DNA of 64,000 nt from Candidatus Eisenbacteria bacterium (GCA_016930695.1 JAFGGD010000020.1:1-64000); one strand, 5' to 3'; positions 1 through 64,000 are shown, counted from the stretch's first letter. The notes: generated by a model from the letters alone, not told the origin. Made by a program: numbers and translations.

Positions 1-75
1 GAATCTGTCGAGCTTATCGGGGCGGGCGGAGGTGGGTCGGCGAGCGAGAAGAGGGAGGATGCAAAGCATCCGGAC

Positions 76-220
76 CGTGCCCCGAAGGGAGACCGGTGGG
101 GGAAGGAAAGGCACCCTCACCCGAACCCTCTCCCGCCATACTCTCCGCCTCCTCCTCGGACGGACTCCGAGAGGGATTACCCGTCCGTCCTTTCTCCCCA
201 CATCGTGCCCCGAAGGGAGA
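76..220. repeat. Direct repeat pair CGTGCCCCGAAGGGAGA
   Basis: The 17-bp string CGTGCCCCGAAGGGAGA occurs at 76-92 and again at 204-220, followed in both copies by a similar TCGG/CCGG stretch. The copies are 128 bp apart in non-coding sequence. Function unknown; it could be the remnant of a larger duplicated intergenic unit. Confidence 0.55.
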
Positions 221-234
221 TCGGGGGTGGAAGG

Positions 235-262
235 GATTCTCGATCTCGATCCCGATTCGAGT
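235..262. repeat. Hexamer-periodic GATNNC tract, copy 1
   Basis: The tract reads as consecutive 6-base units of the type GATTCT, CGATCT, CGATCC, CGATTC, so the trinucleotide GAT recurs every six bases. Tracts of the same pattern occur in four other intergenic gaps of this window and in none of the genes I checked. Function unknown. Confidence 0.6.
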
Positions 263-404
263 ACGGGGGTATGTATGGAATGAATGAGCGGGGGAAGGGG
301 GGATCCACTACCGTGATATCCGGTAACGATCTATGCGTTTTCCGCGTTTCCGCACGGGTTTCTTTCCCCTCGCGCGTGCGTCGGGATCGCGGTATGGTCG
401 GGGC

Positions 405-3239
405 ATGAAGGATTTCATCGGACGGGCATTCGCGGCGGCGCTTCTCGCCCTTTTTATCGGCGCCGGCGTGGCGGCGGGAGAGGAGGCGGACGTCTGGGCG
501 TTCCTGGACGCCGATCTCTCCCGTCTCCCGGAGTTCTCCGACTCGAAAAGCGTCCTCTTCTCCAGCACCGACCGGACCGGCGGGAACGACGACGGTTTCA
601 GCGGTCTCTACTCCCGCCTCAGGATCGACGAGAAGGGGGAACACGTTCTCGCCGAGATGGACGGACCCGGGTGCGTCACCCGTATATGGATGACCTGGCC
701 CGGCCGGGAGACCCGCCTCCGGGTATACATCGACGGCGCGCGCGAGCCGGTCCTGGACGCGCCTCTGGAGGCGCTCTTCTCCGGACGCGTTCCCCCCTTC
801 CTCGATCCCTTCGTCGGCGGCGCGAAGGAGAACGGCGGGGTGAACTTCTCCTACATCCCTATCCCCTTCGAGAAGAGCATTCGCATCACCACCGTCGATG
901 GGATCCGCTTTTACCAGATCCAGGCGCACCGCTATCCCGAGGGGACGGCGGTCCGTTCCTTCCGCCTCCCCTATCCGGAGGAGGACCGGCGGGCGCTCAC
1001 CAAGGCGATCGAGAAGCTCGCCCGCCTTCCGCGCGAGATCGACATGGAGATGCCTTGGACGGTGGAACGCCGACCTGGCGACCGTCTGGTGGAGGGGACG
1101 GTGGAGATGGCGGGCCGAGGGAAACAGGCCATCACGCAGAGCTGTATCTTCCGATCCGATGAGCCTGGGGAGATCGTGGAACTACGCGTCTCCTATGATG
1201 GGGAGGGCGACGACTGGAGGAAGGTCCGTCTCGTCGCCCAGTGGGACCGCAAACCGGACGAGGGGACAACCCCTGAGGGATACACGGACTTCGAGGGTCC
1301 GGTCCCGGTGAACGTCCCACTCGCCGATCTCTTCGGCAGCGCCTTCGAGCCGGTGTCGATGCGCTCCGCCGGCATCCTCTCCTCCGGGACGACCGGCGTT
1401 CTCCGTTTTCCCATGCCTTTCCGCACCGCCCGTCTCTTCTTGCTCCCGGCCCGAAAAGGAGGGAGCTGCCGCTACAAGATGCTCGTCCGTCCCCTCTCGG
1501 AGGAGGAGGCGGATCGGCGGATGCGTTTTCGCGCGGCCTTTTCGGATGAGATCATTCGAGAAAAGAACCATCCCGTGGCGGACGACGTCGGGCAAGGGTG
1601 TTACATCGGCACTATCCTGAGCGCCCGGGGCGTACGGGACGCCTCCTGCCTCGAGGGGGATGAACGGATCGTCGTGGACGGCGACTCGGTGAACGCTCTC
1701 CGCGGTACAGGCACGGAGGACTACTTCAACTCCGGGTGGTATTTCGCGCGCGGCGAAAAGAGCTTCCCCTTCCACGGCGTCACCTTCCGGAGCGAGGAGG
1801 GCGCCCCCCGCTTCTCCGCCTTCCGCCTCCACCTCGCCGACAGGATCGACTTCCGCGATTCCCTCTCCTTCGACTTCGAGGTGGGGGAGTGGGAGAGCGG
1901 GAAGGGACCGATCGAAATCAAGAACAGGCCGGTCTATGCATCCATCGCGCTTGCTTACGCAAAGGCTCTCCACCGGGAGAGGGTAGAAATGTGGGGGGCC
2001 TACATGGCCAAACAAGTCGCGAAGGAACGGTTCTTATTCGATAATAAACAATGGATCGACAGGATGATCGTGCAGCCGCGCTATCTGATTGGTGTCGGGG
2101 GGATCGGGGTAAAAGGTTTCCCCGGAACGGACAGACGCTATCGGATGTTCTTAGATGCGCCGCCTCATAGATGTGAATCGGGATATGCGGACGACTTTCC
2201 TTGGCCGCCGGTGCAACTGAATCTTCCGGACCATGATTTCGGAGAGTTTTTTCCTGGTTGGAATGGGCGGACTCTCCACCCGGTCTTTCATGGCTTCTGC
2301 GAAAAGTCCCCGTGGGAGTCCGCCGTAGACTTCTTCTGTACGATTCCCATCTCGCATTGGTCATTAGGTGTCGATGCGGGATATCCATCTGACGCCTACG
2401 ATGTATCTCTTGTTTACACCCGAGCACCCGAGTTGGGTGTCCTGCGGTCTTGGTTCGGAAAGACGGAGATCCTCCCGCCGACCTCCTGCGCGTCCGATTT
2501 ACTCGAGCCGGTGTTCATCTCGCCGCCGGCGCGAACACCTTTGACAGGACTCGGTGAGGCGCTCCGACTCCAGGTCGAACCTCCGAAAGGAGATTGGGAG
2601 CCCTATCGGATTCCCATCGATTCACATGCGCGCGCATACAAGGAGAGTGCCGAATACAAGGAGTGGGGGGAACCAGAAACCGCGGGCAAACTCCCCCTCC
2701 TCGCCCTCATCCACGGCATTCTGATCCGCCCGATCGGCGGGTACGCGGACCGCTGGCTGGTGGTCGGACCCTTCGCCAATGTCGCCGATTCGCGTTTCGA
2801 TCACGCCTACCCGCCGGAGGAGGACTACCTCCTCGGGATGATCCGCACCGATGACGTCTACGCCGCCGCAGACGGGAGCCCCATCCGTTGGTCGACGGTC
2901 CGCGCCGCGGGGAACGGCTATGTCGACCTTCGCTCTTCCGTCGGTCCCGGCGTGCACTGCCTCGCCTACGCCCTTACCCGCGTGAAAAGTCCCCGCGAGA
3001 GGGACGCCCTCGTCTCCCTCGGCTCCGACGACGGGGTGATCGTCTGGGCGAATGGCGAGGAGGTCTTCCGGCATCAGGTGCTCCGCGGATGGGAGGACGA
3101 CCACGACCGCTTCGTGATCCATCTGAAAGAAGGGTGGAACGCGATTCTGGTGAAGGTGACCCAGGGGATCGCCGGGTGGGGATTCTCCATGCGGATCAAC
3201 GACCCCGACGGCGAACTCCTCTACGACCCGCCGGAGTAG
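405..3239 (+). CDS. Secreted DUF2961 (GH172-like) protein with C-terminal sugar-binding-like domain
   Basis: The 944-residue product begins with a signal peptide (Met-Lys, hydrophobic core, Ala-rich cleavage region near residue 24), so it is exported. The start at 405 is chosen because it opens directly onto that signal; an in-frame ATG at 333 would add a positively charged leader. Residues 35-500 look like DUF2961, the family that includes GH172 difructose-anhydride and arabinofuranosidase-type enzymes, with RIWMTWPG early and the hallmark GTGTEDYFNSGWYF near 435. The last 180 residues resemble a PA14 or GH2-like jelly-roll (RWLVVGPFAN, then VSLGSDDGVIVWANGEEVF). The segment between these domains (about residues 507-750) is visibly less GC-rich than the flanks. 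It probably acts on fructan or arabinan-like glycans, but the substrate is a guess. Confidence 0.8.
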   Translation: MKDFIGRAFAAALLALFIGAGVAAGEEADVWAFLDADLSRLPEFSDSKSVLFSSTDRTGGNDDGFSGLYSRLRIDEKGEHVLAEMDGPGCVTRIWMTWPGRETRLRVYIDGAREPVLDAPLEALFSGRVPPFLDPFVGGAKENGGVNFSYIPIPFEKSIRITTVDGIRFYQIQAHRYPEGTAVRSFRLPYPEEDRRALTKAIEKLARLPREIDMEMPWTVERRPGDRLVEGTVEMAGRGKQAITQSCIFRSDEPGEIVELRVSYDGEGDDWRKVRLVAQWDRKPDEGTTPEGYTDFEGPVPVNVPLADLFGSAFEPVSMRSAGILSSGTTGVLRFPMPFRTARLFLLPARKGGSCRYKMLVRPLSEEEADRRMRFRAAFSDEIIREKNHPVADDVGQGCYIGTILSARGVRDASCLEGDERIVVDGDSVNALRGTGTEDYFNSGWYFARGEKSFPFHGVTFRSEEGAPRFSAFRLHLADRIDFRDSLSFDFEVGEWESGKGPIEIKNRPVYASIALAYAKALHRERVEMWGAYMAKQVAKERFLFDNKQWIDRMIVQPRYLIGVGGIGVKGFPGTDRRYRMFLDAPPHRCESGYADDFPWPPVQLNLPDHDFGEFFPGWNGRTLHPVFHGFCEKSPWESAVDFFCTIPISHWSLGVDAGYPSDAYDVSLVYTRAPELGVLRSWFGKTEILPPTSCASDLLEPVFISPPARTPLTGLGEALRLQVEPPKGDWEPYRIPIDSHARAYKESAEYKEWGEPETAGKLPLLALIHGILIRPIGGYADRWLVVGPFANVADSRFDHAYPPEEDYLLGMIRTDDVYAAADGSPIRWSTVRAAGNGYVDLRSSVGPGVHCLAYALTRVKSPRERDALVSLGSDDGVIVWANGEEVFRHQVLRGWEDDHDRFVIHLKEGWNAILVKVTQGIAGWGFSMRINDPDGELLYDPPE

Positions 3240-3245
3240 GGCCGC

Positions 3246-3320
3246 TAACCAGATACCTAGGCCGTTCGGGCCCTCGGTACCAGATACCTTTGCGCTCGTT
3301 TCGCTCGCGAAAAGAGTATC
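3246..3320. repeat. GATACC palindromic intergenic repeat, copy 1
   Basis: TAACCAGATACC at 3246-3257 is followed by TACCAGATACC at 3278-3288. The latter forms an imperfect hairpin with AAAAGAGTATC at 3310-3320 around the core CTCGTTTCGCTC. A related element with the same arms lies at 15671-15728. The arrangement recalls REP-type elements: short, palindromic, intergenic and dispersed. Confidence 0.55.
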
Positions 3321-3605
3321 AGGGACCGAGTTCTCCCCCTTCGCCGCCGGTCTCCCTCTCGGGGCCGTCTCGACCCGCCGGGCACCCGCCGGAGCCTTCC
3401 GAGCATCGCTCGGGAGGCGACGGTGGGATTCCTGCAGATTGGTGACGACAACCGATCACACGACAGGAAAACCGTAGGCGCGGCCGGGTGGCGGCCACGG
3501 GTGCCCGCGAAGGGCGCCGCCACCGAGTGCGAAGGCGCGAATGGCAGGCGCCTTTCGAGGGCGGATGGCCGACAGGACCCGGCCGTGTACGGAGTTTACG
3601 TACAC

Positions 3606-3645
3606 GAATCCCAATCGATTGCGATTTCGATCCCGATAGCGATAC
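3606..3645. repeat. Hexamer-periodic GATNNC tract, copy 2
   Basis: Successive units GATTGC, GATTTC, GATCCC, GATAGC and GATACC follow one another without interruption, giving a strict 6-bp period. GATCCC and GATAGC also occur on the other strand of the tract at 15641-15670, so the copies are related and not just similar in composition. Confidence 0.65.
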
Positions 3646-3659
3646 CGACCGGCAGTAAC

Positions 3660-5621
3660 TCACCTAGTCAGCATCCACGCCCGGAGCACCTCCGCCACGC
3701 TCCACGCCTGCGCCGGGCAGCCACGCGGTTCGTGGGGAGGGTCGCCGTCGAAGATCTCCGCCACCGTTCCGAGCCCGCGCCCGCCGACGTAATCCAGCAA
3801 TGGATCGAGGAACGCCCGCGCTTTCTTCTTGTCGCCGTGAGCCTTCAGGTGCGCCTCCACGAAGGGACCGATGAGCCAGGACCAGACCGTCCCCTGATGG
3901 TACGCGCCGTCCCGCGCGACCCGGTCCCCGCCGTAGCGCGGCCGATACTCCGGGTGATCCGGCGCGAGGGAACGGAGCCCGTACGGCGTGAGGAGGTCGC
4001 GCTCCACCGCGTCCACCACCGCGCGCCTCCAATCCGGCGATAGAGGCGAATAGCGGAGAGACGCCGCGAAGATCTGATTCGGCCGGACCGACGGATCGTT
4101 CCCCTCCGGCCCGTCGATCAAGTCGAAGAGGCATCCGGTCTCTTCATTCCAAAACTTTTCGAAAGAGCGCTCCGCCTCCTCCGCGAGACGCGCGAATCCC
4201 TCGCCGTCGCCGCCCAGCCTCTCCGCGAACCCCTCCATCGAACGGAGCGCGTTCACCCAGAGCGCGTTGATCTCCACCGGTTTCCCGATCCGCGGCGTCA
4301 CCACCCAATCCCCCGCCTTGGCGTCCATCCAGGTGAGCTGCACACCCGGCTCGCCTCCCGCGAGGAGCCCGTCGGCGTGATCCACGCCGATCCCGTGGCG
4401 CGTTCCATAGACATGCCTGTCCACGATTTCCCCGAGCACCGGAAAGAGTTCCGCGAGGAGCGCGTCGTCGCCGGTCGCCTCGACATAGGCCCGCGCCGCC
4501 TCGAAAAACCAGAGAGTCGCGTCGATGGTGTTGTACTCCGGCCTCTCCCCCTTGTCGGGAAAACGATTGGGGATCATCCCGGCATCCACGTGGCGGGCGA
4601 AGACGCGGAGGATCGACGCGGCGATCTCCGGGCGGCCCGTCGCGAGGGCGAGGCCGGGGAGGGCGATCATGGTGTCCCGTCCCCAGTCGGTGAACCAGGG
4701 ATATCCGGCGATCACCGTCTTCCCGTCGGGATCGTCCGGCGTCGGACGCCTCGCGAGAAAGGAATCGGCGGCGCGGAGAAGCGCGCGGATCTCTTCCGCG
4801 CGCTCGCCGGCCGAAACGATCAGGGACGCCCCCCGTTCCATGAGATCGCGGTCGTGGTCGCGGATCGCTCGAATCGCCCCGTCCACGTCCGCGTCGACTC
4901 GCTCCTCCGCGCTCAGAATCAGATCGGCGCGCCCCCCTCTCTCTATGCGGAAACGGATCGGTCCGACCGAGGGGATGTCCTCCCGGCAGGGGAGGCCACG
5001 GTACTCCTCGACGGCGAGGTGGAGGTCCCGCTCCCACTCCACATTGTCCTCCACCGACGACGCGCGGGGGGCGAGGATCGCGAGGGGGGGCGCGGCGTCG
5101 TCGAAAGTGACGAGCAGACGGTCCGGCCCGGTCTCCATGCGCGGCGCCCGCTCCGTCCCGCTCGAAACGTCGTGATAGCCCCTGTGAGCGACGAGGACGC
5201 GGATCTCCAGGTCGATCCCGTCCCCCTCGATCAGCGTCCATCGGACGAAAGCCGCCGCGGCGTCCCTCACGAGCCCGATCCTCTTCTCGACGAGCGCGCC
5301 GCCGGCGCGGAAGGTCCAAACCGGCAGCCCTTCTTCCATGCGGAAACGCTCGATCCGCCGGTTACCGCCCGGCTCCGATCGGCCGTCGCCGTATCGATTG
5401 GTGTATAAAGGGAACTGCGCGCCCCCCGCGACGACCGTCTCGCGCACGCCGGGGACGAGCATCATTCTTCCGAGAGGGGGACGGAGCGCGGCGATGAGAA
5501 GCCCGTGGTAGCCGCGCATCCGTTCACCCGACACGGTCCCCAGCGCGAAGCCGCCGGTCCCGTTCGCGACGACCCACTCCGCGCCGCCCATCCGTTCGAT
5601 CTCGTTTCCGCGGATCTCCAT
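3660..5621 (-). CDS. Amylo-alpha-1,6-glucosidase (GH133-type glycogen debranching enzyme)
   Basis: The 653-residue product has the bacterial debranching layout: an N-terminal beta-sandwich domain (residues 1-240, with WVVANGTGGFALGTVSG and RGYHGLL) and an alpha/alpha-barrel catalytic domain (from about 275). WFTDWGRDTMIALPGL sits at 309-324, followed by NTIDATLWFFEA and, near the end, DGAYHQGTVWSWLIGP. These are hallmarks of the GDE_C family that removes alpha-1,6 branch stubs from glycogen or limit dextrins in the cytoplasm. The ATG at 5621 is preceded by GGGGAGAAGAGG. The same frame stays open a further 1.8 kb upstream, but only as an antisense shadow of the acyl-CoA synthetase. It is divergent from that gene and convergent with the DUF2961 gene. 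Confidence 0.92.
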   Translation of the reverse strand: MEIRGNEIERMGGAEWVVANGTGGFALGTVSGERMRGYHGLLIAALRPPLGRMMLVPGVRETVVAGGAQFPLYTNRYGDGRSEPGGNRRIERFRMEEGLPVWTFRAGGALVEKRIGLVRDAAAAFVRWTLIEGDGIDLEIRVLVAHRGYHDVSSGTERAPRMETGPDRLLVTFDDAAPPLAILAPRASSVEDNVEWERDLHLAVEEYRGLPCREDIPSVGPIRFRIERGGRADLILSAEERVDADVDGAIRAIRDHDRDLMERGASLIVSAGERAEEIRALLRAADSFLARRPTPDDPDGKTVIAGYPWFTDWGRDTMIALPGLALATGRPEIAASILRVFARHVDAGMIPNRFPDKGERPEYNTIDATLWFFEAARAYVEATGDDALLAELFPVLGEIVDRHVYGTRHGIGVDHADGLLAGGEPGVQLTWMDAKAGDWVVTPRIGKPVEINALWVNALRSMEGFAERLGGDGEGFARLAEEAERSFEKFWNEETGCLFDLIDGPEGNDPSVRPNQIFAASLRYSPLSPDWRRAVVDAVERDLLTPYGLRSLAPDHPEYRPRYGGDRVARDGAYHQGTVWSWLIGPFVEAHLKAHGDKKKARAFLDPLLDYVGGRGLGTVAEIFDGDPPHEPRGCPAQAWSVAEVLRAWMLTR

Positions 5622-5652
5622 CCTCTTCTCCCCGTGCCCGCACGTTCCCGCC

Positions 5653-5681
5653 AGTGTACGCGTTCCGCCCGGCGTTGTCCC
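5653..5681 (-). promoter_or_regulatory. Possible promoter of the debranching enzyme gene
   Basis: On the minus strand GGGACA, a 17-bp spacer and TACACT lie about 30 bp upstream of the start codon. The -10 element is reasonable and the -35 weak, so this is a tentative call. Confidence 0.35.
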
Positions 5682-5693
5682 CCCCGGGGGCGG

Positions 5694-5722
5694 TTGGAGG
5701 CGCCCGTTCGCGGTGCTATACT
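5694..5722 (+). promoter_or_regulatory. Promoter of the acyl-CoA synthetase gene
   Basis: TTGGAG (5694-5699), 17 bp, then TATACT (5717-5722), preceded by TGC to form an extended -10. It lies 76 bp upstream of the chosen TTG start and matches the pattern seen at several other genes here. Confidence 0.6.
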
Positions 5723-5798
5723 CGGCCCCGCGCCGCGTTTCGCCCCGACCCCGGATCGGGAGGCGACGACGAACCGAACCGGCCGGGAGGATTCCGCC

Positions 5799-8480
5799 TT
5801 GAACGTGCACAAGCTCGACCCGATCTTCCGCCCCAAGCGGATCGCCGTGGTGGGCGTTACCGAGAACCCGATGAGCGTGGGGGGGACGGTGCTCCGCAAC
5901 CTGGTGGGGACCGGCTTCCGCGGCGTGGTCTATCCGGTCAGCGCCGGCGCCGAGGCGGTCCAGGGGATCCCCTGCTATCCCGATCTCGACGCCCTCCCCA
6001 AAACGCCGGACCTCGCCCTCATCGCCGCGCCGGCGGAGCAGGCGCCGGAGTGGGTGCGCCGCGCGGGCGAACGCGGCGTTCGCGGCGTCATCGTCCTCTC
6101 CGCCGGTTTCGGCGAGGCGGGCCCGGAGGGGAAGGCGCTCGAGGAGGAACTGCGTCTCGCCGCCGCCGCCTTCCCCGAGATGCGGATGATCGGGCCGAAC
6201 TGCCTCGGCATCATCGTTCCCGAACTCTCCCTGAACGCCACCTTCGCCAAGGGGATGCCCAAGGAGGGGAAGGTCGCCTTCGTCTCGCAGTCGGGCGCGC
6301 TCTGCACCAGCGTGCTCGACTGGGCGATCCGCGAGAACATCGGTTTCTCCTATTTCGTCTCCGTCGGGAACATGCTGGACGTGGAGTTCGGCGACCTGAT
6401 CGATTACTTCGGCGAGGACGAGAAGACCGAGTCGATCATCCTTTACATCGAATCGATCAAGGACGCGCGCCGTTTCATGACCGCCGCGCGCGCCTTCGCC
6501 CGCACCAAGCCGATCGTGGCGTACAAGGCGGGGCGCTTCCCCGAGTCGGCGGCGGCGGCCGCTTCCCACACCGGCGCACTCGCCGCCGAGGACAGCGTGT
6601 ACGACGCCGCCTTCGAGCGCGCCGGCGTCGCCCGTGTCTTCGAGATCGGGGAGATCTTCGACGTGGCGGAACTCGTGGGGAAGCACAAGGTCCCCGCGGG
6701 GCCGCGGCTCGCGATCGTCACCAACGCCGGCGGTCCCGGCGTGATGGCGACGGACGCCCTCCTCGCCCTGGACGGCCGCCTCGCCGGTCTCGCCGGCGAG
6801 ACGATGGAGAAGCTCAACCGCGCCCTTCCGCCGATGTGGTCCCGCCGGAATCCGGTGGACGTCCTCGGCGACGCCCGCTCCAAGCGCTACAAGAAGGCGC
6901 TCGAAATCGTGCTCGCCGATCCGGGCGTCGACGCGGCGCTCGTCATCCTCACGCCCCAGGCGATGACCGATCCGGTACGCACCGCCCGGGCGACGGCGGA
7001 ACTGAGCGCCGAGAGCCGCAAGCCGATCCTCGCCGCCTGGCTCGGCGGCGCCTCCATGACCGAGGGGATCGATATTCTGAACCGCGCGGGGGTCGCCACC
7101 TACTCCACGCCGGAGCAGGCGGTGCGCGCCTTCATGACCCTGGTCGGCTACGCCCGTAACCTCGAGATCCTCTACGAGACGCCGCGGGCGATTCCGGTCA
7201 CCTTCACCGTCGACCGGGCGCGGATCCGGGAGCGCTTCGAATCGCTTTTGCGCGGCGGTGAGACCCTCGGCGAAACCGCCTCGAAGACGCTTCTCGACGC
7301 CTACGGCATCCCCGTTTCGGCGCCGGAGAACGCGGCGGACCCGGACGAGGCGGCGGCGACGGCGGCGCGGATCGGCTATCCGGTGGTGCTCAAGATCCTC
7401 TCGCCGGACATCACCCACAAGACCGACGTGGGAGGGGTGGCGCTCGGCCTCCGGAACGAGGAGGACCTGCGCGGCGCGTTCGACCGCCTCGTGCGGAACG
7501 CCCGCGAGAAGCGCCCCGACGCGCGCATCGAAGGCGTGACCGTGCAGAGGATGTTCGAGCGCGGCGACGGCGTGGAGATGATTTTAGGTCTCAAGCGTGA
7601 CCCCGTCTTCGGGTCGGTGATCCTGGCCGGTCTCGGCGGCGTGAGCGCCGAACTCTTCGCGGACCGCGCCCTCGGCTTCCCCCCGCTCACGGAGCGCCTC
7701 GCCCGGCGCATGCTGGAGAAGCTGAAGGCGTGGCCCCTTCTGAACGGGTACCGCGGCCGGCCGAAGGCGAACACGGATCGCCTGATCGAGGTGATGCTTC
7801 GGCTTTCCTATCTCGCCGCCGATTTCCCCGAGATCTCCGAGCTGGACGTGAACCCCCTTCTGGTGACGCCGGAGGACGCCGTCGCGCTGGACGCGCGTGT
7901 GATCCTCGGCGCCGCCGCCGCTCCGCCCGACCGGGAGTACCGCCATCTGGCGCTCCGTCCTTATCCGGAGGAGTACGTGCGGACCGCGCGCCTTCCCGAG
8001 GGCGCCGAGACGACCCTGCGCCCGATCAAGCCGGAGGACGAGCCCCTCTGGATGGAGATGCTGGGAAGCTGCTCGCAGGAATCGATCTACGCCCGTTTCC
8101 GCTACGCCTTTCATTGGAAGAGCCACGACGTGGCGGTTCGTTACTGCTTCATCGATTACGCGCGGGAGGTCGCCATCGTGGCGGAGATGGAGGAGGAGGG
8201 GGGGCGCCGCCTGGCGGGGGTGGGGCGGCTCATCGCCGACCCGGACGGCGAGACGGTGGAGTACGCGATTCTCGTCACCGACGCCTGGCAGAACCGCGGT
8301 CTCGGCGCGCTTCTCACCGATCATTGCCTGGAGATCGCCCGAAGCTGGGGAATGCGCCGCATGGTGGCGCAGACCACGTCCGACAACGACCGGATGATCG
8401 CTCTTTTCCGTAAACGCGGTTTCGCCGTACGCGTCGATCCGGAGAGTTCGCTCGTGGAAGTCTCTCTCGATCTGGGCTGA
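5799..8480 (+). CDS. ADP-forming acyl-CoA synthetase fused to a GNAT acetyltransferase domain
   Basis: The 893-residue protein joins a CoA-binding Rossmann domain (1-130), two succinyl-CoA-ligase-like domains (about 150-460), an ATP-grasp domain (about 500-710) and a C-terminal GNAT domain (about 735-893, with NRGLGALLTDHCLEIA). This is the architecture of the PatZ/Pat lysine acetyltransferases and related enzymes. SHTGAL at 256-261 places a His where NDP-forming acetyl-CoA synthetases carry their phosphohistidine, so the synthetase half may be active (acetyl-CoA + ADP + Pi to acetate + ATP, or the reverse). The TTG start is chosen because GGGAGG lies 8 bases upstream and the residues after it (NVHKLDPIFRPKRIAVVG) match the family N-terminus. 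It is monocistronic and divergent from the debranching enzyme gene. Confidence 0.9.
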   Translation: MNVHKLDPIFRPKRIAVVGVTENPMSVGGTVLRNLVGTGFRGVVYPVSAGAEAVQGIPCYPDLDALPKTPDLALIAAPAEQAPEWVRRAGERGVRGVIVLSAGFGEAGPEGKALEEELRLAAAAFPEMRMIGPNCLGIIVPELSLNATFAKGMPKEGKVAFVSQSGALCTSVLDWAIRENIGFSYFVSVGNMLDVEFGDLIDYFGEDEKTESIILYIESIKDARRFMTAARAFARTKPIVAYKAGRFPESAAAAASHTGALAAEDSVYDAAFERAGVARVFEIGEIFDVAELVGKHKVPAGPRLAIVTNAGGPGVMATDALLALDGRLAGLAGETMEKLNRALPPMWSRRNPVDVLGDARSKRYKKALEIVLADPGVDAALVILTPQAMTDPVRTARATAELSAESRKPILAAWLGGASMTEGIDILNRAGVATYSTPEQAVRAFMTLVGYARNLEILYETPRAIPVTFTVDRARIRERFESLLRGGETLGETASKTLLDAYGIPVSAPENAADPDEAAATAARIGYPVVLKILSPDITHKTDVGGVALGLRNEEDLRGAFDRLVRNAREKRPDARIEGVTVQRMFERGDGVEMILGLKRDPVFGSVILAGLGGVSAELFADRALGFPPLTERLARRMLEKLKAWPLLNGYRGRPKANTDRLIEVMLRLSYLAADFPEISELDVNPLLVTPEDAVALDARVILGAAAAPPDREYRHLALRPYPEEYVRTARLPEGAETTLRPIKPEDEPLWMEMLGSCSQESIYARFRYAFHWKSHDVAVRYCFIDYAREVAIVAEMEEEGGRRLAGVGRLIADPDGETVEYAILVTDAWQNRGLGALLTDHCLEIARSWGMRRMVAQTTSDNDRMIALFRKRGFAVRVDPESSLVEVSLDLG

Positions 8481-8544
8481 CGATCCCCCGGACGCCGACG
8501 CCCCCCGGTTTTGTGCGGCGTGCTTCCGCGCGCGCCGCCGCCGA

Positions 8545-8973
8545 TCAGCCGATCGACACCATCTCCAGATCGAAGACCATGGTCTTCCCCGCCAAAGGAT
8601 GGTTTCCGTCTAAAACGACATCCTCGCCGTCGACCTCGGTGACGGTGACCAGCGCCTTCGCGCCTCCCTCTTGGGTCAGTTCGTACCGCTGTCCCACCTC
8701 GGGATCCATCCCCCGGGGGAGCCGATCCTTGGAAACCCGGAAGAGCAGCTCTTCGACATGGGGGCCGTAGCCCTTCTCGGGGGTGACATGAACCGTCTTG
8801 GCGTCCCCCGCCCGCATGCCGATCACCGCCTCCTCGACGCCGGGGATGATCCGCCCCTCGCCGAGAGTGAACTCGAGGGGCTCTCCCCCCTCGGAACTGT
8901 CGAATACCGTGCCGTCTTCCAGCTTCCCGGTGTAGTGCACGCGAACGAGATCTCCTGTTTTCGCCTCGGACAA
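8545..8973 (-). CDS. FKBP-type peptidyl-prolyl isomerase, SlyD-like
   Basis: The 142-residue protein starts with VRVHYTGKLEDGTVFDSS and continues through GEGRIIPGVEEAVIGM and KTVHVTPEKGYGPH to DGNHPLAGKTMVFDLEMVSI. That order, with a flap insert between the halves of the FKBP fold, is the SlyD/FkpB type. It lacks the His/Cys-rich metal-binding tail of E. coli SlyD, as many shorter homologues do. It should act as a cytoplasmic prolyl isomerase and chaperone. The start codon is TTG (CAA on the plus strand at 8971-8973), supported by GAGGAGGG six bases upstream. It stands alone, about 130 bp from the adenosine deaminase gene that is transcribed in the same direction. Confidence 0.9.
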   Translation of the reverse strand: MSEAKTGDLVRVHYTGKLEDGTVFDSSEGGEPLEFTLGEGRIIPGVEEAVIGMRAGDAKTVHVTPEKGYGPHVEELLFRVSKDRLPRGMDPEVGQRYELTQEGGAKALVTVTEVDGEDVVLDGNHPLAGKTMVFDLEMVSIG

Positions 8974-9107
8974 ATCGCCCTCCTCGAGAATAAATATGCG
9001 CCGCCCGCGGCGTCGCTCGCCGCCAGCCTCTTATTCGAAGTAACACGCCCGGTCCCGATGTACAAGGGTTGCGGTTAAAAAACAGGGGGCGGCGCGCGGG
9101 GGGGCGA

Positions 9108-10106
9108 TCAGGCGGACCAGGCCGGATCGGCCCGGAAGCGCGTTTCCATCTCTCTCTTTCGTTCCCGGGGAAGCCAGGAGGAACGTATTCCTTTAAGGAT
9201 CAAGGAATGGATCCGGTCGAGGGGGAAGCCCGGTTCCTCCTCGAGGGCGGCGAACTCGCCGGCGAGGCTGTTGCCGAAGAGGGCCGGGTCGTCGGTGTTG
9301 ACGGAGACGGGAACGCCGCGATCGAGGAACAATCGAATCGGGTGCGCCGCGAGGCGCGGGATCACGCCGGTCCGCAAATTGGAGCCGGGGCATGCCTCCA
9401 CCGGCACCCTCCGCAGCGCCAGAAGATCGAGCACGCCGGGGTCCTCGGCGGCGCGGGCGGCGTGTCCGATCCGGTCGGGACGGAGCGCCTCCAGCGCGCC
9501 GCGGACGCTCTCCGGCCCGGCCCCTTCGCCGGCGTGAACGGTGGTCCGTAGGCCGCGGCGGCGCGCCTCCTCGAAGGCGGGCGCGAAGGGTTCCGGCGGG
9601 TGCTCCGCCTCGGTGCCGCCCAGGCCGATGCCGATCACGCCGAGGTCCTTCAGCTCCGCCGCCTCCGCGACGCGGTGAAGAGCCCGCTCCGGCCCGCCGT
9701 CCCTCACCAGGTCGAGGATGAGCGCCGTCTCCGTCTCGGGCGCCCGGTTCAGGCCGGCGCGCACCGCCTCGGCGATCCGGCCCGTCTCGAGGCCGAAGCG
9801 GTGAAAATCGGAAGGGGAGAAGTGAAGCTCGGCGTAAAGAATGTTTTGTGAGTGAAGATTTCGCGCCACCGCCTCGGCGATCCTCTCGAAGGCGGCGTGG
9901 TCCCGCAGAAACCCGTTTTTCCAGGTCCAGGTTTCCAGGAAGTGGGGGAAATCGCGGTAACGGAAGCGTTCTCGGAGGGAGTCGCGGTCCGGAACGGAAG
10001 GATCGCCCCCCCGCTCTTCGATCAGTTCCCAGAACGTGTCGAGGGGAATCGCTCCCTCGAGGTGGACGTGCAGCTCCGCCTTGGGGATTCGCTCGAAGCG
10101 GTTCAC
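9108..10106 (-). CDS. add: Adenosine deaminase family protein
   Basis: The 332-residue product has the metal-dependent purine deaminase motifs in order: KAELHVHLEGAI near the N-terminus (two zinc-ligand His), TTVHAGEGAGPESV in the middle, IGHAARA, and SVNTDDPALFGNSL near the C-terminus (Asp zinc ligand and catalytic neighbour). These convert adenosine to inosine in purine salvage. An adenine deaminase of the same fold cannot be excluded from sequence alone. The start codon is GTG and overlaps the nitroreductase stop as GTGA, so the two genes are translationally coupled. A purine permease gene lies 12 kb away. Confidence 0.88.
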   Translation of the reverse strand: MNRFERIPKAELHVHLEGAIPLDTFWELIEERGGDPSVPDRDSLRERFRYRDFPHFLETWTWKNGFLRDHAAFERIAEAVARNLHSQNILYAELHFSPSDFHRFGLETGRIAEAVRAGLNRAPETETALILDLVRDGGPERALHRVAEAAELKDLGVIGIGLGGTEAEHPPEPFAPAFEEARRRGLRTTVHAGEGAGPESVRGALEALRPDRIGHAARAAEDPGVLDLLALRRVPVEACPGSNLRTGVIPRLAAHPIRLFLDRGVPVSVNTDDPALFGNSLAGEFAALEEEPGFPLDRIHSLILKGIRSSWLPRERKREMETRFRADPAWSA

Positions 10107-10708
10107 CCCCCGATCCCCTGTCCGTCGAGTCCGCCGCGCCGCGCCACCTCGGCGAGAGGCTTCCGGCCGCTCGGCGACTCCCGCTTCGCCAGGTTCTCCG
10201 GGAGCGCCGCGGGATCGCCCTTTCGCCCGACGGCGACGGCGGCGATCACCTCGTATTCCTCCTCCGGCGCGCCGAGCGCCTCATGGGCTTTCTGCCGGTC
10301 GAATCCGGCCATGCCGTGCGCGTAGAGGCCCATTTTTCTCGCCTGCAGGGCGAGGCTCATCCACGCGGATCCGGCGTCGAAGGGGGCGGTCCGGTTCGGT
10401 TTGCCGTTCTTCTCGAAGGCGCGCCGCACGAGCACGTAGAGAAGGAGAGGGGCGCGTTTCGCCCAGATCCGGTTCCCCTCGACGAGAGGCTCCAGGAAGC
10501 GGGCGCGCTCCTCGTCGGAAACCGCGTAGAGAAAGAGCCAGGGTTGCTCGTTCATGGATGAAGGGGCCCAGCGGGCCGCCTCGAAGAGGGAACGGACAGC
10601 CTCCTCCGGAATCGGATCGGGGCGGAAGGAACGGGGGGACCAGCGGTCGGTGAACTGCGGATCCACCTCCGCCTCGGCGCGGCGGGGATTGGGCGCGGGT
10701 TCGATCAT
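10103..10708 (-). CDS. Nitroreductase-family flavoprotein
   Basis: The 201-residue protein has the short nitroreductase fold: RWSPRSFRPDPIPEE at the N-terminus (FMN phosphate contacts), ARWAPSSMNEQPW, and ALQARKMGLYAHGMAGFD near the centre, where the family binds FMN. Such enzymes reduce nitro groups, quinones or enones with NAD(P)H; the natural substrate cannot be read from the sequence. The ATG at 10708 follows AGGAGGACACCCGACC, a strong ribosome binding site. Its stop overlaps the start of the deaminase gene. The promoter must lie in the repeat-bearing gap shared with the divergent SDR gene. Confidence 0.88.
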   Translation of the reverse strand: MIEPAPNPRRAEAEVDPQFTDRWSPRSFRPDPIPEEAVRSLFEAARWAPSSMNEQPWLFLYAVSDEERARFLEPLVEGNRIWAKRAPLLLYVLVRRAFEKNGKPNRTAPFDAGSAWMSLALQARKMGLYAHGMAGFDRQKAHEALGAPEEEYEVIAAVAVGRKGDPAALPENLAKRESPSGRKPLAEVARRGGLDGQGIGG

Positions 10709-10740
10709 GGTCGGGTGTCCTCCTATACGGCCGTGTTCTT

Positions 10741-10850
<110 letters not shown>

Positions 10851-10981
10851 TCCCCCCCTTCAGCATGCCTCAATCCCCCGCGCGGAACCACACCTTCCTC
10901 CGCATTTCCTTGTTTCCGCCGAAGGGATGGTCTACCTCTTCGGATGAGGGCGTTCGGCGGGACGCCCGGGAGAATCGCCCG

Positions 10982-12481
10982 ATGAGCGATCGAGTGAGCG
11001 ACGCGCCGGATCGCGCCATCCTGTTGACCGGCGCCACAGGCTATATCGGCGGCCGCCTCGCGCCGCGCCTTCTCGACGCCGGATTCCGCGTGCGCTGCGT
11101 CGTTCGGAATCGCGCCAAGCTCGCCGCGCGCCCCTGGGTCGGCCGGGAAGGATTGGAGATCGTCGAAGCGGACATCGGCGATCCGGAAAACCTGCGCCGG
11201 GCGATGGAGGGGTGCGGAGCGGCCTACTACCTGGTCCACTCCATGATGGTCGCCGGCTCGGATTACGCCCGCCGGGACGAGGAACTGGCGAAGCGTTTCG
11301 CCTCGGCCGCGCGCGACGCCGGCGTCGGCCGCATTCTCTACCTCGGCGGGCTCGGCGAAACCGGCCCCGATCTCTCGCCTCACCTCCGCTCCCGCCGGGA
11401 GGTGGAGCGCGCCTTCGCGTCCGCCTGCGTACCGGTCACCGTCTTTCGCGCGGCGATGATCATCGGATCCGGATCCGCTTCCTTCGAGATCCTGCGTTAT
11501 CTCGTGGAAAGGCTTCCGGTGATGATCACCCCGCGCTGGGTCTCCACCGAGAGCCAGCCGATCGCCGTGTCCGAGGCGCTGGACGCGATGGTTCTCGCCC
11601 TCGACGCGCCGGAGACGTCGGGGCGCACACTCGACCTCGGCGGGCCGGAGGTCCTCTCCTATCTGGAGATCATGCGGATCATGGCCGAAGAACTGGGACT
11701 GAGGCGGCGGCCGGTTCTCCCCGTTCCGGTGCTCACCCCGAAGCTGAGTTCCCTCTGGATCCACCTGGTCACGCCGATCAGCGGCCGGATCGCCCGCCCC
11801 CTCGCCGAGGGTCTCCGCAACCGGGTGGTCTGCCGGGACGACGCGGCGGAACGTCTGCTCCCGCGCTGGCGGGTTCCGATCCGCGAGGCGATCCGCGAAG
11901 CGGTCGCCTCGACCCGGAGCGGCCGGATCGAGACGAGTTGGACCGACGCGGGCCCCATGCCAGGCGATCCGGATTGGTCCGGGGGCGACGTCCGGAACGA
12001 CGTGCGGGAAGCGGTGATCGGAGCGCCTCCGGAAACGGTCTTCCACGCGGTCTGCCGGATCGGCGGGGGGAACGGTTGGTACGCGGCGGATCTGCTTTGG
12101 CGGATCCGCGGATGGATGGACCGGCTCGCCGGCGGTCCGGGTCTCCGACGCGGGCGCCGCGATCCGGAGAGGATCGGCTACGGGGACGCCCTCGACTTCT
12201 GGCGCGTGACCGCCGTGGAGGAGAACCGTTACCTGGAACTGCGCGCCGAGATGAAGCTCCCCGGCGAAGCGCTCCTCTCCTTCCGTATCGAGCCGGTCCC
12301 GGGCGATCCGGGCGGGAGCAGGCTGATCCAAACCGCCCGCTATCTGCCCCGCGGTTTGGCGGGGCTTCTCTACTGGTATTCCGTTCTTCCCTTCCACGGC
12401 TTCGTCTTCCGCGGAATGCTCGGCGGGATTCGCCGGACCGCCGAGGAGGCGGCGCGGCCGGGGACATTCCTGCAAACCTGA
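10982..12481 (+). CDS. SDR-type NAD(P)-binding protein with C-terminal DUF2867 domain
   Basis: The 499-residue protein has an N-terminal Rossmann domain (LLTGATGYIGGRLAPRLL at about 14-31) of the atypical SDR/NmrA type, extending to about residue 300, and a C-terminal SRPBCC-like DUF2867 domain (about 340-490). The combination is found in E. coli YbjT-like and actinobacterial proteins of unknown biochemistry. The second domain has a ligand-binding START-like fold in known members. The start at 10982 is preceded by GGGAG; the same frame is open back to 10715, but only through the repeat tract. It is divergent from the nitroreductase gene and ends 4 bp from the convergent Cys-cluster gene. Confidence 0.85.
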   Translation: MSDRVSDAPDRAILLTGATGYIGGRLAPRLLDAGFRVRCVVRNRAKLAARPWVGREGLEIVEADIGDPENLRRAMEGCGAAYYLVHSMMVAGSDYARRDEELAKRFASAARDAGVGRILYLGGLGETGPDLSPHLRSRREVERAFASACVPVTVFRAAMIIGSGSASFEILRYLVERLPVMITPRWVSTESQPIAVSEALDAMVLALDAPETSGRTLDLGGPEVLSYLEIMRIMAEELGLRRRPVLPVPVLTPKLSSLWIHLVTPISGRIARPLAEGLRNRVVCRDDAAERLLPRWRVPIREAIREAVASTRSGRIETSWTDAGPMPGDPDWSGGDVRNDVREAVIGAPPETVFHAVCRIGGGNGWYAADLLWRIRGWMDRLAGGPGLRRGRRDPERIGYGDALDFWRVTAVEENRYLELRAEMKLPGEALLSFRIEPVPGDPGGSRLIQTARYLPRGLAGLLYWYSVLPFHGFVFRGMLGGIRRTAEEAARPGTFLQT

Positions 12482-12485
12482 ACGA

Positions 12486-12833
12486 TCAGACCGGTTCCAT
12501 TCCCGGGCAGGTGCGCGCCCGGCGGTTCCACGCCTCCCGGCTCGCCAGGATCTCCGGCCAGAAGGGGAAGGAACGGCACTGCTCCGGCCGTGCTTCGTGA
12601 ATCGTGCAGACGCCTCCCCGGAAGAAGGGGCAGGGGCGGCGGCGGGTCACGCGGATCCAGAACCCCTCGCCGTTCTTCTCGTCGATGTGGCGCTCACGGA
12701 AGCGGTGCACCGGAACGCCGACAAAGCGGGCGGCCCGGCGGAGGTCGGCATCCGTGAAGCAAACCCAGCCGGGCCGGCGGCAGCAGCGTCCGCAGGCCGT
12801 GCATCGGAAGCGGAGTTTCTTCCCGTCGAGCAT
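12486..12833 (-). CDS. YkgJ-type zinc/iron-chelating cysteine cluster protein
   Basis: The 115-residue protein contains FRCTACGRCCRRPG at residues 8-21, CPFFRGGVCTIHEARPEQCR in the middle and a final CPG. This spaced-cysteine pattern defines the UPF0153/YkgJ family, thought to bind a metal or Fe-S cluster. The start at 12833 is chosen because GGAGGG lies upstream and MLDGKKLRFRCTACG begins just before the first cluster. A Met 21 codons further upstream is possible. The function in this organism is unknown; it stands alone. Confidence 0.8.
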   Translation of the reverse strand: MLDGKKLRFRCTACGRCCRRPGWVCFTDADLRRAARFVGVPVHRFRERHIDEKNGEGFWIRVTRRRPCPFFRGGVCTIHEARPEQCRSFPFWPEILASREAWNRRARTCPGMEPV

Positions 12834-13023
12834 GGGAGCGGATTCCCTCCACCACGAAGAACACTCCGGAAGGCGAAACGAAACCGAATTCATTTTACCA
12901 TGAAGAGCGGGGTGGGCAGGGAGGGGAAGAGCCGCGGAGAACGATGGTCTGGAAAAAGTCGTCCTCCCCGCGATGCGCGATCCATTACAGTGGGCGACGG
13001 GCGAATGCCCTCGGGGAGCGATC

Positions 13024-13830
13024 ATGGACGAAGTCGAACAGGCGGTCCTGCCGGCGGCGGGACGGGGGACACGTCTCGCGCGTGTCCGAGGCGACGGGCC
13101 GAAGGAATTGCTCGCCGTCGGCGGGATCCCTCTCATCGATCGCGCCGTCCGCGAGGCGTTTCTGGGTGGCGTGAAGAGGGTGATTCTCGTCCTCTCGCCG
13201 GAGAAGGCCGCCATGGGGGAACGTTTCCGCGACCTCGCCGCACTGGCCGCCCTGGGCGCCGGCGACGGAGAACGATCGGTGGAGACGGCCGTGCAGGAGC
13301 ACCCCACAGGGCTCGCCGACGCGATCCGGATCGCCCGCGACAGGATGGAACCCGGCCCATTCGCCCTGCTCCTTCCGGACAACGTCTACGACGGCGACCC
13401 GCTCGGCGAGATGCTTCCCGCCTTTCGCGCCCGCCGGATCTCCGTCGCCGGGTTGCTCGACGTCCCGCCGGAGGATTGGAACGGCTTCGGGAACTGCGGC
13501 GCCGTGGAGACGAAAGCCGAAGAGGGGTGGCTTCGGATCGTCCGTCTCGGCCCGAAGGGGAGCGGCCCCTTCCGTGGGGAAAACCCGAACGCGCCGGCGC
13601 GCCGCTGGTTCGGCCGCTCCATCCTGACCCCCGCCTTTTTCGATGAATGGGGACGCGCCGCTTTTCCGCCCGGCGCGGAGAGAGACGACGTGCCGGTCCT
13701 GCAACGAATGGTCGCCGGCGAGGGGGTTCTAGGCGTGCCGCTTCGCGGGCGCGGCTTCGACGCGGGAAACGAGACCGGCCTCGCCCGGGCGCGGGCCTAT
13801 TACGAGTACGAGAGGGGGTCGGACCGATGA
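13024..13830 (+). CDS. GalU-like sugar-1-phosphate nucleotidyltransferase
   Basis: The 268-residue protein has the nucleotidyltransferase signature VLPAAGRGTRLARV at the N-terminus, PKELLAVGGIPLIDRAV, and LLPDNVYDGD (metal-binding Asp after strand 4). The best relatives are UTP-glucose-1-phosphate uridylyltransferases and glucose-1-phosphate thymidylyltransferases, but the first loop departs from GalU, so the sugar and nucleotide are uncertain. GGGGAG precedes the ATG. It is the first of three genes joined by 4-bp overlaps, suggesting a small operon for nucleotide-sugar metabolism. Confidence 0.8.
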   Translation: MDEVEQAVLPAAGRGTRLARVRGDGPKELLAVGGIPLIDRAVREAFLGGVKRVILVLSPEKAAMGERFRDLAALAALGAGDGERSVETAVQEHPTGLADAIRIARDRMEPGPFALLLPDNVYDGDPLGEMLPAFRARRISVAGLLDVPPEDWNGFGNCGAVETKAEEGWLRIVRLGPKGSGPFRGENPNAPARRWFGRSILTPAFFDEWGRAAFPPGAERDDVPVLQRMVAGEGVLGVPLRGRGFDAGNETGLARARAYYEYERGSDR

Positions 13831-14606
13831 TTCGCTGGACCGTCCTGGGGAGCGGCACGCACATCGCGAGCGCCCGGCGCGGTTCGCCGGGGCACATGGT
13901 CGAGGTGGGGGGAACGAAGGTCCTCTTCGATTGCGGCGCCGGCTCCTTCCACGGAATCGCGCGGGCGGGCGCGGCGCCGGAGGAGATCGGCGCGGTCTTC
14001 ATTACCCATCTCCACCCGGATCACACGGCGGATCTGACGCCTCTCCTCTTCCGCATGCGCTCGGCCATTCGCGCCTCCGGCGGCGCGAAGTACGTCGACC
14101 TGATCGGCCCCGTCGGTTTCGCGACTTACATGGAAACGCTCCGCGCGCTGCACGCGCCCTACCTGGAGACGCAGGGGCTGGAGTGGCGGGTCCGGGAGGT
14201 CGGCGCCGGCGAGACGCGGCTTCCGGAGCTCGCGGTGAGGCACCTTCCCGTTCCCCACGGCGTTCCCGCCCTCGCCTACGGCGTGGAGGACGGCGAAGGG
14301 GCGCGGGCCGTCTACAGCGGCGACACGGGACGATCCGCCGATCTGATCCGCCTCGCCCGCGGCGCGGATCTTCTGGTGATCGAGGCGAGCTTCCCCAACG
14401 GCCGGAGGGAGACGGGTCACCTGACGCCGGAGGAGGCGTCGGCGATCGCCGCAGAAGCGGGCGTAGCGGAAATGGTTCTTGTCCATATGAATCCGGAGTG
14501 CGACGAGGCGGACATGGCGGCCGAGTGCGGCGCGGCGTTCCGCGGGCGGATCCTCGTCGCCGAGGACGGCATGGTCCGCGTCGCGCGGAGAGGGGGGAGC
14601 GAGTGA
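13827..14606 (+). CDS. Metallo-beta-lactamase fold hydrolase, RNase Z-like
   Basis: The 259-residue protein carries the HLHPDHTADL metal motif near residue 65, a later LPVPHGVPALAYGV with a His ligand, AVYSGDTGRSADLIRL and a final VLVHMNPE. The layout matches the RNase Z/arylsulfatase-AtsA branch of the metallo-beta-lactamase superfamily. It lacks the long exosite arm of true RNase Z, so a small phosphodiester or ester substrate is as likely as tRNA 3' processing. Its ATG overlaps the upstream stop (ATGA) and its stop overlaps the downstream GTG. Confidence 0.82.
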   Translation: MIRWTVLGSGTHIASARRGSPGHMVEVGGTKVLFDCGAGSFHGIARAGAAPEEIGAVFITHLHPDHTADLTPLLFRMRSAIRASGGAKYVDLIGPVGFATYMETLRALHAPYLETQGLEWRVREVGAGETRLPELAVRHLPVPHGVPALAYGVEDGEGARAVYSGDTGRSADLIRLARGADLLVIEASFPNGRRETGHLTPEEASAIAAEAGVAEMVLVHMNPECDEADMAAECGAAFRGRILVAEDGMVRVARRGGSE

Positions 14607-15571
14607 GTGACGTCCGTTTCGGTTTGATCGGCGTGGGGAGGCACGGCGCGCGCTACGCCTCGCACCTTCTCGGAGGGGACGTCCCCGGAGGGAGCTTGGC
14701 GGCGATCACCCGGCGTGATCATCGCCTCGGCGCGGAGCAGGCCCGGGAGTGGGGGGTCGCCTACCACGAAGACGCGCTCTCTCTCGCGGCGGACCCGGCC
14801 GTGGACGCCGTGCTGGTCGTCTCTCTCTCCCTCTTTCATCCGGAAGGGGTGGAGGCCGCCGCCGGCGCCGGGAAACCGGTGCTGGTGGAGAAACCCCTCG
14901 CGAGAGACCTGGACGGCTGCGACCGCATCGAGGCCGCGGTCCGGCGGGCGGGCATCCCTCTGATGGTCGCCCAGACTTCCCGCTACGAGGGGGTGATCGC
15001 CGGCCTACTGGAGGCGCTCCCCTCGATCGCCCCGGTTCGGGAGGCGCTTTTCGACCTGCAAACCGAGGATCGGACCCACGTGAATGGTGTCTTTCAGGAG
15101 CGCCTGAACGACGACGGAGTGCTTCTCGATTCCGGGGTCCACTATTTCGATCTGATCCCCCGAATCATCGGACCGATCCGCGAGGTGTGGTGCGAGCGCC
15201 ATTTCATGCGTGGCACGCCGATCGACGACGGTTACACGGCCCTCTTCCGCGCAGCGGGCGGAGCGCGCGCGGCGATTCACACGGCCCGTTGGGGCGGTTC
15301 GCGCGACGAGAGGATCCGGATCGCCGGAGAGGGAGGGCTGCTGATCGCTTCCCGTACGCCGCACCGTCTCCATCGAGTCGCCGGGCGAACTTGCGCGCCC
15401 CTCCCCTTCCCCGAGGTGCCGGGCACTCTTGTCCCCACTCTTTACGATTTTCTCCGGGTCTGCCGGGGGGAATCCTCGCCGCCGATCCCTCTCGCCGACG
15501 GACGGGCCGCCGTGGCGGTGGCGGAGGCGTGCCGGCGAAGCCGCGGCGCGTGGGTCGCGCTCTCGGGGTGA
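14603..15571 (+). CDS. Gfo/Idh/MocA-family oxidoreductase
   Basis: The 322-residue protein opens with an NAD(P)-binding GLIGVGRHGARYASHL motif, followed by VDAVLVVSLSLFHPE and VLVEKPLARD; the EKP lysine is the family catalytic residue. A C-terminal alpha/beta domain holds DSGVHYFDLIPRII, where the family His coordinates the sugar. These enzymes oxidise or reduce sugars, inositols or nucleotide-linked sugars. The GTG start overlaps the previous stop as GTGA. Its place after a nucleotidyltransferase suggests a nucleotide-sugar substrate, which is inference. Confidence 0.85.
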   Translation: MSDVRFGLIGVGRHGARYASHLLGGDVPGGSLAAITRRDHRLGAEQAREWGVAYHEDALSLAADPAVDAVLVVSLSLFHPEGVEAAAGAGKPVLVEKPLARDLDGCDRIEAAVRRAGIPLMVAQTSRYEGVIAGLLEALPSIAPVREALFDLQTEDRTHVNGVFQERLNDDGVLLDSGVHYFDLIPRIIGPIREVWCERHFMRGTPIDDGYTALFRAAGGARAAIHTARWGGSRDERIRIAGEGGLLIASRTPHRLHRVAGRTCAPLPFPEVPGTLVPTLYDFLRVCRGESSPPIPLADGRAAVAVAEACRRSRGAWVALSG

Positions 15572-15640
15572 AACGAAGGACGGTCGGGAGTGGGCCGCGC
15601 AAGTCGTGAGGCTCACCACGAAGAGCACGAAGGGCTTTTT

Positions 15641-15670
15641 AATCGGGATCGCTATCGACATCGAAATCCC
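15641..15670. repeat. Hexamer-periodic GATNNC tract, copy 4
   Basis: Five exact 6-base units (AATCGG, GATCGC, TATCGA, CATCGA, AATCCC) fill the interval. Read on the minus strand they become GATTTC, GATGTC, GATAGC, GATCCC, GATT, sharing units with the tract at 3606. It abuts the GATACC palindrome directly. From 15572 to 15880 I see nothing else besides these repeats. Confidence 0.65.
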
Positions 15671-15728
15671 CTCGTAACCGGATTCACTTTTCCGGAGCGG
15701 AGCGGAGGAAAAGGTATCTGGTTACGAG
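15671..15728. repeat. GATACC palindromic intergenic repeat, copy 2
   Basis: The left arm (15671-15693) begins CTCGTAACCGGAT and ends CTTTTCC. The right arm (15707-15728) is its near-perfect reverse complement, with nine matching base pairs at the outer end, three more at GAT and six at TTTTCC. The loop is GGAGCGGAGCGGA. The right arm contains GGTATCTGGTTA, the reverse complement of TAACCAGATACC at 3246. There is no U-run, so it is not a plain terminator. Confidence 0.65.
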
Positions 15729-15880
15729 GATCCGTCTTTTCCCATCCGTCTCACGCCTCCCCGCGACTCCCGCCCCCGCCGAAGAGGCAGGCCCATTCCG
15801 GTCGAGAAAGAGCAAAAAACCGCGCTTTTCTGTCAATATGGGCATGTCTCGTGTGCGCCAATAAGGCAGAATAAAAAACA

Positions 15881-15907
15881 CTTGCACTCTCCGGCTGAGA
15901 GTGCTAA
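15881..15907 (+). promoter_or_regulatory. CIRCE operator (HrcA binding site)
   Basis: CTTGCACTC-N9-GAGTGCTAA matches the CIRCE consensus TTAGCACTC-N9-GAGTGCTAA at 16 of 18 arm positions with the exact 9-bp spacer. CIRCE is bound by the HrcA repressor, whose activity depends on GroEL. hrcA itself is not in this window. Confidence 0.93.
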
Positions 15908-15910
15908 TTT
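15882..15910 (+). promoter_or_regulatory. groESL promoter
   Basis: TTGCAC (15882-15887), 17 bp, TAATTT (15905-15910). Both hexamers overlap the CIRCE arms, so HrcA binding would block RNA polymerase directly. The predicted transcript has a leader of roughly 170 nt. Confidence 0.8.
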
Positions 15911-15998
15911 GTAGATTGTCTGCTGATAAGCAGTTACTTCACCGGGCCCTCTTCGGTATCGATTTTGCAATCTAATAAGGCCTGGAAATTCAGCGAAC

Positions 15999-16066
15999 GC
16001 GCGCCCTTCCGGGCGCGCATACAGGTTCAACCTCCCGGAGGGGAGCGCCGGGCCCGCGAAGCGGGC
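15999..16066 (+). promoter_or_regulatory. Two GC-rich hairpins in the groES leader
   Basis: GCGCGCCC-TTCC-GGGCGCGC (15999-16018) is a perfect 8-bp stem, and GCCCGC-GAA-GCGGGC (16052-16066) a perfect 6-bp stem that ends 7 bases before the AAAGGAG ribosome binding site. Neither has a U-run. They could stabilise the mRNA or affect ribosome access; the role is inferred. Confidence 0.5.
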
Positions 16067-16088
16067 TCCGTGGAAAGGAGTGAGAGGG

Positions 16089-18638
<2,550 letters not shown>

Positions 18639-18642
<4 letters not shown>

Positions 18643-19484
18643 TCCTCTTCCTCCGTGAAGCGGAGCACGGTGATCTCCGGCGGCATGCCGAAGCGGACGG
18701 GGAAGATGCTCCAGCCCACGCCGGAGTCGACGTGGAGCCAGAGGCCGCCGACGCGGAAGCGTCCTCGCCGGTAACGCCAATCCTTGTCCGACAGGAATCG
18801 TTCGAGCAGCGCCTTCGGCGCGGCGATCTGTCCCCCGTGGGTGTCGCCGGCCAGGAAGAGATCCGCTCCGGAATCGGCGGCGCGCTCCAGCATCCAGGGG
18901 GTGTGGGCGAGGATCACGACCGGGATCGAGTCGGCCGGCGCGCTCAAGAGGCGGTCCGGGTCTCCCCCTTGCGCCCGCGTGTCCATCTCGTCCAGGCCGA
19001 TCAGCCGAAGCCGCCGTCCGTCTCTCTCCAGATCGATCGCCTCGTTGCGGAGCATGCGGATCGGTTCGCGGCCGCGGAGCGGTCCGCCGGGCCCGCCCAC
19101 GTGGCAGAGCAGGCAGGACTCGCGGCTCCCGTCGTAGTCCACGTTTCCCAGGACGCCCCAAACCTCCGCACGCCCGGGGAAGCGCCGGAGCAGTTCGAGC
19201 GCCGGCTCCCGGGAACGGTTGGCGTGCACGTAGTCGCCGGTGACGAACACGTAGTCCGGGTCGATCTTCTCCAGCGCCTCGAGGAGGAGCCTCTCCCGCC
19301 GCCCGATTCCGCGGGTGTGCAGATCGCTGACGTGGACCACCGTGGCGCCGCCGAAGAAGCGGGCGAGCGGAGGGGAGGGGACGCGCACCTCGCGGACCAC
19401 CAAACGGGCCGGCTCGATCAGCGTGCCGTAAATCAGGATCGCCGCGAAGGGGACGAGCGCGATCCACAACCACCGGAGCCGCAT
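18639..19484 (-). CDS. Membrane-anchored calcineurin-like metallophosphoesterase
   Basis: The 281-residue protein has one N-terminal membrane segment and then the metallophosphoesterase motifs HVSDLHTRGIG, FVTGDYVHA, GNVDYDG, ILAHTPWM and AGDTHGGQ. The order fits the YaeI/UDP-2,3-diacylglucosamine hydrolase-like group that acts at the membrane. The third motif is usually GNH(D/E); here the catalytic His is replaced by Val while the metal-ligand Asn remains, which may alter activity. The ATG at 19484 is preferred over the GTG at 19493 because GGGGGAGG ends eight bases upstream of it. It is the first gene of a two-gene operon with the lipoprotein. Confidence 0.85.
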
Positions 19485-19523
19485 CGGATTCACCTCCCCC
19501 GCGCCCGGGCGCGGACCGGCACC

Positions 19524-19552
19524 ACAATCCCACGGGCGGGGCCGACAGTCAA
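19524..19552 (-). promoter_or_regulatory. Promoter of the metallophosphoesterase-lipoprotein operon
   Basis: On the minus strand TTGACT (19547-19552), 17 bp, GATTGT (19524-19529). The -10 element ends 40 bp before the start codon. Confidence 0.55.
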
Positions 19553-19652
19553 CCGGAGCGGAGGGTGGGCCGTCCCTCCCCTTCGTGCTATCATGCGGAA
19601 AGGACCGGACCTGCCCCCGCGGCGGCGCCGCGGGTCGCGCGAGGAGTCAAGC

Positions 19653-20663
19653 ATGATACGAATCGGCGTGATCGGTTGTGGATACTGGGGACCGAACATC
19701 ATCCGCAACTTCGCGGACCTTCCGGAGGCGGACCTGGCCCTCGTGGCGGAGAGGGACGAGGAGAAGCGGAACCGCGTTCTCCGGCGCTATCCGTCGGTGC
19801 GGGGAGTCGCCGACGGGGAGGAGATCCTCCAAGACGAGTCGGTGAAGGCCGTGGCGATCATCACCGACGCGGAGTCCCATTACACCCTGGCCAAGCGCGC
19901 CCTCGAAGCGGGGAAACACGTGCTCGTCGAGAAACCCCTCGCCATGCGCCCCGAGCAATCGGAGGAGTTGGCGCGGCTCGCCGAAGAGAAGCACCTGGTC
20001 CTCATGGTGGGGCACACCTTCGAGTACAACCCGGCGGTGCGGCGGTTGAAGGAACTGACCCGGACGGACGGGTTCGGGGCGATCCGCTACATCTATTCGA
20101 CACGCGTGAATCTGGGAATCTTCCGGCCCGGCATCAACGCCATGTGGAACCTCGCCCCCCACGACCTGTCGATCCTCTTCTACCTGCTCGATGAGGAGCC
20201 GACCGGAGTGATCGCCCTCGGCCGCTCCTTTATCAAGCCCGACGTGGAGGATGTGGTGTTCCTCTTCGTCGAGTTCCCCTCGGGGAGCGTCGCCCACGTG
20301 CACGTGAGTTGGCTCGACCCTTCGAAGGTGCGGCGGACGACGGTGGTGGGCGAGCGGCAGATGGCGGTGTACGACGACCTGGACAGCGAGCAGAAGCTGA
20401 AACTGTACGACCGCGGTTTCGAGAGCACCCTCTTCGAGGACGGGGGAATCCAGGACTATCAGGTCCGGCTTCGCGCCGGGGACATTTTGGCGCCGCGGAT
20501 CCAGACCACGGAACCGCTGCGCGTGGAATGCGCCCACTTCCTGGAGTGCGTCCGCGAGGGTGGGCGTCCGCTCACCGACGGTTGGAACGGCCATCGCGTG
20601 GTGCGTACTCTTCACGCGGCGCAGCGCTCGCTCGAGGCGGGCGGCCGGCGGATCGAACTCTGA
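19653..20663 (+). CDS. Gfo/Idh/MocA-family oxidoreductase, nucleotide-sugar type
   Basis: The 336-residue protein has the NAD-binding GVIGCGYWGPNIIRNF at residues 5-20, the catalytic EKPLAM near 95, VGHTFEYNPAVRRLKE, and WNLAPHDLSILFYLL with the substrate His. The GYWGPN and HTFEYN signatures are typical of WlbA/WbpB-like enzymes that oxidise UDP-N-acetylglucosaminuronic acid in surface polysaccharide pathways. GAGGAG precedes the ATG. An upstream TGC-TATCAT at 19586-19594 could serve as an extended -10. It heads a three-gene operon with a methyltransferase and a flippase-like membrane protein, in keeping with envelope glycan synthesis. Confidence 0.86.
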   Translation: MIRIGVIGCGYWGPNIIRNFADLPEADLALVAERDEEKRNRVLRRYPSVRGVADGEEILQDESVKAVAIITDAESHYTLAKRALEAGKHVLVEKPLAMRPEQSEELARLAEEKHLVLMVGHTFEYNPAVRRLKELTRTDGFGAIRYIYSTRVNLGIFRPGINAMWNLAPHDLSILFYLLDEEPTGVIALGRSFIKPDVEDVVFLFVEFPSGSVAHVHVSWLDPSKVRRTTVVGERQMAVYDDLDSEQKLKLYDRGFESTLFEDGGIQDYQVRLRAGDILAPRIQTTEPLRVECAHFLECVREGGRPLTDGWNGHRVVRTLHAAQRSLEAGGRRIEL

Positions 20664-20706
20664 CGGTGGTGGCGCGCCGGAGCGGGCCGACGCGGGAAAA
20701 GGGCGG

Positions 20707-21363
20707 ATGAGACGAAGCGACTGGAACGCCTACTGGTCCCGCTCGGAGGGGGGACGCTTCACCCGGGAGAGCTGGTCCAAGCGGCGGATCATGGAACGCC
20801 TCGATCCGTACCTGCGCCCCGGGATGCGCGTGCTCGACGCCGGCTGTGGTTGCGGCCACTTTTGCCGGCGATTCCTCTTCCGCGGGTGCCGGGTGACCGC
20901 GCTGGACCGCTCCGAGGAGGCGCTCCGTATCGCGCGACGGGCGACCGGCGGCGAGGCCGAGGCTTACCTGCGGGAGGATCTCCTGGACGAGGGCTTCGCC
21001 GCGCGCCGGCGGGAGAGTTTCGACCTGATCTTCAGCGACGGCCTTCTGGAGCATTTCCCTGCGCAGGCGCAGAGGAAGATCGTGGCGAACCTGGTTGCCG
21101 CGCTCGCGCCGGGCGGGATGATCGCCACCTTCGTGCCGAACGCCCTTTCTCCCTGGAGAGTGGTCCGCCCATTCCTGATGCCGGGGATCCATGAGACCCC
21201 TTTCCGCGGCGGCCCGCTCCGTGAGCTGCACGCCGGCCTGGACGTTCTCGAAGCGGGGGGGGTGAACGTGCTCCCCTTCCGATGGTCGCCGGAGCGCGCC
21301 CTCGGGGGGCGCTTCGGCATGCTCCTCTACGTGCTGGCGCGCAGGCGGGACGGCGGATCGTGA
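20707..21363 (+). CDS. SAM-dependent class I methyltransferase
   Basis: The 218-residue protein contains the AdoMet-binding motif VLDAGCGCGHFCRRF at about 41-55, VTALDRSEEALRIAR (motif II acidic residue) and FDLIFSDGLLEHFP (motif IV), the plan of the Methyltransf_11/23 group. The substrate is not evident. It lies 43 bp after the Gfo/Idh gene and its TGA overlaps the GTG of the flippase-like gene, so the three are probably co-transcribed. A modifying role in glycan or lipid biosynthesis is inferred from context only. Confidence 0.82.
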   Translation: MRRSDWNAYWSRSEGGRFTRESWSKRRIMERLDPYLRPGMRVLDAGCGCGHFCRRFLFRGCRVTALDRSEEALRIARRATGGEAEAYLREDLLDEGFAARRRESFDLIFSDGLLEHFPAQAQRKIVANLVAALAPGGMIATFVPNALSPWRVVRPFLMPGIHETPFRGGPLRELHAGLDVLEAGGVNVLPFRWSPERALGGRFGMLLYVLARRRDGGS

Positions 21364-22388
21364 AGAAACGCTACATCTTCAACGTCGGTCTCGGCCTCCT
21401 GGTCTTCTTCTATCTCGAGTACCGCCTCGGGTTCCGCCGGAGTTACGAGGCGCTCCTGGCGGTGGACTTCCGCTTTCTGGCGCCGGCGGTCGCCGCCTTT
21501 TTCCTCTCCCAGCTGGTCCGGTTGGTCAAGTGGCGCTTCTTCTATAAGAAGGGACGGATCCGCACCTCCTTCGCCGAGGTCGCCCTTTTTTATTTTAATT
21601 TGAAACTGTTCGGCATGCTGACGCCGGGGCGGATCGGCGAGTTTCTCCCCGCCCTTACCGCCCCCTCCGGCAAGGGATCGCTCTTCTCCTTCACCGGATA
21701 CGACCGGCTTACCGAAGCGATGGCGACTCTCACCGTCGCGATCGTCGCTTTTACCGTACTCCTCCATGGGACGGCCTCCACCGGCCTCCTCCCCTGGGTG
21801 CTGCTGCTGATCTTCCTCATGGCGTTGCTCTCGTACTTCCTGGTGCGGAACGCCTGGATGATGGGCCTCGCCGAGCGTCTCGGCCGTCGCCTGGAGAAGC
21901 ACAACCGCTTCAAGATCGTCCGGCGGATCCTCGCCCAGGAGGAGAGGATCGCCATCGAGATCCGATTCCTGCAGCGCACCTTCCGCAAGCTCTTCGCCCC
22001 CCACACCGCCGCACCGGTCTTCGTGATCACCTTCACCGCCCTCGCCGTGGACATGCTTTTCTGGTGGCTCCTCTTCCGCTCCATCGGCGTTTCCCTCTCG
22101 CCGATCACCCTCGTCGCCGCCATGGCGGTCTTCAACGTGACCGGCTTCTTCTCTCCCACGCCGGGAGGGATCGGGGTCTCGGACAGCTTCTTCGTGCTCT
22201 TCCTGAAGAAGATCGGGGTGGAGGGCGCCTTCGGCACCTTCGTGCTGCTGCTCCGGTTCTCGGTGATCGGCCTGACCGTGGTCTGCCGCTTCGGGGTCGG
22301 GGGATGGATCGCCTTCCGCGCCGCGCGCCGGCGGGCGGCGGAGCGAGAAGCCGCCGCGCCCGACTCCGGCCGCCCCTCTTCCGGTTAA
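21360..22388 (+). CDS. UPF0104 / LPG-synthase-transmembrane-like integral membrane protein
   Basis: The 342-residue protein has about eight hydrophobic segments. It contains LKLFGMLTPGRIGEFLPAL and TGFFSPTPGGIGVSDSFF, the two Pro-Gly loops typical of the UPF0104/AglD/LPG_synthase_TM family of flippase-like proteins. The soluble synthase domain of MprF is absent. A role in lipid or polyprenyl-linked sugar transfer across the inner membrane fits the operon but is inferred. The GTG start overlaps the methyltransferase stop. The TAA stop shares the four bases TTAA with the convergent permease gene. Confidence 0.82.
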   Translation: MKKRYIFNVGLGLLVFFYLEYRLGFRRSYEALLAVDFRFLAPAVAAFFLSQLVRLVKWRFFYKKGRIRTSFAEVALFYFNLKLFGMLTPGRIGEFLPALTAPSGKGSLFSFTGYDRLTEAMATLTVAIVAFTVLLHGTASTGLLPWVLLLIFLMALLSYFLVRNAWMMGLAERLGRRLEKHNRFKIVRRILAQEERIAIEIRFLQRTFRKLFAPHTAAPVFVITFTALAVDMLFWWLLFRSIGVSLSPITLVAAMAVFNVTGFFSPTPGGIGVSDSFFVLFLKKIGVEGAFGTFVLLLRFSVIGLTVVCRFGVGGWIAFRAARRRAAEREAAAPDSGRPSSG

Positions 22389-23722
22389 CGCAGAAACAGG
22401 TAGCGGAGCAGAAAGAGCGCCGCGAGCAGGTGCAGGACGGCGTGCGCTTCCCGCGCCCGACCGGTGACGATCTTGAGCGCCGAGTAGGCGATGATGCCGA
22501 AGCCGATCCCTTCGCTGATGGAGAAACTGAAGGGGATGATCACCATCGGGAGGAAGGCGGGGAGGTATTCGGTCGGATCGCTCCAGTCGAGACCGCGCAC
22601 CGCCCGAAGCATGATCGCGCCGACGACGATGAGGGGGGGGGCGATGAATGGATAGAGCGTCGTCCCCCCCGCGTCGATGCCGCCGCCGATCGCCCGAAGA
22701 AGCGGGTAGAAGGCGAGGGAGAGGAGGAGGAGGGCCGCGGTGAAAAGGCTCGCGAGGCCGGTGCGGGCGCCCTCGGCGATCCCGGCGGCGCTCTCGATGT
22801 AGCTGGTGATCGTGGAGGTGCCGAGCAGGGCGCCGGCGACGGTCCCCGCCGCGTCGGAGAGGAGCGCCTGCTTGTCCCGGGGGAGCCGGCCGTCACGCAG
22901 GAGCCCGCCCGATTCGGCGACACCGAGTAGGGTGCCGATCGTGTCGAACAGGTCGAGGAAGAGGAGCACGAAGAGCACGGTCAGAAACCCCGGTTCGCGG
23001 AACACGCCCAGAATGTCGAGCCGCAGAAAAGCCGGTTCCTCGACGCGCGGGAAACCGACGAAACCGTCGAAGCGGAAGATCCCCCGGAGGAGCCCGACGA
23101 GGACCGCGGCGACGATGCCGAGGAGCATGGCGCCGCGCACGCGAAGCGCCAACAGGATGAGGGTCGCCGCCGCGCCGATCCACGCCGCCTCCGCCGCCGG
23201 CGATCCCAGGTCGCCGAGACCGATCAACGTCCCCGGCTTCCCCACGACGATGCCGCCGTATTCGAGTCCGACCAGCGTGATCAGGAGGCCGATACCGACG
23301 GCGATGGCGACGCGAAGGCTCGGGGGGAAGACGTTGAGGATCGCCGATCGGACTCCGGTGAGGCTGAGGATGAGAAAGAGGGCGCCGGAGACGAACACCG
23401 CGCCGAGACCGACCGTCCAGGGGTAGCCGTAGCCGCCGATCGCCGCGGCGCCGCAGACGGTGAAGGCGAAGAAGAAGTTGTGGCCCATGGCGGGGGCGAG
23501 AGCGATCGGCAGGTTCGCCGACAGCCCCATCAGGATCGTCGCGAAGGCGGAGGCGACGCAGGTGGCGATCACCACCGCGCCGTGATCCATACCGCAGGAG
23601 GCGAGCACGGAAGGCTGGACGAAGAGGATGTAGGAAAGGGTGAAAAAGGTGGTCGCCCCGCCGATCGCTTCGCGGCGGACCGAGGTTTCGTTTTCGCGGA
23701 GACGGAAGATCCTCTCGAACAT
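22385..23722 (-). CDS. AzgA-type purine permease (NCS2 family)
   Basis: The 445-residue protein has about 12-14 membrane segments. It begins FRLRENETSVRREAIGGATTFFTLSYILFVQPSVL, the conserved N-terminus of AzgA/PbuG-like adenine, guanine and hypoxanthine permeases (quoted here as two pieces: FRLRENETSVRREAIGG and TTFFTLSYILFVQPS). NLPIALAPAMGHNFFFAF, LFLDLFDTIGTLLGVAE and LGTSTITSYIESAAGI are the other family signatures. It imports purine bases by proton symport. GGAGGAGG lies eight bases before the ATG. It is monocistronic, and together with the adenosine deaminase gene suggests purine salvage. Confidence 0.9.
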   Translation of the reverse strand: MFERIFRLRENETSVRREAIGGATTFFTLSYILFVQPSVLASCGMDHGAVVIATCVASAFATILMGLSANLPIALAPAMGHNFFFAFTVCGAAAIGGYGYPWTVGLGAVFVSGALFLILSLTGVRSAILNVFPPSLRVAIAVGIGLLITLVGLEYGGIVVGKPGTLIGLGDLGSPAAEAAWIGAAATLILLALRVRGAMLLGIVAAVLVGLLRGIFRFDGFVGFPRVEEPAFLRLDILGVFREPGFLTVLFVLLFLDLFDTIGTLLGVAESGGLLRDGRLPRDKQALLSDAAGTVAGALLGTSTITSYIESAAGIAEGARTGLASLFTAALLLLSLAFYPLLRAIGGGIDAGGTTLYPFIAPPLIVVGAIMLRAVRGLDWSDPTEYLPAFLPMVIIPFSFSISEGIGFGIIAYSALKIVTGRAREAHAVLHLLAALFLLRYLFLR

Positions 23723-23763
23723 CGGCGCGTCCTCCTCCGGGGCGTTCGTTCTTCGACGCGGCG

Positions 23764-23793
23764 ATTGTAGGGAAGGGGAGAGGAGCGTCGCAA
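23764..23793 (-). promoter_or_regulatory. Promoter of the purine permease gene
   Basis: On the minus strand TTGCGA (23788-23793), 18 bp, TACAAT (23764-23769), ending 41 bp before the start codon. Confidence 0.62.
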
Positions 23794-23812
23794 GCGCTTC
23801 CTCGCGCCGCCG

Positions 23813-23842
23813 TTGCGAATGGCGGGCGCGCGGTGCTATGGT
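23813..23842 (+). promoter_or_regulatory. Promoter of the glycosyltransferase/TPR gene at 23867
   Basis: TTGCGA (23813-23818), 18 bp, TATGGT (23837-23842) preceded by TGC. The -10 ends 24 bp before the ATG, so the leader is very short. It lies close beside the divergent permease promoter. Confidence 0.5.
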
Positions 23843-23866
23843 CCGTGCCGGGAGGGCGCGCGTGCG

Positions 23867-25756
23867 ATGAAAGCGAAGCCGGCCGGAGAGCGCGGGGGAC
23901 AAAGGGACGGAGCGATTCTCTTTCTGGCCGCCGCCGCCGCCGGCCTGTTGAACCTCCGTTTCCTGTCCGGTGACCCGTTCCTTCAGCATCCGATCATCGA
24001 CGCGGCGGAGTATCTCGCCGAGGCGCGCGCGCTGGTCGCCGGCGTCGCTTCCTGGGAAAGAGCGCCGATCCACGGCCCCGTCTATTCGCTCTTCCTCGTC
24101 CCCTTCGCCGCCCTCTTCCGTTCCCCGCTCCCCGCGATCTATCTCCTGCAGATCGCGCTCGCCGGCGCGTCGGCGGCGCTGGTCCGCTCCGCGGCGGCGT
24201 TGCTCGGCGGGCGCCGGGTCGGTTTTATCGCGGGCGCGCTCGTCGCCCTCGCCCCGCCGATTCTCTACTTCGAGGCGCAGGTTCTGCCGGTGATCCTCCA
24301 GGTCTTTCTACACGCCGTTCTTCTCCGGGCGCTCGTCGTTCCGGCCCGCGCCGCCCCGCGGAATCTGGTGATCGCCGGGCTCGCCGCCGGGCTCTCCTAC
24401 GCGACGCATCCGGGGGCGGGGCCGTCGGTCGTCGCCATCACCCTCCTGCTCCTTTTCCGCGTCCGTCCCCGGCGGCGGTGGCTCCTCTTCGCCGCCGCCT
24501 GCGCCGCGCCGCTCCTTCCCGTTTCCATTCTCAATGCGCGCGCCGGCGAGGGAATGCTCCCCGCGCCTGGGAACGCGGGGCTCAACCTGTACATCGGGAA
24601 CGGCGCCGGCTCGAACGGTACGGCGCACGTCCGGCCCGGCTACGGTTGGGAAAGGCTCACCGCCGCGCCTCTCTTCGAGGGGATCGAGGGAAACGCGGCG
24701 CGGAACCGTTACTACCTGGACCGCATGCTGCGCGATTGGCGCCGCGACCCCGCGGGCGCGGTCCGGCGGATCGCCGGCAAAACGGTCCTCTTCCTCTCCG
24801 GGTCGACCATCGACGCGAGCCAGGACTTCGACGCTTTCCGGAAGCGCTCGCCCCTCCTCCGTCTCTCTCTTTTCGACGCGGTCCTCCTTCTCCCGCTCGG
24901 GCTCGCGTTCCTTCTCTCGCCTCGCGCGCGCCGCGGCGGATGGATGGTGGCGTCCCTCGGCCTCGCCGGATACGGCGTCTCCGTCGCGCTCACCGTCTTC
25001 GCCGTCCGTTACCGCGCGCCGGTCTGGCCGTTCCTCGCCCCCCTCGCGGCCGGATCGATCGATGGGATCCTTCGTGGAACGCGCGCCGAACGAATCCGCA
25101 CGGCGACGGCGACGGTCCTTCTCCTGCTGCTCGGGCTCGCCGATCCCTTCGGCGATCGGGGACGAAACCCGGTGAGGACCGATTACAACCTCGGCCGTCT
25201 CTACTATAGCCGCGGCGACTTCGGCCGCGCCGAGTCGTATCTTCGCCGCCTGGCGGAGAGGGCCGTCTCCCGAGCGGACGAGGCGGATGCCGCGAACGCC
25301 CTGGGCGTGGTCGCCATGGACCGGCCCGGCGGAGCGGATGCGGAACGATGGCTCCGCCGCGCGATCCAAGTCGCCCCCGACTACGCCGACGCACATTACA
25401 ACCTCGGCCTTCTTCTGATGCGGCGAGGTGAGGGGAAGGAGGCGGCGGAGGAACTGGACCGCGCCATCCTTCTCGACCCGGGGCACGCGGCGGCGCTTTA
25501 CGCGAAAGGGATTTTGCTCGAGGGGCGGGGGGAGACGGAGGAGGCGGAGCGGTTTTACCGGCTCTCCCTGAGGCGGGACCGGACCGCCCCGGAGGCGTGG
25601 AACGCGCTCGGCGTCCTTCTGGCGCGGCGCGGCGAGAGGGCCGAGGCGGAGCGGTGTTTCCGGAGCGCTCTCGCGCTGGATCCTCGGAATGAAAACGCGA
25701 AACGGAACATGGACATGCTCCGGCGCGCGGCCACCTCCGCCCTTCCGGTCCGCTAG
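23867..25756 (+). CDS. Membrane glycosyltransferase-like protein with C-terminal TPR repeats
   Basis: The 629-residue protein has about ten membrane segments (residues 17-435), an Asp-Ala-Ala-Glu-Tyr loop after the first segment, and GLNLYIGNGAGSNGTAHV in the large periplasmic loop. This is the general plan of GT39/ArnT-like lipid-linked sugar transferases (GT-C fold). From about residue 440 there are four or five TPR units (YNLGRLYYSRGDFGRAE, AHYNLGLLLMRRGEGKEA, AWNALGVLLARRGERAEA). A paralogue with the same layout lies at 33595-35328. GGGAGGG precedes the ATG. The acceptor is unknown. The stop shares CTAG with the convergent DUF2723 gene. Confidence 0.8.
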   Translation: MKAKPAGERGGQRDGAILFLAAAAAGLLNLRFLSGDPFLQHPIIDAAEYLAEARALVAGVASWERAPIHGPVYSLFLVPFAALFRSPLPAIYLLQIALAGASAALVRSAAALLGGRRVGFIAGALVALAPPILYFEAQVLPVILQVFLHAVLLRALVVPARAAPRNLVIAGLAAGLSYATHPGAGPSVVAITLLLLFRVRPRRRWLLFAAACAAPLLPVSILNARAGEGMLPAPGNAGLNLYIGNGAGSNGTAHVRPGYGWERLTAAPLFEGIEGNAARNRYYLDRMLRDWRRDPAGAVRRIAGKTVLFLSGSTIDASQDFDAFRKRSPLLRLSLFDAVLLLPLGLAFLLSPRARRGGWMVASLGLAGYGVSVALTVFAVRYRAPVWPFLAPLAAGSIDGILRGTRAERIRTATATVLLLLLGLADPFGDRGRNPVRTDYNLGRLYYSRGDFGRAESYLRRLAERAVSRADEADAANALGVVAMDRPGGADAERWLRRAIQVAPDYADAHYNLGLLLMRRGEGKEAAEELDRAILLDPGHAAALYAKGILLEGRGETEEAERFYRLSLRRDRTAPEAWNALGVLLARRGERAEAERCFRSALALDPRNENAKRNMDMLRRAATSALPVR

Positions 25757-27915
25757 CGCCTCTCCGGATTCCCTTCGAGGAAACGGTGCGCCTCGTCCGC
25801 CTCCGGACCGATGGGGAGAACCCGGAGCAGACGGCGATAGTGGCGCTCCGCGCCGCGTCGATCACCGCGCTCGACGGCGAGTCGGGCGAGAAGCAGTCGC
25901 GGACCGACCATCGTGGGATCGATGAGCAAGGCGCGGACCGCGTGCCGCGCCGCCTCTTCTTTTTCGTTCGTTTCCGCCTCGATCTCCGCGAGTGACTCGA
26001 ATCCCTCCGCCGCATAGGGGTCCTCGCGGAGCGCCCGCTCGAGAAGACGGCGCGCCTCTTCCCGCTCGCCAAGCCACCGAAACGTGGTGGCCGCGCGGAG
26101 GAGCGTCTCCGGTCCGGCGTTCTCCGGCAGCCGGGAGAGAGCGACCCGCGCCAACCCCTCCGCCCCGCGGCGGAGGTGGAGCTGCGCCAGCAGGACGAGG
26201 GAGGGCGCATCCTCCGGAACGACCCTCCCGTCGACATGGAGCTGGAGCGCCGAGACCGCTTCCATCGTCCGATCCCGGTCTATGAGGACCGTCGCCCTCG
26301 CGTAACGGAGCGCCGCGTCTTCGTCGCCGAAAAACAGCCTCCCCTCCGTTTCGATCGCGGCGAGACGGAAGATCGCCGCCCGTTCGATCGTCCGCGCCGA
26401 CCGCGACGCCGTCTCCAAATGGTTGATCCAAAGAGCGCGAAGTGGAGCGGATCCGGCCATCACTCCCCACTCCTTCGCCGGGAGCGGAGGTTCACCCGGG
26501 TCGATCGGGGGCGCGGCGTCCGGTTTCCTCCAGAGCGGCCAGTCCGGAATCGCCCCCGGCGCCGGGAAGGTGCGGTAGCGGGGCGCTCCGTCCCCCTCCG
26601 GTGGCGGGGGGAAAATCGAACCGTTCAATTGATAGAGGCCCACGTCCGGCCGGAGATTTTCCGCCGCCCGCAGGTAGAGAAGGGGGAAGACCATGTCGTC
26701 CCCCTCGGCGATCAGCCCGGCGTCGCGCGGAAGACGGGTGAGGATTCGGCGGGCATACTCCTCCGGCAGTCGGACGCGGTCGAAACGCATCCTCGGCAAC
26801 ACCTCTCCCGCGTGGAGGGCGACGACCGCCGCGAGGATCAATGCGCCGGCGGCGCGCGGCGCGTGCCCCGGGATCGCCCGGGCGAGGACATGGATCCCCT
26901 CGGCGATCCAGAGGGAGAGAATCGCGAGGAGCGGGATCAAAAAGACCGAGTTCTCCTCCACCCTGTCCGGCGCGAGGGGAAAACGGAGCGCGGCGAGGAG
27001 CGCCGGACCGGCGAGGAGGAACACGCCGGCCCGCGTCGCGGCGCTTCCGTTCCCTCTTCGGAGGAAAGATCCCACCATGCCGAGCAGGAGAATCGGTAGG
27101 AGGACGGTGGGGATATTCTCTCCCGAGAGGCGGCCCAGTCCGGCGGCGATCCGCCGCGCCGCCCCGCCGAATCCCGGGTCCGCGAGAATGACGTCTCCAT
27201 ATTGAAGCCGGAAAAGGTGCGCGAAAAACGCCCGTGCCGTTTCCGGATTCCCCCAGTCGACGGGCGGGTCGAGCGCGGAGCGCACCGGTAGATAGAGGAA
27301 GAGGGTGAGCGCCGCCGCGGCGGCGAGAAGGGGCGCGGTGGCGGCGAGGAGGGCGTTCCGCGTAGCGCGGTGTCTCCGGCGCGCGGACAATCCGGCGAAG
27401 GGGAGGAAGGGGAGGAGGAGCGCGCCGGTCGGGTGGGCCGCTGCGGCCAGCCCCGCGCAGTAGCCGCCTAAAAGCGCGTCCCTTTCGTCGCGGGCGCGGA
27501 GGATCGGAAACAGCGCCGCGAGGAAGAGGGCCGTTGCCGGCGCGTACACTTCGGCGACCACGCATTGCGACCAGAAGAGAGGAGCGGTTCCGAAGAGCAC
27601 CGACGCGACGAAGGAGGGGAACGGACCGGCCAGGACGCGGGCGGCGCGATAGAGAAGGAAAACGGCGATAGCGCCGGTGATGGCCGAGAGGAGATTGAGG
27701 CGGAGGGCGACCGAGCCGATCGGCGGGAGCGAAGCGATTCGTCCCGACAGGGCGTAAAGGGGATAGCCGGGTGGGTGGGGGATGTCGAGACGGTAGGCGG
27801 CGGCGGTCAACTCCCCCGAGTCGCCGAGGAATACGCCGGGAGAGAGAGTGAACAGGTAGAGCGCGAAAAGAACGCCCGCGGCGAGAACGCCCGGAAGGTG
27901 AGGGATACGATTCAC
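25753..27915 (-). CDS. DUF2723 (TMEM260-like) membrane protein with C-terminal TPR repeats
   Basis: The 720-residue product starts with a membrane segment and GVFLGDSGELTAAAYRL followed by IPHPPGYPLYALSG, the DUF2723 signature. This GT-C-type family includes TMEM260, a protein O-mannosyltransferase in animals. About ten membrane segments run to about residue 395, then a soluble region with a run of TPR-like helices (FRWLGEREEARRLLERALRED and similar, about 560-710). The GTG at 27915 is chosen because it sits 46 bp after a good promoter and follows GGGAG. An upstream ATG would extend the protein across that promoter. Protein or lipid glycosylation at the outer face of the inner membrane is inferred. 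Confidence 0.8.
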   Translation of the reverse strand: MNRIPHLPGVLAAGVLFALYLFTLSPGVFLGDSGELTAAAYRLDIPHPPGYPLYALSGRIASLPPIGSVALRLNLLSAITGAIAVFLLYRAARVLAGPFPSFVASVLFGTAPLFWSQCVVAEVYAPATALFLAALFPILRARDERDALLGGYCAGLAAAAHPTGALLLPFLPFAGLSARRRHRATRNALLAATAPLLAAAAALTLFLYLPVRSALDPPVDWGNPETARAFFAHLFRLQYGDVILADPGFGGAARRIAAGLGRLSGENIPTVLLPILLLGMVGSFLRRGNGSAATRAGVFLLAGPALLAALRFPLAPDRVEENSVFLIPLLAILSLWIAEGIHVLARAIPGHAPRAAGALILAAVVALHAGEVLPRMRFDRVRLPEEYARRILTRLPRDAGLIAEGDDMVFPLLYLRAAENLRPDVGLYQLNGSIFPPPPEGDGAPRYRTFPAPGAIPDWPLWRKPDAAPPIDPGEPPLPAKEWGVMAGSAPLRALWINHLETASRSARTIERAAIFRLAAIETEGRLFFGDEDAALRYARATVLIDRDRTMEAVSALQLHVDGRVVPEDAPSLVLLAQLHLRRGAEGLARVALSRLPENAGPETLLRAATTFRWLGEREEARRLLERALREDPYAAEGFESLAEIEAETNEKEEAARHAVRALLIDPTMVGPRLLLARLAVERGDRRGAERHYRRLLRVLPIGPEADEAHRFLEGNPERR

Positions 27916-27961
27916 GATAGGAAGGCTCCCGATCCTCGCGACGAAATTTCGCGCGCGACCA

Positions 27962-27990
27962 AGGCTAGCAGAACCGCCGCGGCGCCGCAA
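27962..27990 (-). promoter_or_regulatory. Promoter of the DUF2723 gene
   Basis: On the minus strand TTGCGG (27985-27990), 17 bp, TAGCCT (27962-27967) preceded by TGC. The same TGC-TAGCCT occurs before etfB. Confidence 0.55.
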
Positions 27991-28128
27991 CACCGCGGTG
28001 TGCAGGATGGAACGATGGGGACGCATATCGTACGCACCGCGCTTCGCCGCCGCCGTCCGAAAAGGGCGTCGCGGGGACAAACGGGGCAAACAAAGGCGAT
28101 TCCCGGAGGATTTTCCCGCGGGCGGGAA

Positions 28129-28144
28129 TGGCATCCCCTTTGCA
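28129..28144 (+). promoter_or_regulatory. Sigma-54-type promoter of the small lipoprotein gene
   Basis: TGGCATCCCCTTTGCA matches the -24/-12 consensus TGGCACG-N4-TTGCW at all but two positions, with exactly ten bases between the invariant GG and GC. It lies 50 bp upstream of the lipoprotein ATG. A perfect inverted repeat TTCCCGC-GG-GCGGGAA (28113-28128) abuts its upstream side. Confidence 0.6.
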
Positions 28145-28194
28145 AAAGAAAGGGACGAGACTCGTCGACCCCGTTTGCAGAGAGGAGGTCCCCC

Positions 28195-28404
28195 ATGCGT
28201 TGGATCGCTTGTCTTCTCCTCGCATTGACGCTCGGATCGGCCGGCTGCGCCGTGTACACCCGTCCGATTCCGCCGCCGGCGAGGTTGGAGGTGCGTCCCG
28301 CCGGCCCACGCTGTCCGGGCGCGGTCTGGGTGAGCGGGCATTGGAAATGGCAGGGGCGCCGGTCCGGCTACAACTGGATTTCGGGCCACTGGCGTTGTCC
28401 CTGA
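28195..28404 (+). CDS. Small YXWVXGHW-repeat lipoprotein
   Basis: The 69-residue product has a lipoprotein signal (MRWIACLLLALTLGSAGC; lipobox GSAGC with Cys at 18) and two copies of a Trp/His repeat, VWVSGHWKWQG and NWISGHWRCP. This is the WXXGXW motif found in small envelope proteins often annotated as BcpO-related; its role is unknown. GAGAGGAGG precedes the ATG. The gene is probably alone, and a sigma-54-type promoter lies just upstream, which would make its expression dependent on an activator. Confidence 0.8.
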   Translation: MRWIACLLLALTLGSAGCAVYTRPIPPPARLEVRPAGPRCPGAVWVSGHWKWQGRRSGYNWISGHWRCP

Positions 28405-28574
28405 TCCGGCTCCGCCGAACCGAATGTTCATACGACGATCCTTTCCCGCCCGGACCGGCCGGTCCGTGGAGGGGGAGGGTCGTCTTCTTTTTCCCCCGTT
28501 CCGCCCGCGACGCCGTATCTTCATGGAAACCCCCGAACAGCGAACGAGCCCCCGCCGGAGAGTGAAGGGCGCCG

Positions 28575-29450
28575 ATGGATCGAACCGGACGATTTCTGGA
28601 GGCGGTTTACCGAAAGTACGCGAGGCCGGAGTTTCTCCACACCGACCCTCTCACCGTCGTGCGTCGCTACGAGGATCCGGCGGACAGAGAAACGGTCGCC
28701 TTCTTCGTCGCCCTGATCGCCTACGGGAGGGTGCGCTCGATTCGGGAACACGCCGAGGATCTCCTTCGCCTCTTCGGCGACGAGCCGGCGCGCTACGTCC
28801 GCGACTTTGATCCGGAGCGCGAACTCCCCCGCCTCCACCCGCTCCGCTACCGTTTCCACACCGGCCGGGATCTGGCGGCGGTCGCCGCCGCGCTCCGTCT
28901 CGCCATCGATCGGCACGGTTCTCTGGAGCGTTTCTTTCTCGACGGAGGCGGCGACGTCCGGACCCGCATCGCACGGATGTCTCGTCGTCTTCTGGAATCG
29001 GCGACCGGAGCGATCCCCGCCGGTCCGGATCGCGGTGTTTCGCGTGGGCTCCGCTTTCTGCTCGCCTCTCCGGAAAAGGGGGGCGCGTGCAAGCGCTGGA
29101 ACCTCTTTCTCCGGTGGATGGTCCGACGGGACGATGGGATCGATCTCGGCTTGTGGAGTGGGACGGACCCGGCGGAATTGATCGTCCCTCTCGACGTCCA
29201 CCTCCTCCGAATCGGAGGCCGCCTCGGATTCGTGACGGGCCGCGCGGCCAACTGGAACGCGGCCGAACGCCTCACCGGCTCCCTCCGAAGGTGGGACCGG
29301 AGGGATCCGCTCCGCTTCGATTTTCCGATCTGTCGTCTGGGAATTCTCGATCGATGTCCCGCCGAAGGATTTCGAGCCGAGTGTCGGGCCTGTGAGATTT
29401 TCCCGTTCTGCGAGAATTTTTCTAAAGAAGTCGGCAAAAAAATACGATAA
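28575..29450 (+). CDS. TIGR02757/DUF2400 family protein
   Basis: The 291-residue protein matches the DUF2400 layout: FLHTDPLTVVRRYEDPADRE near the N-terminus, LIAYGRVRSI, GGACKRWNLFLRWMVRRDDG and DLGLWSGTDPAELIVPLDVH. It closes with a cysteine cluster, CPAEGFRAECRACEIFPFC, of the spacing seen in the Fe-S loop of HhH-type DNA glycosylases. The family is widespread in the FCB group and Proteobacteria and has no settled function; a nucleic-acid role is inferred from the cysteine cluster. It has no obvious operon partner. Confidence 0.85.
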   Translation: MDRTGRFLEAVYRKYARPEFLHTDPLTVVRRYEDPADRETVAFFVALIAYGRVRSIREHAEDLLRLFGDEPARYVRDFDPERELPRLHPLRYRFHTGRDLAAVAAALRLAIDRHGSLERFFLDGGGDVRTRIARMSRRLLESATGAIPAGPDRGVSRGLRFLLASPEKGGACKRWNLFLRWMVRRDDGIDLGLWSGTDPAELIVPLDVHLLRIGGRLGFVTGRAANWNAAERLTGSLRRWDRRDPLRFDFPICRLGILDRCPAEGFRAECRACEIFPFCENFSKEVGKKIR

Positions 29451-29469
29451 ACGAATGTACGGAAAAATG

Positions 29470-29499
29470 TTGACAGCTTTTCCACAACTTCCGTATATT
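29470..29499 (+). promoter_or_regulatory. Strong promoter upstream of the histone-like gene
   Basis: TTGACA (29470-29475), 18 bp, TATATT (29494-29499), preceded by an A/T-rich stretch from about 29410 that could act as an UP element. This is the closest match to the sigma-70 consensus in the window. Confidence 0.72.
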
Positions 29500-29746
29500 G
29501 TGCCTGGTTTTCGGTAGAGCGATGGAGTGAGGTCAAGTGGATACTTTTAAGAGCGGAAATCAGACCACTCGCCGCGACGCGATCCGAGGCGGGTGTTGGT
29601 ATAGATCTAAAGTGGTGGGGATGGGAGGAAAAAGCGTCGTGTTCGGCGGATCTTCTTGCTTGGTGAGCGCGATCGCGTTTCGATCGCGATTCGCCTCATA
29701 AGCTGGGGGATCTTTCTTCAACCTTCATGCATGGGAGGTAAGGAAG
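29500..29746 (+). other. Long structured leader of the histone-like gene
   Basis: About 240 bases lie between the strong promoter and the GTG start, with no credible gene. They include GCGATCG-CGTTT-CGATCGC (29669-29687), part of which follows the hexamer pattern. ACCTTC at 29721-29726 can pair with GAAGGT at 29743-29748, enclosing the GGGAGG ribosome binding site and reaching the start codon. It could be a regulated 5' leader or contain a small RNA. Confidence 0.45.
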
Positions 29747-30025
29747 GTGGCCACGAAAAAGAAGGTAACCACTAAGAAGAAAGCCGTTACTAAGAAGAAA
29801 GTCGCGAAGAGGGTGACCAAGAAGAAAGTCACGAAGAAGAAAGTCGCCAAGAAGAGGGTCGCCAAGAAGAAAGTCGCGAAGAAGAAAGCCAAAAAGAAAG
29901 TCGCTAAGAAGAAAGTCGCCAAGAAGAAAGCCAAAAAGAAAGTCGCTAAGAAGAAAGTCGCCAAGAAGAAAGCCAAAAAGAAAGTCGCTAAGAAGGCCCG
30001 CAAGAAAGCGGCCAAGAAGAAATAA
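29747..30025 (+). CDS. Lys-rich histone H1-like DNA-binding protein
   Basis: The 92-residue protein is almost entirely Lys, Ala, Val and Thr, built from KKKVA and KKKA units, and has no acidic residue. It resembles the C-terminal tails of eukaryotic histone H1 and bacterial Hc1/HctA-like or AlgP-like proteins. It would bind DNA without sequence preference and compact or organise the nucleoid. The GTG start is eight bases after GGGAGG. Three 42-bp tandem units near the 3' end show growth by duplication. The A/G-rich codon use is forced by the Lys content. A strong promoter and terminator flank it as a single-gene unit. Confidence 0.85.
   Translation: MATKKKVTTKKKAVTKKKVAKRVTKKKVTKKKVAKKRVAKKKVAKKKAKKKVAKKKVAKKKAKKKVAKKKVAKKKAKKKVAKKARKKAAKKK
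29864..29989 (+). repeat. Three tandem 42-bp repeats inside the histone-like gene
   Basis: Units at 29864-29905, 29906-29947 and 29948-29989 each encode KKKVAKKKAKKKVA. Units two and three are identical and unit one differs by a single silent base, so the duplications look recent or are kept uniform by recombination. Confidence 0.9.
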
Positions 30026-30080
30026 GCCGGATCGCGCCGGATCCCGGTCCATCGATCGGTCCGGGGCGTCCTTGCTTGCG

Positions 30081-30110
30081 GGGCGGGTCCTTCGGGACCC
30101 GCCCTTTCTC
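30081..30110 (+). terminator. Rho-independent terminator of the histone-like gene
   Basis: GGGCGGGTCC-TTCG-GGACCCGCCC, a perfect 10-bp stem closed by a stable TTCG tetraloop, followed by TTTCTC. Confidence 0.9.
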
Positions 30111-30133
30111 TATCCGGCCGGTCGGGGTGCGTT

Positions 30134-31516
30134 ATGGGGCGGTGGACGATGCGTAAAAAGCGGAAGGCGCGGTGGGGACGGACGGCGCCGGTTCTGTTTT
30201 TCATGGCGATCCTCGCCGGTTGCGCCGGGCGGGAACGGCCGAGCGTGATTCTCATCACGATCGACACGCTCCGCGCCGACCGGCTCGGTTGTTATGGAGC
30301 GCCTCGGACCCGCACGCACGCCATGGACCGCATCGCCGCCGAGGGCGTGCTCTTTTCCGATTGCGTCACTCCCGTCCCCTCTACCTCGCCGTCGCACGCC
30401 ACCATACTCAGCGGCCTCTACCCGCGGAGTCACGGCCTCCGCGAAAACGGCGCTCCTCTCGGTGAGGATGTTCCCCTTCTCTCCGAGGCGATGCGCCGCG
30501 AAGGCTACGCCACCGTCGCCTTCGTGAGCGGCTTCCCCCTGCTCGGCGAGTTCGGTTTCGACCGTGGCTTCGACCGGTTCGACGACCGTCTCGTCGACGG
30601 ATTCGTCGACCGGGACGGCGAGCGGCGCGGGACCGAGCGAATCGCCGAGAAGACGGTGGACGCCTTTCTCGTCTGGCTCGAGAGGGAGGAAGGTCCTTTC
30701 TTCGCTTGGTTGCACTTCTTCGATCCTCACTCGGTCTACGCCGCGCCCGGTCCCTTCCGGCGGATGTACTACGACGGCCGGGAACGGGATCCGGCGAACC
30801 GGAGCCTGGAGGGGATCGAGATTCCCGCCTACCATGGACTGGCGGGCGTGACGGACGTGAATTATCCGATCGCTCTGTACGAGGGTGAGGTTTCCTACAC
30901 GGACCACCAGCTCGAACGGTTGTTGGACGGTCTGGAGCGCCGCGGCTTGGCGGACCGGGTCCTCCTTTTGGTCACCGGGGATCACGGCGAAAGCATGACC
31001 GAGCACGGGTACTACTTCGGCCATTCCCACTTTCTCTACGAGCCCTCGCTTCACGTTCCCCTGCTGATCCGTTGGCCGGGCCGGCTTCCGGAAGGGGCGA
31101 TCCGAACCGAGCCGGTTTCACTCGTCGACATTCCCGCCACACTGATGGACCTGCTCTCCCTGGGGGCGGTCTTTCCCACCGAGGGGCGGAGCTTGGCGCC
31201 GCTCGCCCGAGGGGAGGGGGACACGCGCGAGGAGGCCGTGTTCCTCGAACGCCCGCGGATCCGGTCCGCCGGTGAATTGCGGGGGGTGCGGAGCGGCCCG
31301 TGGAAATACCTGGACGACCCGGAGCGGGGCGAGGAACTGTATCGTCTCGACGTCGATCCGGAGGAGAGGGAGAACCTCATCGACACCGAGGCGGAAGAAG
31401 CCGCGCGGCTCCGCCGCATGCTGGAGGAACACATGCGGGGCGATTCCGCCGACGAGGAGTACACCGTGGACGAGGAGACGCGCAAGACGTTGCGCGGTCT
31501 CGGCTACGTGGACTGA
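30134..31516 (+). CDS. Sulfatase-fold lipoprotein lacking the formylglycine cysteine (Thr type)
   Basis: The 460-residue product has a lipoprotein signal (FFMAILAGC) and the alkaline-phosphatase/sulfatase fold: VILITIDTLRADRLGCYG, then LLVTGDHGESMTEHGYYFG with metal-ligand Asp and His, and the closing LRGLGYVD. The nucleophile loop reads PSTSPSHATILSGLYP. Where true sulfatases have Cys or Ser in C-X-P-S-R it has Thr (T-S-P-S-H), and His replaces Arg. Thr is the nucleophile in phosphoethanolamine transferases of the same superfamily, so a phospho- or sulfo-transfer on envelope molecules is plausible. An internal ATG at 30149 could be the true start. It overlaps the convergent antiporter gene by 13 bp. 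Confidence 0.82.
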   Translation: MGRWTMRKKRKARWGRTAPVLFFMAILAGCAGRERPSVILITIDTLRADRLGCYGAPRTRTHAMDRIAAEGVLFSDCVTPVPSTSPSHATILSGLYPRSHGLRENGAPLGEDVPLLSEAMRREGYATVAFVSGFPLLGEFGFDRGFDRFDDRLVDGFVDRDGERRGTERIAEKTVDAFLVWLEREEGPFFAWLHFFDPHSVYAAPGPFRRMYYDGRERDPANRSLEGIEIPAYHGLAGVTDVNYPIALYEGEVSYTDHQLERLLDGLERRGLADRVLLLVTGDHGESMTEHGYYFGHSHFLYEPSLHVPLLIRWPGRLPEGAIRTEPVSLVDIPATLMDLLSLGAVFPTEGRSLAPLARGEGDTREEAVFLERPRIRSAGELRGVRSGPWKYLDDPERGEELYRLDVDPEERENLIDTEAEEAARLRRMLEEHMRGDSADEEYTVDEETRKTLRGLGYVD

Positions 31517-33486
31517 CCCGCCCCCGCGTCGATCGACCGGTCCGACGCCGGCCGCTTCCCCCGAATCAGAAGAATCCCGATAAGAACGGCGAGCCCCGCG
31601 GGGATCGTGATCGCCGGCGACACGCCCTGCGTGGAGGGGAAGTAACCGACGACGATCGCCACGAGCATCGACGTGATCGCGTAGGGGATCTGCGTGCGCA
31701 CGTGGTCGATGTGGTCCGACGCGGAACTGACCGACGAGAGGATGGTGGTGTCCGAGATGGGCGAGCAGTGGTCGCCGAAGATGGAGCCCTCCAGGACGGC
31801 GCCGATGGAGAGCACGGTGAGGCCGAAGGCGCCCAGGGGCGACGCGTCGCCGAGTATCCAGGCGAGGGTGACCGAGTTGGGGAGGATGATCGCCATGGTG
31901 GACCAGGAGGACCCGGTGGAGAAGCTGACCAGGCAGGAGAGGATGAAGAGGATGATCGGGTAGAAGTGGGGGGAAAGCGACCGATGAAAGAGAGCCACCA
32001 GATAGTGGGCGGTGCCGATGTCCCGGCAGACGCCGCCGATGCACCAGGCGAGAAGGAGGATCAGAATGGCGAAGAAAAGCCCCTTGGTGGAATGATAGGA
32101 GGCGCGCAGGATCTCGCCGGCGGAGAGAATCCTCTGTCCCAGAAGGAGCGCGGCGGCGAGGAAGAAACCGGTCCACGCGCCGGCGGCGATCGCTTGAGTG
32201 GAGCTGGCGGCGGCGATCACGTCCCGCAGCGCGACGAGGGAAAAAACCTGGGAGAGCGCCTTCGGTTCTTCCAGCGCGCGATTGCCGGTCACCCATAGAC
32301 CGATCAGCGTGACCAGCACGACCGAGACGAGGGGGAGCGCCGCGTTCCACCATCGAAGGGGGATCCCCTCCTTGGCGGCTATTCGGGTCATCGCGTCGGA
32401 AACCATCGGCCTCGCCCTCTCGTCGATCACCGCGCCGGTGGTCCTGGACCGGTTCTCGGCGTCGAGCATGGGGCCGTACTCGCGGCGGAGCAGGATCCCG
32501 CTCAGGATGAAGAGCAGGGTGAAGATGGAATAGAAACGGTAGGGGATGGTGCGCGCGAAAACCATGTAGGGGTTTTCGGTGATCCCCACCTCGGCGATCT
32601 GCGGAGCGAACTGGCTCACCTCGTAGGCGATCCACGTGGAGAGGAGGGAGAGGCCCGCGACCGGGGCCGCCGTCGAATCGACCAGATAGGCGAGCTTCTC
32701 CCGGGAGACCCGGAAGCGGTCGGTCAGGGGGCGCATGGTGCTCCCCACCAGAATCGTGTTGGCGTAGTCGTCGAAGAAGATCACGAGGCCCATGCCGAAG
32801 GTGACCATCTGCGCGGAGCGCCGCGATCGGACCCAGCGCATCATCACGCCGATCATTCCCTGCACGCCGCCCCCCTTGCTGATGATCCCCACAAGGGCGA
32901 CCAGTCCGATCACGAAACCGATGATCTCGATGCGGAAGGAATCGAGCAGCGCCTCCTCCACCAGGTAGACACGCAGAAACGCCCAGAGGCCGAGAAGGGG
33001 ATTGAAGCCGCGGAGGAGGGTCGCGCCGAGCCAGACACCGAGGAAGAGCGCCGGGATCGTGCGCTGCAGGATGAGGGCGATGAGGATCGCCGTGAAGGGG
33101 GGAAGGAGGGCGATCCAGGAGAGATGGCGCGCCGCCGCCTCCCGTTCCGCGCCGTCGCCGACGCTCCAGAAGACCCGCGTCTCTTTCTCCCCGACCAGGA
33201 TCCGCGATCGGAGGGGCGGTCCTTCCGGCACGGGCGCGATCCCGCGTTCGACGAGCAGACCGACCAGTCGCGCGCGCGCCTCCTCCGCGATCGGCCCACT
33301 CCGTTCCTCTTCCAGGCCGGAGAGGGAGAGCTCGATCGTGCCCGGCGCCGCGCCGTTCATCCCCTCCGCGACGCGGGGGAGAAGGCTCTCCAAGGAACGC
33401 TCGGCGAGATAGAGGCGGTCGGGCGCGGGCGCGAGGAAGACCAGGGCGAGGAAGATCGCCACGATACCGATGCGGAGCTGGTTCAT
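31504..33486 (-). CDS. nhaC: NhaC-type Na+/H+ antiporter with an extra N-terminal extracytoplasmic domain
   Basis: The 660-residue protein has about 12 membrane segments. Motifs of the NhaC family include FFDDYANTILVGSTMRPL, FSTGSSWSTMAIILPN and GSIFGDHCSPISDTTILSS. It should exchange sodium for protons at the inner membrane. The N-terminus is unusual. After a first membrane segment (6-20) there are about 100 soluble residues, with predicted helices and strands, before the next segment at about 125; ordinary NhaC proteins (about 460-520 residues) lack this. It could sense conditions outside the cell. The gene converges with and overlaps the sulfatase-fold gene. Confidence 0.87.
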   Translation of the reverse strand: MNQLRIGIVAIFLALVFLAPAPDRLYLAERSLESLLPRVAEGMNGAAPGTIELSLSGLEEERSGPIAEEARARLVGLLVERGIAPVPEGPPLRSRILVGEKETRVFWSVGDGAEREAAARHLSWIALLPPFTAILIALILQRTIPALFLGVWLGATLLRGFNPLLGLWAFLRVYLVEEALLDSFRIEIIGFVIGLVALVGIISKGGGVQGMIGVMMRWVRSRRSAQMVTFGMGLVIFFDDYANTILVGSTMRPLTDRFRVSREKLAYLVDSTAAPVAGLSLLSTWIAYEVSQFAPQIAEVGITENPYMVFARTIPYRFYSIFTLLFILSGILLRREYGPMLDAENRSRTTGAVIDERARPMVSDAMTRIAAKEGIPLRWWNAALPLVSVVLVTLIGLWVTGNRALEEPKALSQVFSLVALRDVIAAASSTQAIAAGAWTGFFLAAALLLGQRILSAGEILRASYHSTKGLFFAILILLLAWCIGGVCRDIGTAHYLVALFHRSLSPHFYPIILFILSCLVSFSTGSSWSTMAIILPNSVTLAWILGDASPLGAFGLTVLSIGAVLEGSIFGDHCSPISDTTILSSVSSASDHIDHVRTQIPYAITSMLVAIVVGYFPSTQGVSPAITIPAGLAVLIGILLIRGKRPASDRSIDAGAGQST

Positions 33487-33594
33487 GGGCGCCGGTCCGT
33501 TCTCCTGTCGCCGTGGTGCCGAGCGCGGGGGAGTGCCCGCCGCGGGCTCAGTATAGCGGACCGTGGCGCCGACCTCCCGATAAAGAGGGGCGGA

Positions 33595-35328
33595 TCAGCG
33601 CTTCACCGCTCCCCCCGTCATTTTCAGCGAGTCGGCCGCGGCCGCCGCTCGCGCGAGAAGAAGGCGGGCCGCCTCCATATCCGGCCGCAGCCGGAGCGCG
33701 GCCACCGCCTCGGCCACCGCCTCTTCCGGCCTCCCGAGCCTTTCCAACACCGCCCCGAGGGCGTACCGTCCGTCGGCGAAATCGGGGTGTTCTCGGGCCA
33801 CCGTGCGCAGCTCCCGCTCCGCATCGTCCAGTCGATTCAAATAGGAGTAGCATAGTCCTAAATTGTATCGGGCGTTCCGATAGGCCGGCTCCTCCTCGAT
33901 CGCCCCGCCGAACCAGGGGATCGCCTCCTCGAACCGGCCCGCCAGGAGAAGCTGGGCGCCGGCGTTGTAATAACCCTGGGCGTACCGTTCCTTTTCGAGC
34001 CCGAGCGGATTCCAGTTGGAAAGGAGCGCCGCGCCCGCGAAGAGAACGAGAGAGAGGGCGAGGCGCCCGTCCCGGTTCCGGCGGATCCTCCGCGGCCACT
34101 CCACGAGGGCCGTCGCCGCCGGGAGGAGAAGGACCGGGAGAAGGGGCATCCGGTAACGGGCGGTCACGAAAAAGAGGACGATCCCCGCGCCGTAGACGAG
34201 GAAGAAGAGCGCCGGGAGGGCGCGGCGGCGGTCCCATCGGATGAAAACGGCGCCTGCGGCGGCGAGGGGGAAGAGGATTCCCCAGCCGAGATGCATCAGC
34301 ACCGCGAGGATCCGGGAGAAGCGGCGGAAGAAGTAGATTCCCTGATTGTTGCTCACCTCGAAGTCGTTCACCAGCAGGAAGGCCTTGCGCGCGAAAAGGC
34401 GAGCCGCGCCGCCCGGATCGTCGCGGAAGAAAGCGAATGCGCGACCCGTCCAGTAGGCGGAAACTCCGCGCCGCGAAAGCGGCTTTCCCTCGCTCTCTTC
34501 GGCGAAACGGATCATGTCGCGATAACCGCCCCACCACGTGCCGTCCGCGCCGGGCGCGATGGCGGTCATCCCGTCCGATCCCGGATTGTTGCCGATGTAG
34601 AAGTTGATCCCTCCCTGCCAGGCGATCCACACGGGCTCGCCGGCGGCGAGGTTGTGCAGGGCGACCGGCGCGATCGGCAGCGCCGCGCCGAGCAGGAAGG
34701 GGAGGACCGCCCGGCGGAGCGTCCTCGCCGGCCGCCCGTCCAGCGCGAACGCCCAGAAAGGGACCGCCGCGCCGAAGAGGAGGATGTTCGGCCTGGCGAC
34801 GGCCGAAAGGCCGAGAAGGACGCCGGCTCCGAGCCAGAGCGCCGCCCTTTCCGGCCGGTCGGCGGAGCGCGCCAGGAGAAGCAGGACCGCGAGGTCGAGA
34901 GGGATGAGAATCGAGACGATCAGGAAACTCGCCTGGAAGTAGAGCGCCATGCCGTTCAGGGCGAGAAGGATCGCGGCGACGGCCGCGGTGGTGGACGGGA
35001 AGAGCCGCCGTCCGAGCCGGTAGAGGAGGACCGGGCCGAGCGCGCCGATCGCCGCCTGGACGATCCGCGGGAAGAGAACCCCGGCGCCGCCGATCCGGAA
35101 GAGAAAGGAGAGGAAGAGGGGATAGAGGGGCGCCCGGAAGTAGGGCTCGCCGGGGAACCAGGGTTCCCCCCGGGCGAGGGCGTTCGCCCAGCGGAGATGA
35201 ATCGCCTCGTCGAGGACCGGAAGATTAAAGAAGGGGTTGGATTTGATTTCTAATAGATAAACTATTTGAAGCAGAAAAGAGAAGAGGTAGAGACAAAGGG
35301 GGAAAAGACGATCACGATTCGGCGACAT
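33595..35328 (-). CDS. Membrane glycosyltransferase-like protein with C-terminal TPR repeats, paralogue
   Basis: The 577-residue protein shares the plan of the protein at 23867: an N-terminal set of about ten membrane segments with LPVLDEAIHLRWANALARG after the first, INFYIGNNPGSDGMTAI in the periplasmic loop, and TARYRMPLLPVLLLPA. Two or three TPR units follow (YYNAGAQLLLAGRFEEA, ARYNLGLCYSYLNRLDDA, GRYALGAVLERLGRPEEA). The GT39/ArnT-like fold implies transfer of a sugar from a polyprenyl carrier; the acceptor is unknown. GGAGAGGGAAGG precedes the ATG, which lies 17 bp inside the PAS gene, so both belong to one transcript. Confidence 0.8.
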   Translation of the reverse strand: MSPNRDRLFPLCLYLFSFLLQIVYLLEIKSNPFFNLPVLDEAIHLRWANALARGEPWFPGEPYFRAPLYPLFLSFLFRIGGAGVLFPRIVQAAIGALGPVLLYRLGRRLFPSTTAAVAAILLALNGMALYFQASFLIVSILIPLDLAVLLLLARSADRPERAALWLGAGVLLGLSAVARPNILLFGAAVPFWAFALDGRPARTLRRAVLPFLLGAALPIAPVALHNLAAGEPVWIAWQGGINFYIGNNPGSDGMTAIAPGADGTWWGGYRDMIRFAEESEGKPLSRRGVSAYWTGRAFAFFRDDPGGAARLFARKAFLLVNDFEVSNNQGIYFFRRFSRILAVLMHLGWGILFPLAAAGAVFIRWDRRRALPALFFLVYGAGIVLFFVTARYRMPLLPVLLLPAATALVEWPRRIRRNRDGRLALSLVLFAGAALLSNWNPLGLEKERYAQGYYNAGAQLLLAGRFEEAIPWFGGAIEEEPAYRNARYNLGLCYSYLNRLDDAERELRTVAREHPDFADGRYALGAVLERLGRPEEAVAEAVAALRLRPDMEAARLLLARAAAAADSLKMTGGAVKR

Positions 35329-36316
35329 CCTTCCCTCTCCGGTTCCGGCGGGGGCGGGAGGCCTTCTCCGCCTGAGAGCGCGCGCGAAACGGGCGCGTCG
35401 ACGCGAGACTCTCCAAGCGGTCCATCTCCTCCCGGATACGATCCGCCTGGATTTCGAAGAGAAGCAGTTCCGCCTCCACACCGTTCCGACTCGGCGCCAC
35501 GGCCTCCGCGATCGAGCGGCAGGAACGGTGGAGCGCCTCGATCCGGCCCTTGAGGTCGGCGCATGCCTCCCGGAGCGGCCCCTCCGTCTCTCGGGGGAGT
35601 AATGGGAGAGGTTCCGCCGGGCCGGCTCCCTCCCGCGCGACGATTCCGCCGTTTCGCGCCGTCCGCTCCAGCCGGAGAACTAGCCGGTGCGGTTCGCCCA
35701 CCCGTTCCCCCCAGGGGGTCACCAGAACGTCGAGAAGGACCGGCTCCTCGCCGCCCATGCGGTGATAGGCGATTTTCTCCAGAAGGACCGGCGTCCCCTC
35801 GCGGCAGCATGCGGCAAGCGCTTCCCGGAGGGGGCGGTCCCGAAAACAGGAGACCTGCCCGCGGTAGGTCGCGGCGGAGAGCGGGTGGAGATGGAAGGGG
35901 CGGCCGACCAGCTCCGCCTTCTCTCTGAGCGAGAGAAGATCGCGTCCCGCCCGGTTCATCGAGCGGACCAGAAGCGACCGGTCCAATACGAGCACGGCGG
36001 TGTTCCAGTTTTCCACGAGTTCGTCGAGGTACCAGCGGAGGTAGTAGAACTCCTCGCGGAGGCGGGCATAGTCTTCCGATTCGTCGCGACGCATCGGCGT
36101 GCCCGTCGCCGGGCCGCCGCGGAAAAGCCGGCGGGCGACGAGGAAGTTGATAAGTGAAAGAACGCCGAACAGAACGGCGCCGATGCTGGCCGCCTCTCCG
36201 GCGGAGGGACCGAAACGGCGGATCGCCGTCAGACATCCAACGACCACGATCGCGTACTCGAGTATGACGATACCCACGATCCGGGCGGCGAGCCCGGTTC
36301 GGCGTTCAACGGTCAT
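35312..36316 (-). CDS. Membrane protein with a PAS-like sensor domain
   Basis: The 334-residue protein has two N-terminal membrane segments (about 10-30 and 45-65), a short linker helix, and a PAS-like domain (about 95-225: LVENWNTAVLVLDRSLLVRSMNRAGRDLLSL, here split as WNTAVLVLDRSLLVRSMN and RAGRDLLSL). A coiled-coil helix with a Lys/Arg-rich tail follows. There is no histidine kinase, GGDEF or DNA-binding output domain, so it may signal through a partner. The start at 36316 is used; an ATG four codons upstream (36328) lies directly on the ribosome binding site. It is co-transcribed with the glycosyltransferase-like gene that overlaps its end. Confidence 0.72.
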   Translation of the reverse strand: MTVERRTGLAARIVGIVILEYAIVVVGCLTAIRRFGPSAGEAASIGAVLFGVLSLINFLVARRLFRGGPATGTPMRRDESEDYARLREEFYYLRWYLDELVENWNTAVLVLDRSLLVRSMNRAGRDLLSLREKAELVGRPFHLHPLSAATYRGQVSCFRDRPLREALAACCREGTPVLLEKIAYHRMGGEEPVLLDVLVTPWGERVGEPHRLVLRLERTARNGGIVAREGAGPAEPLPLLPRETEGPLREACADLKGRIEALHRSCRSIAEAVAPSRNGVEAELLLFEIQADRIREEMDRLESLASTRPFRARSQAEKASRPRRNRRGKDVAES

Positions 36317-36386
36317 GGGGGGATCCATCCTCTCGGCCGCATTGTACCACAGTCCCGGCCGCCGCCGCAGCGCGCCGACATTCCGC

Positions 36387-36415
36387 TTGCGCGCTCCCCC
36401 CGGCGATCCTACAAT
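36387..36415 (+). promoter_or_regulatory. Promoter of the small envelope protein gene
   Basis: TTGCGC (36387-36392), 17 bp, TACAAT (36410-36415); the ATG follows at 36474. A TACAAT on the opposite strand near 36346 may serve the divergent PAS gene, but it has no clear -35. Confidence 0.6.
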
Positions 36416-36473
36416 GCATGCGGTGTTTTCATATCGGAGAGTGTGTTTCGTTGATTGCGACAGGGGGATAGAC

Positions 36474-36956
36474 ATGAAGGTTCGTTCCGCACTCACCTTA
36501 GGTTTGGCTTTACTCGTTCTCGCGCCTTCCGCGGCCTGGAGCGCCGGTCGCGGCGGGCGTTTCGGCATGGGATATTCCCGCTACCCGGTCGTGGGAGACA
36601 TGGCCACCCTTCGCGTCAGTTCCTACAAGTGGATGGCGGAGGGGGGATTCGCGTTCTATGACTACGGCAGCTCCCAGATCACATTCGGCGGCAAGGTCGC
36701 CGTTCGTCCCTGGGAGTACAACGGCATCCCCGTCGAGATGGGCGGCTCCTTCGCCATCAAGACGGACGGAACCTTCAACGACAAGTTCGAGCCGGCCTCG
36801 CTCATCGAACTCGGATTCCTGATCGGATTCAACACGCTGGTGACGGAGAACGTGGAGATCGGCGCCGGCGTCTATCCCCTCGCCCTCGGTCTCGGTGGGG
36901 CGGAGACGGCGATGTATCTCTTCGCGCCCGTCTTCAACATCCACTTCCTCTTCTGA
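36474..36956 (+). CDS. Secreted protein, probable small outer-membrane beta-barrel
   Basis: The 160-residue product has a signal peptide (MKVRSALTLGLALLVLAPS, cleavage near AWSA) and alternating aromatic/polar strands (GGFAFYDYGSSQITFGGKVAV, here split as GGFAFYDYGSS and QITFGGKVAV; VEIGAGVYPLALGLG). It ends in hydrophobic Phe (NIHFLF), typical of the C-terminal strand recognised by the outer-membrane assembly machinery. The family is not recognised. A good promoter lies upstream and a strong terminator downstream, so it is a highly expressed single-gene unit. Confidence 0.7.
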   Translation: MKVRSALTLGLALLVLAPSAAWSAGRGGRFGMGYSRYPVVGDMATLRVSSYKWMAEGGFAFYDYGSSQITFGGKVAVRPWEYNGIPVEMGGSFAIKTDGTFNDKFEPASLIELGFLIGFNTLVTENVEIGAGVYPLALGLGGAETAMYLFAPVFNIHFLF

Positions 36957-36989
36957 TCCGAAGCGCGGGGGCAAGAACGCGAAAGGGAG

Positions 36990-37016
36990 CGGGGCCTGCG
37001 GGCCCCGTTCTTTTTT
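36990..37016 (+). terminator. Rho-independent terminator of the small envelope protein gene
   Basis: CGGGGCC-TGCG-GGCCCCG followed by TTCTTTTTT. Confidence 0.92.
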
Positions 37017-37137
37017 GCCGTGTGGAGCCGCGCAAAGGGTAAACGCAAGACGGGACGAGCCGAGTTCGGACCGTCCCGTCTGCGATGGAGGGCGCGCCTA
37101 CAGCCCCGGCGCCGTTGGGGAACTCCTTCGGCGAAAA

Positions 37138-37362
37138 TTAAAAGAGGAACGAGAAACAGGCCAGACAGGCGATTCCCGCGATCGCTCCGCCGACGAGCAG
37201 GAAAGGCAGGGTGATCAGCACGATCGGCATCGCGATCAGGAGAAGGAGCAGCCCGCCCACGATCCTCAGGGGAAGGAACACCAAATGCAGGGCGAAGGCG
37301 ACCAGCTTGACCATGAGCAGGAGCGCTCCCAGCCCGACGAGTATCATCAACAGCTCGAACAT
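37138..37362 (-). CDS. Small hydrophobic membrane protein of unknown function
   Basis: The 74-residue product is almost wholly hydrophobic, with two membrane segments (about 2-25 and 30-70) and few charged residues. The start at 37362 (MFELLMILVGLGALLL) is chosen because GGAGGG lies upstream and the sequence before it would add a polar leader. Codon use resembles its neighbours, which supports a real gene. It lies 165 bp beyond the end of queC on the same strand and may be read from the same transcript. No family is recognised. Confidence 0.55.
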   Translation of the reverse strand: MFELLMILVGLGALLLMVKLVAFALHLVFLPLRIVGGLLLLLIAMPIVLITLPFLLVGGAIAGIACLACFSFLF

Positions 37363-37527
37363 CTCCGACCCTCCGTTCGCCCCGGCGGCCCAGCCGGGTT
37401 TCACCACTATCTACCCGGTAAGACGGGTTTTTCTTCAAAAAGGTTCAGAGATCGTGTCTTTTTTCCGGGGGCCGCGGCCGGGGCCGGAGGAATCCGGCCG
37501 GGCCCGTGATGGAGAGAAGGGGGCTAT

Positions 37528-38220
37528 TTAGGGGGTCGGGGGGGGTGTGCCGGCGTAGGGGATCGGGTCGGCGACGCCGCATCCGCGGAACGCCTCGAGG
37601 CGGAGCCGGCAGGAATCGCAGAGACCGCAGGCGCGCTCCTCCTCGACGTAGCACGACCAGGAGAGATGGAAGGGGGCGTCCATTCGCAGGCCCAGGCGGA
37701 CGATCTCCGCCTTGGAGAGATGGATCAGCGGGGTGAGGATGCGGAGTTCGCCGGCGCGGGCGGCGCCGAGACGGGCGGCCTTCTCGAAGGCGTCGAAGAA
37801 GGCGCGGGTGCAGTCCGGGTAGCCGGAGGAGTCCTGTTCCACCGCTCCGATGTAGATCCGTGAGGCGCCGATACCTTCGGCCCAGGAGACCGCGATCGCG
37901 GCGAGGTGGGCGTTGCGGAAAGGGACGTATGTGTCGGGAACGCGCGATCGGTCCACGCCGCCGGTCCGCACCGGCATCGACGGATCGGTGAGGGAGGAGC
38001 CGCCCACGGCCCGGAGGGACTCGATGGAGAGGGCGAGGCGCCGCTTCACGCCGTAGTGATCGGCGATCGCATCGAAGGCGGCGCGCTCCCGGCGCTCCGT
38101 CCTCTGCCCGTAAGAGACGTGCAGAAAGGAGGCGTCGCTCTCCCGGACGGCGATCGCCGCGGTGACCAGGCTGTCCATGCCGCCGCTTAAAAGAACCACC
38201 GATCCCGCCTGTTCCGCCAT
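37528..38220 (-). CDS. queC: 7-cyano-7-deazaguanine synthase
   Basis: The 230-residue protein has the ATP-pyrophosphatase loop VVLLSGGMDSLVTAAIA at about 8-24, FLHVSYGQRTERRE, VPFRNAHLAAIAVSWAE, and the C-terminal zinc-binding cysteines in SWSCYVEEERACGLCDSCRL (20 residues). QueC converts 7-carboxy-7-deazaguanine to preQ0 with ATP and ammonia in queuosine biosynthesis. It starts 5 bp after the queE stop, so the two are in one operon. Other preQ0 genes (queD, folE) are not in the window. Confidence 0.95.
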   Translation of the reverse strand: MAEQAGSVVLLSGGMDSLVTAAIAVRESDASFLHVSYGQRTERRERAAFDAIADHYGVKRRLALSIESLRAVGGSSLTDPSMPVRTGGVDRSRVPDTYVPFRNAHLAAIAVSWAEGIGASRIYIGAVEQDSSGYPDCTRAFFDAFEKAARLGAARAGELRILTPLIHLSKAEIVRLGLRMDAPFHLSWSCYVEEERACGLCDSCRLRLEAFRGCGVADPIPYAGTPPPTP

Positions 38221-38225
38221 CGCCT

Positions 38226-38864
38226 TTAGACCCCCCTTTCCCGGTCCGGCCATAGGATCCTGTGCAGCTGGAGGTGGAGTCGCACCAGGAGACGATCCTC
38301 CAGAATCCAACCGGCGAGCCTCTCCGCCGGAAGCCGCCCGTGGACGGGGGAGAAGAGAACCGCCCCCGGGAAACCGCCGAGCCGCGCGGCCACGATCCCC
38401 TTGGCCCAATCGTAGTCCGCCCGGTTCGCCAGGACGAACTTGATCTCGTCCGCTCCTCCCAGGCGATCCAGATTCGACCAGAGCACGCGTTCCGACTCGC
38501 CGCTGGAGGGACACTTGATATCCATGATTTTTACGGCCCGCGGATCGATCCGGTCCACGGGAAGCGCGCCGCAGGTCTCGACGAGCACCTCGCCGCCCCC
38601 TTCGATCAGGACGCGGATCAGATCGGGCAACTCCTCCTGAAGGAGGGGCTCGCCGCCGGTCAGAAGGAAACGGGGGATGCCGAAGGCCGACGCGCGCCGC
38701 GCCACCTCCGCCGCGCTCGCCTCCTCCCCTTCCGCATCCCGCGCCCAGGCCGTGTCGCACCAGGCGCAGCGGTAGGGGCATCCGGCGAAGCGCACGATGA
38801 CGCAGGGGACGCCGCTCGCCCGCCCCTCTCCTTGGATGGCGGCGTGGATCTCGAGGACTTTCAT
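38226..38864 (-). CDS. queE: 7-carboxy-7-deazaguanine synthase (radical SAM)
   Basis: The 212-residue protein begins LEIHAAIQGEGRASGVPCVI and has the radical-SAM cluster CPYRCAWCDT (C-X3-C-X2-C), then FLLTGGEPLLQEELPDLI and VETCGALPVDRIDPR. These are the QueE signatures. The enzyme contracts 6-carboxy-tetrahydropterin to 7-carboxy-7-deazaguanine, the step before QueC. Its ATG overlaps the thioesterase stop (ATGA). The C-terminal residues (VRLHLQLHRILWPDRE) match the family end. Confidence 0.94.
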   Translation of the reverse strand: MKVLEIHAAIQGEGRASGVPCVIVRFAGCPYRCAWCDTAWARDAEGEEASAAEVARRASAFGIPRFLLTGGEPLLQEELPDLIRVLIEGGGEVLVETCGALPVDRIDPRAVKIMDIKCPSSGESERVLWSNLDRLGGADEIKFVLANRADYDWAKGIVAARLGGFPGAVLFSPVHGRLPAERLAGWILEDRLLVRLHLQLHRILWPDRERGV

Positions 38865-39340
38865 CGGTCTCCGTCCGGTGACGGTCTTTCCAAGGCGCGC
38901 CGGAGTTCATCGGGGATCCGGACGGGTCGCATCGCGCGGTCCACGCAGACGTGATCCGTCTCTCCCTCGACGAGGAGGGCGCCCTCCCTGAGGACGCGGT
39001 AGGCGAAGGTGATCGCCCGTGAGCGGAGGGCGGTGACGCCGGTTTCGACGAGGATGGGGTCATCGTACCGGGCGGGCGCGAGGAGGCGATAACGGACGCC
39101 CGATACGGGGAGATGGTAGCCGCGCCTCTCCAGGTCGGCGTAGGTCATGCCGCGCCCCCGCAGGAGCGCGGCCCGTCCCACCTCGAACCAGACCGGGTAA
39201 TTGGCGTAATACACCACGCCCATCTGATCCGTCTCCGCGTAGCGCACCCGCAGCTCGACCCGGCCCGCGCCGCCGCCTCTCGGGTCGTTCCATGTTTCTC
39301 TTCCGCCATCGGCCGATGCGCCGCGCCTTCTACTTGTCAT
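38861..39340 (-). CDS. YbgC-type acyl-CoA thioesterase (hotdog fold)
   Basis: The 159-residue product contains VRYAETDQMGVVYYANYPVWFE, the 4HBT active-site region with the catalytic Asp (quoted piece: YAETDQMGVVYYANY), and the later RLLAPARYDDPILVET. YbgC-like enzymes hydrolyse acyl-CoA and are often linked to the Tol-Pal envelope system, whose genes are absent here. The first 25 residues are polar and precede the fold. The ATG at 39340 lies inside the end of the PDZ gene (11-bp overlap). A later GTG could be the actual start. Confidence 0.82.
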   Translation of the reverse strand: MTSRRRGASADGGRETWNDPRGGGAGRVELRVRYAETDQMGVVYYANYPVWFEVGRAALLRGRGMTYADLERRGYHLPVSGVRYRLLAPARYDDPILVETGVTALRSRAITFAYRVLREGALLVEGETDHVCVDRAMRPVRIPDELRRALERPSPDGDR

Positions 39341-40229
39341 CGCGGATTTTGTCGATCTCCTTCCGGAGCTTCCCGACTTCCTTTTTCAGATGATCCATTT
39401 CCCGATCGATCCGCCCCCGCATCCCGTGGAAGCGGCCCCAGTCCGGCGGGGGAAACCGCATCGTCCGGAACCTTTCGAAGGGGGAGGTGGGAGCGCCGAG
39501 CGTCACCCGCAACGTGGTTTTCTTCCCCTTCCGGACGATCTCCACCTCCACCTCGTCCCCCGCTTCGCGGCCGGCGACGGCTTCGGCGAGGTCGGCGGCG
39601 CTTTGGACCGCGTCGTCTCCCAGGCGGACGATCACGTCGCCCCCCTTGACGCCCGCCCGGGCGGCCGGTCCCTCGGCCGGCACGCCGACCACCAGCGCGC
39701 CGCTTCCGGCGGGAAGGTCGAAGTAGGCGGCCAGATCGGCGTCGAGGTCGCGGGTTTCCACGCCGAGCCACGCGCCGATCCGGGTCCGATGATGGGAGCG
39801 TTTCTCGAGATTTCTTTCCCCGCGTCCGCGCTTCCCCTTGTCGACGCCCCCCTTCTTCTCCCGTTCCGCCAGCTCGACGCGCGTCGTCCGGCTTTCGCCG
39901 CGCCGGATCAGCGTGAAGGCGATCTCGTCCCCGATTTCGGCGTCGCGGACCATACGAATCAGCGCGCGCGGCGAGGGGATCGCTTCGCCGTTCCATGTGA
40001 GCAGCACGTCGCCGCGCTGCAGATCCGCTTCGGCCGCGGGGCTCCCTTCCGCGACTTCCGACACGAGAACGCCGGACGTTCCCTCCACGCCGAGGGCGTC
40101 GGCCAGGGGGGCGGTCAGGCGTTGCGCGCGCACCCCCAGATAGGGGCCGCCCTCTTCGGCCGACGCGCCGGCGACGGCGAAAAGAGGCAAGAGGGAGACG
40201 ATCGCGAGCACTTTGTGGATCATTCGCAT
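39330..40229 (-). CDS. Secreted protein with two PDZ domains and a C-terminal coiled coil
   Basis: The 299-residue protein has a signal peptide (about 1-24). The first PDZ domain (about 28-115) contains GPYLGVRAQRLT and LQRGDVLLTWNGEAI. A basic linker (KKGGVDKGKRGRGERNLEK) leads to a second PDZ domain (about 150-235, IGAWLGVETRDLD and VKGGDVIVRLGDDAVQSAADL). It ends in a heptad-rich tail (HLKKEVGKLRKEIDKIRDD). It looks like the regulatory part of a DegP/HtrA protease without the protease, so it may be a periplasmic scaffold. GGAGG lies eight bases before the ATG. It heads the operon containing the thioesterase, queE and queC. Confidence 0.8.
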   Translation of the reverse strand: MRMIHKVLAIVSLLPLFAVAGASAEEGGPYLGVRAQRLTAPLADALGVEGTSGVLVSEVAEGSPAAEADLQRGDVLLTWNGEAIPSPRALIRMVRDAEIGDEIAFTLIRRGESRTTRVELAEREKKGGVDKGKRGRGERNLEKRSHHRTRIGAWLGVETRDLDADLAAYFDLPAGSGALVVGVPAEGPAARAGVKGGDVIVRLGDDAVQSAADLAEAVAGREAGDEVEVEIVRKGKKTTLRVTLGAPTSPFERFRTMRFPPPDWGRFHGMRGRIDREMDHLKKEVGKLRKEIDKIRDDK

Positions 40230-40322
40230 GATCTTGACCTCCGAATGGGGGCGAAATCGGGTCGTCTACATGGGGCGGGAAAGGCGAAGACCGAATGCGC
40301 GCGGCGCGCCAGCACCGGCTGC

Positions 40323-40352
40323 TTGACCGCTCCCGAGCGACAGTGCTATACT
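40323..40352 (+). promoter_or_regulatory. Promoter of an unassigned transcript
   Basis: TTGACC (40323-40328), 18 bp, TATACT (40347-40352) preceded by TGC. This is a good site, yet no gene follows for nearly 500 bases, so it suggests a small RNA or a long leader for etfBA. Confidence 0.6.
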
Positions 40353-40357
40353 ACCAT

Positions 40358-40490
40358 CAACAAGTCGTTGGTTGGGAGCGATCCAACCGTCGAAGTTCTC
40401 ACCGGCCTATTCAGGTCTCTTGCCTAAATAGAGAGCGGAAGAACGAGAGATCAGCCGAAGGGGAGAGGCGTCCGTCTCTCCCCTTCACCC
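40358..40490 (+). ncRNA. Candidate small RNA
   Basis: The stretch begins about six bases after the TATACT promoter and ends in a hairpin AAGGGGAGAG-N8-CTCTCCCCTT (40458-40485). That hairpin has a 10-bp stem but is followed by CACCCGTTT, not a clean U-run, so termination is uncertain. No open reading frame with a ribosome binding site fits. I recognise no RNA family. Confidence 0.25.
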
Positions 40491-40621
40491 GTTTCAGACA
40501 AAAAAACACCCCCCGCTTTTGGCTCGTGTCGCTCGGTGGCCTGGTTACAGGTGCCAAGTCCCTTCCGCGTCATAGTGATGAGGGACCCAGGAGCACGAGG
40601 GAAGCAGGGGGTGGTCATATG

Positions 40622-40636
40622 ATATTTTGAAAATAT
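40622..40636. promoter_or_regulatory. A/T palindrome ATATTTT-G-AAAATAT
   Basis: A perfect 15-bp palindrome within an A/T-rich stretch, 86 bp upstream of the etfB -35 element. It could be a regulator binding site or part of a bent DNA region; no regulator is known. Confidence 0.4.
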
Positions 40637-40702
40637 TATGACAGATACGAATGGAAACGACAAGAAAAAAATGTACTAAACGGTACTTATTGCGATATAT
40701 GG

Positions 40703-40714
40703 GGTTCGCGAACC
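40703..40714. promoter_or_regulatory. Perfect palindrome GGTTCGCGAACC, candidate operator of etfBA
   Basis: This 12-bp perfect palindrome ends 7 bp before the -35 hexamer of the etfB promoter, a usual position for an operator. Confidence 0.42.
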
Positions 40715-40721
40715 GCCTCTC

Positions 40722-40751
40722 TTGACAGCCCCGAAAAGCGGATGCTAGCCT
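40722..40751 (+). promoter_or_regulatory. Promoter of etfBA
   Basis: TTGACA (40722-40727), 18 bp, TAGCCT (40746-40751) preceded by TGC. The start codon lies at 40827. Confidence 0.62.
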
Positions 40752-40826
40752 CTCGGGCAACGCTCTCCGGGGCCGCTCTTCCGATCCCCGGCTCGAGGAT
40801 CTCCCGACGGAAAAGATGGAGGAAGC

Positions 40827-41624
40827 ATGAAGGCGATCGTCTGTTTGAAAGAAGTCCCCGAGACACCCGACGGTGTTCGGGTGGCCGAGGAGGGATATCT
40901 GGCCCCTCGAGGGGACGCGGCCTACCTGGTCGACCCGATCGGGCCCTACGCCCTCGAAACGGCTCTTCAGCTCCGCGACCGTTCCGGAGGGGAGGTGATC
41001 GCCCTCTGCGTCGGGCGGCCCGGGGCGGCCAAGATATTGAAGGAATCGGCCCTGGCGGTCGGCGCCGACGACGCGTTCCTGCTCGCCGACGACGCGCTCG
41101 TGGGGGGCGACCCCGTCGCCGTCGCGCGGGCGCTGGCGGCGGCGGTCCGCAAGATCGACGGGGCGGACCTGATCGTGTGCGGCGACCGGGCGGCCGACGA
41201 CAACGCCGCCACGGTGGGCGCCGCCCTCGCGGGTTTGCTGGGGATTCCCGTTCTCTCCTATGTGGACGAGATCCTGGAGTTCGACGCCGGTGAAAAGAAG
41301 ATCCGGGTCGGCCGCGCCCTCGAGGCGGGCCGGGAGATCGTCGAGGCGTCCCTTCCGGTGGTGCTCACGGTGATGAAGGGGATCTACTTCCCCCGCTACG
41401 CCTCCCCGCTCGGTATCCGCAAGGCGGCCCGCCGGGAGATCCCGGTCTGGACCGTCGCCGATCTGGGGGAGAATCCTTCGCGGCTCGGCGTCGCCGGATC
41501 GCAGACTTTCGTTCGCGGGATCGAGTCCCCTCCGCCCCCGTCGGGAGTGGAGATGATCGGCGGGGAACCGGAGGAAGCGGTCGCCGTCCTCGTGCGAAAA
41601 ATCCTGGACGCCAAGGTCCTGTAG
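40827..41624 (+). CDS. etfB: Electron transfer flavoprotein, beta subunit
   Basis: The 265-residue protein starts KAIVCLKEVPETPDGVRVAE and shows DPIGPYALETALQLRDR, DLIVCGDRAADDNAATVG (nucleotide-binding region) and PVVLTVMKGIYFPRYASP (the ETF-beta signature). With the alpha subunit it carries electrons from acyl-CoA and other dehydrogenases to the quinone pool or to bifurcating partners. GGAGGAAGC precedes the ATG. The alpha gene follows after 15 bp. No adjacent ETF:quinone oxidoreductase or acyl-CoA dehydrogenase is present. Confidence 0.95.
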   Translation: MKAIVCLKEVPETPDGVRVAEEGYLAPRGDAAYLVDPIGPYALETALQLRDRSGGEVIALCVGRPGAAKILKESALAVGADDAFLLADDALVGGDPVAVARALAAAVRKIDGADLIVCGDRAADDNAATVGAALAGLLGIPVLSYVDEILEFDAGEKKIRVGRALEAGREIVEASLPVVLTVMKGIYFPRYASPLGIRKAARREIPVWTVADLGENPSRLGVAGSQTFVRGIESPPPPSGVEMIGGEPEEAVAVLVRKILDAKVL

Positions 41625-41639
41625 AAGGAGGTGGGAGAG

Positions 41640-42623
41640 ATGGCGAACGCGATTTGGGTGATCGCGGAGGCGACTCCGGACGGAATCTCTCGCGCCACGA
41701 GAGAACTGGCGGGGCGCGCCGTCGAACTGGCGGGAGGGGATCCCTCGGCCGTGACTCTTCTCTTTCTCGGCGACGGGTCGGACGAGCGGGTGGCGAGGCT
41801 CGCGGAGGTCGGCGCCGGCCGTGTGCTGGTGCTGGACGATCCGGACCTGGCGACTTATCGGGTCGGTCCCTACACGGCGGCGATCGCCGGAGCGGTCCGC
41901 GACGGCGTCCCCGAGGCGATTCTCGTTCCGGCTTCCCTGAACGGACGGGAACTGGGCGCCTCGCTTGCCGTCGCCCTCGACACCGGCGTGGTACAGGAGT
42001 GCTACGCCGTGGAGAGAGAGGATGGACGGCTGGTCGGCGCGCGGGGTGTGTTCGGCGGCAACTTGACCGCGCGGATCGAGTGTCGCGGCGGCGATCCGGC
42101 GATCTTCACGGTCCGCCCCAAGGCCTATTCACCCGCCGAAGGAGGCGGCGCGGCGACCGTGGAGAAACGCGCTCCCGCCGCCGCTCCGGAGGGCTTGGTC
42201 GCGCGCGTGTTGGAACTGAAACCGCACCCGGGCGAGACGGTCCAGTTGGAGGAGGCGGATGTGATCGTCGCCGGAGGGCACGGTCTCGGCGGCGCCGAGG
42301 GATTCGGGCCGCTTCGCGAACTCGCCGCCGCTCTCGGCGGAGCCGTCGGCGCCTCCCGGTCCGCCGTCGACTCGGGCTGGATCGAGTACCCCCACCAGGT
42401 GGGACAGACCGGTAAGACGGTACAGCCGAAGCTTTACATCGCCTGCGGTATCTCCGGAGCGATCCAGCACATCGCCGGCATGCGGAACGCGGACGTGATC
42501 GTGGCGATCAACAAGGACCCGAACGCGCCGATTTTCAAGATGGCCGATTACGGGATCGTGGGGGATCTGTTCACCGTGGTGCCGCTTCTCACGCAAGCCT
42601 TCCGCGAGTCGCTGAAGAGCTGA
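41640..42623 (+). CDS. etfA: Electron transfer flavoprotein, alpha subunit
   Basis: The 327-residue protein has the N-terminal ETF domain (IWVIAEATPDGISRATREL) and the C-terminal FAD-binding domain: VIVAGGHGLGGAEGFGPL, GASRSAVDSGWIEYPHQVGQ, TVQPKLYIACGISGAIQHI and AINKDPNAPIFKMADYGIVG. All FAD-contacting motifs are intact. Start at 41640 follows AAGGAGGTGGGAGAG. It is the second gene of the etfBA operon; the convergent sulfatase-fold gene ends 15 bp away, with no clear terminator between. Confidence 0.95.
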   Translation: MANAIWVIAEATPDGISRATRELAGRAVELAGGDPSAVTLLFLGDGSDERVARLAEVGAGRVLVLDDPDLATYRVGPYTAAIAGAVRDGVPEAILVPASLNGRELGASLAVALDTGVVQECYAVEREDGRLVGARGVFGGNLTARIECRGGDPAIFTVRPKAYSPAEGGGAATVEKRAPAAAPEGLVARVLELKPHPGETVQLEEADVIVAGGHGLGGAEGFGPLRELAAALGGAVGASRSAVDSGWIEYPHQVGQTGKTVQPKLYIACGISGAIQHIAGMRNADVIVAINKDPNAPIFKMADYGIVGDLFTVVPLLTQAFRESLKS

Positions 42624-42637
42624 AGCGGGGAAGGGGA

Positions 42638-44470
42638 CTACTCCCCTCCGGGAAGAACCCAATCGGGAGGCGGGGCGTCGCCGTCCGGACCGACCGGCGG
42701 CGTCTCCGCCGCCCACCCCTTCAAGAGCGCCGCCAGCTCCGCCGTTTTCTCCGGCATGGCGGCGGCCAGGTTCCGGCTCTCCGAAGGGTCGTTCTCCAGA
42801 TCGTACAGCTCGAACAGAGGCCGCTCCGCGCCGGGTGTGCGGATCAGCTTCCATCCCTCCAGACGAATCGATTGGAGCCTCCCCGCCAGGCCGGCGACGG
42901 GCCGCCGCTCGTTGTGCCGGAAGAGGAGGGAGGGGCCGGTTTCGGCGAAGAGGGGGAAACTCCGCGGGCGGCTCGGACGCTCCACCACCGGCATCAGGCT
43001 CCGGCCCTCGGCGTCGTAGGGCACGTCGAAGTGGAGCACGTCGAGGAGGGTGGGGGCGAGATCGATCAGACGGACTTGCGATTCGATCACCTGCCGGGGG
43101 AGGTTCGGGGCGCTCAGCAGGACCGGCACGTGGAGCGTGGGGTCGTAGAGAAACTCCCCGTGATCGAAGTGGTACCCGTGTTCGCCCAGGCTTTCCCCAT
43201 GGGTGCCCGCCACCAGCAGGATCGAGTCGTGGATCCGATCCCGCTCCCGGAGCGCGGCGAGGATCCGCCCGATCCGCGTGTCCATGGCCCGGATCTCGCC
43301 GTCGTACAGATCGACGGCGCGCCGTCGATCCTCCTCGTCCAGAGGAACGAGATCGAAAACGCGGCATCCCGGCGTCGGCCGATAGAAGAAGCGGTCACGA
43401 TAGGGTCCTTCGTAGTCCGGGTCTCCGAAGACGCGCTCCTCCGGCGCCGGCGCGTAGGGCATGACCGGGTCGTCGTAGTGGATCCAGAGAAAGAAGGGCC
43501 GTTTCTTCCGCTCCAGGATCCAACGAACCGCTTCGGAGGTCAGCGAGTCGGCGTCCGCTCCCGCCGCTTCACGGAAATGGCCGAATCCCTGGCCGAAGCC
43601 GGAGGAGCCCGGCGGTCCGGCGAGGACGGCAAAGCCCGCCGTGTCGTATCCGCGGTCCTCGAGAACTTCCGCCAGCGTGGCCTGCCCCGTGGGGAGGCCG
43701 TCCTCGGTCCGGCGCACGCCGGCCGCCGCCGGATAACGCCCGGTCAGGATCGACGCAAGGGAGGGGCGGCTGAGCGGCGCCGCCGAAAAAGCCCGCGTGA
43801 GGAGAATCCCTTCCCGGGCGAAACGATCCAGGTGGGGCGTGGTCGTTCGTTCGTATCCGAAAACGCCCATGTGGTCCGGCCGGATCCCGTCGACGGTGAT
43901 GAGAACCACGTTTTGTCCGCGGGGAAAGTTCTTCGTCCAATTGATATAGGCGCCGCTGTTCGCGACGGCGAGCAGAAAAAGGGGGAGCAGGATCACCCGG
44001 AGGGAGCCGAAGGAGAGAATCGCCTGGAAGGCGGGGTAAATCTCGTGAAAGACCCGGGCCGCCGCCAGGGCCGCGAGGATCAGGAGAAAGCGACGACCTT
44101 GGAGGAAGAGCGCGCCGCCTCCCGTTTCCTCGCCGCCGCCGAAGAGGCCGCTCTGCGTGATCACCAGCAGGAGCCCGATGAGGAAGAGGATCGACGTGAT
44201 CCGCCGGAAGGAGCGGGGCGCGACCCGGTAGAGCACGAAAAGGAGCACCGCGCACGCCGCGCCGACGAGGGTGAAACGGAAGAAGACGGCGTTCAACCGC
44301 TCCACGAAGAGAGAAACCGCCAGGTTGTGGAGCTTGTAGGTGCCCAGATGGTTGGTGGAGATGGCCGCCGCGCCGCTGATCACGCCGAAGACCGTCGCGG
44401 CCGCCGCCGTCAGGGAGAGCCCCGCCTTGAGATTCTTCCTCGACCGCTTGCTTCTTTGGGAACGCAGCAT
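42638..44470 (-). CDS. Membrane-anchored sulfatase-fold protein with altered active site (Ser type)
   Basis: The 610-residue protein has four or five N-terminal membrane segments (about 17-175), then a sulfatase-like domain: NVVLITVDGIRPDHMGVFGYE, with the nucleophile loop SAAPLSRPSLASILTGRYP. The nucleophile position holds Ser (S-R-P-S-L) and the following Arg is Leu. The usual GDHGE motif reads AGTHGESLGEHGYHFDHGE, so the metal-ligand Asp is Thr. These changes make ordinary sulfatase chemistry doubtful. The layout resembles LtaS and phosphoethanolamine transferases, with a membrane base and an outer catalytic domain. It is encoded alone; a possible -10 TAGACT lies near 44500. Confidence 0.8.
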   Translation of the reverse strand: MLRSQRSKRSRKNLKAGLSLTAAAATVFGVISGAAAISTNHLGTYKLHNLAVSLFVERLNAVFFRFTLVGAACAVLLFVLYRVAPRSFRRITSILFLIGLLLVITQSGLFGGGEETGGGALFLQGRRFLLILAALAAARVFHEIYPAFQAILSFGSLRVILLPLFLLAVANSGAYINWTKNFPRGQNVVLITVDGIRPDHMGVFGYERTTTPHLDRFAREGILLTRAFSAAPLSRPSLASILTGRYPAAAGVRRTEDGLPTGQATLAEVLEDRGYDTAGFAVLAGPPGSSGFGQGFGHFREAAGADADSLTSEAVRWILERKKRPFFLWIHYDDPVMPYAPAPEERVFGDPDYEGPYRDRFFYRPTPGCRVFDLVPLDEEDRRRAVDLYDGEIRAMDTRIGRILAALRERDRIHDSILLVAGTHGESLGEHGYHFDHGEFLYDPTLHVPVLLSAPNLPRQVIESQVRLIDLAPTLLDVLHFDVPYDAEGRSLMPVVERPSRPRSFPLFAETGPSLLFRHNERRPVAGLAGRLQSIRLEGWKLIRTPGAERPLFELYDLENDPSESRNLAAAMPEKTAELAALLKGWAAETPPVGPDGDAPPPDWVLPGGE

Positions 44471-44570
44471 CGCCGCACCTCGGGTTCGAGACGTCGAGAG
44501 TCTAGCATAACCCCGGGTTCGGTATCATGCCCCGCGACGTCTCTTTCCCTTCCCATCGGAAGGAATCCCG

Positions 44571-44600
44571 TTGACGCGCCCGCCTATCCCGGCCTAGGAT
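44571..44600 (+). promoter_or_regulatory. Promoter of the bactofilin gene
   Basis: TTGACG (44571-44576), 18 bp, TAGGAT (44595-44600); the ATG follows at 44635. Confidence 0.6.
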
Positions 44601-44634
44601 GCGGGGAGACGGCCCCTGAGAAAGGGGATGGCAT

Positions 44635-45078
44635 ATGGCGCGAACGGATAATCCGGAAGGTACGGAAAAAGTGGCTTCGATCATCGCAGAAGGATGCACG
44701 TTCAACGGCACGGTCAACGTCAGCGGGAACATCCGGGTCGACGGGCGGTTCGACGGAAAACTGATCGTCTCGGACACGCTGGTCATCGGGAAAACCGGTA
44801 AGGTCCGTGCGGAGGTGGAGACCAAGGTCGCCACCATCGCCGGGAACCTGAACGGAGAGATCCACGCCCGGGAGGGTGTGAAGCTCCAGGCCGGTTCCCA
44901 CTTCGAGGGAAACATCTACACCAAGAACCTGGTCATCGAAGAGGGCGTATTCTTCGACGGCGGTTGTTGGCGTTCGGTGGAGGGAAAGGGGAAGGCGGAG
45001 AGCCGTCCCCAGCCGAAGCCGGAGAAGCAGGCCGCGCCCGCCGGCGCCCCGACAGGGGTGTCCGGACCGGGACGCTGA
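44635..45078 (+). CDS. Bactofilin
   Basis: The 147-residue protein has a central right-handed beta-helix of about 90 residues, read as repeating short strands with Gly turns (IAEGCTFNGTVNVSGNIRVDG, here as FNGTVNVSGNIRVDGRFDG; IAGNLNGEIHAREGVKL; FEGNIYTKNLVIEEG). A Pro/Lys-rich disordered tail follows. Bactofilins polymerise without nucleotide into cytoskeletal filaments that position cell-wall, stalk or polarity factors. AAAGGGGATG precedes the ATG. It is followed in the same direction by the corrinoid adenosyltransferase gene after 127 bp. Confidence 0.92.
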   Translation: MARTDNPEGTEKVASIIAEGCTFNGTVNVSGNIRVDGRFDGKLIVSDTLVIGKTGKVRAEVETKVATIAGNLNGEIHAREGVKLQAGSHFEGNIYTKNLVIEEGVFFDGGCWRSVEGKGKAESRPQPKPEKQAAPAGAPTGVSGPGR

Positions 45079-45205
45079 CGGACCGTTTCGAGCAAGGGAG
45101 CGCGGATCGGTGGGGGCGGGCGGCGCGCGGCGCCGCGGGTCGGTCCCCGGATCCGCGCTTCCCTCTCTCCGGGCAGGCGCCGACCAGGCGCGGGGCGGGG
45201 GCGGA

Positions 45206-45724
45206 ATGAAACGGGGCTTTGTTCAGATTTACACGGGCGACGGGAAGGGGAAGACCACCGCCGCTCTCGGTCTCGCCCTTCGCGCCTCGGGCCACGGACT
45301 CCGCGTGTACATCGGCCAGTTCATGAAGGGCCAAGTGTACGGCGAGAGGATCGCCTTGGAGGGGAACGACCGGATCGTTCTCGAGCCATACGGCGATCCG
45401 CGGTGCATCCGCCGTGAGGAGGTGACTCCGGAGCACGTGGAGCGCGCGCGGCGAGGTCTCGCCCGGGCTCGTGAGGCGATGGAGTCGGGCCGCTTCGACA
45501 TCGTCGTTCTGGACGAGGCGAACGTGGCGGTCTGGTTCGGGCTGCTCGCCGTCGAGGACCTTCTCGATTTCCTCGATCACCGCCCGGAGGGGGTGGAGGT
45601 GGTTCTCACCGGAAGGAAGGCGCCGCCGGAGCTGATCGCTCGGGCGGACCTGGTCACGGAGATGCGCGAGATCAAGCACTACTACCGCGACGGCGTCACG
45701 GCGAGGGACGGCATCGAGCGATAA
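45206..45724 (+). CDS. cobO: Cob(I)yrinic acid a,c-diamide adenosyltransferase
   Basis: The 172-residue protein has the P-loop IYTGDGKGKTTAALGLALRA at its N-terminus, YIGQFMKGQVYGE, and FDIVVLDEANVAVWFGLL, with VVLTGRKAPPELIARADLV near the end. These match the CobO/CobA (ACA-type) family that adenosylates corrinoids to form coenzyme B12. The first basic residues are shorter than in E. coli BtuR (about 196 residues). Start at 45206 is supported by GGGGGCGG upstream. No other cobalamin gene is in the window, so it may serve salvage. Confidence 0.9.
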   Translation: MKRGFVQIYTGDGKGKTTAALGLALRASGHGLRVYIGQFMKGQVYGERIALEGNDRIVLEPYGDPRCIRREEVTPEHVERARRGLARAREAMESGRFDIVVLDEANVAVWFGLLAVEDLLDFLDHRPEGVEVVLTGRKAPPELIARADLVTEMREIKHYYRDGVTARDGIER

Positions 45725-45784
45725 CCCGGGCTACGGAAGAGGCGCGGAGCGGGCCGGACGCTCCGCCCGTCGGACGGAAAGCGA

Positions 45785-46282
45785 ATGATGGAAGCAAAAT
45801 GGCGCGCGGCGGTGGTGACGGTGAGCGACCGTGCTTCGCGGGGCGAGAGCGAGGACCGGAGCGGCCCGCTCGCAGCCCGGCTTCTGGAGGAAGCGGGGCT
45901 CGCCGTCGTCTCTCGAGCGCTCGTCCCCGATGAACGGGAGAGGATCGAGGAGACGCTCCGCGCTCTCGTCGATCGGGAACGCCCTCTTCTGGTCGTCACC
46001 GTAGGCGGCACCGGTTTCATGCCCAGGGACGTGACGCCCGAGGCGACCCTGGCGGTGATCGAGAAGCGAGCCCCCGGCGTGGAGGAAGAGATCCGCCGGT
46101 CGGGCGTCGCCAAGGGAGTGGTCCCCGCGCCGATCGGGCGGGGCGTCTCCGGTCTGGTGGGACGCACCTGGATCGTGAATCTGCCGGGGAGCATGGGGGC
46201 GGTGCGGGACGGGATGGAGGCGATCCGTCCCATCATCGATCACGCGCTGAAGCACCTCGGCGGGACGGGCGGTCACGACTGA
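45785..46282 (+). CDS. MogA/MoaB-family molybdenum cofactor protein
   Basis: The 165-residue protein starts AAVVTVSDRASRGESEDRSG and carries VVTVGGTGFMPRDVTPEATL, the substrate-binding signature of the MogA/MoaB fold, and WIVNLPGSMGAVRDGMEAI. Members adenylylate molybdopterin before metal insertion (MogA, or MoaB in species that lack MogA). The gene starts with ATG ATG; either codon may be used. It lies 60 bp after cobO and overlaps the convergent histidine kinase gene by 10 bp. No other moa/moe genes are visible here. Confidence 0.88.
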   Translation: MMEAKWRAAVVTVSDRASRGESEDRSGPLAARLLEEAGLAVVSRALVPDERERIEETLRALVDRERPLLVVTVGGTGFMPRDVTPEATLAVIEKRAPGVEEEIRRSGVAKGVVPAPIGRGVSGLVGRTWIVNLPGSMGAVRDGMEAIRPIIDHALKHLGGTGGHD

Positions 46283-47619
46283 CCGACGCCCTCAGCCGGA
46301 AAGACCGGTTCGGCGATCCCCTCTTCCTCTCCGTCCCGCGGCAGGCGGATGGTGAAGACGCTTCCGCTCCCCGGACTCGAGTCCACCGACACCGACCCTT
46401 GCTGCCCCTCCATGATCTCCTTCACCAGGCTGAGACCGATCCCGGCGCCGCCGTGGGCCCGTGTTTCCGAACCGTCCACCTGTCGGAAGCGATCGAAGAT
46501 GAGGGCGATCTCCTCCGGCGGGATTCCGTCGCCGGTGTCGGCGATGGAGAGGGTGACCTGATCCCCCTCCAGCCCGCTCGCGACGCGGACCCGCCCGTTC
46601 TTTTTGGAGAACTTGATCGCGTTGTCCATCAGGTTGCGCACCACCCGCTTCGTCCGATCCATGTCGAACCAGCTCTCGGGGAGCGCTTCCTTCAGGTCCA
46701 GCTGCAGGTCGAGATTCTTTTCTTCCATCTCGGGACGCAGCGCTTCGGTCACTTCCTGCACGAGCCGGTTGAGATCTCCCTTGCCCGGGCGAAGCTTGAA
46801 GGTGCGGTGGTCCATTTCCGAAAGGTCCATCACCTGCTCGATCAGATTGGAGAGCTTGCGGCCCGCCCGGAGAATCTGATCGATGAATTCCACCTGTTTC
46901 TCCCGGTCCACGTCGGGGTAGCGGAGGCATTCGGCGAAACCGATCACGGCGGTGAGGGGGGTGCGGAGCTCGTGGCCCATGTTGGAGAGGAACCGGCTTT
47001 TCATCCGGTCCAGCTCCTTCATGCGCTCGTTTCTCTCCTCCAGGGCGAGGTTCGCGTCGCGGAGCTCCCCGACCAGTTCGGCGTTGTCCATCACGATTCC
47101 GGCCAGATCGAGGATGGACCGGAGCATCTGTTTTTCGAAGGGAGAGAAGGAGTCCTGCCGGATCCGATCGCCGAGCAGGAGGATGCCGTTCAACTTGCCG
47201 TTTCCCCGGATCGGCGCGGCGAGGCGGATTCGACGGTCGATGAGAAAGCGGACCGCTTCCCGCTCCCGCTCCGGAAGTCCCTCCTCGCGGAGAGGAACCG
47301 GTTCACGGGCGACGCGGAGGCGGCGGGCGAAAACGCCGGAGAGGCGGATGTCGAGCCGGTCCCGGATCTCTCCCTCGCGGAGGCCGCGGGCCACCACCTC
47401 GAATCGGTCTTCTTCGCCGTCGCGGGCGAGGAGAATCGCCCGGGAGACGGAGAAGAGCCCCATCGCCGTGAGCAGGAGAAAGTCGTCGATCCGGCGGCGG
47501 TCCCGCACCATGACCAGCGAGCGGGTCAGCTCTAAAAGGGTTTCGAGCCCGTAGATCCGCTTCTGCAACGTCGCCGCGTCGGGCCCGTCCAGGATTGCTT
47601 CGGGGTGCGGCTCGGCCAT
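46273..47619 (-). CDS. Soluble sensor histidine kinase with GAF-like domain
   Basis: The 448-residue protein has no membrane segment. Residues 20-190 look like a GAF domain (FLLLTAMGLFSVSRAILLAR, RIRLAAPIRGNGKLNGILLL, 20 residues each). A coiled linker is followed by the HisKA box FLSNMGHELRTPLTAVIGF (phospho-acceptor His near 218) and a HATPase domain with NLMDNAIKFSKKNG (N box), IADTGDGIPPEEI and GGAGIGLSLVKEIMEG. No response regulator gene is adjacent. It is the last gene of a run with the partner-switching genes, 13 bp after the STAS gene, so it may feed that module. Confidence 0.9.
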   Translation of the reverse strand: MAEPHPEAILDGPDAATLQKRIYGLETLLELTRSLVMVRDRRRIDDFLLLTAMGLFSVSRAILLARDGEEDRFEVVARGLREGEIRDRLDIRLSGVFARRLRVAREPVPLREEGLPEREREAVRFLIDRRIRLAAPIRGNGKLNGILLLGDRIRQDSFSPFEKQMLRSILDLAGIVMDNAELVGELRDANLALEERNERMKELDRMKSRFLSNMGHELRTPLTAVIGFAECLRYPDVDREKQVEFIDQILRAGRKLSNLIEQVMDLSEMDHRTFKLRPGKGDLNRLVQEVTEALRPEMEEKNLDLQLDLKEALPESWFDMDRTKRVVRNLMDNAIKFSKKNGRVRVASGLEGDQVTLSIADTGDGIPPEEIALIFDRFRQVDGSETRAHGGAGIGLSLVKEIMEGQQGSVSVDSSPGSGSVFTIRLPRDGEEEGIAEPVFPAEGVGQS

Positions 47620-47632
47620 CGGCGTTTCCTCC

Positions 47633-48019
47633 TCAGATCCCGCCGGCGGTCTCGGCCGCCGTCAGGCGCTCGAGCGCGTCCGCGTCGTTGTCACCGATTT
47701 CGAGGAACTCGGTCACGTTCAGCACGTCGAAGATGCGGAGCACCGGAGCGGGGACGCGCAGGAAGACCACGCCCCCCTCGCCGCGCATCTCCTCCACCAG
47801 GGAGAGAAAGATGCCGATCCCCGCGGAGCCGATGAAAGAGAGCCCGCCCAGATCCACGAGGAAGCGGGTCGTCCCCTCCGCCCGGGCGCCGTCGATCGCC
47901 GCGATCGCCTCCGGAAGCCCTTCCGCGTCGAAGCGGCCCTGGAGGACGAGGCGGGTCACCGGCGGGTCCCGGTGAACGGTCTCCGCGGTGAGCCGAAAGT
48001 TCGTCTGTTCCGGGTTCAT
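47633..48019 (-). CDS. STAS-domain anti-sigma factor antagonist (RsbV/SpoIIAA-like)
   Basis: The 128-residue STAS protein contains VLQGRFDAEGLPEAI and VDLGGLSFIGSAGIGIFLSL. The Ser in FIGSAGIG is the residue phosphorylated by the cognate kinase in RsbV/SpoIIAA. Unphosphorylated, such proteins bind the kinase/anti-sigma factor and free its target. The ATG overlaps the RsbW-like stop (ATGA). With the phosphatase and kinase genes upstream, this forms a complete partner-switching set. Confidence 0.92.
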   Translation of the reverse strand: MNPEQTNFRLTAETVHRDPPVTRLVLQGRFDAEGLPEAIAAIDGARAEGTTRFLVDLGGLSFIGSAGIGIFLSLVEEMRGEGGVVFLRVPAPVLRIFDVLNVTEFLEIGDNDADALERLTAAETAGGI

Positions 48020-48567
48020 GCCACGTCCCCCCCGAGCCGGCCGCCCGGCCCGTTTCGCCGCGGGCGGTCTCGGTCAAAATATTTGATGAGTAGAAGATTG
48101 TTTTCCCCTCGAGGCGTTCTCCGATAGCGGACCAGGTCCATGGAGCGGCGGATGATCTGGATTCCGAAGCCGCGCCCGCGGAGCCGGATCAGCGGATCGT
48201 TTATATCCGGCGGCGGGATCCTCTCCGGATCCACGCCCTCGCCGTGGTCGGTGAAGGAGAGAACCGCCCGTTCCCGGTCCATCCGCGCACGCACGGTGAT
48301 CCGGGCCGAGCCGTCGAAGTGGTAGGCGTGCTCGATGATGTTGAGACAGGTTTCGTACGCGGCGATCTCCACGCGGTGGATCTCGTCCGGAGACAGGCCG
48401 CGCCGTTCCGCCAGAAGCGTGAGAAACGCGCAGAGCGGCCCCACCGCGTCGATTCGCGCGGGGATCTCCAGGCGGAACCAGCCGCCGTCCTGTCTCGGCG
48501 GGAAGGGGTAACGGTCCGCCTCGGGCAGGACCGCGTCCCGGCAGGTGGCTTCGGTGGCGTTGCTCAT
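48016..48567 (-). CDS. RsbW/SpoIIAB-like ATP-binding serine kinase (anti-sigma factor)
   Basis: The 183-residue GHKL protein has the N box RVEIAAYETCLNIIEHAYH, a G1 box SFTDHGEGVDPERI and a G2 box RGRGFGIQIIRRSMDLV. It lacks the phospho-acceptor His of two-component kinases. Proteins of this type phosphorylate the STAS partner and hold a sigma factor or another target inactive. The start at 48567 follows AAAGGAGAG. A proline-rich N-terminal stretch of about 30 residues precedes the fold. No sigma factor gene is nearby, so the output target is unknown. Confidence 0.9.
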   Translation of the reverse strand: MSNATEATCRDAVLPEADRYPFPPRQDGGWFRLEIPARIDAVGPLCAFLTLLAERRGLSPDEIHRVEIAAYETCLNIIEHAYHFDGSARITVRARMDRERAVLSFTDHGEGVDPERIPPPDINDPLIRLRGRGFGIQIIRRSMDLVRYRRTPRGENNLLLIKYFDRDRPRRNGPGGRLGGDVA

Positions 48568-48608
48568 CGGCTCTCCTTTCCGGTTATCGGTCCCCATCGC
48601 CTCCCCCT

Positions 48609-50150
48609 TTACGCGTCCACCGCGGCCGGGACCGCCGCCGCGCGCCGGATGCAGAGAACGGTGATGTCGTCGCTGGGCGGTTCGTCGCCGGTGAAGGCGC
48701 GCACCGCGCCGACCAGCCGGTCCACCGTTTCCTGGGCGGTCCGCTCCTCCACGCCGGCGAGCGACGCGAGGAGCCTCTCCGTGCCGAACTCTTCTTTCCG
48801 CGGGTTCGTCGCCTCGTTCACGCCGTCGGTGTACTGGACGAAACCGTCATCCGGATCGAGCGTGAAGGCGTCGTCCCGGATTCGCTCGTCGAAACGGTCG
48901 TCGCCGAAAAGGCCGAGCGGGATCCCCTCCGTCCCCAACGGATCGCCGAGGCCCCCCCGGCGCCGGAAATGGAGGAGTGGATTGTGCCCGGCGCTTGCGA
49001 AGACGAAACGGCCGGTGGGGATGTGGAGCACGCCGTAGAACATGGTGATGAACATTCCCCGGCGCAGATTCGGCCGGAGCATCCGGTTCAGTTCGGCGAG
49101 CATCGCCGCCGGCGAGTCGTGCCTCCTCGCGTGGGTGCGGAGGAGCGCGCTGGTCATCGCCATCACCACCAGCCCCGGGATTCCCTTTCCCGCCACGTCC
49201 GCCACGGTGATTCCCACGCGCTCGTCGTCGATCGGGATCAGGTCCCAGTAATCCCCGCCCACGGTGCGGGCGGACTGATGGAATCCGGCCACGTCGTATC
49301 CCGGAATGCCCAGGTTCGGGCGGGGGAGGAGTTTCTCCTCGATCTCGTGGGCGATCTCCAGCTCCCGGCCGAGCCGCTCCTTCTCGACCAGATCCCGCTG
49401 CGCCTCCCGGAGCCGCCCGGTCATCTCGTTGAAGGTGCGCGCGAGGACCCCCACCTCGTTCCGGCTCTTCACGACGATTTTGTAGTCCAAGTTGCCGCGG
49501 CCGATCTCCTCGGTGCCGCGGGTGAGCTGCTGGATCGGACGGACGACCCGCGAGGCGAGGAAGAGGGCGAAGACGAGGCCGACGCTGAGCGTTCCGAGAA
49601 GGACCGCCAAGGTGCTTCTCTGCGCCTCCCGGAGAACGGCGGCCAGGTGCTCCCGCTCCAGGCCGAGATGGACCGCGCCCAGTTCGCTTCCGTCCCGGTA
49701 GCGGACCGGAACGGTCACCTCGAGGATCCGGTCGTCGGCGCGGAACCGTTCGCCCGCTCCGCGGCCGAGTCCCGCCGTGAGCGGCCGGAAGTCGGGGCGG
49801 TCCTCGAAGGGGAGGTCCACGCGGCGCAGGTCCCGATCGCCGCGGATGCGGCCGTTGCGGTCCACCACCACCGCGTAGGAAAGCTCCCGGTTCTCCTCGA
49901 GCAGATCCTTGATGGCCGGGTGGAGGACGAACTCGGGAAACTCGTCGAGGAGCGCCGTCGCGCTCGTCGCGGAGAGGTTCCTACCCTGGGCGAGGAGGCG
50001 GCGGAGGGTCTCCTCCTCGAGCACCCCCTTCTCGCGTTCGATGATGATCCGCGCCGTGCCGAGTGTGAGCGCCGTGATCAGCACCATCACCGATCCGGCG
50101 AACACCCAGCGGAGCGGAATCGTTCGTTTCGCAACCGTTTCGCGTCGCAC
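48609..50150 (-). CDS. Membrane SpoIIE-type PP2C phosphatase with sensor and HAMP domains
   Basis: The 513-residue protein has a membrane segment at about 12-34, an extracytoplasmic sensor region (about 35-175), a second membrane segment (about 178-200), a HAMP domain (VVRPIQQLTRGTEEIGRGN) and a coiled linker. A PP2C/SpoIIE domain follows, with GGDYWDLIPID, GITVADVAGKGIPGLV, VQYTDGVNEATNP and PSDDITVLCIRR holding the metal-binding Asp residues. It would dephosphorylate the STAS protein in response to an envelope signal. The GTG start follows GGGAGG; the gene begins 7 bp after the PorV-TPR stop. Confidence 0.92.
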   Translation of the reverse strand: MRRETVAKRTIPLRWVFAGSVMVLITALTLGTARIIIEREKGVLEEETLRRLLAQGRNLSATSATALLDEFPEFVLHPAIKDLLEENRELSYAVVVDRNGRIRGDRDLRRVDLPFEDRPDFRPLTAGLGRGAGERFRADDRILEVTVPVRYRDGSELGAVHLGLEREHLAAVLREAQRSTLAVLLGTLSVGLVFALFLASRVVRPIQQLTRGTEEIGRGNLDYKIVVKSRNEVGVLARTFNEMTGRLREAQRDLVEKERLGRELEIAHEIEEKLLPRPNLGIPGYDVAGFHQSARTVGGDYWDLIPIDDERVGITVADVAGKGIPGLVVMAMTSALLRTHARRHDSPAAMLAELNRMLRPNLRRGMFITMFYGVLHIPTGRFVFASAGHNPLLHFRRRGGLGDPLGTEGIPLGLFGDDRFDERIRDDAFTLDPDDGFVQYTDGVNEATNPRKEEFGTERLLASLAGVEERTAQETVDRLVGAVRAFTGDEPPSDDITVLCIRRAAAVPAAVDA

Positions 50151-50157
50151 CTTCCCG

Positions 50158-52224
50158 CTAGCCTCCCGATAGCGCCTTCGCCTTGCGGATCTCCAATCGC
50201 GCCCTCCGGACGTAGGAGAGCGCCTTCTCGTCCTCCGGATCGATCTCGAGAATGCGTTCCCACTCCCGGATCGCCTCGCTCATGTCCCCTTCCGTGTATC
50301 GGTCCATGCCGAGGAAAAGATGGGCCTGTTTCAGGTAAGAGCGGACGTTTTCGTAGTCGGGCGCCAGCCCGTAAACGAATTGGAAATAGCGGACCGCCTC
50401 GTCGTAACGCTCGTCGCCGAGGGCGTCCACGCCGGATCGGTACATCCGCCCCGCTTCTTCGCGTTCCTCCGGCGTCGGCTCGCGCCGTCTTTCCGGCGCC
50501 GCTTCGGTCGCGGTCGCCGCGCCGCCCTCCCCCGCCGTCTCCGGTTCCGCGGCGGGCGCCTCGAGGCGGGCGATTTCCCGGACGAGATCGTCGCGATCCG
50601 GTCGGAGGGCGAGCGCTTCCCGGTAGCGATCCTTCGCCGTTTCCGGCCTCCCCCGGTCGCGGAACCAGGCCGCCTCTTCCACCAGATCGTCGATACGAAG
50701 CGCGATGAGCGAATCGGTCCTCACCCGGTAGGAACTCGCGTCCGGGTTGTCCGGCGCGATTTCGATCGCCGCGTCGAACTCGTCCCGGGCGCGGAGCAGG
50801 TCGGAGAGGGCGAGGTATTCCACGCCCCGGGTCAAGTGCTCGCTTACCTCGCGACTTCGCTCGGCGCTCCGGTTCAACCGGTCCGTCGTCTCGGCGAGTC
50901 GCCGCGCCGCCCTTTCGTCCTCCGGAGAAACCGCGAGCGCCGCCCGGTACGCCGCCACCGCCTCGAGCAGATTCCCCTCGGCGAGGCGGGCGTCCCCGTC
51001 CGCCACATGCCGTTCGGTGCGGGCCCTCCCGAGACCGGCGAGCGCTCTCTCATCGGCGTCGTCCCAGAGCAGCGCCCTCTCGAAGCGCGCCTCCGCGCCG
51101 ATGAAGTCCCCCGCCTTCAGAAGCTTTTCCGCATCGAGGACGTCCGCGTCGATCTGTTCCCGCTCCTTCCTCTCCAACTCCTCGCCGGTCCGACGCGCGA
51201 GCCTCTCCTCCTCCTCGGCTCGGCGGCGTTCCCGAAGCGTGTCCAGAGGCGCGCCGAAGGAGAGAGTGACGCCGAAGCGGTGCGCGTCCCCCAGCTCCCG
51301 GGAGGCGAAGGCGTAATCAAAGCGGCCGGCGTGGAAAGAGAGGCCGAGACCGGCGGCCCACTCCTCGCCGTCGGCGCCGCCTCGGAAGGCGATCCCGCCG
51401 GGGAGGCGGTACTCGACGCCGAAGCGCGCTCTCCCGCCGCTCTCCTTCCCCTGATCGAGCCCGGCGAGTAGGAGCGCCTCGCCGCGGTCGCCTCCGGCGA
51501 GTGGAACGCGGAGGGCGGCGCCCGCGCGGAGGAGACGGGGGAGGCGGTCCTCGCCGTCCGCCATCGCGAGGGTCGGTTCGAGAACGTTCCGGATCGCGAG
51601 GCCGAAGCGGAGGTTCCGCCTCGAGAAGAGGCTCCGATCGCCGTCGTCGGCGCCCACCTGGATCCCCAGGTCCGCGCCGAAGGAGGTGGCGGAACGCCCG
51701 TCCAACGCGTGGGTCTCCGCTTTCAGGTTCGCGCCGATCCGGACCGGACCGAGGGGCGGGAGCGCGTAAGCGAGAATCCACTCGTTCTGGCGGTCCGTGA
51801 AGACCCCGTCCTCGGCGCCGCCGGCGTCGAAGCGGCGGATATCGTCCATGCCGTAACGGAGGTTCGCGAAGGAGACGGTTCCTCGGTCGAGGAAGGGGTG
51901 TACGTAGCCGAAGAAGGCGTAGCGGTTTCCTTCGACGAAAGGCGAGGTGTAAAAGAAAGTCATCTCTTTGCGCTTCGCCCCGGCCATTCCCGCCGGGTTC
52001 CAGGTCACGCCGGCCGGACCCTCTGCGAGGGCGACGTAGGCGCCTCCCAGGGCGAGGGCGCGCGCGCCGGCGCCGAAGGCGAAGGGAGACTCGGTGCCGC
52101 CGCTCTCCTCGGCGTACGCCGAAGGAGCGGTGGCCCACGCCGTGGCCCACGCCGCGAGGAAGAGCGCGCCGCGCCGGACGGCCCGTTCCGCGCTAATTGA
52201 GAACAGCGATCTTGTGGATCGCAT
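50158..52224 (-). CDS. PorV-like outer-membrane protein fused to TPR repeats
   Basis: The 688-residue protein has a signal peptide (cleavage near SAYA-EES at about 38). A beta-barrel of about 300 residues follows that opens FGAGARALALGGAYVALAEG and GVTWNPAGMAG, the start of UPF0164/PorV-type proteins (the T9SS shuttle PorV and PorQ relatives). The C-terminal half (about 345-688) is a helical TPR array (LKAGDFIGAEARFERALLWD, FQFVYGLAPDYENVRSYLKQ). PorV binds the C-terminal domain of type IX cargo, so this protein may handle the giant neighbour. The gene starts 32 bp inside the giant gene, with GGAGGGAGAG as ribosome binding site. The fusion to TPRs is unusual. Confidence 0.82.
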   Translation of the reverse strand: MRSTRSLFSISAERAVRRGALFLAAWATAWATAPSAYAEESGGTESPFAFGAGARALALGGAYVALAEGPAGVTWNPAGMAGAKRKEMTFFYTSPFVEGNRYAFFGYVHPFLDRGTVSFANLRYGMDDIRRFDAGGAEDGVFTDRQNEWILAYALPPLGPVRIGANLKAETHALDGRSATSFGADLGIQVGADDGDRSLFSRRNLRFGLAIRNVLEPTLAMADGEDRLPRLLRAGAALRVPLAGGDRGEALLLAGLDQGKESGGRARFGVEYRLPGGIAFRGGADGEEWAAGLGLSFHAGRFDYAFASRELGDAHRFGVTLSFGAPLDTLRERRRAEEEERLARRTGEELERKEREQIDADVLDAEKLLKAGDFIGAEARFERALLWDDADERALAGLGRARTERHVADGDARLAEGNLLEAVAAYRAALAVSPEDERAARRLAETTDRLNRSAERSREVSEHLTRGVEYLALSDLLRARDEFDAAIEIAPDNPDASSYRVRTDSLIALRIDDLVEEAAWFRDRGRPETAKDRYREALALRPDRDDLVREIARLEAPAAEPETAGEGGAATATEAAPERRREPTPEEREEAGRMYRSGVDALGDERYDEAVRYFQFVYGLAPDYENVRSYLKQAHLFLGMDRYTEGDMSEAIREWERILEIDPEDEKALSYVRRARLEIRKAKALSGG

Positions 52225-55200
52225 GATCTCTCCCTCCTCCGTCGTAGACGATCTCCACCGAGGCGAGGTAGCCGCCGCTCAGCACGCGGTCCCCCTTGCC
52301 GTTCCGTCCGTCCCATTCGATCTCGACGAGCCCCGCCTCCGTCACCCTCTTTTCCAACGTTCGGACCGGCGCGCCGAGACCGGTGTAGATGCGGATCGAC
52401 GCCCGCCCCGCGGCGCCGGCGTAGAAGGCGAAGACCGCGGCGCCGTCGGCCGGGGTAAAGGGATTCGGATAGCTGCGCAGGCTCTCCCGGAAGCCTTTCT
52501 CCGCGAGGTGAGTCCATGAGGAGGGGTTCGCGCCGCCGTCCCCGTTCGCCCGGTCCACGAGCGGTCCTTGCTCCTCGAGGAGGATCTCCTCCAGCGGAAG
52601 ACGGACGCGAAAGGAGGAGACCGTGGGGCTTTCCGCCGTTTCCAAGTCGATCGCGAGCGTGAGGGTCTCCGCGGGCGCCAGGGTGAGCGCCGGGTCGAAA
52701 AGAAAGCGCAGGCGATCCGGGGCGAGGATCGCCTCCACCGGTTCCGCCCCTTTCGCCGGTCCCGAGGAGGCGCCCCGCACCGCTTCCGCGGGGGCGATCG
52801 TCGAGCCTCCCGGTCCCTCGAATCGCAGGGAGAACTCGGCGAGGTGCGCCGCCGCCGTCTCCTCGCCGCCGGAGGGGAGAAGGCGGAGCGATCCCGCGCC
52901 GGCGACGAGCGCGCCGGGAATGGCCACGGCGGGAAGGGTCAGGTCGATCCACGTCTCCACCCGATCGCTCGTCTTCCTTACCGAGAGGAGTGGGGAGCGG
53001 GCCGCCGTCGGGTCATCGCCGAGGAAGTGAACGGCCACGGGAGTCGACTCGTTCTCGTCCGCGGCGGCCACCGCGGTCGCGGGAAGGACGAAGCGATAGC
53101 CGCCGGGCGGGGCGTCCGCCTTCAGATCCGCCTGGACGCGGATGAGCGCCGAGCCGCCCGGTTCGACGGTCAACGTTTCGGAGAAGGGGAGCGCCAGCGA
53201 CGCCGCCCCTTCCTGCACCGGCGCGGCCGAAGCGAGGGAGCGGTCCCCCTCGCGGACCCGGAGTCTCTCCACCAGCGACCGGATCTCCGTCGAGTCGCCC
53301 GCCTCGTTCTCCAGCCGGATCCGCACCCCGTCGAGGCGGACCGCGGCGCGCGTCGAATCCCCTTCATGAATGAAATGGATGTGGAGCACCTCGCGGTCCC
53401 TGTCGCCGGGCCTGGCGACGGAGGAGTCCGGGGGCGTCTCGACGAGCGCGGCGATGGAGTCGGTTCGCACCGAAACCTCCGACTCCATCGGCCCGGTGAG
53501 GCGGAGCACCACCTCCACGGTTCCCCCGTCGGCGGCCGGCTTGGGATCGACGAAGGTGCTCTCCGCCACGCCGAGGCGGAAGGGGCCGAGCGGCGCGAAG
53601 GAGTCCACGTCGCCGGCGATGAGGATCTCGATCGGGTTGTTCGGCGGTACGGTGAGTTGCGGATCCAGGGAGAAGACCGCCTCGCCGTCCCGCACGATCC
53701 AACCGTCGCCGTCGAAATGGGTGATCCCCGGTCCGGTGATCCGCGCGCTTTCATAGGGGAAGAGGCCGTCGGACAGGCCGATGTGAATCGCCGAGAGGAC
53801 CACGTCGGCGGTGACGCCGGTGACGCCGCGGCTTTCCACCACGCAGCGGAGGATCCGGGCCGAGCGGGCGCCCCGGTTCACCCGCGGGGGCGGGCCTTCC
53901 GTCACTTCCACGACCAGGCTGTCCGGCGGGATGACCACCTCTGCCAAGCCGGTCGCGAAGGGGAAGCCGCCCCCCACCGGGACCGGCGCGTTCGAGTTGG
54001 CGTCTCGGGCGGCGAGCGAACCGGCGCCGGCGAGGATCGCGCGGAGCGCGGCCGCGCCCGGATCGCCGTGGAGGTCGATGGAGAGGCCGAGCGTCGCTTC
54101 ATCGCCCGGCTCGAGGAGTATCGGTTCGTCGAGGGGGATCGCCGCCTCGGCGGCGCCGAACTCCGGCGCTTCGACGCGGCCGATGGGCCGCCCGCTTCGC
54201 TCCGCCGAAAGGGCGTCCAAGAGGAGGGCCGGATCGAGCGGAGCGCCCGTCTCGCCGGCGAGTGCGACGCGCACCGTGTCGATCCGGATCGGAGCGGCGT
54301 CGCTCGACGCCCCGTCGTCGTGGGAAAGGGTGAGGAGAAAGAGCGACACGCCGGTCTCGCCGCGGGCCACCGATCCGGGGAGGGTCGCCGTTGCCTGGAC
54401 GGTGACACCCGAGGGGACCGCCTCCACAGTGAGCGTCGGGGAGATCGTCGGCAGGGCGCGGACCGTATCCCCGCCGGTTTCCACCGCCCTCGCCTCGCCG
54501 CTGAACCAGGCAGAGCCCGTGCTTTCGGCGCGCACCGTCCAGGTGAAGAGCGCCTCTCCGCCGGCCGCGAGGCTCTCCACCGAGGCGGGCGAGGGGCCGG
54601 AGAGGATGATCGCCTCCGGACCGAGGGGGGCGAAACCGACGGGCTCCACGTCCAGGAAGATGCGCGGGTCTTGAGCGGTCACGTTCTCCACCGCCATCTC
54701 CACCTCCAAGGTTTGCCCCACGCTCGCGCGGTCCGCGGAGAACCGGATGTCGGCGAAGACGGGAGAGGTTGATATGTAAAACAGAGACGCCGAGGGGACC
54801 GGGTCGTCCACCGGTCCGTCGTTGCCGGAGCGGAGCGTGAGACCGTTTTCGGGAAGGGCGAGCAGCACCGTCCGTCCCTCACGCGCGTCGGCGGAGGCGT
54901 CCACGCGAACGCGCAACGTCTCCCCCGGCGCTTCGACGGGGAGGCCGATCCCCTCGCGCGCCCAGACCGATCCGTTCCAGACCAGTTCGCCGATCACCTC
55001 GTCCGCGGCGCCCCCGGAGAGGACCAGACGGGAGATGTCGACCGCGTCCGCCGTCCCCTGACGGGCGATCCGCACGCCCTCCAGCGTGTCCGGGCGGCAT
55101 CCGTTCGGGGGGACGACGAAGGAGAAGGCGAGGCATCCCGTCTCGAAGGGGGCGATGGCGCCGCCGCCGGCCGGGAGGACGCGGATCTGCGCCGCCGCCA

Positions 55201-58200
55201 TCCCGTCCACCACCGGTTCCGCGGAGAGGAGGGGGAAGGCGCCGGAGAGGCTCCTCTCCCCGAGGAAGCCGAATGCGGCCGCCGATTCGATCGCGATCCG
55301 GACCGTGTCGCCGTCGGAGGCGCAGAGGAGGCCCACGTCGACGGAGAGGCGGAAGAGCGGGTCCTCGCCGGGCGGGATGAGCGCCGTGAAGCCCTCCAGC
55401 TCGGCGACGCCGTCCAGGAAGGGGGCGGACGCGATCGGATCGAACGCCGGGCTTACGTCCTTTCCGGCGCCGGATGGACCGAACAGATAAACCCTCGGCG
55501 TCGCCTCGTCCGGGTTCGGGCCGCCGCTCCGGTTGGCGACGAAGAGCCTTTCGAGGCGGACCGTGTCGGCGTACACATTGGAGAGCCGGAAGGAGAGCAT
55601 CTCCCGGTTCTCCTCGCCGGGGAGCACCGGGCCGCCGGAGCCGCGTTCGGGATCGGTCAGCACCACCCGCTCCGCGCCGCCCAGCACGCGCAGTTCCGGG
55701 CAGAGCGCGGTGGTGTCCACCGGCCCGTCGTTGGCGGATGCGAGAATGACGCCGTCCATCGGCACGCCGAGCAGGACCGTGCGCCCGTCGACGGGATTAT
55801 CCGTCACGCTCGCCGACACGAAGAGCCGGAAGCCGCCGGCGGGGACCTGTTGCGCCAGGCCGGATCGGGACCATCCGTCGCCGATCCAGTAAAGCGCGCC
55901 GAGATCCGTGTCGTCCTCTTCCCCGCGGTCGTAGAACCCGTTGCCGCCGTCCCGCCAGATCCGGAGTCCCGCGAGGTCCGTTCCCGCTTCCGCGTCTCCC
56001 AGGTTGCGCACCGTGAGCGCGCGGAGTTCGTCGACGGCGTAACCGTTCGAGGGGATTCGGATGGAGAGGACGAGGGAATCCTCCGATCCCGCGGGGAGGC
56101 TGGGCGGGAAATCGCCCCGAGGATCGAGCTGCCCGGCGACCAGTCCGTCGACGAAGTGGGCGCCCGGCGAGTCGAGGGGGAACGCGCCCGCCGGGGTGGC
56201 GCCTTCCGCGAAGACGAGATCGGAAGCGCCCTCCACGGCGAGATCCAGCTCCTCGCCGTCCGGCGCCTGGAGGAGGGAGAGGTTCCCGGTCACGAGAAGG
56301 GAGACGGTGTCCCCCGCGGGTACGGCGAGTTCGAGCCCATCGAGAAGGAGCGCGCCTCCGGAAAGCGTTCCCTCGCCGAGGACGGGATCGGTGGGATCGG
56401 CCGCGCCGTCCCGGTCCGCGTCTTCACGGAGCACGATCCGGTCCCAGAGGAGATCTCGGGCGGCGATCGACCCGGCCCCCGCGCCGGAGTCGGCGAGGCG
56501 GATGGAGGAGAGGTTTTTCTCTGAGAGGTAAAGGTTCGCCAGATCGACGCGGAGGAGGGGAACGTTCTTCGCGCCGGGGTGGACCACGACCCCCTCCAAT
56601 GGGGGCGCCGTCGCCTCCACGTAGGGAGGGAGAAGGAGGAGCAGGTTGGCCGAGGCGCTCACGAGCTTGTCGAAGGGGGCGCCGTTTCCGTCGACGCCGT
56701 CGGTTTGGAAGAGGATCTCGTAATCGCCCGGGTCGAAACCGGCCGGGATGCCGCTGGGGTCGAAGAGGGCGATGCCGGATCCCCCGTCTCCTTCGAGGGA
56801 GAGGTCGGCGGAGAGGAACGCCTCGTAGGACGCGGCGCCGTCGGTGAAGGTGAATCGCGTGCCGCTCCGGAGCAGGAGGGAGGCGGCGCCGTCGTTCCGG
56901 AGGGCGACGGAAAACGCCGCGTCGTTCCCCGCCACCGCGCGGTTCGGCCGAAGCGTGCCGGCCAGGTCGACCAGCACGGGCGGGCCGGTGACGGTCCACC
57001 CGCCGACGGCCGACGCGTGGAGCGCCGCCACCGCGTCTCCCCCGGCGGCGAGGGCGGCCGACGCGGACCCGTCCACGGCGATCGGGATCCCGGCGACCGC
57101 GTTCTCCGCCACGTCCACCAGGAACAGAAGCGTGTCCGACTCCCCGTCCGCGAGCGGGCCGTCGAAGGGGATCGGCGTCACGGTGTAATCGCCGCTTCGG
57201 TCCTCGCCGCCGGAGGCGAAGGCGAGCGCCCCCTCGAGATCGAGGAGCGTGTCGCCGGTCCGGTTGGTGACGGCGAGCGCCACCGGGAGACCGCTCTCTC
57301 CGCGGGTCGCTCGCTCACGGGATTCCAGCACCGCGTCGACGACGAGGCCCAGATCGTCGAAAACGGTCACCGCCGCGGTGTCGGCCGCGCTTCCCGCTGA
57401 GGCGGCCACCGCACCCTCGCCGGCGCTCTCCGCGCGGAAGAGCCCTACGCCGTCGACGGAGCCGACGCCGCCGATCACCGTCCAGGCGATCGGGCCGGTC
57501 GTCGGGTTCCCTTCGCCGTCGTAAGTATGAGCCGTGAAGGATATCTCTTCGCCCGCGAAGACCGTGAGGGACGAAGGATCGAGAATCAGCGATCGCGTCG
57601 GGCCGGCGGTGACGGTGATGGGGCCGCTCTCGCCCGTCACGGCGCCGAGCGCGACCCTCGCCGTGTCCGTGCCGGGGCGGTCGGGCTCGAAATGCCCCGT
57701 CGACGGATCGAGGGATCCGATTCGGGACGCGCCGCTCCAGACCGGGTCGCCGGGGTCGTCGATCACGTTGCCGTCGCCGTCACGGGCCACGGCGGTGAAG
57801 TCGAGGGACTGTTCGGTGTGGAGGGTCGCGGTGAAAGGGACCACATCCAGGGAGGCGAGGGCGCCGGGGACGATGAGGACGCGCGCGGTGTCCGCCAGCC
57901 CCGAGGCGGAGGCGACCAGGAGAGCCTCGCCGGTTTCCCGGGGATGGAAGAGGCCTTCCCCGTCGACGGCGCCGAGGCCGGTCGGTTCGGACCAGGCCGC
58001 GCCGGGGTCGAAGGGGTTTCGGTCCGCGTCCCAGCCGACGGCGGCGAGGAGGAGGCTCTCGTCGGCGGTGAGAACGGTATCCGCCGGGAGGGCGGCGAGG
58101 GAGTCGAGTCGGCCGACGGAGAGGTCGATGCGCGCGCTGTCCGACGCCGGGCCGACGGAGGCGACGACCCACCCTTCGCCGGGGGCGGCGGCGTCGAAGA

Positions 58201-60019
58201 ATCCGGAGGGATCGATCGATCCGATGCCGCCGGAAACGCGCCAGACCGGCGTCGTGTCGATCTCGGCGCCGCCCGAGTCGAAGACGCGCGCGGTGAAGAG
58301 AATGGTCGTGTCGGTGGTCGCGTCCGCCTCGGGCGGATCGATCTCGATCCGCGAGGGGAGGCTCGGCGCTACGGTCACCGTCGCCGTGTCCCGGAAGCCG
58401 GAGGCGAGACCGATGACGATCGCCTCGCCCGGCGCGGCCGGCAGGAAGACGCCCGTGAGAGAGATCGAGCCGATCTCCGGCTCAACGGACCACTTGGCGG
58501 TGACCGCCCAGGGGTTGCCGTCTCCGTCGAGGGCGTAGGCGCGGTAGTGGACCATGTCGTCGACGGCGATCGCCGTGTCCGCCGGAGAGACGAGAAGGGC
58601 GGCCATCGCCCCGTGGGTCACGCTCACCGAGGTGGAGCCCGCCGCCGCGCCCGCCTCGGCGATCACCTCGCCGGTCCCCTCCTTCGCCGGGTCGAAGAGG
58701 CCGGACCCGTCGATCGCCCCCACATCTCCCTCGATCCGCCAGTCCGGATCGATCGGGAAGAGGTATCCCGTCTCGTCCTCGCCGATGGCGGTGAAGAGAA
58801 GCGAAGAGTCGGCGTCGACGATCGGGTCCTTCGGGTCGATCCGGAGGCGGATCGCTTCACCCGGCAGCACCGTCACGAGGCAGTCGTCGCCGTTCCCCGG
58901 CGCGCCGTCGGCGTCCCCCTCCGGGAGCTCATTCGGCGGCGAGGTGGTCCGGGAATCGTCCACCAGCACCGGCAGCCTCGCCCCCTCCGGGTCCTCGACG
59001 CCGGGCGCCTGGACGGTGAAACGAACCTCCAGCAGGCCGTCCTCGGCGACCGGTTCGTCGAGCGCGACCGCGAGGGTGTCGACGCCGCTCGCGTCGGACC
59101 AGCCGACCGCCCCCCCGTTCCAGAGGATCTCCGACGGGGCGGGCGAGGCGTATCCCTCGGGCAGGGGGAGGAACAGGCGGTTCACGCCGGTGTCGATCCC
59201 CTGACCGCCGAAACGGAGCGCCGCATAGGCGGTCATCTCCGCCGTCGACCCGGGGGAGATCCGTTTCGGCTGGATCTCCGCCGTGCCGTCCTCCACCGCG
59301 GGGAATGTGTCCCCCTCGGCGCTTTCATACACGATGGTCAGCCGCGGACGGAGAGTCTCGTCCGCGTGCTCGCTCGCCGCGAAGGAGACGATCGCCGCCG
59401 ACCCGCTTCCCCGCTTCAGGAAAACGCCGAGGTTGGAGTCCGGCTCGGCGATCCACTCCTCCACCAACTCCGGAACGGACCAGCTGATCCAGCCGGGGGA
59501 CCCGTCGATCGGGGCGTCGTCGACGACGGCGCCGAAGTCTCCGCCCGTTTGGTTCCACAGGAAGGGGAGGAAACGATAAAACCAGTTCACTCCGGAGAAG
59601 CGCTCCGCGGTCCCCTCGATCCACTCATTTCGCGCCGGCCGCGCGCCGATCCGCATCGGAGTCGTATAGGGATCGTCGACGGTCCAGACGTTTTTTGCAT
59701 AAAGAGAGAGTTCGGCGGAGAGGATCGTCGCGTCGCCGGGGAATTCCGGAAGGGTGAAGCGGAGAAGCGCCCGCCAGTCGTTCTGACCGGCGGAAATCTG
59801 GATCGGGATCTCCTCGATCTCACCCGGCTGCGACCCGTCGGTGAAACCGACGATGAGGGAGTCCTCGACTCCGGTGGCTCGGTAGGGGGCGATGTTCGCG
59901 ATCCACGCGTCCGCTCCCTCCGCGCCGTCCGGCTGGAGGATCACGGTCCTCTCCGACGCCGCGGCGAGCGGAGAAAGGAGCGACAGCATGATCAGGACAC
60001 AAAGAAACACTCGACCCAT
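52193..60019 (-). CDS. Giant secreted multi-domain surface protein (2608 residues)
   Basis: A signal peptide (about 1-21) is followed by a DNRLRE-like domain (about 24-235, ending LRPRLTIVYES). Six consecutive Ig/BIG2-like units of about 83 residues span about 388-885, each with a Trp-Ser-Val strand, IGSID-type turn and GLFxP motif. A long series of beta-rich modules follows, two of which share GRTVLL, a variable stretch and then NDGPVD. The last 95 residues are a FlgD-like Ig domain (SYPNPFTPADGAAVFAFYAG, WDGRNGKGDRVLSGGY), the sorting-type end seen in FCB-group secreted proteins. There are no transmembrane helices apart from the signal. It is probably a surface adhesin or sheath component exported through a type IX-like route. 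Confidence 0.85.
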   Translation of the reverse strand: MGRVFLCVLIMLSLLSPLAAASERTVILQPDGAEGADAWIANIAPYRATGVEDSLIVGFTDGSQPGEIEEIPIQISAGQNDWRALLRFTLPEFPGDATILSAELSLYAKNVWTVDDPYTTPMRIGARPARNEWIEGTAERFSGVNWFYRFLPFLWNQTGGDFGAVVDDAPIDGSPGWISWSVPELVEEWIAEPDSNLGVFLKRGSGSAAIVSFAASEHADETLRPRLTIVYESAEGDTFPAVEDGTAEIQPKRISPGSTAEMTAYAALRFGGQGIDTGVNRLFLPLPEGYASPAPSEILWNGGAVGWSDASGVDTLAVALDEPVAEDGLLEVRFTVQAPGVEDPEGARLPVLVDDSRTTSPPNELPEGDADGAPGNGDDCLVTVLPGEAIRLRIDPKDPIVDADSSLLFTAIGEDETGYLFPIDPDWRIEGDVGAIDGSGLFDPAKEGTGEVIAEAGAAAGSTSVSVTHGAMAALLVSPADTAIAVDDMVHYRAYALDGDGNPWAVTAKWSVEPEIGSISLTGVFLPAAPGEAIVIGLASGFRDTATVTVAPSLPSRIEIDPPEADATTDTTILFTARVFDSGGAEIDTTPVWRVSGGIGSIDPSGFFDAAAPGEGWVVASVGPASDSARIDLSVGRLDSLAALPADTVLTADESLLLAAVGWDADRNPFDPGAAWSEPTGLGAVDGEGLFHPRETGEALLVASASGLADTARVLIVPGALASLDVVPFTATLHTEQSLDFTAVARDGDGNVIDDPGDPVWSGASRIGSLDPSTGHFEPDRPGTDTARVALGAVTGESGPITVTAGPTRSLILDPSSLTVFAGEEISFTAHTYDGEGNPTTGPIAWTVIGGVGSVDGVGLFRAESAGEGAVAASAGSAADTAAVTVFDDLGLVVDAVLESRERATRGESGLPVALAVTNRTGDTLLDLEGALAFASGGEDRSGDYTVTPIPFDGPLADGESDTLLFLVDVAENAVAGIPIAVDGSASAALAAGGDAVAALHASAVGGWTVTGPPVLVDLAGTLRPNRAVAGNDAAFSVALRNDGAASLLLRSGTRFTFTDGAASYEAFLSADLSLEGDGGSGIALFDPSGIPAGFDPGDYEILFQTDGVDGNGAPFDKLVSASANLLLLLPPYVEATAPPLEGVVVHPGAKNVPLLRVDLANLYLSEKNLSSIRLADSGAGAGSIAARDLLWDRIVLREDADRDGAADPTDPVLGEGTLSGGALLLDGLELAVPAGDTVSLLVTGNLSLLQAPDGEELDLAVEGASDLVFAEGATPAGAFPLDSPGAHFVDGLVAGQLDPRGDFPPSLPAGSEDSLVLSIRIPSNGYAVDELRALTVRNLGDAEAGTDLAGLRIWRDGGNGFYDRGEEDDTDLGALYWIGDGWSRSGLAQQVPAGGFRLFVSASVTDNPVDGRTVLLGVPMDGVILASANDGPVDTTALCPELRVLGGAERVVLTDPERGSGGPVLPGEENREMLSFRLSNVYADTVRLERLFVANRSGGPNPDEATPRVYLFGPSGAGKDVSPAFDPIASAPFLDGVAELEGFTALIPPGEDPLFRLSVDVGLLCASDGDTVRIAIESAAAFGFLGERSLSGAFPLLSAEPVVDGMAAAQIRVLPAGGGAIAPFETGCLAFSFVVPPNGCRPDTLEGVRIARQGTADAVDISRLVLSGGAADEVIGELVWNGSVWAREGIGLPVEAPGETLRVRVDASADAREGRTVLLALPENGLTLRSGNDGPVDDPVPSASLFYISTSPVFADIRFSADRASVGQTLEVEMAVENVTAQDPRIFLDVEPVGFAPLGPEAIILSGPSPASVESLAAGGEALFTWTVRAESTGSAWFSGEARAVETGGDTVRALPTISPTLTVEAVPSGVTVQATATLPGSVARGETGVSLFLLTLSHDDGASSDAAPIRIDTVRVALAGETGAPLDPALLLDALSAERSGRPIGRVEAPEFGAAEAAIPLDEPILLEPGDEATLGLSIDLHGDPGAAALRAILAGAGSLAARDANSNAPVPVGGGFPFATGLAEVVIPPDSLVVEVTEGPPPRVNRGARSARILRCVVESRGVTGVTADVVLSAIHIGLSDGLFPYESARITGPGITHFDGDGWIVRDGEAVFSLDPQLTVPPNNPIEILIAGDVDSFAPLGPFRLGVAESTFVDPKPAADGGTVEVVLRLTGPMESEVSVRTDSIAALVETPPDSSVARPGDRDREVLHIHFIHEGDSTRAAVRLDGVRIRLENEAGDSTEIRSLVERLRVREGDRSLASAAPVQEGAASLALPFSETLTVEPGGSALIRVQADLKADAPPGGYRFVLPATAVAAADENESTPVAVHFLGDDPTAARSPLLSVRKTSDRVETWIDLTLPAVAIPGALVAGAGSLRLLPSGGEETAAAHLAEFSLRFEGPGGSTIAPAEAVRGASSGPAKGAEPVEAILAPDRLRFLFDPALTLAPAETLTLAIDLETAESPTVSSFRVRLPLEEILLEEQGPLVDRANGDGGANPSSWTHLAEKGFRESLRSYPNPFTPADGAAVFAFYAGAAGRASIRIYTGLGAPVRTLEKRVTEAGLVEIEWDGRNGKGDRVLSGGYLASVEIVYDGGGRDHAIHKIAVLN

Positions 60020-60232
60020 ACGGCCTCCCGAAGCTCTCCGTATCCGCAGAAACCCTCACCCGATGGATCGGCCTAAAGCGTTGTAATGCTTAGCGGTTTC
60101 GGATTAAAAAGGACCGAAACGGTTCTCTTTCGGGGGAAGGAAAGGGGAGGCGGGAAAGGAATCGCGGGAGCGCGTGGAGATATTTTCTTGTAACACGTTG
60201 TCGATAAACGAGAAAGCGGGGTTCGGGCGAGG
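60020..60232. other. Gap upstream of the giant gene
   Basis: The 213 bases hold a hairpin (GTTTCGG at 60096-60102 with CCGAAAC at 60114-60120, loop ATTAAAAAGGA). On the minus strand a TACAAC lies at about 60080, a possible weak -10 for the giant gene. GGGAGG precedes its ATG. No gene is supported. Confidence 0.4.
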
Positions 60233-61999
60233 CTACCCGCCGAGATAGCCGAGGGCGCGGAGTCGCTCTCTTTCCGCATCCTCGAGACGGATGACCGGGG
60301 GGGGCGCGCCGGGCGAGGGGGTCCAGCCGACCAGGAAATCGGACCGGGCGGCGGCCTCCGGGCCGGGCGGATCGAGCGCGCCTTCGGGGGCGGCGGCGGG
60401 ATCGAGAACGAAACGGGGGGCGGGCGGCGCGGATCCCTCGGGGCCGACGGCGATCCGCGTTCCTTCTTCCCGGGAGCCCCGGGTGAGCAGGAAACGGACC
60501 GCGCCGTCGGGGGGAACGACGCGCATGCGGAACCCTCCGGCGACGCCGGCGGGGGCGGTGAATCGGAAGGGACCGTTGCCGGAAGCCTCGGTTCGGAAGG
60601 ACGCCGGACCGAGGGGGAGGATGTCGATCACGACGCCGGAGGGATCGATCGCGCCTTCCACCGGTTCGTCGCCCGCGTCCCACCGGATCGTCCAGCCGCC
60701 TCCGTTCTCCTCCGTCGGCGGTCCGGCGAGAGCGGTCCCTCCGGCGTCCGGCGATGCGGCGCGCCCCGCCCGTTCCGCGGGATCGGCGGCGCGATCATAG
60801 ACGCGGGTCCCCTCGCGGTCCCAAACGAGTTTGTTCTCGCCGCGGAGGGCGGCCCGGCCGTACCGGCCCTCGCGGGTCGTGCCGGCCAGAATCGTCCTCC
60901 CCTCCCCCTCCTCGTCGAGGGGGCGTCCGTCGAGCCCCTCCGGCGCGGGGAGCCCGGCGATGCGGAGGAGCGTGGGGAAGAGATCGACCAAGCTGACCGG
61001 ATGCTCCACCGTTCCGCCGCCGGGGCGGCCCGGATCCCGGAGGAGGAGGGGGACGCGGAGCACCTCGTCGTAAAACGTGAAGGAGTGACCGAAACTGCGG
61101 TGCTCCTGAAACTCCTCGCCGTGGTCTCCGGTGAGCACCACCACGGTTTTGTCCCAATCCCCCGTCTCCCGGAGCGCGTCCAGCAGCCGTCCGATCCAGA
61201 GATCGGCGTAGCGAACTTCGCCGTCGTAGAGCGCCTCCACGTGCTCGAGGTCGCGATCGTTCATCAAGGAATCGACCGGAAAGTACCGGCTCAGCGACCG
61301 GAAGGAGCCGTCGACGTCGCCATTGTAGTCCGGATCGAAGAGCGTGGTGTAAGGCTCCGGCGCGGCGTACGTCCAGTGCGGGTCGAAAATGTGGACCAGC
61401 AGGAAGAAGGGGCGGCTTTCGTCCCGCTCCCGTAGCCAGCGGATCGCCTCGCCGGCCACCCGTTCCGCGCGCGGTTCGCGCTCCTCGTCGAAGCGGTAGT
61501 CTCGGGTGACGCGGAATTCCTCGAAGCGGTCGAAGCCGGCGTCGAAACCGTAAACGCTTGATGTGTAAATGTGAGAGACGAAAGCGGCCGTGGCCCACCC
61601 TCCCTCGCGGAAAGCGGCGGCGAGGGTCGGGAGGTCGGGGCGGATCGCCAGGTAGTCGTTGGTTGCGCCGTGTTCCCAGGGGTAGCGCCCGGTGAGAATC
61701 GAGCCGAAGGCGGGGAGCGTCCAGGGAGCGGTGGTGTAGGCGCGCTCGAAACGGAGCGACTCGGCGGCGAGGCGGTCCAGGGAGGGGGTGGTTTCGCGGC
61801 CGTATCCGTAGGAGCCGAGACGGTCGGCGCGGAGGGTGTCCACCACCAGAAGGAGCACATTGGGATGCTCCCGCCGGGCGGCGCAGGAGGCGAAGAGCGC
61901 CGCGCCGAGAAGGAGAAAGAGAAGCGGGAGGAGCCGCCGCTTTCCCTTGCGCGATTCCCCGCGGCGGGCTCCGGTTCTTTTCTTTCCTTCGTTTATCAT
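60233..61999 (-). CDS. Sulfatase-fold lipoprotein with C-terminal insert (Thr type)
   Basis: The 588-residue product has a basic leader and a lipoprotein signal ending FASC (Cys near 39). The fold is sulfatase-like: NVLLLVVDTLRADRLGSYGY, and VVVLTGDHGEEFQEHRSFGHS with intact metal ligands. The nucleophile loop reads TTAPWTLPAFGSILTGRYP, with Thr (T-L-P-A-F) in place of the formylglycine Cys, and Ser and Arg also lost. A beta-rich insert of about 160 residues (about 410-570) precedes the closing RLRALGYLGG. The ribosome binding site is weak. It begins 16 bp after the C25 peptidase gene ends, so the two may be co-transcribed. Confidence 0.8.
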   Translation of the reverse strand: MINEGKKRTGARRGESRKGKRRLLPLLFLLLGAALFASCAARREHPNVLLLVVDTLRADRLGSYGYGRETTPSLDRLAAESLRFERAYTTAPWTLPAFGSILTGRYPWEHGATNDYLAIRPDLPTLAAAFREGGWATAAFVSHIYTSSVYGFDAGFDRFEEFRVTRDYRFDEEREPRAERVAGEAIRWLRERDESRPFFLLVHIFDPHWTYAAPEPYTTLFDPDYNGDVDGSFRSLSRYFPVDSLMNDRDLEHVEALYDGEVRYADLWIGRLLDALRETGDWDKTVVVLTGDHGEEFQEHRSFGHSFTFYDEVLRVPLLLRDPGRPGGGTVEHPVSLVDLFPTLLRIAGLPAPEGLDGRPLDEEGEGRTILAGTTREGRYGRAALRGENKLVWDREGTRVYDRAADPAERAGRAASPDAGGTALAGPPTEENGGGWTIRWDAGDEPVEGAIDPSGVVIDILPLGPASFRTEASGNGPFRFTAPAGVAGGFRMRVVPPDGAVRFLLTRGSREEGTRIAVGPEGSAPPAPRFVLDPAAAPEGALDPPGPEAAARSDFLVGWTPSPGAPPPVIRLEDAERERLRALGYLGG

Positions 62000-62015
62000 T
62001 GCGATCTCAATAACC

Positions 62016-64000
62016 TCAGCCGTCGGCGCGGCGGCCCACCACGATCGTGCCGATCGCCTCGGCCTTCTCGCCCCCTCGGAAGGCGTTGATCCGGAAGGGG
62101 TAAACTCCCCGCGCCAGGCGATCGCCGTCGGCGTCCCTTCCGTCCCAAACGTCCGGGTTTTCGTTGTATCCCCGCTCGCGGGAGAGGTTCTCCAACGTGC
62201 GAATCCGCTTCCCGGAGACCGTGAAGATCTCGATCCGGACGCGGTCCGCGGGTTGAGAGAGCTGGTAATAGAAGCCGCGCCTGTCCGGCGCCGGATTGGG
62301 ATGGCAGAGGGCGTCGGTCACGCGGAGGCGGCCGTCGACGCGGAAGCCCGTCCGGACCGAGTAGGCGCCGGCGTGGAAGAGGAGCGTGTGCGATCCGCCG
62401 CCCGGTTCGAGAGCGATGGCCGCCGCCCAGCGCCCGTCGCCGCCCCGGCGGAGAGAATCGGGGAGGAGCGGAAGGCCGTTCAGCTCGAAACGGACTTCTC
62501 CGGCGGGGAGCGAGTCGGCGTATTCGACGAATCCCTCGGCGCGCGGATCGTCGGCGATGAAGTCTCCCTCCATCACCGCCGCGCCGTCCAAGGTGAGGGA
62601 GAGGGAAAGTCCCGCGCGGAGGAGGAACGCCGAGAGGGGAGCGCCCTCGCCGTCCGCCTCGACGCGGATTTCGTAGCTCTCGTTTCGGATCGCCGGGCTC
62701 CAGAGGACGCGCAGGCACGGGTCGCCGCCGGCGCTGTCCCTCTCCACGACGTAGGCGGACGGGTCGACTTCCTCGCCGGCGTCGGTGATCCGCACCGACG
62801 GCTCCGGCAGGTCGCGCGGGAGGGCGATTTGCAAAACGATCTCCGGCGCCGTTCCGTCCAGGTGGCCGAGGAGGGTGTGGCCGGACGCCGCCTCGCGGCC
62901 GTCCACGGAGGCGGTGATGGAGTAAGCGCTCTTCACCACCTCGATCGGGTAGCTCTTCTCCCAACCGAGGACGGAGAGGGTCAACACCTGGTTCCCCTCG
63001 GGGAGAACGAGGTCGAATTCGGCGACCCAGGCGTTCCCGTCGCGGTAGAGGGTGTCCGGCGCGAAGGTCGCCTCCCCCGCCGCGGCGGAGAGGTCCCCCC
63101 TTTCAAGGTCGATCTCCTCGGCGATCCGCAGTGTGAGGCGGACCGAGGTGGATAGCGCGTCCTCGCCGTTCCAGGGCGCGCCGTCGAACGCGATTTCCGG
63201 CGTCAGGGATGTGCGGAGCGTGTGGCTGAGCCGGTTCCCCCAGCGGTCGGTGAAGCGAACGCGGATCTCCTCGATCGCCGGGTCCGGTTTGCGGTCGTAG
63301 GCGAGGGTCCAGGTCCAGCGGTTGCTCGCCGAATCCACTCCCGCCTCGACGGTGTAGGAGGACTCGGGGAGGGCCGCGTCGTTTTCGAAGAGGAGAACCT
63401 CGTCGGTCGCCACCCATACGTCGCCGGTGAAGCGTGCGCGGAGGAGGAGAGGCGCGCCTCCGGAGCCGCCGAGCGCCAGGCCGCCGTCCGCGATCGTGTC
63501 GCCGTCGACGGTGACGGTCAGCTCCGGAGGGAAGGGGCCGATGGAGAGGGCCGGGTCGCCGAAGATCACCCAGGGGAGAATGTCGCCCCGATCGTAGGAG
63601 TAGAGTCCGGCGAAATCGGCGAGGGCGCCCGCGAAGATCTCGCCGGCGGTCCGCGATCCGGCGGCGCGGGATTCCTTGGCCGGTCGCGGATAGAGACGGT
63701 CGATCACGCACCCGTTCAACACGAGGTTGGGGGTGAGGTGTTCGGTGAGGGTGGAGCCGAAGCTGAGAATCGCGCCGGTGTTCGGGAGGAGGACCATCGT
63801 CTCGGTGATCGCTTCATCTCCCAAGGAACGGAACACCTCGAACTCGGAGGCGTCGCATGCGAAGCCCATGAAGATGTAGGGGGGCGCGTCCGGCGCGGAG
63901 CGCTCCGTCAGGTCGAAATGATCCTTGTTCCTGTAGTCCCGTCCCTCGCCGAGGAAGAGTTCGTGGGAGAGGGCGGACCGGCTCGCGTGCCCTTGATAGT
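62016..64000 (-). CDS. Gingipain-like C25 peptidase, 5' end beyond the window
   Basis: The frame is open to the right edge, so the gene is partial; at least 661 residues are present. Near the edge, YQGHASRSALSHELFL contains a His placed like the catalytic His of C25 peptidases. About 50 residues later, FMGFACDASEFEVF supplies a Cys at the place of the catalytic Cys, followed by ETMVLLPNTGAILSFGST. Several Ig-like beta domains follow, and the end is a FlgD-like domain (HPNPAPDRRGFYYQLSQPAD, WDGRDADGDRLARGVYPFRI). This layout is that of PorU/gingipain-like proteins, the sortase or the cargo of type IX secretion. The N-terminal part must be seen to tell which. Confidence 0.82.
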   Translation of the reverse strand, partial: YQGHASRSALSHELFLGEGRDYRNKDHFDLTERSAPDAPPYIFMGFACDASEFEVFRSLGDEAITETMVLLPNTGAILSFGSTLTEHLTPNLVLNGCVIDRLYPRPAKESRAAGSRTAGEIFAGALADFAGLYSYDRGDILPWVIFGDPALSIGPFPPELTVTVDGDTIADGGLALGGSGGAPLLLRARFTGDVWVATDEVLLFENDAALPESSYTVEAGVDSASNRWTWTLAYDRKPDPAIEEIRVRFTDRWGNRLSHTLRTSLTPEIAFDGAPWNGEDALSTSVRLTLRIAEEIDLERGDLSAAAGEATFAPDTLYRDGNAWVAEFDLVLPEGNQVLTLSVLGWEKSYPIEVVKSAYSITASVDGREAASGHTLLGHLDGTAPEIVLQIALPRDLPEPSVRITDAGEEVDPSAYVVERDSAGGDPCLRVLWSPAIRNESYEIRVEADGEGAPLSAFLLRAGLSLSLTLDGAAVMEGDFIADDPRAEGFVEYADSLPAGEVRFELNGLPLLPDSLRRGGDGRWAAAIALEPGGGSHTLLFHAGAYSVRTGFRVDGRLRVTDALCHPNPAPDRRGFYYQLSQPADRVRIEIFTVSGKRIRTLENLSRERGYNENPDVWDGRDADGDRLARGVYPFRINAFRGGEKAEAIGTIVVGRRADG

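Follow-up and report, generated by a model that had tools for sequence, protein, structure and literature searches.

A partner switch conserved beside a presumed type IX-like cargo and shuttle pair in Candidatus Eisenbacteria and several other phyla

The window analysed here is a stretch of 64,000 nucleotides from Candidatus Eisenbacteria bacterium, in which six minus-strand genes at 46273-60019 form one leftward run, as an earlier note on the same DNA had proposed. Their coordinates and named domains were confirmed by the gene listing and by domain searches, and the run and its surroundings are given below from right to left, following the direction of transcription.

62016-64000, minus: 3' part of a C25-peptidase protein, PorU-like, passing the window end; a neighbour outside the conserved core
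60233-61999, minus: sulfatase upstream of the giant, outside the conserved core, also present in the relatives G001 and G004
60020-60232, minus: gap of 213 bp 5' of the giant, with a terminator-like site at 60133-60114 (terminator scan)
52193-60019, minus: giant surface protein of 2608 aa, with an N-terminal hydrophobic segment, DNRLRE, a long body and a FlgD_ig tail
50158-52224, minus: outer-membrane barrel of the PorV/PorQ family fused to TPR repeats, 688 aa (profile and predicted fold)
48609-50150, minus: SpoIIE-type PP2C phosphatase with sCache_3_2 and HAMP, GTG start (domain search)
48016-48597, minus: RsbW-like kinase, HATPase_c_2, with the Glu and Asn of its N-box intact (domain search)
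47633-48019, minus: STAS antagonist, with the phospho-acceptor serine in FIGSAGIG (domain search)
46273-47619, minus: histidine kinase with HisKA and HATPase_c, GAF below cut-off (domain search)

The gaps between the six genes, in transcription order, are -32, +7, +11, -4 and +13 bp, within the limit of about 40 bp that the earlier note had given. No terminator-like site was found by the terminator scan at the junctions within the run, and one lies in the gap before the giant; the scan is weak evidence, because it returned 10 sites against 9.0 expected in shuffles. The promoter scan found no promoter, and the transcript likely starts in the 213-bp gap. Beyond the sulfatase, the C25 protein runs to contig position ~66821, having 1601 aa in full with a C25 propeptide and a FlgD_ig tail, and scores 198 with the PorU model NF033707, whose cut-off is 420.

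Regarding the giant, the FlgD_ig match covers residues 2524-2589 with 35 bits, over the cut-off, and as this tail resembles the C-terminal domains of the type IX secretion system (T9SS), the protein is presumed to be an export cargo. A T9SS type A sorting domain was also matched, below threshold, on a giant of the KSB1 phylum. The adjoining PorV-TPR protein is the presumed shuttle of the giant. It reaches 77 bits with NF033709, below the cut-off of 90; the profile of its family finds the PorV of the SprA complex (Protein Data Bank (PDB) entry 6h3i_F) at 1e-12, and the same entry is again the best match when its AlphaFold model, built from a 35-sequence alignment, is searched in the PDB with Foldseek. 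This model (pLDDT 87.5) has a barrel with TPR helices after it, so that the PorV-like barrel fused to TPRs of the earlier note is borne out by both profile and predicted fold, while a pTM of 0.54 leaves it unsure how barrel and TPR arm are placed against each other. A second giant and PorV-TPR pair lacking the switch occurs in G001 and G004 (L044, L045), and such a pair can thus function without it.

The switch proteins carry the residues expected of a Rsb/SpoIIA-type partner switch, a kind of phosphorylation switch best known for the control of stress and sporulation genes. HATPase_c_2 matches the window kinase with 82 bits and STAS_2 matches the window antagonist with 44 bits. Comparing 104 loci bearing a PorV gene, the N-box Glu is present in 100 and the Asn in 101 of 102 aligned kinase domains, the STAS phospho-acceptor serine is kept in 94 of 95 sequences, and the metal-binding Asp of the PP2C domain is nearly invariant. 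The predicted fold of a STAS protein from KSB1 resembles RsbV in the RsbV/RsbW complex. By its kinase, STAS serine and phosphatase Asp, the window module matches this type in sequence. In addition, the hydrophobic segments of the SpoIIE protein, at 13-31 and 181-199, flank the sCache_3_2 sensor, which is predicted to be located outside the cytosol.

The window's phylum is represented by seven genomes of one family in the collection searched. The order giant, PorV-TPR, SpoIIE, RsbW, STAS and histidine kinase is kept in all four relatives whose contigs span the region (G001-G004), and a 4.3-kb contig of G005 holds giant, PorV-TPR and SpoIIE up to its end; in the assembly of G006, no close PorV-TPR match was found. 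Of the six genes that the earlier note had placed in a row, the first five are conserved across phyla, and the histidine kinase joins them only within the window's own phylum (4/4 spanning relatives).

Outside this family, the best PorV-TPR matches (G015, G051 and G059) each lie directly before a fusion of RsbW and SpoIIE, followed in G015 and G051 by STAS. The same fusion joins the kinase and phosphatase, separate genes in the window, in KSB1, Zixibacteria and others. The phylum of G051 is identified as KSB1/Calditrichota by contigs that it has in common with named genomes; 76 of its 82 genomes carry the fusion, as do 48 of the 49 good ones, and 33 of 36 primary loci show the chain giant, PorV-TPR, RsbW-SpoIIE fusion and STAS, the other three being cut by contig ends; one of the 33 (L091) has broken frames. 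Further lineages carry the same chain, with the unfused form in G035 and G263, and the STAS sequences of these loci share the tag SSAGWGIF. When GTDB contigs were scanned with the STAS alignment alone as query, 336 relatives were retrieved, and the best 80, which were kept, come from Zixibacteria, KSB1, Calditrichota, an Ignavibacterium and others. Giant, PorV-TPR and RsbW-SpoIIE lie upstream on the same strand in 42 of the 46 loci among these 80 that have at least 6.5 kb of upstream sequence.

The window genome, of 3.78 Mb, holds 9 SpoIIE and 12 PorV-type matches, for which about 0.03 same-strand PorV-then-SpoIIE neighbours within 2 kb are expected by chance. A chance or recent linkage is rejected, the chain being kept across phyla. 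Thus, the comparison of gene neighbourhoods proposed in the earlier note finds the linkage kept in the window's phylum and in several others, in place of the lack of conservation that it had named as counter-evidence. The linkage is also selective. Other PorV-family matches in the same genomes do not adjoin SpoIIE, nor do L046, L050 and L051, which rejects a general rule for PorV; likewise, the second, longer RsbW-SpoIIE fusions in three KSB1-phylum genomes (L120-L122) are unlinked, which rejects one for the fusions.

The fused form differs in further features. The C-terminal modules of its STAS and RsbW-SpoIIE proteins are homologous to each other (hhalign E 3.5e-14), and the fusions give HTH_28/HTH_32-type matches. 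In the SpoIIE tree, the window's group joins G035/G263-type loci (99/98), most fusions fall in another group (91/77), and the window genome's own SpoIIE paralogues lie outside both linked groups. This split does not support placing every linked locus in one SpoIIE clade, and the two layouts were perhaps assembled separately or diverged early.

What lies downstream of the switch depends on the lineage (GGDEF, Obg or DUF456/DUF4159). In 31 of the best 80 of the 336 STAS relatives, mostly Zixibacteria, the open frame immediately after STAS carries a GG[DE]EF motif; at the one locus checked by profile, it encodes a GGDEF protein, behind which stand genes of the Wza and Wzz types. On the other side of STAS, 19 loci have a ParA-like ATPase before it. 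In KSB1, Calditrichota and the window's phylum, STAS has no GGDEF gene behind it, and a diguanylate cyclase is accordingly rejected as the general target. The four GGDEF genes of the window genome are all on contigs other than the window's.

As for the export route, SprA_N was detected in the window genome (G000:C45) with 62.9 bits against a cut-off of 27, in an open frame of 2113 aa. A further 15 of the genomes tested from these lineages also have it, among them G006, where the run went undetected. Of the 20 genomes tested, SprA_N is absent from G035, G151, G291 and G420. The last three have other layouts around the RsbW-SpoIIE fusion, while G035 is an exception, as its giant and PorV-TPR genes stand beside unfused switch genes and yet no SprA match was found. 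GldM is a known motor part of the T9SS. The GldM_1st domain of the GldM/PorM motor was found in none of the 20 genomes, where a diverged motor is possible, and for this reason the route may differ from the T9SS and "type IX-like" is the safest term.

Taken as a whole, the run is read as a single functional unit that couples a partner switch to the cargo and shuttle pair of a type IX-like export route, with a probability of roughly 0.6. The earlier note had proposed a sensing or regulating role of the switch in surface export or assembly. The association of the two is well supported by the conserved linkage; conserved order speaks for association of switch and surface genes and not for direction or target, and we infer the identity of the cargo, the signal, the direction of control and the target. 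In the favoured mechanism, the giant would reach the surface via SprA, whose gene lies elsewhere in the genome, with its dedicated PorV-TPR protein as shuttle. The SpoIIE sensor would respond to a signal from the envelope, which plausibly reports on the surface layer or the shuttle, and the SpoIIE protein would dephosphorylate the STAS serine, which the RsbW-like kinase would rephosphorylate. The target of free STAS would then not be a sigma-B/F factor, and the switch is probably tied to a surface-attachment programme in a way that does not pass through such a factor. In Zixibacteria, free STAS would most likely act on the adjoining diguanylate cyclase, in the way that SiaC acts on SiaD, and exopolysaccharide export genes come next. 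Within the window's phylum, the target would be encoded outside the run, whose histidine kinase may supply a further input. A stricter form of this mechanism, held only tentatively and rather unlikely, has the switch built into export itself: the periplasmic TPR arm would contact the SpoIIE sensor, and the passage or absence of the giant would set STAS phosphorylation, with a non-sigma output; in the fused form, the winged-helix-like C-terminal module common to the STAS and kinase-phosphatase proteins may be the output device.

Partner switches normally act on a sigma factor, and the switch could instead control one encoded elsewhere, most likely of the RpoS-like group 2 or of the FliA/WhiG type, the surface genes being mere members of its regulon. 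Region-3 sigma matches number 2 to 8 per genome in the 20 genomes tested. The window genome offers several candidates, with six over-cut-off region-3 sigmas besides the long RpoD, four fitting RpoD/RpoS models best and two FliA/WhiG, compared with two region-3 sigmas in each of the other six genomes classified. All 18 classified sigmas, these six of the window genome included, are RpoD/RpoS-like or FliA/WhiG-like and could be targets. An RpoS-like target is possible by analogy with CrsR, which joins a kinase/anti-sigma domain and PP2C in one polypeptide and sequesters RpoS, as does HsbR (PMC6482189). However, none of these 18 region-3 sigmas of seven genomes, ECF sigmas aside, reaches the SigB, SigF or SigG cut-off (the best, with TIGR02980, has 143 against 234 bits), and a sigma-B/F target elsewhere in these genomes was thus searched for among them and not found. 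The window's contig carries none of the genome's region-3 sigma genes (ECF sigmas again aside), in agreement with the earlier note that no sigma factor is encoded here, to which the lack of a SigB/SigF/SigG type among the genome's region-3 sigmas can be added. Moreover, none of the genes seen to recur throughout the conserved block encodes a sigma factor, while the diguanylate cyclase gene described above stands after STAS in 31 of 80 loci. Control of a distant sigma factor is, on this balance, doubtful.

Export could also serve as input only, the switch sensing completion of the surface layer or the load of the shuttle and acting elsewhere, for example on growth or envelope stress, with export itself unregulated. 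The position of the sensor-bearing SpoIIE gene directly after PorV-TPR, together with the predicted location of sCache, is consistent with this, and the lineage-dependent downstream genes look as if the output were exchangeable; genes of one run are, however, usually co-expressed, which favours feedback, and the input-only reading is possible though on the unlikely side. It partly coincides with the best explanation, which does not commit itself to a direction. Finally, the linkage might be a historical accident, that is, an operon kept for co-expression whose halves have no functional contact. Cargo and shuttle pairs without a switch (L044, L045) and second fusion copies without surface genes (L120-L122) would fit such a history, but the order is kept across distant phyla and in both fused and unfused forms of the switch, and it was recovered in the STAS search, which was blind to surface genes, making an accident very improbable. 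The coupling of the partner switch to the cargo and shuttle pair remains the preferred reading.

What is known of how type IX-like secretion is regulated comes mainly from Bacteroidota, via PorXY and SigP. The operon described here is near universal in at least one phylum (KSB1/Calditrichota) and also occurs in Zixibacteria, an Ignavibacterium and the window's small phylum, offering a defined gene set for how mostly uncultured bacteria control surface display. It also contributes candidate partner switches whose target would be no sigma-B/F factor, and its linkage in several little-studied groups suggests an undescribed tie between surface building and cell regulation. In the open-access full-text literature, where absence is not proof, no paper was found on PorV with SpoIIE or on type IX secretion with partner switching, and the run is, as far as found, an undescribed arrangement.

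Several known systems share parts of it. BtrU-BtrV-BtrW of Bordetella likewise ties a SpoIIE-type phosphatase, a STAS protein and an RsbW-like kinase to a secretion system; however, that system is of type III, its locus includes the BtrS-BtrA regulatory pair, and its switch does not stand behind a cargo and shuttle pair. SiaABCD of Pseudomonas aeruginosa and BgrSTUWV of Sinorhizobium meliloti are partner switches with diguanylate cyclase output (PMC8457831), which the layout of STAS followed by GGDEF in Zixibacteria matches by analogy. Unlike the loci described here, they have no surface cargo or shuttle gene as described, the window run in turn has no GGDEF gene, and SiaC is a DUF1987 protein, unlike classical STAS. 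CrsR-CrsA and HsbR-HsbA have a STAS-type partner and unite phosphatase and kinase domains in a single polypeptide, as the KSB1/Zixibacteria fusion does (PMC6482189), but they differ in having receiver-domain input in place of a membrane sensor, another domain order and no reported surface genes, and the window proteins are unfused. Regarding export, the SprB-SprF type pairs of type IX secretion resemble the run in that the gene of a large surface protein adjoins that of its own barrel shuttle (PMC12618676); the C-terminal sorting domain of that surface protein may have its counterpart in the tail of the giant. Those shuttles belong to the PorP/SprF family for type B tails. The presumed shuttle in the window is instead of the PorV type, bears a TPR arm and has a partner switch behind its gene. 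PorXY-SigP, as a dedicated regulation of a type IX system, is similar in purpose, but it consists of a two-component system and an ECF sigma, without a partner switch.

The bactofilin gene lies close to the 3' end of the six-gene run, a position kept in all four relatives of the window's phylum that span the run (L040-L043). At a Calditrichia locus (L228), three DUF genes are found 3' of STAS, loci related to it showing comparable gene sizes again.

44635-45078, bactofilin gene
L228:10757-15498, DUF456, DUF4159 and DUF4175 genes, 3' of STAS

Among the STAS loci, taken as the best 80 of 336 relatives, a GGDEF-motif protein gene directly follows STAS in 31 (L175-L241, mostly Zixibacteria), being followed in L180 by Wza- and Wzz-type genes, and a ParA/BcsQ-like ATPase gene is located ahead of STAS in 19.

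Regarding the switch proteins, STAS and the RsbW-SpoIIE fusion of the KSB1, Calditrichota and Zixibacteria loci share a homologous, winged-helix-like C-terminal module (hhalign E 3.5e-14), which the window's STAS, RsbW-like and SpoIIE proteins lack. Second, longer fusions (1836-1990 aa), not linked to surface genes, occur in three genomes of one family (L120-L122), and one locus carries the switch genes in tandem.

L165:9357-14371, SpoIIE, STAS, RsbW, SpoIIE-RsbW fusion (domain order reversed) and second STAS

In L157 and L159, PorV (464 aa) and an RsbW-SpoIIE fusion come behind a gene of RNase II-like type, whose domain was checked for L159; neither locus has a giant surface protein and neither genome has a SprA match.

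SprA is encoded in 16 of the 20 genomes searched, and GldM was detectable in none of the 20, including those 16. The SprA-bearing genomes would lack the known motor, as far as this is detectable, and possess a translocon of type IX-like kind.
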